Origin: Flammeovirgaceae bacterium
GTDB lineage: Bacteria; Bacteroidota; Bacteroidia; Cytophagales; Cyclobacteriaceae
Assembly (NCBI GenBank): GCA_023251155.1
Contig: JAHEZH010000048.1
Location: 1-36,796 of the forward strand
Direction: 5' to 3'
DNA length: 36,796 bases
The notes below the pieces were generated by a model. That model saw only the letters and a list, made by a program, of their open reading frames with translations. It made no database searches and was not told the DNA's origin. A program made the translations under genes and the position numbers. This document shows positions 1-36,796 of the stretch, piece by piece. The first letter of the stretch is position 1; each line of letters starts with the position of its first letter.

Positions 1-14
1 GATTACTCCATCTC

Positions 15-878
15 ATGAATAAGCTCCTTCTTACCCTATTCCTCCTTTCCGCTTCCATCCGCCTTCTTCAGGGCCAGTCCCCTATAGAGTTAAACGAACG
101 GACAGGCAAGACCACCGTACGCCAGTACAAAGCCGTCACCGGTATACTCGGTGCTTTTCCCGAAGAAGTAAAATTTCTGCTGACTCAAATCCAGCAGAAG
201 AAACAGGAGTCCATACAGAACATCCTGTTCACCAAGGGCAAACTCCATGGCCGCGAGGTCGTCATCGCACAGACCGGTATCGGCAAAGTAAATGCAGCCG
301 TGGTCACGGTGTTGATGATCGAACATTTTCAACCCGAAGAAATCATCTTCACCGGCATCGCCGGAGGAATTAACCCAGACCTTTCTCCCGGAGACCTGGT
401 GATCGGCAAACGCATCGCCCATCACGACTTCGGCACCATTACCCCGGATAGTTTGCTCAGAAGACCGACACGCGATCCGGCTACCATGATCGAAAATCCA
501 TTGTACTTTAAAAGCGATACTGCGTTAGTACGACTGGCCATCAACGCAGGCAGGAATGTAAAGCTGGAGCCGATCAAAAAAGAAGGCAAAGAAGAACTAC
601 CGCACATCATCACGGGAACAATTGTGACGGGCGATGTATTCGTTTCTTCCAACATCGTCACCGGGCAGCTACGCAAAAAGATGAATGCCGATGCCACCGA
701 AATGGAAGGCGCAGCCGTAGCCCAGGTATGCTGGCAGCAAGTAGTACCGTTCGTCATTATCCGTAGCATCAGCGACAATGCAGGAAACACCGCTTATGCG
801 GACATTAAAAACTTCTATCAGTCCGCTGCACGAAATTCGGCACATTTGGTAATGGAGATGGTGAAGGAAAAGAAGTAA
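15..878 (+). CDS. Exported 5'-methylthioadenosine/S-adenosylhomocysteine nucleosidase family protein
   Basis: 287 residues. Members of this phosphorylase/nucleosidase family cleave the N-glycosidic bond of methylthioadenosine or S-adenosylhomocysteine, giving adenine and the thioribose moiety. Visible landmarks are GILGAFPEE near 43-51 (E50 or E51 is the likely general acid), GIAGGINPDLSPGDLVIG near 114-131, ADATEMEGAA near 225-234 (E229/M230/E231 match the nucleoside-binding signature) and SISDNAGN near 251-258 (D254 is the expected base-contacting Asp). Residues 1-21 (MNKLLLTLFLLSASIRLLQG) look like a Sec signal peptide, which is unusual for a normally cytoplasmic enzyme and suggests a periplasmic location. 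An insertion-like stretch at about 140-200 makes it longer than the roughly 230-residue cytoplasmic form. A purine nucleoside phosphorylase-like or other nucleosidase specificity cannot be excluded. The next gene follows after 36 bp in the same direction. Confidence 0.85.
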   Translation: MNKLLLTLFLLSASIRLLQGQSPIELNERTGKTTVRQYKAVTGILGAFPEEVKFLLTQIQQKKQESIQNILFTKGKLHGREVVIAQTGIGKVNAAVVTVLMIEHFQPEEIIFTGIAGGINPDLSPGDLVIGKRIAHHDFGTITPDSLLRRPTRDPATMIENPLYFKSDTALVRLAINAGRNVKLEPIKKEGKEELPHIITGTIVTGDVFVSSNIVTGQLRKKMNADATEMEGAAVAQVCWQQVVPFVIIRSISDNAGNTAYADIKNFYQSAARNSAHLVMEMVKEKK

Positions 879-914
879 AACCCTATCTTCGCTTAACCTC
901 AAAACTGAAAACCA

Positions 915-1367
915 ATGAAAGACCCTAACGAAGTAAAACTCTCTTCCGGCTGGACCAACGTAGGAGTGTTTGGTGGAGCAATTGTCTGCCTCTGCATAAC
1001 ACCGCTACTATACTCCATCATCACGAAACAGGAATTCAATGTGGGAATGGTGATCGCCATCGGAGTGTATCTCCTTCTGAGTGGCTTCATCATTTATCAG
1101 TTCCTCTACGTATGCGATGCACGTGTGAATACACAACAACTGACGATGAAAAAACTCTTCCGTCCGGCGAAAGTGTATTCGTTTGACAAGATCGGAGAGA
1201 TTTCATCCTTCCGAGTGAAAACAACCAAATATGTAACGGTGGAAGTCGAGAATGAAGACAAATCGGTGGAAAAATACCTCATCATTAACTCCAATGCGTT
1301 GCTTTCCTTTGAAGATAAAGACGCCGAAGACGCACTGATCCGGCTGAGGAATTTATCCAGGTACTAA
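915..1367 (+). CDS. Small two-TM membrane protein, possible bacterial PH-like domain
   Basis: 150 residues; I do not recognise a named family. Two hydrophobic segments at about 15-36 and 42-66 form a membrane hairpin. They are followed by a soluble beta-rich C-terminal part of about 80 residues (from DARVNTQQLTMKKLF to the end) whose alternating charged and hydrophobic strands resemble the PH-like domains found in many small bacterial membrane proteins. That resemblance is an impression from the pattern only. The ATG start is preceded by an A-rich leader. The gene lies 36 bp after the nucleosidase gene on the same strand and may be co-transcribed, although a weak promoter-like TATCTTCG lies in the gap. 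Confidence 0.6.
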   Translation: MKDPNEVKLSSGWTNVGVFGGAIVCLCITPLLYSIITKQEFNVGMVIAIGVYLLLSGFIIYQFLYVCDARVNTQQLTMKKLFRPAKVYSFDKIGEISSFRVKTTKYVTVEVENEDKSVEKYLIINSNALLSFEDKDAEDALIRLRNLSRY

Positions 1368-1392
1368 GGCATCACCCTCATCTCAGTTCTCA

Positions 1393-1442
1393 GCAGGGTC
1401 TGCACAGCTTCGATCACAGCATCGTCTGCGCAGCGACCCTGC
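1393..1442 (+). repeat. REP-like palindrome split by a 26-bp insertion
   Basis: The outer arms GCAGGGTC (1393-1400) and GACCCTGC (1435-1442) are the arms of the REP family seen at 1572 and 5356. Between them the core is duplicated: TCTGCACAG and TCTGCGCAG flank 17 bp of unrelated sequence, so the hairpin carries a 26-bp insertion relative to other copies. The right edge runs straight into the 119-bp direct repeat that contains the mannanase remnant. Confidence 0.65.
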
Positions 1443-1443
1443 C

Positions 1444-1562
1444 AACCATTCTCAACTAGAATAACTGATTTTACTTTAGTCCCCTCATCTTCACGGCATA
1501 CCTTTTAATAATCTCGTTCGTAGTAGAATCCCGATCATACACCGAGTACCAGCCTTGTGGCT
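1444..1562. repeat. 119-bp direct repeat, copy 1 (second copy at 1632-1750)
   Basis: Positions 1444-1562 and 1632-1750 align without gaps over 119 bp with 5 differences, all transitions. The second copy covers the last 92 bp of the mannanase-like gene plus its 27-bp 3' flank. The first copy carries no complete gene. The two are separated by one REP-like unit (hairpin 1572-1595). Confidence 0.9.
1471..1562 (-). pseudogene. 3'-terminal remnant of a second mannanase-like gene
   Basis: This 92-bp piece, read on the minus strand, gives about 29 codons plus a TAA stop and matches the C-terminus of the gene at 1659-2963. Of the four differences inside coding sequence, three are synonymous (AAT/AAC, GCT/GCC, TTA/CTA) and one is Lys to Arg. 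That bias suggests the fragment diverged while still coding, so it is more likely the relic of a deleted tandem paralogue than a fresh partial duplication. The break lies ten bases before the REP hairpin at 1572. Confidence 0.7.
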
Positions 1563-1571
1563 TCAGTCTCA

Positions 1572-1595
1572 GCAGGGTCTGCGTAGCGACCCTGC
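1572..1595 (+). repeat. REP-like hairpin between the two 119-bp repeats
   Basis: The arms GCAGGGTC and GACCCTGC enclose T-GC-GTA-GC: an 8-bp outer stem, a single bulged T, a 2-bp inner stem and a GTA triloop. The tail that follows (GTATTGTTTGG, then a degenerate version of the array tail) ends in AACCATTCT, the same word that ends the tails of the units at 5.4-5.8 kb. Confidence 0.8.
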
Positions 1596-1658
1596 GTATT
1601 GTTTGGTCCTCGTCTGTGCATCAACTCCGCAAACCATTCTCAATTAGAATAACTGATT

Positions 1659-2963
1659 TTACTTTAATCCCTTCATCTTCACAGCATACCTTTTAATAAT
1701 CTCATTCGTAGTAGAATCCCGATCATACACCGAGTACCAGCCTTGTGGCTCATGTGCCGGATCGCCAATAAAATCATCACCCGTTTTCCAGATGCCCTCC
1801 GCTACGCGCGGGCGCCCTTCACCACCCCATGCCCAGAAGTTAACCCCCGACACCACACTGTTGGGCATAGCGGCACGTTGATAGATGGCTTCAAAGAGTT
1901 GTTCATAGTAACGATCGCGCACCGTGGTTGACGAGCCGGGATCGTGACTGTTACTGTCGCGTGAGATACCAAACTCCTCCAATACCAATGGCTTATTGAT
2001 CTTCCTGGATATAGCTTCATGTTCGTTGATGTACCGGATGGCATAATCCACACTGGGCTGAAAAGTAGAATCCGCTTGGGCAGGATGATACACTCCCCAG
2101 TTCTGCACCCAGATATGAATGGTCTGGTAATCAATACTGCTGATGGCATGATCGTTCTCCGGATGAGTGCCGGAGGAAGGGGAAGAGGTTTTACCTTCAC
2201 TTCCCGTAGTTACCAGATGATTGGGATCGAGTTGTTTGATCAGCGAGGATGTCTTTTTAATCCAGGCATCATAGGCCGCCACATTGTTTGCACCACGCGG
2301 CTCGTTGCCCAGTTCCCACGCCATGATGGTAGGATCATTTTTATACTCCACTTGCGTATACGTGTTCGTTCTGTTCACGATCACCTCAATGTGATCATCA
2401 AACAACTCCATCGCTTTGGCGTTGGAATAAAACTGCGCGGAGAAATGCTGAAACACACCCCAGTCGCCACCCGGATGTGGCGGTGGATAGGGAATTGAAT
2501 CGGCCACCCCTGCCCACACGACATACTGTGCCATTCCCCCCGACCAGTTCCAGAAATTATTCAGACACATCACCGCATACATGTCACGTTTCTTCATTTC
2601 ACTGAGTAGAAAATCCAACCCATCAAACACCTCTTCGTTATATACACCCGGAGCAGGTTGCAACGAAGGCACCATACGATAGGGCTCCGTATCCGGACCT
2701 TCACTCCCTGCTACAACACGAAGATTGGTAACACCCAATTCCTTTAACCGGTCCAGTTCACGCAGCAGTCGTTCACGGTTACCACCTGCTCCTTTCGAGC
2801 CCAGGTTAAGGCCATACCAGAAGTTAGTACCGAGGTAGTAATATTTTTGATCACCGAGTTTAAAATGCGTGCCTTCAGTCTGGATGAAGCCTTGCTTGTG
2901 GTCGTCAGGTTTACAGGAAAAAAGTACTGCAGATATACTAAGTAGTGCGAAAAGATGCTTCAT
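1659..2963 (-). CDS. GH5-type endo-beta-mannanase-like lipoprotein
   Basis: 434 residues. The N-terminus MKHLFALLSISAVLFSC is a lipoprotein signal with the lipobox cysteine at 17, so the protein should be anchored to the outer membrane or cell surface. The rest is a (beta/alpha)8 glycoside hydrolase of clan GH-A. WELGNEPRG at 216-224 carries the acid/base Glu221, and LVLEEFG at 326-332 carries the nucleophile Glu330. The YLGTNFWYGLNLGS segment near 43-56 and HIWVQNWG near 283-290 are typical of mannan endo-1,4-beta-mannosidases, so beta-mannan cleavage is the best guess. Other GH5/GH-A activities are possible. No SusC/SusD pair or other carbohydrate locus is nearby. Its last 92 bp are repeated at 1471-1562. 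Confidence 0.85.
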   Translation of the reverse strand: MKHLFALLSISAVLFSCKPDDHKQGFIQTEGTHFKLGDQKYYYLGTNFWYGLNLGSKGAGGNRERLLRELDRLKELGVTNLRVVAGSEGPDTEPYRMVPSLQPAPGVYNEEVFDGLDFLLSEMKKRDMYAVMCLNNFWNWSGGMAQYVVWAGVADSIPYPPPHPGGDWGVFQHFSAQFYSNAKAMELFDDHIEVIVNRTNTYTQVEYKNDPTIMAWELGNEPRGANNVAAYDAWIKKTSSLIKQLDPNHLVTTGSEGKTSSPSSGTHPENDHAISSIDYQTIHIWVQNWGVYHPAQADSTFQPSVDYAIRYINEHEAISRKINKPLVLEEFGISRDSNSHDPGSSTTVRDRYYEQLFEAIYQRAAMPNSVVSGVNFWAWGGEGRPRVAEGIWKTGDDFIGDPAHEPQGWYSVYDRDSTTNEIIKRYAVKMKGLK

Positions 2964-3138
2964 GATTAACTAATGCTTGTAAGTAATAGAGCGTATAAAT
3001 ATAAGAGAAACAAACCTTTTGTACTTCTATCATCCTAATTCTGCCGGCATTACATTTATGCCTGCAAAAGAAAATCGTTTATTACCAAAGCCCGTTCTAC
3101 TTTGTGTTCTGCGGCTTTGCGTGAAAACAAATTATACC

Positions 3139-4440
3139 ATGCGTCAAAAACTACTCAACGAAGGAGCAAAAGAACTCAGTTACGAAATACGGGAAATCGT
3201 AAAGAAAGCGGACCAGCTAAAAAAACTCGGGCTGCCCATCACCTGGGAAAACATTGGTGATCCGGTACAGAAAAATCATAAGCTGCCGCAATGGATCAAA
3301 GACATTATTGCCGACTTGATGAAGCAGGACGATACCTATAGCTATTGCCCTTCAAAAGGAATGCTGGAAACACGCGAGTTCCTCGCCCGGCAGACCAATG
3401 CATTGAACGGCGTGCAAATTACGGCCGATGATATCTGTTTCTTCAATGGATTGGGCGATGCCATATCGAAAGCCTATCAGTTCATCACCAGCACCTCGCG
3501 TGTCATCGGGCCATCACCTGCTTACTCTACGCACTCCAGTGCCGAGGCCGCACACGCGGGGCATGAACCATTAACCTATAAACTCGACCCCAACAACAAA
3601 TGGTATCCTGATCTGGACGATTTGTACAACAAGGTCAAATACAATCCGAATGTGGTGGGCATTCTCATCATCAACCCGGATAATCCAACGGGCATGGTTT
3701 ATCCGCTGGAGACATTGAAACGCATCGTGGCTATCGCGAAAGAGTTTAATCTGTTTCTCATTGCCGATGAGATCTATATCAACATCACCTACAACGGAGC
3801 CAAAGCACATCCGTTAGCCGAGATCATTGAAGATGTCCCCGGCATTTCGATGAAAGGGATCTCCAAGGAAATGCCATGGCCCGGTTCACGCTGCGGGTGG
3901 ATGGAATACTACAACCGTGATAAAGATGAAGAGTTCAACCGCCTGTGTTTGGCGTTGGATAATGCGAAGATGATTGAAGTATGCTCGACCAAGCTACCAC
4001 AACTATCCATACCCAAAATACTGGGCGACTCCCGCTTCAAAGCGTACCGCGAGCAAACCAATCAGAACATCGGCAAGCGCAGTAAGATCATTTCAGAGAT
4101 ACTGGGCACCGTCCCACAGTTGACCTTCAACGAAACCTTTGGTGCATTTTATAACACCATCATCTTCCGCGAAGGCACCCTGAAACCACACCAGAAAATG
4201 AAGATTGAAAATACGGCAATCAAAACGTTGGTTGATCAATGGGTAGATCAGCCGATTCCTTTAGACAAACGCTTCGTGTATTACCTGCTGGGCGCGAAAG
4301 GGATTTGTGTGGTGCCTATTTCTTCGTTCTGCTCCGAACTCGAAGGATTCCGGGTAACACTGCTGGAAGAGCAGGAAGAGACACTGGTGCGCACGTTCAC
4401 TTCTATTCGCGATGGTATTGTAGAGTACCTGGGAAGCTGA
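3139..4440 (+). CDS. Class I/II PLP-dependent aminotransferase
   Basis: 433 residues from ATG 3139. The open frame extends 120 bp upstream, but residues encoded there look non-family and MRQKLLNEGAKELSYEIREI is a natural start. Fold-type I landmarks from this start: NPDNPTG at 179-185 (Asn182 contacts the cofactor), ADEIY at 209-213 (Asp210, Tyr213), the likely Schiff-base lysine K243 in ISKEMPWPGSRCGWM (241-255), and R251 binding phosphate. A carboxylate-binding Arg is expected in the C-terminal EGFRVTLL. The PLP-lysine context SKEMPWPGSRCGW differs from the common SKTYAMTGWR form of aspartate aminotransferase, so the substrate is uncertain; alanine or another amino acid is possible. It stands alone, divergent from the mannanase-like gene. 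Confidence 0.85.
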   Translation: MRQKLLNEGAKELSYEIREIVKKADQLKKLGLPITWENIGDPVQKNHKLPQWIKDIIADLMKQDDTYSYCPSKGMLETREFLARQTNALNGVQITADDICFFNGLGDAISKAYQFITSTSRVIGPSPAYSTHSSAEAAHAGHEPLTYKLDPNNKWYPDLDDLYNKVKYNPNVVGILIINPDNPTGMVYPLETLKRIVAIAKEFNLFLIADEIYINITYNGAKAHPLAEIIEDVPGISMKGISKEMPWPGSRCGWMEYYNRDKDEEFNRLCLALDNAKMIEVCSTKLPQLSIPKILGDSRFKAYREQTNQNIGKRSKIISEILGTVPQLTFNETFGAFYNTIIFREGTLKPHQKMKIENTAIKTLVDQWVDQPIPLDKRFVYYLLGAKGICVVPISSFCSELEGFRVTLLEEQEETLVRTFTSIRDGIVEYLGS

Positions 4441-4630
4441 TGAGATACACGCGATGAATGAAGTGATTACGCCTGCCTAAGTGAACGGCCCCTAGGCAAT
4501 ACCCGCAGGCCCTCATGCGGCACACCGCTGTTTGTTGTCCTGTTCCTTTGATCGTACTATTCTTTACACGTGCAGGTGGTCTGGATCATCGGGGGAGTTT
4601 TCATGAAGTGAAAACGATCACCACATCGGT

Positions 4631-4987
4631 TTAGATTTTTGCTGCCAGTTTCAAAGACACACTGATCTCATCCCGCATGGCTACCTTCGCTTGCCCTTTA
4701 CCTCGCTGATAGCCGAAGCTTTGATCTTTGCTATGCTTAACGATTTTCAGGGTATATTCTCCGGCAGAAAGATCCGGCAACTCAATGGTCAGTTTCCGTT
4801 TGGTGATCTGCTGTGTGGTAATCAGGTTTCCTGAAGGATCATAAATTTCGAGTTGGCCGCCTTGCATTAATTTTCCAACCTGTAAATAAAACACGTCTTG
4901 GGGAGTAACGAGGACAATCACTGTTTCTTTGGCATGTACACTCAACGAACCCAGCAGGATAAAAAGAAGAAGTAATCGCTTTTTCAC
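4631..4987 (-). CDS. Small secreted protein, unknown function
   Basis: 118 residues starting with GTG at 4987. The N-terminus MKKRLLLLFILLGSLSVHA is a clear Sec signal peptide with cleavage after HA. The mature part is about 100 residues of likely beta-sandwich: LEIYDPSGNLITTQQITKRKLTIELPDLSAGEYTLKI has the rhythm of the C-terminal sorting or fibronectin-like domains common in secreted Bacteroidota proteins, but it is not a full T9SS tail. The start codon overlaps the stop of the upstream gene as GTGA, so the two are probably translationally coupled. Confidence 0.65.
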   Translation of the reverse strand: MKKRLLLLFILLGSLSVHAKETVIVLVTPQDVFYLQVGKLMQGGQLEIYDPSGNLITTQQITKRKLTIELPDLSAGEYTLKIVKHSKDQSFGYQRGKGQAKVAMRDEISVSLKLAAKI

Positions 4988-5184
4988 TTTGAGTTACTTA
5001 ACAGGTGGCCGATTGATTTCCGATAATTGGCGTTCAACGATTCGGCTGGATAATCAACATCCGCTTCAGTCAGGTCTTGAAATTCAGGTAAGGAAGCGAA
5101 AGCACTGATCGATGATGCATTGAAGTCGTTGCCGCATGCACGATTAACGGCGATATGGGTAAAAGGGGGTATCTGTGTTTTCAT
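4984..5184 (-). CDS. Small protein coupled to a secreted protein gene
   Basis: 66 residues, not recognised. No signal peptide or membrane segment is visible. It is Asn/Ser/Ala rich, with two cysteine-free halves after Cys17. It ends in TGA overlapping the GTG start of the next minus-strand gene (4-bp overlap), which is the main argument that it is real. If genuine it could be a peptide partner of the secreted protein. Length and composition alone would not convince. Confidence 0.45.
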   Translation of the reverse strand: MKTQIPPFTHIAVNRACGNDFNASSISAFASLPEFQDLTEADVDYPAESLNANYRKSIGHLLSNSK

Positions 5185-5338
5185 GGCTTTTATTTTCTAC
5201 CATATGTGCTAAACGAATGCCGTGCCACCGTCTATTACTCACTTACTGAGCCAAAATCGATGCTTTTCAAAAACAAATTTCTCAATTATGGAAACCGTTC
5301 CATTTTGCGTTCACCATCTCAAAAACAGAATAGTCTTC

Positions 5339-5820
5339 TCTGGTCCTTAGTCTCAGCAGGGTCTGCGCAGCGACCCTGCGTATTATTGGCCTCGATCTCC
5401 GCACGTTCTGCACATCAAACCCCTGCCAACCATTCTAAAGAATTGCTAAAGAATCATTCTGGTCCCAGCAGGTCTGCGCAGTGACCCTGCTATCGTTTGG
5501 TCTCACCCAACGCTGCATAACCAGCCACAACTCCATCGCTAAAGGAATCCGTTGCTGCACTTCTGTCTCCGCATCTTCGGTCCCAGCAGGGTCTGCGCAG
5601 CGCCCCTGCGTATTGTTGGCCCTCGATTTCCGCACGTTCTGCATATCACCCCCTGCCAACCATTCTAAAGAATTGCTAAAGAATCATTCACTAATCTGGT
5701 CCCAGCAGGGTCTGCACAGCGACCCTGCGTATTATTGGCCTCGATCTCCGCACGTTCTGCACATCAACCCTGCCAACCATTCTAAAGAATTGCTAAAGAA
5801 TCATTCACTAATTTTAATGC
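5339..5820 (+). repeat. Tandem array of four REP-containing units upstream of the response regulator gene
   Basis: Units of about 105-120 bp each hold a near-palindrome with arms GCAGGGTC/GACCCTGC around T-GC-GCA-GC. Hairpins lie at 5356-5379, 5468-5490 (one G lost), 5586-5609 (GACCC changed to GCCCC) and 5705-5728 (loop ACA). Units 1, 3 and 4 share a conserved tail: TATTATTGGCCTCGATCTCC or a variant, then CGCACGTTCTGCA, then TGCCAACCATTCTAAAG and the direct repeat CTAAAGAAT-TG-CTAAAGAAT. Unit 2 is diverged after its hairpin. The last tail ends 15 bp before the ATG at 5822. No credible gene lies in this stretch; open frames through it follow the repeat sequence. Confidence 0.9.
5778..5807 (+). 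promoter_or_regulatory. Candidate tandem half-site operator before the two-component genes
   Basis: Two copies of CTAAAGAAT begin at 5782 and 5793, an 11-bp period that fits one helical turn and the head-to-tail binding of OmpR/PhoB-family regulators. The site lies 15 bp before the response regulator ATG. A 30-bp match (one mismatch) lies at 15319-15348 before the efflux operon. Autoregulation is an inference. Copies of the same words in array units 1 and 3 mean it could instead be part of the repeat. Confidence 0.5.
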
Positions 5821-5821
5821 A

Positions 5822-6508
5822 ATGAAGATGCTGGTGATTGAAGACGAAGAAGAACTGCTCCGTTTCACGCTTACCTACCTGCGATCGGAAGGCTACGTGT
5901 GCGAGGAAGCAGCGACTTTTCAGGAGGGGATGGAAAAAATCAATCTTTATGATTACGACTGTGTGATTGCCGACATTGGATTGCCCGATGGAAACGGTCT
6001 CCATCTTGTGCGGCAACTCAAATCAAAATTATCCGATACCGGAGTGATCATTATCTCCGCACGTAATTCGCTCGAAGATAAAATTGAGGGGCTGGACATC
6101 GGTGCAGATGATTACCTGACGAAACCCTTTCATCTCTCCGAATTAAATGCGCGCATCAAATCGATCCTTCGCCGAAGAAAATTTCAGGGCAATAAGGAAA
6201 TTGATTTTCACGAGATCCACGTGTTGCCTGAAACCATGCAGACTTTGGTAAATGGACGTGAGATCGCGTTGACCAAAAAGGAATTCGACCTCTTGATTTA
6301 TTTTATCTCCAATAAAGACAAAGTACTTACGAAAGAATACATCGTGGAGCACCTTTGGGGAGATTACATGGATACAGCTGATTCGTACGACTTCATTTAT
6401 GCACACGTCAGTAATCTGCGCAGAAAGCTCATTGAAAGCGGTGCGCACGACTACGTGAAGTCCATTTACGGAGTAGGCTATAAGTTTACCGACCTTGAAG
6501 CTAAATGA
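5822..6508 (+). CDS. OmpR/PhoB-family response regulator
   Basis: 228 residues. The receiver domain spans about 1-115: acidic pair E7/D8, phospho-acceptor D51 in VIADIGLPDG, S79, and K101 in LTKPF. A winged-helix DNA-binding domain occupies about 130-225, with EIALTKKEFDLLIYF and the recognition region VSNLRRKLIESGAHDYVKSIYGVGYKF. It forms an operon with the histidine kinase gene, which begins 14 bp before its stop codon. The family resembles the CusR/CzcR/QseB group, which often controls efflux or envelope genes. The shared tandem site before the TolC-RND operon at 15.3 kb makes that operon the leading candidate target. Confidence 0.92.
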   Translation: MKMLVIEDEEELLRFTLTYLRSEGYVCEEAATFQEGMEKINLYDYDCVIADIGLPDGNGLHLVRQLKSKLSDTGVIIISARNSLEDKIEGLDIGADDYLTKPFHLSELNARIKSILRRRKFQGNKEIDFHEIHVLPETMQTLVNGREIALTKKEFDLLIYFISNKDKVLTKEYIVEHLWGDYMDTADSYDFIYAHVSNLRRKLIESGAHDYVKSIYGVGYKFTDLEAK

Positions 6509-7754
6509 TAAAACCAATCGCTATTTCATCACCGCCTCGCTCATTGTTTTCTGTGCAGGGGGAATCCTCTTCTATTTTCTGTTTCAACTAATTATTGATC
6601 GTGATTTCAATCAGCGACTTCACGAACGAAAAGAATATTACATCCGGATTTTTTCACAATCCGACAGCCTTCTTCATTATCAGCAATTCTCGGCCAACAG
6701 TATTGGTATCATCCCTGTTGACCGGATCATTGCCGGAAAGGAAGTAGTGTCGGATACCATTCTCTTCGACCGTATCGAAAACAAATTCAATCGCTACCGA
6801 CAGGTATCGCTAGGCATGAATGTGCGCGGTGAGCAGTACAAAATCCAGGTGCGAAGAGCATTGGTCGAGCGAAAAGACATCATTCAAGGTGTGGTTATAC
6901 TCGAAGTGCTGTTATTCCTCTCCTTTGCCGTGATCCTTTCGTTGTTGAACAACCAGCTTTCCAAATCACTGTGGAAACCCTTCTATGCAGCGTTGGATAA
7001 AATCGACCATTACAAAGCAGAGAAAGGAGAGACACTGGAGTTCAGCCGAAGCAACATCGATGAGTTTGATGTACTCGCTGCGGCGATCGAAAAAATGACT
7101 TCCCGCATCAGCCAGGAGTTTCACATCCTGAAAGAGTTTACCGAGAATGCGTCACATGAAATACAGACTCCGCTTGCCATTGTAAAAGGTAAACTTGAAG
7201 TATTGATTCAGTCACCCGGACTTTCCGAAGACCAGATGGACATGATCAATACTGCTTCCATGGCGGCTACCCGTTTGTCAAAGCTCAACGAAGCACTGTT
7301 GATATTATCGCGTATTGAAAACCGGCAATTTCATGTGGTGAAAGACATCAACCTCCATGAAACAGTGGATCGTCATCTGAATGCCCTGGAAGAACTCATC
7401 CAGATCAAAGGCATTGAGGTAATCAAAAATTACGACAACCCGATTGTCTTCCAGATGAATCCGTTACTGGCGGATATCCTTTTTGAGAACCTGATTGTAA
7501 ATGCCATCAAACACAACACGGCAGAAGGAAGTATCGCTGTCACCCTTCGCGCTAAGCAATTCACTATTTCCAATACAGGCGAGCCACCCATGCGCGATCC
7601 GGCTCAACTGTTTCAGCGTTTTGTTAAAGCCAGCAGTAAGTCGCACTCACTCGGTCTTGGTCTGTCTATTGTGAAGGCAATTCTGGATACGTACCAGCTT
7701 CGGGTGAAGTACACGTACGGTCAGCACGTACATACCATGACGATTGATTTCTGA
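6495..7754 (+). CDS. Membrane sensor histidine kinase, partner of the adjacent regulator
   Basis: 419 residues from a TTG start that overlaps the regulator gene by 14 bp; no better in-frame ATG precedes the first membrane helix. TM1 spans about 12-34, a periplasmic sensor of about 95 residues follows, then TM2 at about 130-152 and a linker. The DHp helix has ENASHEIQTPL with phospho-accepting H221. The ATPase domain carries an N box ENLIVNAIKHN (331-341), a shortened G1 box SNTG (359-362) and G2 GLGLS (387-391). The SNTG form instead of DxGxG is common in Bacteroidota kinases of this type. The ligand is unknown. Overlap with the regulator gene implies coupled translation. Confidence 0.92.
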   Translation: MKLNDKTNRYFITASLIVFCAGGILFYFLFQLIIDRDFNQRLHERKEYYIRIFSQSDSLLHYQQFSANSIGIIPVDRIIAGKEVVSDTILFDRIENKFNRYRQVSLGMNVRGEQYKIQVRRALVERKDIIQGVVILEVLLFLSFAVILSLLNNQLSKSLWKPFYAALDKIDHYKAEKGETLEFSRSNIDEFDVLAAAIEKMTSRISQEFHILKEFTENASHEIQTPLAIVKGKLEVLIQSPGLSEDQMDMINTASMAATRLSKLNEALLILSRIENRQFHVVKDINLHETVDRHLNALEELIQIKGIEVIKNYDNPIVFQMNPLLADILFENLIVNAIKHNTAEGSIAVTLRAKQFTISNTGEPPMRDPAQLFQRFVKASSKSHSLGLGLSIVKAILDTYQLRVKYTYGQHVHTMTIDF

Positions 7755-7898
7755 TTGAGCCGTTGATTTCCGTCGAGATGCTTGGCTCACTGATCGCTTA
7801 CGACACAGAAATTCCCAATTACGACCAGTGACTTTTCATTAATCGTATCATTACACACTCCACATCCAACGTCATTCCGGTATGATTTTGGGAACCAA

Positions 7899-8822
7899 AT
7901 GATCAAACCCTCATTCATGAAATCTGCAATTGCCTGCTCTCTTCTCACCGTTATCTTTTTATTTGCACCTGGTCCAATGGCCATTGGACAAGTAACATCA
8001 CAGAAATACCTGGGGCAACCCACACCTGCATCCACACCTGCAGTGTTCGCGCCCGGCCTGGTTTCGACCAATGGCTTGACGGAGTTTGGTTCCGTGTTCT
8101 CCAAAGATGGAAACACCTTTTACTATGCCATCGAGCCAAATGGAAAAGCAGAGATCCATTCCATTAAGTTGGTAAACCATGTTTGGAGCAAACCGGAAGT
8201 GGTTCTCATCCATGAAAAGTACGGCTATAACGATCCCTTCTTATCTCCCGATGAAAAACGCCTCTACTTTATTTCTACCCGTGCATTAGATGGACAAGGT
8301 GATCCGAAAGACTATGACATCTGGTACGTGGAAAGAAAAGGGAACGGCTGGTCAGAACCCATTCATGCCGGAGATAAAATCAATTCAACGCGAAATGAAT
8401 ACTACATGTCGTTTACCCAAACAGGTACCATGTATTTTTCTTCCAACCGTAACACAGCAGAACACACCAACGATTACAATATCTATTACTCAAAAAGTAT
8501 TAACGGAGAATTTCAGACACCCGTCAAACTAAGTAACGCCATTAACTCAGACGCTTACGAAGCAGATGTGTTTGTTGCTCCCGACGAATCCTACCTGATC
8601 TTCAGTGCAGAAAAGCCGGGTGGCTATGGCCGGGGTGATCTGTACATTTCATTCCGGAATGCAGACGGCACCTGGACAAGTGCAAAGAACGCAGGCAACG
8701 AAATCAATGGCTTACGCTCAGAGTATTGTCCCTTTGTCACTGCGGATGGAAAGTATTTTTTCTATACGAAGGAGAATGATATCTGGTGGGTGGATACTGG
8801 TTTTATTGAAAAGTTGAGATAA
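7899..8822 (+). CDS. Exported PD40-type beta-propeller protein
   Basis: 307 residues. The N-terminus is a signal peptide ending near PMAIGQ; ATG 7899 and ATG 7917 are both possible, and the latter gives the tidier leader MKSAIACSLLTVIFLFAPG. The mature protein carries several PD40/TolB-like propeller blades, visible as YGYNDPFLSPDEKRLYFIS, EYYMSFTQTGTMYFSSNR, AYEADVFVAPDESYLIFSAE and EYCPFVTADGKYFFY. Such proteins in Bacteroidota are often fused to or encoded with OmpA-like domains, but none is present here. The role is unknown, probably periplasmic binding. The gap of about 145 bp before it holds no clear terminator or promoter. Confidence 0.75.
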   Translation: MIKPSFMKSAIACSLLTVIFLFAPGPMAIGQVTSQKYLGQPTPASTPAVFAPGLVSTNGLTEFGSVFSKDGNTFYYAIEPNGKAEIHSIKLVNHVWSKPEVVLIHEKYGYNDPFLSPDEKRLYFISTRALDGQGDPKDYDIWYVERKGNGWSEPIHAGDKINSTRNEYYMSFTQTGTMYFSSNRNTAEHTNDYNIYYSKSINGEFQTPVKLSNAINSDAYEADVFVAPDESYLIFSAEKPGGYGRGDLYISFRNADGTWTSAKNAGNEINGLRSEYCPFVTADGKYFFYTKENDIWWVDTGFIEKLR

Positions 8823-8848
8823 CTGTCAATGGCAGCCAAGGCCACTCA

Positions 8849-9214
8849 CTACCTCAAAAACTCTCCGACGTGCCACAATATCCCGGAGGGATCATGTAAA
8901 AAACACTCCCTTCCCCAGTGATGTTCCCGGATCGGAACCAGCCTTACACCGGTATACTTGTCGGTCAACTTTAAGCCGACAAGGTCTTGCCAAAATTGGT
9001 CCACATCTTCTACCTCTAAAAAGACCATTGTATTATCGATCCAGTCTTTTACCTGGGCATCTTGCAGATAAAACCCCAAATGAGCTGAACTAAAATAAGA
9101 TAACCCGGAACTCAATATTGTTTCCTTAAATCCCAGATCCGTATAAAAGCTCCGCGATACCTGGAAGTCCAGAGCCCCTATAAACGGACGGATTGATTTT
9201 GCATGGTGTTTCAT
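8849..9214 (-). CDS. VOC (glyoxalase/bleomycin resistance) family protein
   Basis: 121 residues, one vicinal-oxygen-chelate domain of two beta-alpha-beta-beta-beta modules. RPFIGALDFQVSRSFYTDLGF is the characteristic opening, and HHWGRECFLHDPSGILWHVGEF is the closing module. The retained His/Glu positions suggest a metal site, but the substrate is unknown; such small proteins may be enzymes or binding proteins. It is divergent from the second VOC gene, which starts about 200 bp away, and the two are only distantly alike. Confidence 0.8.
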   Translation of the reverse strand: MKHHAKSIRPFIGALDFQVSRSFYTDLGFKETILSSGLSYFSSAHLGFYLQDAQVKDWIDNTMVFLEVEDVDQFWQDLVGLKLTDKYTGVRLVPIREHHWGRECFLHDPSGILWHVGEFLR

Positions 9215-9370
9215 GATATCAAGTTTGAACGCGAATGGAATTTGCTGCTAAGCAGTTTTAGAGTCACAAATCTAGCTACAGTGTAAAAAAATGGGTAGTG
9301 AAACCGTCCAGAACGTGTCCGGCTAAATCCCGGTAGACGCATAAGCTATGTTAAAAGCCTCATTTTAGCC

Positions 9371-9378
9371 TACTTTTG
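9371..9378 (+). promoter_or_regulatory. Bacteroidota-type -7 box TAnnTTTG
   Basis: TACTTTTG is a perfect match to the TAnnTTTG consensus of the Bacteroidota primary sigma factor. It would place transcription start near 9384 and give a leader of about 34 nt before ATG 9418. This argues against the alternative TTG start at 9376, which lies inside the box. No convincing -33 TTTG is visible. Confidence 0.45.
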
Positions 9379-9417
9379 TATCATCACATAACGGAGCAGC
9401 AGAAAATCCTTTTTCAC

Positions 9418-9780
9418 ATGAATTTCACTAAACTCGTTCCCAACGTCTTTTACAAAGACATCAATGCTGGTCTGAAAACTTTTGTCGACTGCCTGGAGTT
9501 CACCATAACGCACGACGAATTAAGCTCCGAACGTCCATTCTGTGTGGTGGAAAAAGGAGATTTACGAATCAATTTATTTCAAGACAGGAAATATGCCGCG
9601 GAACACCATCCTGAATTCAGGCTTGTTACTGACAACATTGAGCAGGTATATGAAAAGATAAAACTCAACTATTCCGAACTATTACATCCAAACCTGAAGG
9701 TAATTACGCTACGACCCTGGGGCGCTAAAGAATTTGCATTAAAGGATGAGCAACTCGGTATCATTATCCAGAAATGGTAA
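9418..9780 (+). CDS. VOC-superfamily protein
   Basis: 120 residues from ATG 9418. The frame is open from a TTG at 9376, but that overlaps a promoter-like box. MNFTKLVPNVFYKDINAGLKTFVDCLEFTITHDE is a typical VOC opening, and VITLRPWGAKEFALKDEQLGIIIQKW a typical closing strand. The usual metal ligands are only partly visible, so an enzymatic role is uncertain. Seven-TM AraC regulator and ABC genes follow on the same strand; the regulator gene begins 28 bp later. Confidence 0.75.
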   Translation: MNFTKLVPNVFYKDINAGLKTFVDCLEFTITHDELSSERPFCVVEKGDLRINLFQDRKYAAEHHPEFRLVTDNIEQVYEKIKLNYSELLHPNLKVITLRPWGAKEFALKDEQLGIIIQKW

Positions 9781-9807
9781 ACCCTTTCACTTCATAAAAT
9801 CCCCGTA

Positions 9808-10935
9808 TTGAAAGCCTTCTTCCATCAACTCTTCTTAATCGTGGTCTACGGTGGAATTATCCAGGGGATATTCATTGTCCTACTAATTAATAACAGGGAA
9901 GTAAAGAAAGGCAGATCCAATTTCTTCCTTTCGATATTGTTACTTTCATTGACATTCAGCATTGCCCATATACGATTTGCCGGGGCAGTGCTTACCCATA
10001 TTTCAACCCAAGTCTATTCCATTGGAGATCCTACGTTTTATCTGATTGCTCCCCTGCTCTGGTTTTATGCCAGTGAACTCACCGGAAAGCGTATGGAATG
10101 GAAGTGGCAATTACTACTTCATTTCCTGCCCTTCTTGCTTATCATCTTTTGTTCTCTCTCTTTTCGATCGGTGAATTCAGAACGTTTTCATTGGTTGCTC
10201 AATCAGTATCATCGTGTCATGATTATCTGCTTTTGGATAACCTTAGTTATTCAATTCTCCTGGTATCAGCTGCTGGTACGAAGACGACTGGTTGTTTACC
10301 AGGCCCAAATTGAACAGGAAGTATCGAATACGGAGAACGTGAGTATCTCATGGATACGGTTTTTCATGATGGTGTTCGTATTAATCAATCTTCTTTTCCT
10401 GTTCAGCCTGTTTGCTGCAATTCATTTAAGAGACCTTTCCTGGCTACCAGCCGCCAGTGCACTATTTTTTTCCCTTTCCATTTTTGCTATTGGATACAAA
10501 GGCATTTTGCAGAAAGAAGTATTTCAGAAAGGGGAAGAGCCTATTTCTCGTGAGATCAAATCAACAGCGCCGCCTGCGGCAAAAGAAAAACCAGATCAAT
10601 CCCGACTGGATCAGTTGCTGGCCTACATGGAAGTAAATAAACCTTATCTGGATGCGGAACTAACACTGACCGCACTTGCCAAAGGATTGAACATTACACG
10701 AAGTCAGTTATCCCAATTAATTAATGAGGGGACTGGCGATAATTTTTACGACTTTGTTAATAAGTACAGAATAGAACAGGTAAAGAAGCTAATGGCTGAC
10801 CCTGCCATGAACCATTTCAACATGCTTGGTCTTGCGCTGGAAGCCGGATTCAAATCCAAGTCCACGTTCAACCTGATATTCAAACGGTTCACCGGTTTAA
10901 CGCCCAGTGAATACAAAAAGAACCTATCCTCCTAA
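9808..10935 (+). CDS. AraC-family regulator with seven-TM sensor domain
   Basis: 375 residues from a TTG start. The first 235 residues are strongly hydrophobic with about seven membrane helices (for example LFLIVVYGGIIQGIFIVLL, FFLSILLLSLTFSI, LLLHFLPFLLIIFCSLSF, FFMMVFVLINLLFLFSLFAAI). The C-terminal 110 residues are an AraC/XylS double helix-turn-helix (ALAKGLNITRSQLSQLINEGTGDNFYDFVNKYRIEQVKKLM, then ALEAGFKSKSTFNLIFKRFTGLTPSEYKK). This membrane-sensor plus AraC layout is frequent in Bacteroidota. The ABC transporter genes start 119 bp downstream and are the likely target. The ligand is unknown. Confidence 0.88.
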   Translation: MKAFFHQLFLIVVYGGIIQGIFIVLLINNREVKKGRSNFFLSILLLSLTFSIAHIRFAGAVLTHISTQVYSIGDPTFYLIAPLLWFYASELTGKRMEWKWQLLLHFLPFLLIIFCSLSFRSVNSERFHWLLNQYHRVMIICFWITLVIQFSWYQLLVRRRLVVYQAQIEQEVSNTENVSISWIRFFMMVFVLINLLFLFSLFAAIHLRDLSWLPAASALFFSLSIFAIGYKGILQKEVFQKGEEPISREIKSTAPPAAKEKPDQSRLDQLLAYMEVNKPYLDAELTLTALAKGLNITRSQLSQLINEGTGDNFYDFVNKYRIEQVKKLMADPAMNHFNMLGLALEAGFKSKSTFNLIFKRFTGLTPSEYKKNLSS

Positions 10936-10939
10936 AATC

Positions 10940-10971
10940 AATGGACGAATAGTCCGAACTGCAAGTCCATT
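10940..10971. promoter_or_regulatory. Inverted repeat in front of the ABC transporter genes
   Basis: AATGGAC (10940-10946) and GTCCATT (10965-10971) are exact inverted repeats, with a second GTCC at 10952-10955 between them. More GTCC/GGAC words follow at 10985-11000. No T-run follows, so it is not an obvious terminator. It may be an operator for the adjacent AraC-type regulator; this is inferred from position only. Confidence 0.3.
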
Positions 10972-11054
10972 AAAATCGTTCGGTCAGGACGTCCAACAGG
11001 ATTCCCACGGGCGCTACCCGTTCACTTATCTGGTAGTGTTGCTGAAAAAACAAT

Positions 11055-11759
11055 ATGAATCACTCAGCAACGAAACCACTGGTTGAACTAAGCCACGTCA
11101 CCAAGACGTTCCCCACCGCCTCGGGAATGTTTAGCGCCCTGAAAAAGGTAAGCCTGACTATTCCCAAAGGACAGCTCGTTTCCATCACGGGGAAATCAGG
11201 AAGTGGGAAGTCTACCCTGCTCAACATCATTGCCGGCATTGATAAACCAACAGAAGGCGGTGTACGGATCAATGGTATTCAGGTGGATAAGCTTTCTGAA
11301 AGTGCGCTGGCCGCATGGCGTGGAAAAAACATTGGCGTCGTGTTTCAGTTTTTTCAGTTGCTCCCCACCTTGACCATTCTTGAAAACACCATGTTGCCGA
11401 TGGATTTTTGCGACAGCTATCCAAAAAAAGAAAGAAGAGACCGCGCATTGCTTTTACTTGACCAAGTAAAGATCAAAGAGCAAGCAGACAAACTTCCTTC
11501 CGCGTTGTCGGGAGGACAGCAACAACGTGCCGCTATTGCAAGAGCTTTGGCCAACGACCCTCCCCTGATCATTGCCGATGAACCAACAGGTAACCTTGAT
11601 TCACAAACGGCTACTTCCATTTTTGAATTGTTTGCCGAACTGACACGAACAGGGAAGACGGTAATCATCGTCACCCATGAGAGAGACTTCTTCTCCTACT
11701 TCGAAAACACGTTCGTGATTACCGATGGTATACTTACCAATGAACCCCTAAACGCTTAA
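11055..11759 (+). CDS. ABC transporter ATPase, MacB/LolD type
   Basis: 234 residues. Walker A GKSGSGKST at 46-54, Q-loop at Gln98, signature LSGGQQQR at 151-158, Walker B LIIADEP at 171-177 and an H-loop in VTHERD. The sequence GVVFQFFQLLPTLTILENTMLPMDF is characteristic of the MacB/LolD/FtsE-related clade that powers FtsX-type permeases. It is followed after 5 bp by its permease gene, so the two form one transporter. It would act at the inner membrane in mechanotransmission to periplasmic partners, or in export of a lipid or peptide. The substrate cannot be read from the sequence. Confidence 0.93.
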   Translation: MNHSATKPLVELSHVTKTFPTASGMFSALKKVSLTIPKGQLVSITGKSGSGKSTLLNIIAGIDKPTEGGVRINGIQVDKLSESALAAWRGKNIGVVFQFFQLLPTLTILENTMLPMDFCDSYPKKERRDRALLLLDQVKIKEQADKLPSALSGGQQQRAAIARALANDPPLIIADEPTGNLDSQTATSIFELFAELTRTGKTVIIVTHERDFFSYFENTFVITDGILTNEPLNA

Positions 11760-11764
11760 GTGTC

Positions 11765-14170
11765 ATGATGAAGACAAGATATTGGAAGGTCATCCGTGAT
11801 CTTACTTCTGATTATGCCAAAAGCAGTATGCTGATACTGGCGATCGCGATTGGCGTGTTTGGAATTGGTACCATACTGGGAAGCTATTCGGTGATCAAAC
11901 GGGAGATGGCTGTTAATTACTTAGGCACCAACCCGGCATCTGCTACCCTTGAGATAGAAGGCTCGCTACCTCAAGGGTTGACGGATAGCGTAAAGAAGAT
12001 CGATGGAATAAAAGAAGCGGAGCGTCATGCTACGGTGGTGGCCCGGATGAAAGTGGAAGAACGCTGGTATCCAATATTATTATTTGTGGTGGATGATTAT
12101 CATCATAAACGCACCAACAAATGGACTCCGGTAAGTGGTGATTCCATTCCCTCCACAGGATCGATGCTGGTGGAACAAACTGCTTTAGTGGTGATGCAAG
12201 CAAAACAGGGAGATGAGATCCTGATCAAAACATCAAACGGCGTGGCAAGGAAAATAAAGGTATCAGGAACAGTGCATGATCCCGGGCTGGCACCCGCATG
12301 GCAGGAGCAATCTGGATACGGCTACATTAGTTTGTCCACCCTTCATGCATTGGGTGAATCACAAGGATTTGACCAGCTACGAATTCTGGTCAACGAAAAA
12401 GATCAGTTCTCAAGAGAATACATCAAAGATAAAGCAACGTCAGTAGCGCACTACCTGAAGACGTTGGGCTATGCCGTTCATGAGATCCAAGTTCCGCCTG
12501 CAGGTAAACATCCTCACCAAAGTCAGATGTCGACAGTGATGTCTATTTTCATTGTCTTTAGCTTCATGATCCTGATCCTGAGTTCCATACTGGTATCCAC
12601 CTCCATGGCTATGATCATGGTAAAGCAAATCCGTCAGATTGGTGTCATGAAAACAATTGGAGCCAATTCCATGCAGGTCACGGGCATGTACCTGCTCATG
12701 ATTGTGTTGCTTTGTATGGCGGCATTGATCCTTGCTATTCCCTTAAGTCGGTTGGCCGCTGTAGCGTTTTATAATCAATTAGCTGTTTTGCTGAATCTTG
12801 AAATTAGAAATACGGCGATTCCCTATTGGGTTCCTTTATTACAAGTCGGTTCGGGGATGGGTATACCACTTGTTGCCGCTGCGGTTCCGGTAATCAGAGG
12901 AAGTCGTATTTCGGTAAAGAACGCGTTGGATAATTATGGCGTAGCATTGCAAGCAATGAATGACCCATCAGTGATCGTCCGATTCGCTTCGTTGAATTTC
13001 CTCAATGAAACATTCCGGTTGTCGATAAGAAATGCATTTCGTCAACGCTCACGCCTTGCACTGACGCTGGGATTACTTGCTGCCGGTGGCGCTATGTTTA
13101 TGACCGCACTCAACGTTTCCGAAGCATGGGAAGATAATCTCAAACGCATCTACCTTCAGCGTCTTTACGACCTGGAAGTACGATTTACTGATCCTGTACG
13201 TACGGATACTATCGTGCAAAAATTAAAAAAACTACCGGGAGTGAAAGCGGTAGAAGCGTGGGACTACGCTGCCACAGCTATCAGCACTACCCATTCGACT
13301 GAAATAACAGCAACCTATCCTGACAAAGGGCACGGAAGCTTTACCATGCTGGCACTTCCTGTTGGCACACCCCTGTTGAATCTGACACTAACCGAAGGAA
13401 GATGGTTGAATGATCCGTCTGCCCGTGACGTGGTGCTGAATCAGTCTGCAAAAGGGCTATTCAAAATGGGTGATCGTATATCATTGTCCATTGAAGGTAT
13501 TCGTAGCGAATGGAAGGTGATTGGATTTACAGAAGATGTTGGATCGCATGCCACCGCTTATGTATCTATCCATGTTTTTTCACAACTAGTTAATACACCG
13601 GGAAAAGCAAAGATGCTCCGGATTGCGTACGATGACCGTTCAAAAAAAAATGCCATTATCAGAAATCAGGAAGTCGAGGCATTACTGGAGAAAGAGCATA
13701 TTTCAGTGGCTTCGACTATTCCGGTTTGGCTGTTACGCAATGCCGTTGCTTCACACATGAAGGTGCTGGTAAATTCACTTCTGGCGATGGCCATCATGAT
13801 GGCCTTGGTGGGAACATTGGGGTTGATGTCCACCATGAGTATGAGCGTGTTTGAACGAACGCGCGAGATCGGAGTGATGAGGGCAATCGGTGCTACTCCA
13901 GTGAAGATCAGAAACCTGATTGTGTGGGAAGGCTTGTTAATAGGCGGGTTCAGCATCGGTATTGCCTTTATCCTGTCGCTGCTGCTTTCCTCTTATATGG
14001 GAAAGACGATTGGTAATATGGCATTCCGAACGCCATTATCATTAACTGTTTCATTTGTTGGGTTAGTCATCTGGATCATCGTGATCGTTCTCGGCTCCTG
14101 GCTTGCTACCCTGTTTCCCGCACGGCGAGCTGGCAAGATAACGATTCGGGAAGCCTTGGCTTATGAGTGA
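11765..14170 (+). CDS. FtsX-type ABC permease, duplicated MacB-like architecture
   Basis: 801 residues. An N-terminal helix (SSMLILAIAIGVFGIGTILGSYS, about 17-39) is followed by a periplasmic MacB_PCD-like region, then an FtsX domain with three helices at about 255-375 and conserved QIRQIGVMKTIGA. The pattern repeats in the second half: helix at about 430 (LALTLGLLAAGGAMFMTAL), periplasmic region, and FtsX helices at about 675-790 with RTREIGVMRAIGA. This two-module layout gives about eight membrane helices and a large periplasmic portion and is typical of single-gene permeases that pair as one polypeptide with the ATPase. ATG 11768 is an alternative start. The 3' end carries 13 bp (14156-14168) repeated at 15051 in the REP locus. 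Confidence 0.9.
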   Translation: MMKTRYWKVIRDLTSDYAKSSMLILAIAIGVFGIGTILGSYSVIKREMAVNYLGTNPASATLEIEGSLPQGLTDSVKKIDGIKEAERHATVVARMKVEERWYPILLFVVDDYHHKRTNKWTPVSGDSIPSTGSMLVEQTALVVMQAKQGDEILIKTSNGVARKIKVSGTVHDPGLAPAWQEQSGYGYISLSTLHALGESQGFDQLRILVNEKDQFSREYIKDKATSVAHYLKTLGYAVHEIQVPPAGKHPHQSQMSTVMSIFIVFSFMILILSSILVSTSMAMIMVKQIRQIGVMKTIGANSMQVTGMYLLMIVLLCMAALILAIPLSRLAAVAFYNQLAVLLNLEIRNTAIPYWVPLLQVGSGMGIPLVAAAVPVIRGSRISVKNALDNYGVALQAMNDPSVIVRFASLNFLNETFRLSIRNAFRQRSRLALTLGLLAAGGAMFMTALNVSEAWEDNLKRIYLQRLYDLEVRFTDPVRTDTIVQKLKKLPGVKAVEAWDYAATAISTTHSTEITATYPDKGHGSFTMLALPVGTPLLNLTLTEGRWLNDPSARDVVLNQSAKGLFKMGDRISLSIEGIRSEWKVIGFTEDVGSHATAYVSIHVFSQLVNTPGKAKMLRIAYDDRSKKNAIIRNQEVEALLEKEHISVASTIPVWLLRNAVASHMKVLVNSLLAMAIMMALVGTLGLMSTMSMSVFERTREIGVMRAIGATPVKIRNLIVWEGLLIGGFSIGIAFILSLLLSSYMGKTIGNMAFRTPLSLTVSFVGLVIWIIVIVLGSWLATLFPARRAGKITIREALAYE

Positions 14171-14178
14171 TTGAATAG

Positions 14179-14195
14179 GAACATAGCAGTGCATC
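14179..14195 (+). repeat. 17-bp exact copy of a segment inside the RAYT gene
   Basis: GAACATAGCAGTGCATC occurs here and at 14848-14864 near the 3' end of the transposase gene, with partial similarity continuing (TTTCATGAG against TTTTATGAG). It may be the remnant of an earlier RAYT copy lying directly upstream of the current one. Confidence 0.5.
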
Positions 14196-14217
14196 CGTAC
14201 TTTCATGAGCGGACTCC

Positions 14218-14289
14218 TCTGGTCACGTGGGGTCTGCGAAGGGACCCTACGTTCTTCTTCCTTTCATGAGGGGTCTCCGAAGGGACCCC
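14218..14289 (+). repeat. 72-bp direct repeat with two REP hairpins, left flank of RAYT
   Basis: Contains hairpin A (14227-14250: GGGTC, T, GC-GAA, GACCC) and hairpin B (14270-14289: GGGGTC, T, CC-GAA-GG, GACCCC). The block aligns with 15137-15209 with two substitutions and one inserted T. The pair brackets the transposase gene 0.9 kb apart. Confidence 0.88.
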
Positions 14290-14361
14290 GATGCACCGTG
14301 AATCATTTCCCTATGCTTTATCTCCTTTAGTAAAATCAGATTCTTTTGCTGAAATTCAATC

Positions 14362-14925
14362 ATGGCAGTGAAGACTCAACACTCGGATGCTTATGCAATG
14401 TATTTCTGCACATTCACATGCTATCAGTGGCTATCCCTTTTTGAAATCACTAAAAGTTACGACTGCGTCTATAAGTGGTTCGAATACCTGAAGAATAAAA
14501 ATATAGAAGTAGTTGGCTATGTAATTATGCCGAATCATTTGCATTGCATCCTCTATTTCCGGGAACACAAATTTGATCTGAACAAAGTAATCGGTAATGC
14601 CAAGCGATTCATGGCTTATGAAATAATAAAAAGGTTGGAAAAGGCAGCGGACATTGATCTGCTGAATCGATTAGCCGCTGGCATCACTATTCGTGAACGT
14701 AAAAAAGGACAAAAGCACAGGGTCTTTGAAGAGTCGTTTGATGCGAAGGCTATTTTTAGTAGGTCGTTTCTAAAACAAAAAATGGATTACCTGCACGCCA
14801 ATCCTGTAAAGGGAAACTGGAATCTGGCTGAAGACTTTACGCAATATGAACATAGCAGTGCATCATTTTATGAGAAAGGAACAGGGTTTCATTTCAAGCC
14901 CGTACATTATCTGGATGTAGGATAG
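14362..14925 (+). CDS. REP-associated tyrosine transposase (RAYT), Y1/HUH family
   Basis: 187 residues. IEVVGYVIMPNHLHCIL contains the HUH metal-binding motif (His-Leu-His). FLKQKMDYLHANPVKGNW carries the single catalytic tyrosine and the NPVK signature that mark REP-associated transposases, which are single-copy domesticated relatives of the IS200/IS605 TnpA. Known family members bind REP hairpins and cut and rejoin them as single strands. Length is normal and the frame is intact, so it may be active. It is enclosed by seven or more REP-like hairpins, one only 7 bp after its stop. Similar hairpins at 1.4-1.6 kb and 5.3-5.8 kb may be its products. No separate accessory gene (such as TnpB) is present. 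Confidence 0.92.
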   Translation: MAVKTQHSDAYAMYFCTFTCYQWLSLFEITKSYDCVYKWFEYLKNKNIEVVGYVIMPNHLHCILYFREHKFDLNKVIGNAKRFMAYEIIKRLEKAADIDLLNRLAAGITIRERKKGQKHRVFEESFDAKAIFSRSFLKQKMDYLHANPVKGNWNLAEDFTQYEHSSASFYEKGTGFHFKPVHYLDVG

Positions 14926-14931
14926 TCGTAC

Positions 14932-15015
14932 GCGGGGTCGCTGCGCAGACCCAGCTAAGGCCAAGACCAAGCGTTGGCTTCAGTCATGCGGGGTCTCCGA
15001 AGGGACCCCGCATGA
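14932..15015 (+). repeat. Two REP-like hairpins in opposite orientation (BIME-like pair)
   Basis: Hairpin C (14932-14955) is the reverse orientation of the family (GGGTC-GC-TGC-GC-A-GACCC). Hairpin D (14984-15015) is the forward form with the longest perfect outer stem of the locus, TCATGCGGGGTC against GACCCCGCATGA, enclosing T and CC-GAA-GG. Between them lies CCAAGACCAAGCGTTGGCTT, a variant of which recurs at 15039-15058. Confidence 0.85.
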
Positions 15016-15136
15016 ACGGTGATCTTGAATTCACTCGCTAAGGCCAAGCGTTGGCTTATGAGTAAGTGATTACTGTATTCAACATTGGGCCGGTGATCAT
15101 CCCACCTTTACTCCACACGCAACTTCATCTACATAA

Positions 15137-15209
15137 TCTGGTCACGTGGGGTCTCCGAAGGGACCCTACGTTCTTCTTTCCTTTAATGAGGGGTCTCCGA
15201 AGGGACCCC
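15137..15209 (+). repeat. 73-bp direct repeat with two REP hairpins, right flank of RAYT
   Basis: Near-identical to 14218-14289. It holds hairpin E (15146-15169) and hairpin F (15186-15213, arms ATGAGGGGTC and GACCCCTCAT around T and CC-GAA-GG). The 15016-15136 stretch before it holds only a short GCGTTGGCTT repeat and no gene. Confidence 0.88.
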
Positions 15210-15233
15210 TCATGAACACAGGACAAGTCGAAC

Positions 15234-15258
15234 GCGGGGTCGCTAACGCAGACCCCGC
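15234..15258 (-). repeat. REP-like hairpin, reverse orientation
   Basis: Arms GCGGGGTC and GACCCCGC with an inner GC/GC stem and bulged base, read on the minus strand as T-GC-GTTA-GC. It is followed by short repeats of GCTAAGACCAA up to about 15290. From 15259 to 15318 there is no gene. Confidence 0.75.
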
Positions 15259-15318
15259 TAAGACCAAAGACCCGCTAAGACCAAGACCAAAATAAATCAT
15301 TTGCTTTTGCACTCCTTT

Positions 15319-15348
15319 CATTCTAAAGAATTGCTAAAGATTCATTCA
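15319..15348 (+). promoter_or_regulatory. Candidate tandem half-site operator before the efflux operon
   Basis: Matches 5778-5807 at 29 of 30 positions: CTAAAGAAT at 15323 and CTAAAGATT at 15334, an 11-bp period. It ends 35 bp before the ATG of the TolC-like gene. The flanks differ from the array at 5.8 kb (no AACC before the site), so the match is limited to this segment. It is a probable target of the OmpR-family regulator encoded at 5822. Confidence 0.55.
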
Positions 15349-15383
15349 TCACCTTCATGGACAGAATCAAATACCCATAGAGG

Positions 15384-16790
15384 ATGCGCTATACTATTCA
15401 TCAACTACTAACGATTGCGCTCAGCGGCTACCTGATTACAACAGCGGCCTCTGCACTCGCGCAGGATAACGCTCAGGTACTTTCGCTGAACGAATGCCTG
15501 GATCAGGCGAAGACCAACTACCCGTTCATCAAAGCCAAAGCGGCACAGGTGGCGGGCGAAGAAAAACGATTTCAGTCCAGCAAGACAGAATACTTGCCTC
15601 AGTTTCTGGTGGGCGGCCAAGTCAATTACGGTACGAACAACTCGGTAAACGGAGCCTTCTATCCCAATGAAGGAATGTCCACCGGTTTGTCGGGTGGTAT
15701 TCGCACCGAAAATATTTATGATGGTGTGTTCGGAAGCTTCGGCACATTGCAACTGGACTGGAAGGCCATCAACTTCGGTAAGGTCGCTGCCAATGTGAAG
15801 GCCGCAAAGTCGGCTGTGGATGCTTCGAAAGCGGAGTATGAAAACGAAATCTTTCAGCACTTGATTAAAGTGGCGGATGCGTACTTCCTCACTTCAGTGG
15901 CAGAAAAAATCAGCGCAGCACAGGAGAATAATCTGGAGCGTGCACAAAAATTATATACCGCTACGCGCGCGCAGGCACTATCAGGATTAAAAGCCGGTGC
16001 CGACAGTGCATTCGCAGCAGCGGAAGTATCGAAAGCAAAGTTGTTGTTCTTGGATAGTAAGAAGAACGAAAGGGCACAGCGCATTCGCCTTGCTGAATTG
16101 ATCGGAATAAAAGTCGATGCCGTGAGAGCAGATACCGCCCGCTTCTTTTCAGCCATTCCATCCGATTTTGTTTCGGATTCCATCAACATCCAATCCATTC
16201 CATCGGTGAAGGTGTATCAGTCGCAAATGAATTTACGCCAGGCACGTGCTACGGCTATCCGGAGATCGTATGCTCCCTCCGTTTCATTGACCGGCATTGG
16301 CTTTGCGCGCGGATCAGGCGTCTCTAATAAAGACAATTCGTATCGCACGGATTTTTCAAGCGGTGTAAACTTTCAGGTATACAATTATGTAGCCGCAGTG
16401 AGCATTCGCATGAACCTGCTGAGCTTTGCCAAAGTACGCAATGATTATCACAGTGAATTATTCGAAACCGACAAAGCTCGTTACCTCGAAGAAGAAGCCG
16501 AGTTGAAGTCAATAAACCAGCTGGAGATCGCGAACATGCACTACCGCTTCGCACGACAACAGGCACAGGAAGCACCAATTCAGTTATCCGCAGCACAAGC
16601 TTCGTACCGTCAGTCGAACGCCCGCTATGAATCGGGATTGGCAAGCATGCCTGAGTTAGCACAAAGCTTTTACATTTTAAATCGTGCCGAAGTTGATAAG
16701 TCGATTGCCATCAACAATGTATGGCGTGCGCTCCTGGTCAAAGCGGCTGCAGCCGGCAATCTTTCCTATCTCACTCATCAGATCAATTAA
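15384..16790 (+). CDS. TolC-like outer membrane efflux protein
   Basis: 468 residues with a signal peptide (MRYTIHQLLTIALSGYLITTAASALAQ). Two outer membrane efflux protein repeats follow, each with long amphipathic helices, visible as LSLNECLDQAKTNYPFIKAKAAQ, FGKVAANVKAAKSAVDASKAEYENE and the C-terminal QLSAAQASYRQSNARYESGLASMPEL. It would form the trimeric outer membrane duct of the tripartite pump whose inner membrane and adaptor genes follow. The pump gene begins 11 bp after its stop. The order TolC, pump, adaptor is unlike the adaptor-first order of many proteobacterial operons. Confidence 0.93.
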   Translation: MRYTIHQLLTIALSGYLITTAASALAQDNAQVLSLNECLDQAKTNYPFIKAKAAQVAGEEKRFQSSKTEYLPQFLVGGQVNYGTNNSVNGAFYPNEGMSTGLSGGIRTENIYDGVFGSFGTLQLDWKAINFGKVAANVKAAKSAVDASKAEYENEIFQHLIKVADAYFLTSVAEKISAAQENNLERAQKLYTATRAQALSGLKAGADSAFAAAEVSKAKLLFLDSKKNERAQRIRLAELIGIKVDAVRADTARFFSAIPSDFVSDSINIQSIPSVKVYQSQMNLRQARATAIRRSYAPSVSLTGIGFARGSGVSNKDNSYRTDFSSGVNFQVYNYVAAVSIRMNLLSFAKVRNDYHSELFETDKARYLEEEAELKSINQLEIANMHYRFARQQAQEAPIQLSAAQASYRQSNARYESGLASMPELAQSFYILNRAEVDKSIAINNVWRALLVKAAAAGNLSYLTHQIN

Positions 16791-16801
16791 TTCTATTGGT
16801 T

Positions 16802-19800
16802 ATGAACTTAATTCAATCCGCATTACGAAAACCAATTACCGTGGTGGTCGGCATTATCGCCATTGCGTTCTTCGCTTTTATATCAATTCAAAAAATTGCC
16901 GTTGACATTTTTCCTGCCCTGGATGTGCCCACGATTTATATCGCGCAACCCTATGGAGGGATGGCACCGGATCAGATGGATGGCTTGATGGCCACACGCT
17001 ATCAGGATCACTTTCTTTATGTGCAGGGCATTCGAAGTATCGAGATCAAAAGCATTCAGGGCTTATCGTTGATGAAGCTTACGTTTTATCCGGGAACAGA
17101 CATGGCGCAGGCGGCGGCTGAAGTGGCCAACAACATTTCGCGGGCCAAGGCATACATGCCCGAGGGAACAGTACCGCCACAAGTGGTGCGCTTCGATGCG
17201 AGTTCGGTACCGGTTGGTCAGCTGGTGTTTGAAAGCAAAAGCAGAACGTTGAATGAGTTGCAGGACTTTGCCGCATCCCGCGTGCGCCCCATGTTCTCTT
17301 CCATTCCGGGCGTATCTTCTCCTCCACCCTTCGGAGGAAATCAACGCACCATTGTGATCAAAGTGGATCCGGATCTGATGCGCAGCTATAAAGTTTCTCC
17401 CGAAGAAGTGGTGAAATCCATTGCCGCCACCAATCAACCCTCGGCTGCGGGCAACGTGCGCATTGGTGATTATACCATGATGACTCCGGTGAATTCCTTG
17501 ATTCGCAATCCGCAGGAATTTTTAGAAGTACCCTTGAAGTTAGGAAGCGGTCCTACGATCTTCTTAAAAGATATTGCCACCGTTGCGGATGCAGCCGACA
17601 TCACCGTAGGGTATGCCTTGGTAAACAGTAAACGTGCCATCTATATCCCCATCGTAAAGAAAGCAGATGCTTCTACGCTCGATGTGGTGAACAATGTAAA
17701 GAATGCATTGCCCCGCATGCGCGATGCCATACCGGAAGATGTATCGATCAAATACGAGTTCGATCAATCGGTGTATGTAACCAATCAACTGAGGAACTTA
17801 ATCAGTGAAGGAGCATTGGGGGCATTGCTCACCGGGCTGATGGTGTTTTTATTCCTGCGCGACTGGCGAAGTGTAGTGATTGTGGTGATCACGATTCCCA
17901 TCTCTATTCTGTCGGCCGTTATTCTTCTTCATCTCTTTGATCAAACCATCAACATCATGACGTTGAGTGGACTTGCGTTGGCGATTGGTGTACTGGTCGA
18001 TCAGGCCACGGTGTCGATCGAGAACATTCACCAGCATATGGAGATGGGAAAAACAAAATCGAAAGCAATTCTTGATGCGTCATTGGAGATTGCGTTTCCT
18101 GAGTTGCTGATTCTGCTTTGTATTCTCGCCGTGTTTGCTCCTTCGTTCATGATGGAAGGTATTCCCAAGTCGATGTTTCTTCCGTTAGCATTATCAGTTG
18201 GATTCGCGATGATCTCCTCGTATGTATTGGCGCAGACATTAGTGCCGGTGCTTTCCAACTGGCTGATGAAAGATCATCCAAAGCATGAAGCACCCACCTT
18301 AGCATTGGACAGTCGTGAAGAAAATCAAACGCTCATTGAAGACAACGCGCTCCATCATCAGCAAAAAGTAAGCGGCTTCGATAAATTCAAGTTGAGATAT
18401 GAACGCACACTGGAAAGCCTCGCGGATCGTGGTGGAATGGTCGTCACCGGATATCTCGTGCTTGCTTTTGTGTTAATTGGGTTGGGATTCCGTTTCATAG
18501 GAACAGACATTCTTCCCAAGTCAAACACGGGGCAGTTTCAACTACGGCTTCGCGCACCGGATGGAACACGCTTCGAGCGAACAGAAGAACTGACACTGAA
18601 AGCACTTCAGATCATTAACGAAGAAGTAGGTGAAGAAAATATGGGCATCACTTCCACGTACGTGGGAACGAATCCCTCCAGCTATGGAACAAGCTCTATC
18701 TTCGTGTTTACCAGCGGACCGCATGAAGCCGTAGTACAGGTGGCATTGAACGAAGCGTTTCATACGAACATGGCCGACTTGAAGGAACGCCTTCGTGCAA
18801 AATGGAAAGCAGCATTACCGGCCGTGCAGGTATCGTTCGAACCGATTGAGCTGGTGGAAAAGATCATGAGCCAGGGATCACCTACTCCTATTGAAATCTC
18901 CGTGGCTTCTAAAAACATTCAGGAAGCCTATCAATTTGCTTTACGGATTCAAGGTAAGATGGAGAAGATCCCCTTTTTACGCGATGTGCAGATTCCTCAG
19001 CCCTTGAATTATCCGGTAGTAAAGATTGATCTGGATCGTGAGCGTGCAGGTCAGATGGGCATCACGGCAAACCAGGTTGTTCGCTCCATGGTGACTTCCA
19101 CTTCATCGAGTCGTTTCACCGAAAAGAATTTATGGATGGATCCGAAATCAGGACTGGCCTACCAGGTACAAGTGCAGTTGCCTGAAAACCGAATCAAGAG
19201 CATGGAAGACATCAGCACGATTCCATTGGGTACATCGGGTGGTCGCCCGATTCTTTCAGATGTGGCCACCGTGTACCAGACCACAACGGCAGGGGAATAT
19301 GACCGCGAAGGACCTAACCGGCTAGTCACCATCACGGCTAATCTTCAGAATAAAGATTTGGGTTCTGCAAATGCAGAAGTACAAAAAGCAGTGAAGGCCG
19401 CAGGCGAACCTCCACGCGGGGTGATTGTGAATGTAAAAGGTCAGGTAAAGTTGCTGACCGAAACATTGTCCAGTTTGCAGGGCGGATTGGTGGTCGCCAT
19501 TGTCGTGATCTTTCTTTTACTGAGTGCCAACTATCAGTCTTTCAAAGTATCGGCCGTGATCTTATCGTCCGTGCCGGCAGTTATTGCAGGAAGTTTATTA
19601 TTGCTGCTTGCCGCAGGGTCAACACTGAATCTGCAATCGTACATGGGCATCATCATGTCGGTAGGGGTATCGGTAGCGAATGCCATTTTGATGATCACCA
19701 ATGCCGAAAACCTGCGCATGAAATTAGGCGATGCACGTGAAGCCGCATTGCTGGCAGCGAAGAGTCGTATTCGTCCGATCTTAATGACCAGTATCGCCAT

Positions 19801-20014
19801 GGTGGCAGGTATGTTGCCAATGGCTTTGGGTCTGGGCGAAGGCGGTGATCAGATTGCACCGCTGGGTCAGGCCGTGATTGGCGGGCTGATCGCGTCTACG
19901 ATAGCTTCCCTGCTGATTCTTCCCAATGCATTTGTCTCCCTGCAGAAGAACGCATCGTTGCAGTCGGTATCGCTGGATCCGGAAGATTCAGCGAGCCGAT
20001 TCTACAATAACTAA
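16802..20014 (+). CDS. RND efflux transporter permease
   Basis: 1070 residues from ATG 16802; the frame opens at 16721 inside the TolC gene but MNLIQSALRKPITVVVGIIAIAFFAF is the family's normal start. It is an inner membrane trimer subunit with twelve predicted helices and two large periplasmic loops. TM4 reads AIGVLVDQATVSIENI, so the AcrB Asp-Asp pair is Asp400-Gln401. TM10 reads VGVSVANAILMI, with Ala959 where AcrB has the relay lysine. TM11 keeps RIRPILMTSIAMVAGMLPMAL, including the conserved Arg and Thr. Proton coupling must therefore differ from AcrB. It belongs nearer to the hydrophobic/amphiphilic type than to the metal type, but the substrate is unknown. Adjacent genes complete the pump. 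Confidence 0.93.
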   Translation: MNLIQSALRKPITVVVGIIAIAFFAFISIQKIAVDIFPALDVPTIYIAQPYGGMAPDQMDGLMATRYQDHFLYVQGIRSIEIKSIQGLSLMKLTFYPGTDMAQAAAEVANNISRAKAYMPEGTVPPQVVRFDASSVPVGQLVFESKSRTLNELQDFAASRVRPMFSSIPGVSSPPPFGGNQRTIVIKVDPDLMRSYKVSPEEVVKSIAATNQPSAAGNVRIGDYTMMTPVNSLIRNPQEFLEVPLKLGSGPTIFLKDIATVADAADITVGYALVNSKRAIYIPIVKKADASTLDVVNNVKNALPRMRDAIPEDVSIKYEFDQSVYVTNQLRNLISEGALGALLTGLMVFLFLRDWRSVVIVVITIPISILSAVILLHLFDQTINIMTLSGLALAIGVLVDQATVSIENIHQHMEMGKTKSKAILDASLEIAFPELLILLCILAVFAPSFMMEGIPKSMFLPLALSVGFAMISSYVLAQTLVPVLSNWLMKDHPKHEAPTLALDSREENQTLIEDNALHHQQKVSGFDKFKLRYERTLESLADRGGMVVTGYLVLAFVLIGLGFRFIGTDILPKSNTGQFQLRLRAPDGTRFERTEELTLKALQIINEEVGEENMGITSTYVGTNPSSYGTSSIFVFTSGPHEAVVQVALNEAFHTNMADLKERLRAKWKAALPAVQVSFEPIELVEKIMSQGSPTPIEISVASKNIQEAYQFALRIQGKMEKIPFLRDVQIPQPLNYPVVKIDLDRERAGQMGITANQVVRSMVTSTSSSRFTEKNLWMDPKSGLAYQVQVQLPENRIKSMEDISTIPLGTSGGRPILSDVATVYQTTTAGEYDREGPNRLVTITANLQNKDLGSANAEVQKAVKAAGEPPRGVIVNVKGQVKLLTETLSSLQGGLVVAIVVIFLLLSANYQSFKVSAVILSSVPAVIAGSLLLLLAAGSTLNLQSYMGIIMSVGVSVANAILMITNAENLRMKLGDAREAALLAAKSRIRPILMTSIAMVAGMLPMALGLGEGGDQIAPLGQAVIGGLIASTIASLLILPNAFVSLQKNASLQSVSLDPEDSASRFYNN

Positions 20015-20091
20015 TTAAAAATCAGTCCACTGACTACCGTCAACTACGCTCCATGGACTCCAAATAATAAAGAACAAGTAAACGAATAAAG

Positions 20092-21195
20092 ATGAAATCG
20101 CTCAATTACGTATTCGCACTCATTATCATTCTCACAGTTGCGTGCTCCAAAAAAGAAGAGCATAAAACGGAATCAAAAAAATCTGTTGATACCGTAGAAA
20201 CAGTGATGATCCAAAAATTACAACCGGCCCGATCCATTGCGTTGCCTGGTGATCTTCGTCCCTGGCAAGTAACGAACATACAAGCTAAGGTGAAAGGGTA
20301 TGTTCGTATGGTAACTACTGATCGCGGATCGTCTGTAAAAAAAGGACAAGTACTTGCCACACTGGAAGCCCCCGAGTTGAAAGCACAATTGGCTGAAGCC
20401 CTGGCAAAGGTGGAAGATTACAAATCAAAACAGATGGCCAGCAAGCTTACATACACGCGCATGTGGCAGACCAGCAAAACACAAGGTGCGATTGCGCTCA
20501 ATGAACTGGATGTGGCCAAATCAAAAATGCAAGTGGATAGCATGCAGGTGTTATCTGCTACTGCTTCGTATCAGGCAATACAAGAGATGGTGAATTACCT
20601 AAATATCACGGCGCCCTTCGAAGGCACCGTAGTCGAGCGGAATATTTCTCCGGGTGAATTAGTGGGGCCTGAACGAAGCAAGCCCATGTTTGTATTGGAA
20701 AACAATCAAACCCTGCGGTTAACATTGGGTATCCCTGAGATTTATTCCGGTCAGTTGAAGGAGGCACAAGCGATCACCTTCAAAGTAACGGCCTTACCGG
20801 AAAAGATCTTCCATGCCAAACTATCACGCAGTTCGCAGAGTCTCGATTATTCCATTCGCTCTATGATGGTGGAGTTTGATGTCAATAACAAGGAACATTT
20901 ACTTAAAGCGGGCATGTATGCCGAAGTTACCTTGCCGGTAGAGCGTACCACACCAACGTTATTTGTACCCGCTACCGCAGTGGTCAATTCAACAGAGCGT
21001 GTGTTTGTCATTCAACTCATCGATGGCAAAGCCAGATGGATCGATGTGAAGATCGGCACACAAGCCAATGGCCTCACTGAAATCTTCGGACCTCTTGAAG
21101 AAGGTCAGCCCGTAGTAGCTAAAGCAACAGAAGAGCTGAGAGATGGAAATGAAATCGTGGGCAAAGCAGCGCAGCTGGAAGTGGCCGTAAAGTGA
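20092..21195 (+). CDS. RND periplasmic adaptor (membrane fusion) lipoprotein
   Basis: 367 residues. The N-terminus MKSLNYVFALIIILTVAC is a lipoprotein signal with cysteine at 18. A lipoyl-like half motif (TNIQAKVKGYVRMVTTDRGSSVKKGQVLATLEAPEL) is followed by a helical hairpin (LAEALAKVEDYKSKQMASKLTYTRMWQ to ASYQAIQEM), the second lipoyl half (ITAPFEGTVVERNISPGELV), a beta barrel and a membrane-proximal domain. This is the HlyD/AcrA-type adaptor that links the RND permease to the TolC duct. It is the last gene of the operon, 77 bp after the permease gene. Confidence 0.93.
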   Translation: MKSLNYVFALIIILTVACSKKEEHKTESKKSVDTVETVMIQKLQPARSIALPGDLRPWQVTNIQAKVKGYVRMVTTDRGSSVKKGQVLATLEAPELKAQLAEALAKVEDYKSKQMASKLTYTRMWQTSKTQGAIALNELDVAKSKMQVDSMQVLSATASYQAIQEMVNYLNITAPFEGTVVERNISPGELVGPERSKPMFVLENNQTLRLTLGIPEIYSGQLKEAQAITFKVTALPEKIFHAKLSRSSQSLDYSIRSMMVEFDVNNKEHLLKAGMYAEVTLPVERTTPTLFVPATAVVNSTERVFVIQLIDGKARWIDVKIGTQANGLTEIFGPLEEGQPVVAKATEELRDGNEIVGKAAQLEVAVK

Positions 21196-21237
21196 AGCAT
21201 TTATTCTTCCAAAGCGTTCTGAGGAACCATGAGTTAA

Positions 21238-21265
21238 TATTATCTGAATGTTATCGCAATGTTAA
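21238..21265 (-). promoter_or_regulatory. Pho-box-like triple repeat before the porin gene
   Basis: Read on the minus strand: TTAACA-N5-ATAACA-N5-ATAATA, i.e. TGTTAA at 21260, TGTTAT at 21249 and TATTAT at 21238 on the plus strand, with exact 11-bp spacing. The layout equals the TTAACA-type tandem boxes bound by PhoP/PhoB-family regulators in other phyla. It lies 32 bp upstream of a TAnnTTTG box, in the position of an activator site. Phosphate control is inferred from the site plus the gene's porin family. Confidence 0.5.
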
Positions 21266-21296
21266 AAGCTTAAAATTCAGGTAATATACAGGAGTC

Positions 21297-21304
21297 TATT
21301 TTTG
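21297..21304 (+). promoter_or_regulatory. Bacteroidota-type -7 box before the porin gene
   Basis: TATTTTTG is a perfect TAnnTTTG. No good -33 TTTG is seen at the expected distance, which would fit an activator-dependent promoter with the tandem boxes at 21238-21265. It predicts transcription start near 21311, so the ATG at 21310 would be leaderless or unused. Confidence 0.45.
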
Positions 21305-21309
21305 CGGGC

Positions 21310-22623
21310 ATGAATCAAAAAATTGCCCAAAAAATAAATTTTACTTCATTCTTTCATGGATTTATTTCTTATGAATCTGTGAAGAACAAATTCATTTCAG
21401 CATACATCACGGTTCCTGCTTTTATCCTAATTCTTAGCTCGGAAGTAGCAGCTCAAAAAACCGCTAAAAAACCATTTTCCACCTACTCCAGGAAAGGCAC
21501 GGGGCTTGGAGTGGTTGCTGCTGATAGTTTATTCTCCATCAACTTTCAGTTCCGGATGCAGAACAGGGTAATCTACACCAGTACCAGTGATACGGACCTC
21601 ACCCCTGATAAGTTTGAATCCCGCACACGAAGAATGCGCATGAAATTCAAAGGATTTGTTTACAATCCCAAGATCACCTATTACTTCCAACTGGCGCTGT
21701 CACGTGCCGATATGGACTGGGTAAACAACGATAACTCAAACGTGAATTCAAGTCCCAACGTAATACGCGATGCGGTGATGTATTACACCCCCAATGCCCG
21801 CTGGCGTTTTTCATTCGGACAAACCAAGCTTCCAGGCAATCGTCAACGTGTGACCTCCTCCGGTGATCAGCAGTTTTATGATCGCTCCATTGTCAATGCC
21901 TATTTCAATATCGATCGTGATTTCGGGTTCTTTGGTCAATATACATTGCCCCATATTGTTTTCAAGGGAGCACTTACTTCCGGTGAGGGAAGAAATGCCA
22001 CGATCAGTGATAAAGGTCTCGCCTATACCGGACGTGTTGAGCTTTTACCCCTGGGCAAATTCTCTTCGGATGTAGAAGTGGAAGGTGATCTCGATCGCGA
22101 ACCTGAACCTAAAGTCTCCATTGCTTCTTCTTATTCGTATAATGATCGTGCCATGCGCCAGCAAGGACAACTAGGAAATGACCTTTATGCGGCACGCACG
22201 CTGAGAACATGGGCTGTGGATATGGTGGCGAAATACAATGGCTGGTCGTGGTACTCCGAATTGATGAAACGCTCTACGGATGATCCTCACACAATCAATC
22301 ATGACAATCCGGAATTGATAAGAACCGTTTACACCGGCCACGGCTGGATGTCACAGTTGAGCTATCTGTTTAAGAATAATTTTGAAGTGGCTACCCGCTA
22401 TGCCAGGGTTACTCCTTCTTCTAAATTGTACAACAATCCCTTACACCCTACTGTGAACGAGAAGCAAACGGAGAACTACGAAGCAGGAGTAACACAGTAC
22501 ATCATGGCTCATCGTTTCAAGGTACAGGCAGGAGTGATCTACACCCGCCTGACGGACCTGTCCACCAATTCATTTTACAGATCCTACTGGACAACTGCAC
22601 TACAGGTGGAACTAGGGTTTTGA
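21310..22623 (+). CDS. OprO/OprP-type outer membrane porin
   Basis: 437 residues from ATG 21310; 414 from the in-frame GTG at 21379. The GTG gives a compact signal peptide MKNKFISAYITVPAFILILSSEVAAQ, and the promoter-like box at 21297 favours it. The mature protein is a likely 16-strand barrel of alternating strands with aromatic ends: SINFQFRMQNRVIYTS, FESRTRRMRMKFKGFVYNPKITYYFQLALSR and WRFSFGQTKLPGNRQRV, which is the FGQ-K-P hallmark of the phosphate-selective porin family. It ends in YWTTALQVELGF with C-terminal Phe, a barrel insertion signal. Upstream boxes suggest phosphate control. It lies between the efflux and ilv operons and is probably its own unit. Confidence 0.85.
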   Translation: MNQKIAQKINFTSFFHGFISYESVKNKFISAYITVPAFILILSSEVAAQKTAKKPFSTYSRKGTGLGVVAADSLFSINFQFRMQNRVIYTSTSDTDLTPDKFESRTRRMRMKFKGFVYNPKITYYFQLALSRADMDWVNNDNSNVNSSPNVIRDAVMYYTPNARWRFSFGQTKLPGNRQRVTSSGDQQFYDRSIVNAYFNIDRDFGFFGQYTLPHIVFKGALTSGEGRNATISDKGLAYTGRVELLPLGKFSSDVEVEGDLDREPEPKVSIASSYSYNDRAMRQQGQLGNDLYAARTLRTWAVDMVAKYNGWSWYSELMKRSTDDPHTINHDNPELIRTVYTGHGWMSQLSYLFKNNFEVATRYARVTPSSKLYNNPLHPTVNEKQTENYEAGVTQYIMAHRFKVQAGVIYTRLTDLSTNSFYRSYWTTALQVELGF

Positions 22624-22757
22624 TTGAAAACAAGAAGTAAAACCTAATGCCCGTAAGCAATAGCTAACATTCGTTTTTTGACTAAAAACAAAATATTTTC
22701 TCTTTTTACTTGAATGCTAGCCTTTAATTTGTGACAATTGTACTCGCACAGAACAGA

Positions 22758-22883
22758 ATGCTGACTTTAAACAAAATAACAGAACGCATAAGCAACAATC
22801 TTGATCAGGTTGAAGCCGTTATCACTGTGCTTGTCATTAGCGTGATTATTCTGGTAGTCAAACCCAGGGCGGTAATGATATAA
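22758..22883 (+). CDS. Branched-chain amino acid leader peptide (ilv attenuator)
   Basis: 41 codons with ATG and TAA, too short to be called usually. The C-terminal 24 residues read VEAVITVLVISVIILVV, then KPRAVMI: 15 of 24 are Val, Ile or Leu (8 Val, 5 Ile, 2 Leu). The stop codon lies 8 bp after an 'antiterminator' arm and 23 bp before the terminator hairpin. This is the arrangement of ilv leader peptides, where ribosome stalling at scarce Val/Ile/Leu-tRNA allows readthrough. A short membrane protein is a possible but poorer explanation, because the hydrophobic run is only about 17 residues and the RNA structures fit exactly. Confidence 0.8.
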   Translation: MLTLNKITERISNNLDQVEAVITVLVISVIILVVKPRAVMI

Positions 22884-22936
22884 CTTAATAAAAAAGAAAT
22901 TCATGAACCGCCCTGACTCACCCTCAGGGCGGTTTT
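22865..22936 (+). promoter_or_regulatory. ilv transcription attenuator: competing antiterminator and terminator
   Basis: Three arms are visible. CAGGGCGGT (22865-22873) lies in the leader peptide codons. ACCGCCCTG (22907-22915) can pair with it (9 bp, antiterminator). TCAGGGCGGTT (22924-22934) pairs with AACCGCCCTGA (22906-22916) as an 11-bp perfect terminator stem with loop CTCACCC and T-rich tail TTGTTTTAT. A ribosome at the TAA (22881) would cover the first arm and release the terminator; one stalled in the Val/Ile run would leave it free. Confidence 0.82.
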
Positions 22937-22942
22937 GTTTTA
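22906..22942 (+). terminator. Rho-independent terminator of the ilv leader
   Basis: Stem AACCGCCCTGA / TCAGGGCGGTT, 11 perfect pairs, 7-nt loop, then TTGTTTTAT. It lies 36 bp before ilvE and can only serve transcripts coming from the leader region or the upstream porin gene. Confidence 0.85.
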
Positions 22943-22954
22943 TACGGGCACGAA

Positions 22955-22970
22955 CAAACTAACGATTGTT
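22955..22970 (+). promoter_or_regulatory. 16-bp box shared by the ilvE and leuC leaders, copy 1
   Basis: CAAACTAACGATTGTT lies 7 bp before the ilvE ATG and is repeated exactly at 33088-33103, 3 bp before the leuC GTG. In both cases it follows the leader terminator. It may bind a protein or influence translation initiation. The function is not known to me. Confidence 0.6.
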
Positions 22971-22977
22971 TCAAAAT

Positions 22978-23865
22978 ATGTATTACACTGACGAAACGGT
23001 ACTTTTTCTCGATGGCAAGTTCATCAAAGCAAAAGATGCACGCACCGACCTTTTCGGACAAACCCTCCACTATGGCTATGGCGTGTTTGAAGGCATCCGC
23101 TCTTACGAGACCGTAAACGGCACCAAAACATTCAAAGCGCTGGAACACTACGAGCGCCTCAAAAGAAGCTGCGCACTCATGGGCATTCCGCTCGACTACA
23201 GTGCCGAAGAAATGAGCCAGATTACCTACCAGGTGTTAGAAAAAAACGAACTGACCAACGCGTACATCCGCCCGCTGGTGTTTTGCAGCCCCAACATGGC
23301 CCTTACCTCTCCCAACGAAGTATCGCTCATGATCACCGCGTGGGAAGTGGATCAGCATACCACCTTGCAACCGGCAAAAGTGTGCATCTCTTCATTTCAG
23401 CGCCCCAACCCCAAGGCGGTAACCATGGAAGCCAAGGTGTGCGGGTTGTACACCAACTCGATCTTAGCCACCATGGAAGCCAAGAAGCGTGGCTTTGATG
23501 ATGGTCTTCTCCTTGACTTGAATGGCTTTGTGGCGGAAGGGCCCGGAGCCAATTTTTTTTATGAGAAGGATGGTGTGATGTATACGCCTCCGGTTGGTAG
23601 CATTCTGCCGGGCATCACTCGCAAAACAGTAATCGACATCTGCCAGTTTCTCGATATACCCGTACAGGAGAAATACTTCCGCCCCGAAGAAGTGTTTGAA
23701 GCCGACAGCGCTTTCTTCTGCAGCACCATGCAGGAGATCGTTGCCATCGAATCCATCGAAGGACAAGCTTTCGCTAAACCATGGAAAGATTCACTGAGCG
23801 GATTGATACGTGATACGTACCGAAGCATTGTATTGGATAAGAGTTATGGATATGTAATCGTTTAA
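22978..23865 (+). CDS. ilvE: Branched-chain amino acid aminotransferase
   Basis: 295 residues from ATG 22978; an upstream TTG in frame overlaps the shared 16-bp box and is unlikely. It is a fold-type IV PLP enzyme that interconverts Leu, Ile and Val with their 2-oxo acids, using glutamate. The FGQTLHYGYGVFEGIRSYE segment near 26-44 is the family opening. K153 in MEAKVCGLYTNSI is the Schiff-base lysine. LNGFVAEGPGANFFYEKDG contains the catalytic Glu187. Length is normal. It is the first gene of the ilv operon, directly behind the attenuator, so the whole cluster is under that control. Chorismate-derived D-amino acid or ADCL relatives are excluded by the GVFEGIR motif and context. Confidence 0.93.
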   Translation: MYYTDETVLFLDGKFIKAKDARTDLFGQTLHYGYGVFEGIRSYETVNGTKTFKALEHYERLKRSCALMGIPLDYSAEEMSQITYQVLEKNELTNAYIRPLVFCSPNMALTSPNEVSLMITAWEVDQHTTLQPAKVCISSFQRPNPKAVTMEAKVCGLYTNSILATMEAKKRGFDDGLLLDLNGFVAEGPGANFFYEKDGVMYTPPVGSILPGITRKTVIDICQFLDIPVQEKYFRPEEVFEADSAFFCSTMQEIVAIESIEGQAFAKPWKDSLSGLIRDTYRSIVLDKSYGYVIV

Positions 23866-23968
23866 CCGTTATCCGTTAAACATATAAAAGTTAAAAGTCA
23901 GAATTAGGTAATAAAAAGTTATAAGCCACTAGTAACAATTAACTTATAACGATTAACGATTTAAAAAA

Positions 23969-25654
23969 GTGAGTACAGAACTAAATAAATACAGCAAGAC
24001 CATCACTCAGGACCCGACACTTCCTGCTTCTCAGGCGATGTTCTATGGAATCGGATTGAAAGAAAATGACCTGAAAAAAGCACAGGTAGGGATTGTAAGC
24101 ACGGGCTTTGATGGCAACGGATGCAACATGCACCTGAATGCACTGGCCGCTGAAGTAAAACAGGCTGTATGGGATCAGGAACTGGTGGGATTGATCTTCA
24201 ACACCATTGGCGTGAGTGATGGCATGAGCAACGGTACTACCGGCATGCGCTATTCACTGGTGAGCCGCGATGTGATTGCCGACTCGATTGAAACCGTATG
24301 TGGTGCACAGTTCTACGATGGGCTGATTGCCGTAGTGGGTTGTGATAAGAATATGCCCGGTGCATTGATGGCCATGGGCCGGTTGAATCGTCCCTCCATC
24401 ATGGTGTACGGTGGTACCATTGCCGGTGGGCATTATAAAGGAAGAGAGCTGAACATTGTATCGGCATTTGAAGCACTAGGTGAAAAGATTCAGAACAAAC
24501 TGTCGGATGAAGACTACAAGGGAATCATTCAGAATGCCTGCCCGGGTGCCGGTGCCTGTGGCGGTATGTACACGGCAAACACATTAGCATCAGCCATTGA
24601 AGCCTTGGGAATGGCATTGCCTTACTCTGCTTCCAACCCTGCCTTGAGCAAAGAAAAATCAGCCGAGTGTGTGGACGCTTCCAAAGCCATGCTTCACCTG
24701 CTGAAGAACGACATCAAGCCGCGCGACATCATGACCTTCAAGGCATTTGAAAATGCGATTACGGTTGTGATGGTATTGGGCGGATCAACCAATGCGGTAT
24801 TGCACCTCATTGCCATGGCCAAGAGTGTAGGACTGCAGTTGAACCAGGAAGATTTCCAACGCATCTCCGACAAGACATCATTGCTTGCCGATCTGAAACC
24901 AAGTGGCAAGTACCTGATGGAAGCCGTACATAAAATTGGTGGCGTACCTGCGGTGATGAAATACCTGCTGCAGAAAGGATACCTGCATGGCGATTGCTTA
25001 ACCGTAACCGGAAAAACAATCGCTGAAAACCTGGCCGATGCCAAAGACCTTGATTTCGAAAAGCAGGATGTCATCCTTCCATTCGAAAGACCGATCAAGA
25101 AGACGGGTCACCTGCAAATCCTTTATGGCAACCTGGCGGAGAAAGGATCGGTAGCCAAGATCACGGGCAAGGAAGGTGAAAAATTCAAAGGCACTGCACG
25201 TGTATTCAATGGCGAATTTGAGTTGGTCGATGGAATCCAATCGGGCAAGATCAAGGAAGGTGACGTAGTCGTCATTCGCTATGTAGGCCCCAAAGGCGGA
25301 CCCGGCATGCCCGAGATGCTGAAGCCTACCTCATTGATCATGGGTTCTGGCCTGGGCAAAAGTGTAGCACTCATTACTGACGGACGTTTCAGCGGTGGAT
25401 CGCACGGATTTGTGATTGGCCACATTACACCTGAGGCATTTGACGGAGGCCTTCTCGCCTTAGTAGAAGACGGTGACTGGATTGAGATTGATATCAAAAA
25501 ACGCCAGATCAATTTATTGGTAGAAGAAAAGAAGATCGCGATCAGAAGATCGCACCATAAAGCTCCTGAACTCTCGGTAAAGAGCGGAGTACTTTATAAA
25601 TATGCTAAACAAGTAAAAACTGCAGCTGATGGATGCGTTACTGACGAAGACTAA
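23969..25654 (+). CDS. ilvD: Dihydroxy-acid dehydratase
   Basis: 561 residues from a GTG start ([14 protein letters not shown]). It dehydrates 2,3-dihydroxy-isovalerate and 2,3-dihydroxy-3-methylvalerate to the 2-oxo acids. The cysteines for the Fe-S cluster are C52 (DGNGCNMH), C125 ([10 protein letters not shown]) and C197 ([14 protein letters not shown]). [19 protein letters not shown] is the conserved C-terminal part. Length matches the family. The start is preceded by two tandem AACGATT words. The 3' end overlaps ilvB by 26 bp in another frame, implying translational coupling. Confidence 0.95.
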
Positions 25655-27380
25655 AATAATTAAAGAAGCCGCTACCGAACCGAAGAAGAAAATCTCCGGA
25701 TCGGAAACACTGCTTCAATGCCTGGTAGAAGAAAACGTAAAAACGATTTTCGGATATCCGGGTGGGGCAATCATGCCGATCTACGATGCACTGTATTCGT
25801 ATGCCGATCAGCTCACTCACATCCTCGTTCGTCATGAACAGGGTGCAATACATGCGGCACAGGGTTTTGCACGTGTGTCCGGCGAGCCGGGAGTTGTATT
25901 TGCAACGTCTGGCCCTGGTGCCACTAACCTCGTGACCGGTCTTGCCGATGCATTGATCGACTCAACCCCATTGGTTTGTATCACCGGACAAGTATTTGCG
26001 CACCTGCTGGGAACCGATGCCTTTCAGGAAACCGATGTGATCAACACAACGATTCCGGTGACCAAATGGAATGTGCAGGTCACCGAAGCCAAGGACATTG
26101 CTCCTGCCATCGCGAAAGCCTTTTACATTGCAAAGACCGGAAGACCCGGACCTGTGCTGGTGGACATCACCAAGAATGCGCAGAACGAACTCATTGAAGA
26201 AATGGAATACAAAAAGTGCGAAAGCATCCGCACCTACAAACCAAAGCCAGTTCTTCAGTTATCAGAAATAGAGGCCGCCGCGGAGCTGATCAACGGTGCA
26301 AAACGCCCTTACATTCTTGCCGGTCAGGGGATATTACTATCTGGTGCCTGCCAGGAACTGGTCGCGTTCTCTGAAAAGACAGGAATACCGGTAGCCAATA
26401 CGCTGTTGGGATTAGGGGCAATACCTGCTGATCATCCTAACTACGTAGGTTATCTCGGGATGCACGGCAACTATGGCCCTAACGTCAATACGAATGAGTG
26501 TGATGTACTGATCGCCATCGGTATGCGCTTTGACGATCGCGTGACGGGCAACGTCAGCAAGTATGCCAGGCAGGCAAAGATTGTTCACATCGACATCGAT
26601 AAAGCGGAAATCAATAAGATCATCAAAGCCGATGTGGCGGTTTGTGCCGATGCAAAGGAAGCATTGCAATCATTAACTCAAAAGTGCAAGGCAGGCCATC
26701 ATGAAGCATGGATCAGCACTTTCCGGGAGTTCAAGAAACTGGAACACGAAAAGGTAATCAGGAATGAACTGGAAGCCGGTGGTGAGTTGCGCATGAGCGA
26801 AGTGATCCATCTGCTTTCGGAACTGACCAACGGAGAAGCAATTGTCGTAACGGATGTAGGGCAGCACCAGATGGTCACCTCCCGTTACTATGCCTATAAA
26901 AAATCAAGAACCAACGTCACCTCCGGCGGTGCGGGCACCATGGGCTTTGCATTACCGGCAGCGATGGGCGCTAAAGTAGCCAAGCCTAAGCAACAGGTGA
27001 TTGCCGTCATTGGCGATGGCGGCTACCAGATGACCATACAGGAGCTGGGCACCATCATGCAATACGGCATCGGTGTGAAGATCCTTGTACTGAATAACAA
27101 CTTCCTGGGTATGGTGCGCCAGTGGCAGCAACTGTTCCATGGCAAGCGCTATTCCTTCACTGAAATGCAGAATCCGGACTTCGTGAAGATCGCAGAAGCC
27201 TACAGCATCAAAGCCAATAAAGTGACCGAGCGCGAAAAACTGAAAGACGCACTCAAAGAAATGCTGGAAGCCAACAGTTCTTACTTCCTGGAAGTAGTCG
27301 TGGGCAAAGAAGACAATGTATTCCCAATGGTACCTGCGGGTGCGGGCGTGTCTGAAGTTATGTTAGAAATTCCAAAGTAG
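25629..27380 (+). CDS. ilvB: Acetolactate synthase, large catalytic subunit
   Basis: 583 residues. Thiamine diphosphate enzyme making 2-acetolactate or 2-aceto-2-hydroxybutyrate from pyruvate. Catalytic Glu70 lies in [17 protein letters not shown]; the [27 protein letters not shown] segment is the family signature; the GDG motif of ThDP binding is at about 462-464 (IGDGGYQM), followed by [13 protein letters not shown]. The N-terminus runs about 20 residues longer than typical, because the ATG lies inside the end of ilvD. Its small regulatory subunit gene follows within 6 bp. Feedback inhibition by Val is expected through that subunit. Confidence 0.95.
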
Positions 27381-27386
27381 GTGTGT

Positions 27387-27677
27387 ATGAAGGAAGAGTT
27401 CACAATAGAAATAGCGTCTGAGAATAATTTTTCTGTACTGAACAGAATCATCAATATTCTCAATCGCCGAAGGATACGGATTAAAAAACTGATGGCATAC
27501 GAAAACGAAAACGACTTCAAAAAAGGAGGCGCCATCATACTGGTACATACGACCGCCGATTTGATTGAGAAAGCAAAACACCAGCTGGAAAAACTGATTG
27601 AGGTAGAGTTTGCAAAATACACTCAGGGCAGTTCTCTTTATTTAGAGAGAAGTGAACAGATTGTGGATGTGGATTAA
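27387..27677 (+). CDS. ilvN: Acetolactate synthase, small regulatory subunit (short form)
   Basis: 96 residues from ATG 27387 (a GTG 6 bp earlier is also in frame). It is a single ACT domain: FTIEIASENNFSVLNRIINILNRRRIRIKKLMAYEN, then AIILVHTTADLIEKAKHQLEKLIEV. It stops where full-length IlvH/IlvN (about 160-170 residues) continue into a second domain, so it is of the IlvM/short IlvN size class. The role is binding the effector valine and stimulating the large subunit. The start lies 6 bp after the ilvB stop. Confidence 0.88.
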   Translation: MKEEFTIEIASENNFSVLNRIINILNRRRIRIKKLMAYENENDFKKGGAIILVHTTADLIEKAKHQLEKLIEVEFAKYTQGSSLYLERSEQIVDVD

Positions 27678-27724
27678 GTCAATTGACGATGAGCTGGTTT
27701 GATATCGAGGCAATGTCTGACACC

Positions 27725-27788
27725 GTGGTCGGTGTCTGCACAGACCACAAAGTTCAATAAACAGTTTCGGTCTGCGGAGACACCGACC
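27725..27788. repeat. Inverted pair of 20-bp palindromic repeats after ilvN
   Basis: GGTCGGTGTCTGCACAGACC (27727-27746) and GGTCTGCGGAGACACCGACC (27769-27788) are inverted copies of each other with 2 mismatches, spaced by 22 bp. The first is also a self-hairpin with GTGGTC/GACCAC arms. It resembles a REP doublet of a different sequence class (GGTC core) and lacks a T-run, so it is not an obvious terminator. It could reduce readthrough into the methyltransferase gene. Otherwise the 27678-27849 gap is empty. Confidence 0.75.
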
Positions 27789-27849
27789 GGGGATAAGAGG
27801 GAACAGACCGAGGTAAAAGAAAAGAGATAATAGGGAAGCGCATTAATTC

Positions 27850-28452
27850 ATGAACCAGACAATAGAACAGGCCTATCCAAAAGCGTATGCTGAAATCGAC
27901 CAGTCAACCAAAGACTCCGGCTTCACTATGGCTTCGGATGTATTGACGTGCTCACTGCTACGAACATTGGCAAGCTCAAAACCGGCGGGTCAATTCTTGG
28001 AACTGGGTACGGGCACAGGCCTAAGCACGGCGTGGATACTGGATGGAATGGATCATGCTTCTTCGTTAATCTCCGTTGACTTCGATCAGCAATTTCTTTC
28101 CATCGCTGAGCAGTTCCTGGGCACTGATCCACGATTGAAACTGATTCATTCCGATGGTGGCGAATGGATGGCGAAGAACAAGCACCAGCGCTTCGATTAC
28201 ATCTTCGCCGATACATGGCATGGCAAGTACTTGTTGCTGGATGAAGCCATTGCCATGCTGAAAGATGGAGGCCTCTACATCATCGATGATATGCTGCCAC
28301 AGCTGAACTGGCCGGAAGGTCATGCCGAGAAAGCCACCCAGCTGATTGCCGAAATTGAAAAAAGGAGCGACCTCACCATCACCAAACAAAACTGGGCCAC
28401 CGGTCTGATCATCGGGGTAAAAACCAATAAAGCGGACCCAAGAAATAACTGA
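27850..28452 (+). CDS. Class I SAM-dependent O-methyltransferase-like protein
   Basis: 200 residues. Motif I QFLELGTGTGLSTAWILDGM spans about 48-67, followed by an acidic strand SLISVDFDQQ and RFDYIFADTWHGKY, then a Asp-Asp motif LYIIDDMLPQLNW. This is the O-methyltransferase/catechol-type Rossmann fold with a possible metal site. It is inserted between ilvN and ilvC with a 170-bp gap before and 44 bp after it. It has no known role in Val/Leu/Ile synthesis. The substrate is unknown; a neighbouring, separately acquired gene is as likely as a functional link. Confidence 0.75.
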   Translation: MNQTIEQAYPKAYAEIDQSTKDSGFTMASDVLTCSLLRTLASSKPAGQFLELGTGTGLSTAWILDGMDHASSLISVDFDQQFLSIAEQFLGTDPRLKLIHSDGGEWMAKNKHQRFDYIFADTWHGKYLLLDEAIAMLKDGGLYIIDDMLPQLNWPEGHAEKATQLIAEIEKRSDLTITKQNWATGLIIGVKTNKADPRNN

Positions 28453-28496
28453 ACAACGATTAACAATTAACTTAATAACGATTAACTAAAAACAAA

Positions 28497-29567
28497 ATGG
28501 CAAAGATCAATTTCGGAGGAACAATAGAAGACGTAGTAACACGTGAAGAGTTTCCTATGGAAAAAGCACACGAAGTGCTGAAAGGTGAAACAATCGCGAT
28601 TATCGGATACGGTGTGCAAGGACCTGCACAGGCATTGAACCTTCGTGACAATGGATTTAAAGTAATCATCGGCCAGCGTAAAGGCAGCAAAACCTGGGAT
28701 AAGGCTGTGAGCCACGGATGGGTTCCTGGTGAAACACTTTTTGAAATTGAAGAAGCAGCAAAGAAAGCAACCATCATTCAGTTCCTTCTTTCCGATGCGG
28801 GTCAGATCGCTCTGTGGCCATCATTAAAACAATACCTCACAGCAGGCAAAACATTGTATTTCTCTCACGGATTTGGAATCACCTTTAAAGAACAGACCGG
28901 TATCATTCCTTCCGCTGACATCGATGTGATCCTTGCTGCACCAAAAGGATCAGGTACGTCGGTAAGAAGATTATTCCTGCAAGGCAAGGGCATCAATGCC
29001 AGCTACGCGGTATTTCAGGATGCAACCGGCAAAGCAAAAGACAAGGCCATTGCATTGGGAATTGGTGTAGGTGCTGGTTATTTGTTTGAAACGGATTTCA
29101 AGAAAGAAGTGTACTCTGACCTGAGCGGTGAGCGCGGTACATTGATGGGCGCTATCGCCGGTATCTTCGAAGCGCAATACGAAGTGTTGCGCAGCAACGG
29201 CCACTCTCCTTCGGAAGCGTTCAACGAAACAGTAGAAGAACTAACTCAATCACTGATGCCGCTGGTGGCTGAAAACGGCATGGACTGGATGTATGCGAAC
29301 TGCTCCACTACCGCACAACGTGGTGCGTTGGACTGGAAGAAGAAATTCAAAGCAGCTACACTACCTGTATTCAAGGAATTATATGAAAGCGTGGCAACAG
29401 GTGCTGAAGCTAAACGCACAATCGAAACCTGTTCGAAGCCTGACTACCGTGAGAAACTGGCGGAAGAACTAAAAGAACTGCGCGAAAGCGAACTGTGGCA
29501 AGCCGGTGCAGCCGTACGCGCACTCCGCCCCGAGAAAGCAAGTGTAGAAGCAAGTATGATCAATTAA
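28497..29567 (+). CDS. ilvC: Ketol-acid reductoisomerase
   Basis: 356 residues. It isomerises and reduces acetolactate with NADPH and Mg2+. The GYGVQGPAQALNLRDNGF segment near 37-54 is the Rossmann nucleotide loop, and GQRKGSKTW after the second strand carries the Arg/Lys/Ser expected for NADPH phosphate binding. LAAPKGSGTSVRRLF, SDLSGERGTLMGAIAGIFEAQYE and YANCSTTAQRGALDWKKKF are family landmarks; SDLSGERGTLMG includes metal-ligand acidic residues. The size fits class I. Two AACGATT words precede the ATG at 28455 and 28477. Part of the ilv operon. Confidence 0.94.
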   Translation: MAKINFGGTIEDVVTREEFPMEKAHEVLKGETIAIIGYGVQGPAQALNLRDNGFKVIIGQRKGSKTWDKAVSHGWVPGETLFEIEEAAKKATIIQFLLSDAGQIALWPSLKQYLTAGKTLYFSHGFGITFKEQTGIIPSADIDVILAAPKGSGTSVRRLFLQGKGINASYAVFQDATGKAKDKAIALGIGVGAGYLFETDFKKEVYSDLSGERGTLMGAIAGIFEAQYEVLRSNGHSPSEAFNETVEELTQSLMPLVAENGMDWMYANCSTTAQRGALDWKKKFKAATLPVFKELYESVATGAEAKRTIETCSKPDYREKLAEELKELRESELWQAGAAVRALRPEKASVEASMIN

Positions 29568-29581
29568 GTAAGTATGCAATT

Positions 29582-29643
29582 GGCAAAAAGCAATAGGCGA
29601 AGGATTTGACTTTGCCTACTGCTTTTGCCTACTGCCTATTTTT
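29582..29643 (+). terminator. Long hairpin with T-run between ilvC and ilvA
   Basis: GGCAAAAAGCAATAGGCGAAG (29582-29602, written here as its two halves GGCAAAAAGC and AATAGGCGAAG) pairs with 29610-29629 (CTTTGCCTAC, TGCTTTTGCC) over about 19 bp with one bulged A and one A-C mismatch. The T-run TTTTTT starts at 29639, 9 bp past the stem. The 3' side also carries a 13-bp tandem (TTTGCCTACTGC at 29611 and 29624). It may attenuate ilvA relative to the genes before it. Confidence 0.55.
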
Positions 29644-29650
29644 TAAAATT

Positions 29651-30901
29651 ATGACAGAAGTAACTACCAAAACCATCGATATCAACGCTGCCTACGAAGT
29701 ACTCAAGTCGGTCGTGCTCAAAACACCCCTGCAGTTTCATCGTAAGCTATCAGAGAAATTCGGTGCCGAAATTTACCTGAAGCGGGAAGACCTCCAGGTG
29801 GTGCGTTCGTACAAATTGCGTGGAGCGTATAACCTGATTCAAAGTTTGACCGAAGAGCAGCGGCAACGTGGTGTGGTGTGTGCCAGTGCAGGTAACCATG
29901 CACAGGGTGTTGCCTTTTCCTGCAAACAGTTAAATATCAAAGGCGTCATTTACATGCCTGCAATCACTCCCAAACAAAAAATCACGCAGGTGAAAATGTT
30001 TGGCGGCAACAACATTGAAATTGTATTGACAGGTGATACGTTTGATGACTGCCAGGCACAGGCATTGGAGTACACGGCAGAAAATAACAAAGTATTTATA
30101 CCTCCTTTCGATCACCTCAAAGTCATTGAAGGCCAGGGAACGGTAGCGAAAGAAATCTTTGATGAATTATCGCAGGTAGACTACCTCTTCGTTCCCATTG
30201 GTGGCGGAGGCTTGTGTGCTGGTGTTTCACAATACGTGCAAACCTACTCTCCCCATACAAAAATCATTGGCGTGGAACCTACCGGTGCACCTTCCATGAA
30301 AGAAGCATTGAAGGAAGGACATCCTGTAAAGCTGGAGAAAATACAGCGCTTTGTGGATGGCGCTTCCGTGCAAAAAGTAGGCGAGATTACGTTCTCACTG
30401 TGTAAAGACAGCCTGGAAGACATGTTGCTTGTTCCCGAAGGAAAAGTAAGCTCCACCATTCTTCAGTTATACAATGAAGATGCGATTGTAGCCGAACCCG
30501 CAGGTGCATTGTCGATAGGTGCATTGGATCAATATGCCGACAAGATCAAAGGCAAAAAAGTAGTCTGTATTGTAAGCGGTGGTAATAATGACATCGACCG
30601 CATGCAGGAGATCAAAGAACGTTCGTTGCTCTATGAAGGACTAAAACATTATTTCATTGTACGCTTTGCCCAGCGACCGGGGGCATTGAAAGAATTTGTC
30701 AATCACATTCTTGGCCCTAACGATGACATCGTTCGCTTCGAGTTCATTCAGAAACACAACAAAGAAACGGGCCCGGCACTGATCGGAATTGAAGTGAAGT
30801 CGAAGGAAGATTTCATTTTACTCATCAACCGCATGACGGAATCAAAACTGAATTATACATTAGTGAACCAGAACGAGAACCTGTTTGAGTATCTGGTGTG
30901 A
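29651..30901 (+). CDS. ilvA: Threonine deaminase (L-threonine ammonia-lyase), short ACT-like form
   Basis: 416 residues from ATG 29651; an open frame from 29606 runs through the hairpin and is not used. It makes 2-oxobutyrate from threonine, the first step to isoleucine. PLP lysine K55 in VVRSYKLRGAYN, glycine-rich phosphate loop GGGGLCAG, and SGGNNDIDRMQEI at the core end. The C-terminal 90 residues (HYFIVRFAQRPGALKEFVNHILGPNDDI onward) form one ACT-like regulatory domain, as in the 400-420-residue class, so isoleucine feedback is likely. The stop TGA (30899-30901) abuts the stop of the next, convergent gene with no gap. Confidence 0.94.
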   Translation: MTEVTTKTIDINAAYEVLKSVVLKTPLQFHRKLSEKFGAEIYLKREDLQVVRSYKLRGAYNLIQSLTEEQRQRGVVCASAGNHAQGVAFSCKQLNIKGVIYMPAITPKQKITQVKMFGGNNIEIVLTGDTFDDCQAQALEYTAENNKVFIPPFDHLKVIEGQGTVAKEIFDELSQVDYLFVPIGGGGLCAGVSQYVQTYSPHTKIIGVEPTGAPSMKEALKEGHPVKLEKIQRFVDGASVQKVGEITFSLCKDSLEDMLLVPEGKVSSTILQLYNEDAIVAEPAGALSIGALDQYADKIKGKKVVCIVSGGNNDIDRMQEIKERSLLYEGLKHYFIVRFAQRPGALKEFVNHILGPNDDIVRFEFIQKHNKETGPALIGIEVKSKEDFILLINRMTESKLNYTLVNQNENLFEYLV

Positions 30902-32854
30902 TTAATTCAACGCATTGACAGACCGATCAACAGGTAAAGGTACTCGCACAATCAGCGAAGTACCTTTTCTTTGTGGTGAGGATTCAATGTCCACTTCTCC
31001 TTTGATCAGGTTCAACCGCGATTGAATATTTTTCCAGCCATTTCCCTCCCCTTTCTCCAAAACAGATTTATCAAATCCATCTCCATTGTCTTCCATGGTC
31101 AGATTGATTTCATCGCTATGACCAACCATTTGCAGTTCAATTTGCGTAGCGTTGGAATATTTCAATGTGTTATTCGTCCACTCCTGCACAATACGATAAA
31201 GGGAGATCTCCTGCACTTCCGGCAAGCGCTCCGGTAATTCAAAGCCTTGTACCGACAGGTGCACTTTACCTGACTGATTTATTCGCAAAGCCATCTCCTG
31301 TAGTGCAGGAAGCAACCCCAGCTGAATCAATGTCTGAGGCATCAGGTTGAAGGCTACGGAACGAATCTCTTTGTGCATCTCATCCAGTATCACCTCTGAC
31401 TTGGCTACCATGCTTACTTTATCTTCAAGCGTGCTGCTGGGGCTCAATGAACCAAGTAATAAACGCAAGGAGGAAATGAGTTGACCAATGCTGTCGTGCA
31501 GGTCCTGAGCAAAACGCTTTCGTTCCGATTCCTGTGATTGAATGGTGGCTTCGATGTACGCTTCACGAATCAATACTTCATTTTCCTTCATCACCAGCTC
31601 GTGCTTGCGCTTGTAGCGGTTTCTGGCCTGCACTAAAATGATGCTGATCAGAAAGGTAATGATGAACAGGCACACCATGATCAGGTACGTATTCCTGATC
31701 TCTGCTTTTTGTTCCGCCAGTTTTGCCTCCTGCACAGCAATTTTTTGTTGCTTCTGTTCCGATTCATACTTGGTCTGCATTTCGGCAATCGCCCGGGCTG
31801 TTGCATTTTTATAGACACTGTCTTTGGCTACCGCCCACAGCTGGTAATACCTGCTTGCGTTTTTAAAATCGTGAAGACCTTCATAGTTGCTGGCCAGGGA
31901 TTGATACACCCCTTCAAATTTCAACAACAACTGGTAGTGTTCTGCCACCTTCAATGCCTCCTGCCCCGCTTCAATTCCCTTTTTGTAGTCACCCGTTTTC
32001 TGATACAGGGCCGAGAGGGTATATAAATCAGAAATGATAAATGAAGGATTACCTACTTTCTCCCGATAAGGACGAGCAGCCAGGTATTCTTTAATGGCCA
32101 GATCATTTCTTCCCGATTCGGAATAAATCGATCCGAGAATAAAATGTCCGTTGGCCAGCGACTGGTAATCACCATTGACACGTGAGGCTTTTATTCCCTT
32201 TTCAATAAAGTAACGGGCCGAGTCCAGTTGGCCGATAGCGCCATAGCTGACCGCTATATTATTATACATAAACAGCGTCATCCACTCCAGTTTGGGATCC
32301 GCCAGGCGAATACTTTCTCTCCCGAAACGGATACAGTCCTGGTGCCGTTTCAACTCCAGGTAAGCCCACATGATGTTGATACGCACTTTCATCTGTACCT
32401 GTATATCCGGGTGGTTATCCAGCATCCGCAATGCTTCGTACAAACTTTCCAATCCCTGCTCCGGCTTGCCGGCGGTAATGTAATTTTTACCAAGGCCTGC
32501 ATCCGCTTTAATAACAATGACATCCTCCTTCGCCTGGATACCCAGTCTTCGTGCTTCCTCCATAAAAAAAGTAGCACTGTCGATCAGCCCCACAGTAGAA
32601 GCGTAGTAGCCTTGCATCAGCGACAGGTAAGCCCGGGAAGAGGGATCATTTTGTGTTTTTGCAAATTGCTTTGCCTCGGCAAGAAATGCCGTTGCCTTCT
32701 TCAGATCAGAACGGATATAATAGCCGACAATATTCTGATATGCCATGGCTTTTTTTACCCCTTGCAATGTTGGCAGTTGCTGCTCAAGACTATCTACCTG
32801 CGCAAAGGCACACCTACCGGTAAGCAGGCAAAATGCCAGGACATAAAATTTCAT
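30902..32854 (-). CDS. TPR-containing membrane histidine kinase (LiaS/NarX type, HisKA_3)
   Basis: About 650 residues; ATG 32854 gives signal peptide MKFYVLAFCLLTGRCAFA, while the frame opens 18 bp earlier at 32872. Periplasmic tetratricopeptide repeats occupy about 40-345 (ALIKEYLAARPYREKVG, SDLYTLSALYQKTGDYKKGIEAGQEALKVAE). A coiled-coil (AEMQTKYESEQKQQKIAVQEAKLAEQKAE) leads into one TM at about 396-416. The dimerisation helix carries H459 in RKRFAQDLHDSIGQLISSL, and the ATPase domain has NNTLKYSNA and MEDNGDGFD. No response regulator is next to it, so it is an orphan in this window. It splits the ilv and leu operons and reads in the opposite direction. Confidence 0.9.
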   Translation of the reverse strand: MKFYVLAFCLLTGRCAFAQVDSLEQQLPTLQGVKKAMAYQNIVGYYIRSDLKKATAFLAEAKQFAKTQNDPSSRAYLSLMQGYYASTVGLIDSATFFMEEARRLGIQAKEDVIVIKADAGLGKNYITAGKPEQGLESLYEALRMLDNHPDIQVQMKVRINIMWAYLELKRHQDCIRFGRESIRLADPKLEWMTLFMYNNIAVSYGAIGQLDSARYFIEKGIKASRVNGDYQSLANGHFILGSIYSESGRNDLAIKEYLAARPYREKVGNPSFIISDLYTLSALYQKTGDYKKGIEAGQEALKVAEHYQLLLKFEGVYQSLASNYEGLHDFKNASRYYQLWAVAKDSVYKNATARAIAEMQTKYESEQKQQKIAVQEAKLAEQKAEIRNTYLIMVCLFIITFLISIILVQARNRYKRKHELVMKENEVLIREAYIEATIQSQESERKRFAQDLHDSIGQLISSLRLLLGSLSPSSTLEDKVSMVAKSEVILDEMHKEIRSVAFNLMPQTLIQLGLLPALQEMALRINQSGKVHLSVQGFELPERLPEVQEISLYRIVQEWTNNTLKYSNATQIELQMVGHSDEINLTMEDNGDGFDKSVLEKGEGNGWKNIQSRLNLIKGEVDIESSPQRKGTSLIVRVPLPVDRSVNALN

Positions 32855-32948
32855 AGACATTAAAAATAGCAAACCACTTTATCAAAGCATATTATTTCAT
32901 TACCAAACGACCGTAAGTCAATGGTAAAAATTCTTTAACATTTAGTTG

Positions 32949-33029
32949 ATGCAAGGCGTAAGTTTTCACATCTTTAGGCCTTGCGGAATCAATCTCATCG
33001 TTGATTCTTCATCACTAAACCTAAACTAG
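32949..33029 (+). CDS. Candidate leu leader peptide
   Basis: 26 codons, ATG to TAG: MQGVSFHIFRPCGINLIVDS then SSLNLN. It ends one base before the terminator stem upstream of leuC. It has three Leu codons (CTC, CTA, CTA), three Ile and two Val, clustered in the second half (INLIVD, LNLN). An exact inverted repeat GCAAGGC (32951) / GCCTTGC (32978) would fold within its transcript, like a pause hairpin. The position is right for an attenuator, but Leu content is modest and no clean antiterminator is seen. An unused short ORF is possible. Confidence 0.42.
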   Translation: MQGVSFHIFRPCGINLIVDSSSLNLN

Positions 33030-33075
33030 AAGCTGCCTCGTCCTATGTCTATAGGGTCGGGGCAGTTTCGTTTTT
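33030..33075 (+). terminator. Rho-independent terminator in the leuC leader
   Basis: Lower stem CTGCCTCG (33033-33040) / CGGGGCAG (33058-33065) with one G-U pair, internal loop, upper stem CCTAT (33042-33046) / ATAGG (33051-33055), loop GTCT, then TTTCGTTTTT. It is on the plus strand 31 bp before leuC; the gene upstream is on the minus strand, so it must act on transcripts starting in the 32873-33030 gap or on ilv readthrough. That is what an attenuator would need. Confidence 0.75.
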
Positions 33076-33087
33076 AGGAGCTTAGAC

Positions 33088-33103
33088 CAAACTAACGATT
33101 GTT
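33088..33103 (+). promoter_or_regulatory. 16-bp box shared by the ilvE and leuC leaders, copy 2
   Basis: CAAACTAACGATTGTT, identical to 22955-22970. It ends 3 bp before the leuC GTG. Related AACGATT words lie shortly before ilvD (23948, 23955) and ilvC (28455, 28477). Confidence 0.6.
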
Positions 33104-33106
33104 GTT

Positions 33107-34522
33107 GTGAGTGTAGAAAGACCAAAAACCATCTTCGAAAAAATCTGGGACAAACACGTTGTAAAACGTTCAGAAGGATACCCGGATGCCGTGTTTATCG
33201 ACCGCCATTTCATTCATGAAGTAACCAGCCCACAGGCATTTGATGGTCTGCGTAAGCGGGGCATTGGCGTATTTAATGTGAACCGTACTTCGGCTACAGC
33301 CGATCACAACGTTCCTACCAAAGATCAACACCTTCCCATCAAAGAAGCATTATCACGCCACCAGGTGGAAACGCTACGTAAAAACTGTGCGGAGTTTGGT
33401 GTCGAGTTGTATGACCTGGGTCATCCATTCCAAGGTATTGTTCACATCATTGGCCCCGAGTTAGGATTAACATTGCCAGGCATGACCATTGTATGTGGCG
33501 ATAGTCATACTTCCACCCACGGTGCCTTCGGAAACATTGCCTTTGGTATCGGTACTTCAGAAGTAGAACAGGTGTTGGCTACGCAATGCATTTTGCAATA
33601 TAAGCCCAAGACCATGCGCATTGAAGTCAATGGAACCCTGGGCAAGGGCGTGGTCAGCAAGGACATTATCTTATACATCATTTCAAAAATATCAGCCAGT
33701 GGTGCCACTGGCTATTTTGTTGAATATGCGGGCGATGCCATCACCCGTCTATCTATGGAAGCCCGCATGACGATCTGTAACATGAGCATTGAGATGGGTG
33801 CGCGTGGTGGATTGATTGCTCCTGACGAAACCACCTTCAACTATATCAAAGGAAGAAAATTTGCTCCTCAAGGCAGAGCATTCGATTCGGCCGTAGAAGA
33901 ATGGAAGAAACTAAAAACAGACGATGATGCCGTATACGATGTGGTGTTGAAATTCGATGCCGCAGACATTGGCCCGATGATCACCTACGGAACCAACCCG
34001 GGTATGGGCATGAAAGTAACGGACCGCATTCCTACGGTGGAAGAACTGAAAGAAATCAACGAGCAGGTTTCATTCAAAAAATCACTGGACTACATGGGCC
34101 TTGAACCGGGTTCAGCTATCCTTGGCAAACCCGTTGATTATGTATTCATCGGAAGCTGTACCAATGCTCGCATTGAAGACTTGCGCACAGTGGCCTCCAT
34201 GGTGAAAGGAAAGAAGAAAGCGGCCGGTGTTGAAGTGTGGGTAGTGCCCGGCTCAAAGCAAGTCCAGGAGCAGGCAAAGAAAGAAGGTCTTGATAAAATC
34301 TTTGAAGAAGCCGGATTTGAATTACGTGAGCCCGGCTGCTCGGCTTGCCTGGGAATGAATGAAGATAAAATTCCGGCCGGCAAATACTGCATCAGTACTT
34401 CCAACCGGAACTTTGAAGGAAGACAAGGACCCAAGTCAAGAACATTTCTGGCGAGTCCATTGAGTGCAGCTGCCGCTGCCATTACAGGTAAGGTGACGGA
34501 TGTGAGAGATTTGAGTTATTAG
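33107..34522 (+). CDS. leuC: 3-isopropylmalate dehydratase, large subunit
   Basis: 471 residues from a GTG start. Isomerises 2-isopropylmalate to 3-isopropylmalate with a [4Fe-4S] cluster bound by C351 ([12 protein letters not shown]), C411 and C414 ([11 protein letters not shown]). VIFID... style motifs include [26 protein letters not shown] and the C-terminal [23 protein letters not shown]. Length is normal. It is the first gene of leuC-leuD-leuB-leuA; leuD, its partner subunit, follows 60 bp later. Confidence 0.95.
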
Positions 34523-34559
34523 TTAAAAGTTAACAGTAGTGTATCCGTTTAACTTTTAA
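34523..34559 (+). other. AT-rich hairpin between leuC and leuD
   Basis: TTAAAAGTTAA (34523-34533) and TTAACTTTTAA (34549-34559) are exact inverted repeats, loop 15 nt. There is no following T-run, so it is unlikely to terminate. A protective or processing role is possible; the AT richness of the gap may alone explain it. Confidence 0.4.
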
Positions 34560-34582
34560 TCACTAACCATTAACGAATAACA

Positions 34583-35170
34583 ATGAGTAAAGAAAAATTT
34601 ATAAAGTTAGTATCCCAGGCAGTACCGCTGCCCATTGAAAATATCGATACCGATCAGATTATTCCTGCGCGTTTTCTGAAAGCAACTACGCGTGAAGGAT
34701 TTGGAGATAACCTGTTCCGCGACTGGAGGTACGATAGCGACAATCAGCCGATCGCCGGTTTCGCGTTGAATGACTCCAGGTACAGTGGCAAAATTCTGGT
34801 GGCCGGAAAAAATTTTGGCTGTGGAAGTAGCCGCGAGCATGCTGCATGGGCCATTCATGATTATGGCTTCAAAGTAGTCGTGTCCAGCTTCTTTGCCGAC
34901 ATCTTTAAAAACAATGCATTAAATAATGCCGTACTTCCATTGGTGGTATCCGATGCTTTTCTGAAAGAACTGTTAGATACACTTCAGGCGAATCCATCCA
35001 CCGAAGTGATCGTGGATCTGGAAAACCAGACCATCTCTTTCAACAACAAAAAAGAAAGCTTTGACATCAATGCGTACAAAAAAACGTGTCTTATCAACGG
35101 GTATGATGATATCGATTACCTGTTGAGTTTGAATAAAGAAATAAAAGAATACGATTTAGCGCACAGTTAG
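34583..35170 (+). CDS. leuD: 3-isopropylmalate dehydratase, small subunit
   Basis: 195 residues. The swivelling domain that completes the isomerase with Leu[20 protein letters not shown] opens the family, and [22 protein letters not shown] is the substrate-binding loop with the Ser/Arg that contact the carboxylate. [17 protein letters not shown] is also typical. Normal length. Next to leuC, it works as a heterodimer. A 69-bp gap follows before leuB. Confidence 0.95.
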
Positions 35171-35239
35171 CGGTAAGCGATTCGCTGCCGCCCTCCGCCT
35201 TGCAGCCAACAGCTTGAAGCCTTTAATAAATATAAGAAA

Positions 35240-36376
35240 GTGAAGAAACGAATAGTCATACTCCCTGGAGACGGAATTGGTAAAGAAGTAACTACCGAAG
35301 GAAAGAAGGTATTGGACAAGATTGCAGAAATCTTTGGCCATGAATTTGAATACGATGAAGCCACCATTGGTCATGATGCCATTGAAGCTACCGGCAACCC
35401 CTTGCCCGATGAATCATTAACTAAAATGAAGAAGGCCGATGCTATTCTTTTCGGAGCAGTAGGCCATCCTAAATACGATAACGATCCTTCATTGAAAGTA
35501 AGACCTGAGCAAGGCTTGCTGAAAATGAGAAAGGAACTCGGATTGTATGCCAACCTTCGTCCCATCAAATTATTTGATGAGTTGTTGGAAGCATCCAGCA
35601 TCAAACCCGAAATACTGAAAGGTTCCGATATTCTTTTCTTCCGCGAATTAACGGGAGATGTGTACTTTGGAGAGAAGGGCAGAAAAGACGACGGGAATAC
35701 CGCGTATGACCTGATGATCTATCAGCGCTATGAAATTGAGCGCATCGCACACAAAGCATTTCAGGCTGCACGTACGCGCAAAAAGAAAGTAACCAGCGTG
35801 GATAAAGCCAATGTATTGGAAAGCTCACGCCTGTGGAGGGCCGTGGTACAGGAAATCGGCACGCAGTATCCGGACGTAACCTTAGAACATACCTTCATCG
35901 ATACGGCGGCCATGAAGCTCATTCAAAATCCAAAAAGTTTTGATGTCGTACTCACCGGAAATCTGTTTGGCGATATCCTTACGGATGAAGCTTCACAGAT
36001 TGCTGGCTCTATGGGGATGCTCGCTTCTGCTTCGGTAGGTTATACGATCGGATTGTATGAACCGATCCATGGAAGTGCGCATGACATCACCGGCAAAGGC
36101 ATAGCAAACCCCCTGGCTTCGATTCTTTCGGTAGCATTGATGCTGGACATTTCTTTCGGATTAAAAGCCGAAGCGGAAGCAGTCATCACTGCGGTAGAAC
36201 ACACCTTAAAGCAGGGATGGCGCACGGCAGATATTGCAGATGCAAAAACAGCCAAAGACAAAATACTCAACACCCAGCACATGGGTACTAAAATAGTGGA
36301 GCAGCTCAGTGGTCAATCCTTAAACCCCACTGCGTTGAACACCGCTTCAAGCATTGCATCCAACTTCATTAGTTAA
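35240..36376 (+). CDS. leuB: 3-isopropylmalate dehydrogenase
   Basis: 378 residues from a GTG start. NAD-dependent oxidative decarboxylation of 3-isopropylmalate. [20 protein letters not shown] is the opening, [22 protein letters not shown] the family segment, [14 protein letters not shown] and [12 protein letters not shown] line the active site, and [26 protein letters not shown] holds the metal-binding Asp residues. The variant with Phe/Tyr instead of isocitrate-type residues and the length fit LeuB rather than isocitrate dehydrogenase. Part of the leu operon. Confidence 0.95.
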
Positions 36377-36405
36377 TTGAATTAGTAACACTGAACAGTA
36401 CGATT

Positions 36406-36796
36406 ATGGCACAGAAAATTCAAATCTTCGACACGACACTTCGCGATGGCGAACAAGTACCCGGCTGTCAGCTCAAGACAGAAGAGAAAGTAATTGTTGC
36501 TAAGGAACTGGAGGCACTCGGGGTAGACGTGATCGAAGCTGGATTCCCGATATCCAGCCCTGGTGATTTTCTTTCCGTAGTGGAGATCTCAAAGGCAGTA
36601 AAAGACGTTACGGTATGCGGACTGACACGCGCCAAGAAAGAAGATATTGATGTAGCTGCCGAAGCCTTACATCATGCGAAGAGTGGCCGCATCCATACGG
36701 GCATCGGTTCATCGGATGTGCACATCATGCACAAGTTCCGCAGCACGCGTGAGGAAGTACTGGAGAAAGGCGTATGGGCTACCAAGTATGCAAAGT
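36406..36796 (+). CDS. leuA: 2-isopropylmalate synthase, N-terminal part (cut by window end)
   Basis: 130 codons visible from ATG 36406 with no stop. [22 protein letters not shown] is the acyltransferase N-terminus with metal ligand Asp9 (DTTLRDG) and Arg13. [16 protein letters not shown] and [15 protein letters not shown] match 2-isopropylmalate synthases; homocitrate or citramalate synthase is possible from this part alone, but gene order with leuCDB supports LeuA. The start is 29 bp after leuB, so it belongs to the same operon. Leucine feedback would be through the missing C-terminal domain. Confidence 0.88.

Follow-up and report, generated by a model that had tools for sequence, protein, structure and literature searches.

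A probable ribosome-mediated attenuator upstream of ilvE in the Cytophagales and an operator-like box at a near-fixed distance behind its terminator

The 36,796-nt stretch of Flammeovirgaceae DNA analysed here (hereafter, the window) carries what is very probably a ribosome-mediated transcription attenuator of the ilv operon, to which one protein binding at two operator-like boxes, O1 and O2, would add a second layer of control. The kind of attenuator is known, ribosome-mediated attenuators being a feature of the enteric ilv and leu operons, and leader-peptide attenuation has already been suggested in print for the Bacteroidota; the new part is the combination of an attenuator with a spaced box. 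A preliminary description of the leader had read it as ribosome-mediated attenuation, and comparison with relatives supports this reading, as the open reading frame (ORF) and the arms are kept in 45 leaders and the terminator covaries.

The ilv leader and its alternative helices

The leader lies downstream of an ORF, porin-like by eye, that ends at position 22623 and upstream of ilvE, the gene for the branched-chain aminotransferase (22978–23865, with the ATG at 22978; this and all other features with coordinates are on the forward strand). The best models for ilvE, PRK06606 and ilvE_I, gave scores of 265.4 and 244.2, just below the curated cut-offs of 279 and 245.55, but its family assignment is not in doubt. 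It is followed on the same strand by ilvD (23969–25654), ilvB (25629–27380), an ilvN-like small ORF of 98 aa (27381–27677), ilvC (28497–29567) and ilvA (29606–30901), which were recognized by profile matches, apart from the ilvN-like ORF, named by its position and by eye. The cluster ilvE-ilvD-ilvB-ilvN-ilvC-ilvA of the preliminary description thus stands as far as the common strand is concerned, with the reservation about ilvN and with one more member, a methyltransferase-like ORF (27850–28452) between the ilvN-like ORF and ilvC whose matches were weak and all far below the curated cut-offs. Control by the attenuator presumably extends over the whole cluster. Between ilvA and leuC there is an ORF of 656 aa on the opposite strand, and leuC, leuD and leuB (33107–36376) were again identified by profile matches.

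Promoter-like elements were found by eye at 22710–22740, namely TTG (22710–22712) and, after 20 nt, GACAATTG (22733–22740), which we read against what we take to be the Bacteroidota −33/−7 consensus. This TTG-N20-xAnnTTG arrangement is located 5′ of the leader ORF and downstream of O1, and relatives have it, by eye, in a similar place. RNA polymerase would start just upstream of the leader ORF (22758–22883), which runs from ATG to TAA, is rich in Ile, Val and Leu codons, encodes the peptide MLTLNKITERISNNLDQVEAVITVLVISVIILVVKPRAVMI and has a counterpart in all 45 aligned leaders (window included). Our recount agrees exactly with the earlier figures of 41 codons and 15 Val, Ile or Leu residues among the last 24 of the peptide. 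The stop codon starts at 22881, 8 positions past the final base of arm 2, and the geometry is as had been described, with a ribosome at the stop codon placed so that it would cover that arm. The putative control codons Val-Ile-Ile-Leu (GTG ATT ATT CTG, 22842–22853) were located by the A-site folding series given below, and the run, in the form V/I-I-I/L-L, is common to most of the aligned leaders.

Both helices proposed earlier consist entirely of standard pairs. Arm 2 (22865–22873), the antiterminator 5′ arm, was placed by the pairing check and the alignment and forms nine pairs with positions 22907–22915, the antiterminator 3′ arm. The latter is part of arm 3 (22906–22916), which at its full length is also the terminator 5′ arm and forms 11 pairs with arm 4 (22924–22934), the terminator 3′ arm, as seen in the pairing check, the terminator scan and the covariation. 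After the GC stem comes an interrupted U-tract, TTTTGTTTT (22933–22941), and the same TTTTGTTTT is found in 34 of the 46 ilv copies. Folding gave a z of −6.4 for the RNA 22860–22917, and the ilv terminator ranks first in strength among the 17 terminator-like sites located in positions 19000–33000 (12 pairs with G-T allowed).

In the mechanism that we propose, plentiful charged Ile, Val and Leu tRNA would let the ribosome proceed to the stop codon, where it would cover arm 2 and leave arms 3 and 4 to form the terminator, and scarcity of these tRNAs would make it stall at the Val-Ile-Ile-Leu run, so that arm 2 would be free to pair with arm 3 and transcription would proceed into ilvE. Folding with a ribosome block, a check suggested in the preliminary description, predicted antitermination for a ribosome stalled at the two Ile codons (22845–22850) and termination for a ribosome at the stop codon. 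With the 3′ edge of the ribosome set at 12 nt past the A-site codon, the value for the antiterminator in the window was 0.92–0.96 with ATT 22845 or 22848 in the A site, 0.61 with the A site at 22842 and 0.53 with the A site at CTG 22851; it varied from 0 to 0.68 for A sites farther upstream, and the terminator reached 0.99 for A sites from 22854 through the stop codon. The value for the terminator with no ribosome was 0.70 or 0.22, set by the choice of the 5′ end.

We also folded the 45 leaders at the moment when arm 3 is complete. At this intermediate stage, an A site nine codons before the stop left the antiterminator at 0.5 or above in 41 of the 45; this number was 40 at eight codons, 27 at seven, one at six and zero from five codons to the stop itself; relatives L112, L017, L022 and L025 lacked it even at this stage. 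In equilibrium folds with the terminator complete, the antiterminator remained below 0.5 at all tested ribosome positions in 40 of the 45 leaders, the window being among the five with equilibrium switching. Under the proposed mechanism, the switch in those 40 leaders must therefore be kinetic and the antiterminator must form first.

The preliminary description spoke of a compact three-arm version of the attenuator. An additional arm 1 can pair with the 5′ part of arm 2 (22849–22854 with 22864–22869) in a possible protector hairpin (22849–22869), and we prefer to call the leader a four-arm one because this hairpin is predicted in most relatives and is possible in the window. In 43 of the 45 leaders, the prediction for arm 2 before arm 3 is made is a pairing with upstream sequence, and the protector hairpin is paired in 85.8% of the alignment cells (95.6 and 79.3% per helix), its pairs being the least well kept among the helices of the leader. 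In the window, it forms in RNA that starts at 22845, and longer RNA has competing pairings. The role of the protector hairpin is not secured, as the antiterminator forms in 35 of the 45 no-ribosome intermediates and the no-ribosome fold of the window is ambiguous.

The leader of an amino acid operon would also be a suitable location for a riboswitch or a T-box, binding a metabolite or tRNA, respectively. We hold this to be next to impossible here, given that the conserved feature is a peptide-coding frame and that no Rfam family was matched in the window at the curated thresholds. The relaxed thresholds yielded eight sub-threshold matches, none of them to a riboswitch or T-box and all to unrelated families apart from His_leader (19.6 bits versus 49).

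Conservation of the leader in relatives and across the order

Used as a DNA query, the 231-base leader had matches in 26 of the 35 other genomes of the genus and in none of the 22 genomes of other genera. From genus genomes and database records we gathered 46 distinct ilvE leaders (window included); most of the records that share these elements are assemblies from metagenomes, named Cyclobacteriaceae, Cytophagales, Flammeovirgaceae or Bacteroidetes bacterium. The leaders were picked by the 16-mer of O2 with up to three mismatches, so that the conservation of this 16-mer inside the set is biased upward. One of them, the ilvE locus L059 of the genus, has O2 and, by eye, no such leader, and was left out of the alignment and of the counts of 45. 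Many of the leaders are closely related and these counts are therefore not independent.

The absence of a conserved peptide and of conserved arms from close relatives had been named as evidence that would speak against attenuation. What we found is a frame rich in branched-chain amino acid (BCAA) codons with a stop at or near the end of arm 2 in all 45 distinct ilvE leaders (the window and 44 relatives). The frames have 9–15 Ile, Leu or Val among their last 26 residues, start with ATG in 44 leaders and often end in ...VLVLINVIILRKPGL; for each relative, the frame richest in these residues was chosen, and in the shuffled control the best frame was likewise the one that counted. Of the 45 real leaders, 41 contain an ATG ORF no shorter than 20 aa that has at least 10 Ile, Leu or Val in the last 22, versus 7 of the 900 dinucleotide shuffles.

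Comparison of the arms among relatives, likewise proposed in the preliminary description, revealed covariation in the terminator, which is paired in 98.6% of the alignment cells (45 leaders) with 32 both-side changes versus 9.1 in shuffles. The antiterminator is paired in 87.2% of the cells (45 leaders; slid controls, 32–54%), partly via G-U pairs, as in the 14 leaders with a C to U change in the terminator to which arm 2 still pairs, and partly via A-U in place of G-C in three leaders; of its nine pairs, that between columns 68 and 110 is present in just 19 of the 45.

To cover the order, 146 genomes were searched with IlvE; 38 matched at E ≤ 1e-40, and the best 30 places, the window being one, were taken as loci. 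We looked within 400 nt upstream for a frame with at least 9 Ile, Leu or Val among 20 residues and then a terminator within 75 nt, and found this combination at 21 of the 29 loci (window aside) versus 0 of 290 shuffles; the other eight failed the test. The positive loci comprise four of the six from the same family and 17 of the 23 from outside it, the latter belonging to five other families and including several close kin. Some of the positive loci had been overlooked by a stricter terminator scan. In L227 and L228, two BCAA leader ORFs are found upstream of ilvE, seemingly in tandem, each followed by its own terminator.

These comparisons bear on the alternative that the hairpin is an ordinary intrinsic terminator of the upstream transcript and that the hydrophobic ORF is there by chance, without attenuation. 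Such a reading draws on the number of terminator-like sites in positions 19000–33000, which at 17 is about as high as in shuffles (13.8, sd 3.9), and on leuC, which is also preceded by a terminator-like hairpin with an interrupted U-tract (33029–33069) and in whose 25 leaders we found no ATG ORF of 20 aa holding at least 8 Ile, Leu or Val of 22. We consider it very improbable, as the ORF with its BCAA codons is kept in all 45 ilv leaders and stops near arm 2 in each, the 5′ arm of the terminator keeps its pairing with arm 2 besides that with arm 4, and the combination of a leader ORF with a terminator recurs in 21 of 29 loci across the order.

The preferred reading, attenuation by a translating ribosome, places the leader next to the enteric ilv and leu attenuators, with which it shares alternative arms, an intrinsic terminator, a BCAA operon downstream and a leader peptide in which the regulated amino acids abound. 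Unlike these, it has Bacteroidota-like promoter elements, is flanked on either side by an operator-like box, lacks an Rfam match at threshold and is short, its ORF stopping close to or right where arm 2 ends. Within the phylum, strong clues for leader-peptide attenuation in front of operons for amino acid biosynthesis are reported from Flavobacterium psychrophilum (PMC9723704), in a paper whose main text contains ‘ilv’ 0 times and in which boxes behind the terminator were not seen. Leader-like small ORFs are mentioned for Bacteroides (PMC7366714), and the Bacteroid-trp motif RF01692, described as a putative cis-regulatory motif of Bacteroidetes (PMC2864571), did not reach its threshold in the window. 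No description of an ilv attenuator came up in our search of the literature on BCAA attenuation in Bacteroidetes, whose scope did not include an attenuation survey from 2010 (10.1134/S0026893310010164) that may contain an earlier prediction of this leader.

Operator-like boxes at the ilv and leu operons

The box O2 is a 16-mer, CAAACTAACGATTGTT (22955–22970), that starts 22 nt after the GC stem of the ilv terminator. The O2 of the leu operon (33088–33103) is identical to it, so that the window has two copies of CAAACTAACGATTGTT, one ahead of ilvE and one ahead of leuC; the last 15 bases of O2, with one mismatch allowed, had no further match in the window's own genome. Among the collected copies (window included), O2 (16 bases, CAAACTAACNNTTGTT) starts 22 nt past the terminator stem in 43 of the 46 ilv and 21 of the 25 leu copies, and the remaining spacings are 20, 21 or 23 nt, with 14 nt in L059. 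These spacings take the final base of the GC stem as their reference point, which was fixed after a first, noisier measurement. That measurement, by automatic stem trimming, gave spacings scattered over 14–23 nt (16–23 nt in leu, 17–22 nt in ilv), with 22 nt in 22 of the 46 ilv and 12 of the 25 leu copies, and was replaced.

The spacer between terminator and O2 is kept in length and not in sequence, since the 11 nt preceding the box have just 40% pairwise identity, with 38 distinct versions among 45 ilv and 21 among 25 leu copies. The distance from O2 to the start codon is 2–13 nt in ilv and mostly 0 in leu, and the match coordinates put the start of leuC in other genera about 25–45 nt past O2. 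In genome G096 (L212), an O2 with one mismatch is 22 nt from the terminator and about 200 nt from ilvE. This relative has the highest IlvE identity in the order-level search (81%). Altogether, ten loci from six genera of the family have a terminator–O2 spacing of 21–23 nt. Of the 118 family genomes, 15 carry exact CAAACTAACNNTTGTT (19 sites), eight of them at ilvE or leuC. Every one of the 12 exact sites at these genes is behind a terminator; at the other seven, inspection by eye showed no terminator, and neither ilvE nor leuC was found. A role of O2 as a second promoter (−7 element) was rejected on inspection, as the T-run spacing is too long and the GTG of leuC would be upstream of its own start. 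The pattern with which database records were found also had matches away from ilv and leu, in L072, L078, L082, L091 and L117 (Flavobacteriaceae, Kordia, Ulvibacter, Patiriisocius), with a fuller palindrome, AACTAACGATTGTTAGTT, that by eye is upstream of a phenylacetate-pathway reductase-like gene and that we take to resemble the PaaR operator.

Upstream of the promoter-like elements, the box O1 (CTAACATTCGTT, 22664–22675) has one mismatch to CTAACATTCGTTA. With up to three mismatches and 231–296 nt before O2, CTAACATTCGTTA was found in 44 of the 45 ilv copies that have enough upstream DNA (window included), 28 of these being exact. A looser core, accepted at any place and on either strand with up to two mismatches, is present in 42 of 46 ilv upstream regions versus 19 of 230 shuffles and in 18 of 24 leu upstream regions versus 10 of 120 shuffles. 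Exact CTAACATTCGTTA occurs once each in 15 of the 39 genomes, by position before the ilv O2 in 13 of them and elsewhere in G003 and G046. The longer form of O1, CTACCWAACNNTYGTWA, has nine sites in the 39 genus genomes, seven at ilvE and two at leuC; this strict pattern is absent from 30 of the 39 genomes, including the window's own, and is therefore regarded as a lineage-specific form.

The core CTAACNNTYGTT is common to O1 and O2. As a genome-wide motif it was rejected, its 13 occurrences in the own genome (three of them at ilv/leu) being fewer than those of the reversed control (68), and so was a looser palindrome, CTAACNNTYGTTWG, which had fewer matches than its reversed control across 23 genomes. 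By eye, the own-genome CTAACNNTYGTT sites L174, L176 and L169 are near genes resembling those for acyl-CoA dehydrogenase, branched-chain keto acid dehydrogenase and glutamine synthetase III.

In the leu leader of the window, an O1-like box, CAAACGACCGTAAG (32904–32917), fits the degenerate consensus CNAACRMYYGTNAG, which was derived from the leu copies themselves, and is weaker than the ilv O1. Such a weaker relative of O1 lies 140–184 nt before O2 in leu, with none convincing in L096 and L148. In several leu leaders the promoter-like element is, by eye, so close that little room remains. Short ORFs containing Ile and Leu were seen by eye in two leu leaders of another genus (L244 and L245), where a mini-leader may exist. 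Some leu leaders (L087, L116 and L153 among them) have CCTAA repeats (AACCTAACCTAAACCTA) between promoter and terminator, and a shorter run of these repeats is found in the window at 33015–33029.

Possible roles of O1 and O2

Our reading is that O1 and O2 are candidate operators, found in part of the family only, and that the box in front of the promoter and the one behind the terminator are probably bound by the same protein at each of the two operons, ilv and leu. Because O1 is upstream of the promoter-like elements, it is presumably untranscribed, and this speaks for a protein that binds DNA. It also weighs against O2 being an RNA or translation element of the ilvE and leuC 5′ UTRs, a proposal that would suit the coding-strand orientation of O2 in those ilv and leu copies that we saw and its direct contact with the start codon in 22 of the 25 leu copies. 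An element of this type would be expected neither in O1, which has the same core, nor about 200 nt from ilvE yet 22 nt from the terminator, as in G096 (L212), nor about 25–45 nt before leuC, as in other genera, and we regard the proposal as improbable.

For the DNA-binding protein, a repressor or activator might act from O1 and O2 at the promoter or via DNA looping, in which case the terminator would be irrelevant to O2 and the 22-nt spacing would be inherited. This arrangement, to which we give slightly less than an even chance, would stand beside the attenuator and not in its place. It would account for the position of O1 upstream of the promoter-like elements and for the core CTAACNNTYGTT that O1 has in common with O2. 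A further point is the clustering of the ilv O1–O2 distances at 259–265 and 270–276; the periodicity near 10.75 bp (R 0.42) is, however, too weak for a claim of helical phasing and is confounded by kinship. A parallel is offered by the Listeria ilv operon as presented in PMC5864092, where the ribosome-mediated attenuator Rli60 is accompanied by two putative CodY sites, one ahead of the leader and the other ahead of ilvD; as here, a BCAA attenuator comes with putative factor sites before the leader and before the first gene. In contrast to the Listeria arrangement, the box here is at a fixed distance behind the terminator and recurs at leu. Action at the promoter or by looping fits less well with the spacing of 21–23 nt between terminator and O2 in 10 loci from 6 genera and both operons, which is kept even though the last 11 spacer nt are 40% identical and the O2-to-start distance varies from 0 to about 200 nt.

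More speculatively, the terminator and O2 could form a composite, in which a weakened terminator would be efficient only with a BCAA-sensing protein on O2 as a roadblock. A protein 22 bp behind the stem would hold RNA polymerase in the U-tract, which is interrupted near position 4–5, and the terminator would be coupled to the leader peptide in ilv and stand alone in leu. The front edge of RNA polymerase is roughly 18–20 nt ahead of the RNA end, so that, as a matter of geometry, a protein bound at O2 would meet the polymerase in or near the U-tract. Within the first 9 nt, no T run exceeds 4 in 69 of the 71 O2-linked terminators (mostly TTTTGTTTT or TTTCGTTTT). The longest run is at least 5 in 12 of the 13 non-O2 terminators before ilvE, which were picked by their T-rich tails and are partly doubtful as attenuators, and in 15 of the 17 non-O2 attenuator-like loci of the order-level leader test.

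Judging by the covariation and by the leaders in several families, BCAA attenuation is common in the Cytophagales. The boxes O1 and O2, which occur in part of the family and for the most part at ilv and leu, could lead to a BCAA regulator, and the near-fixed distance between terminator and O2 makes it possible to test whether a protein acting from downstream tunes intrinsic termination. If O2 does hold a roadblock to RNA polymerase, one regulator would act both on initiation, through O1, and, at a fixed mechanical distance, on termination, through O2.
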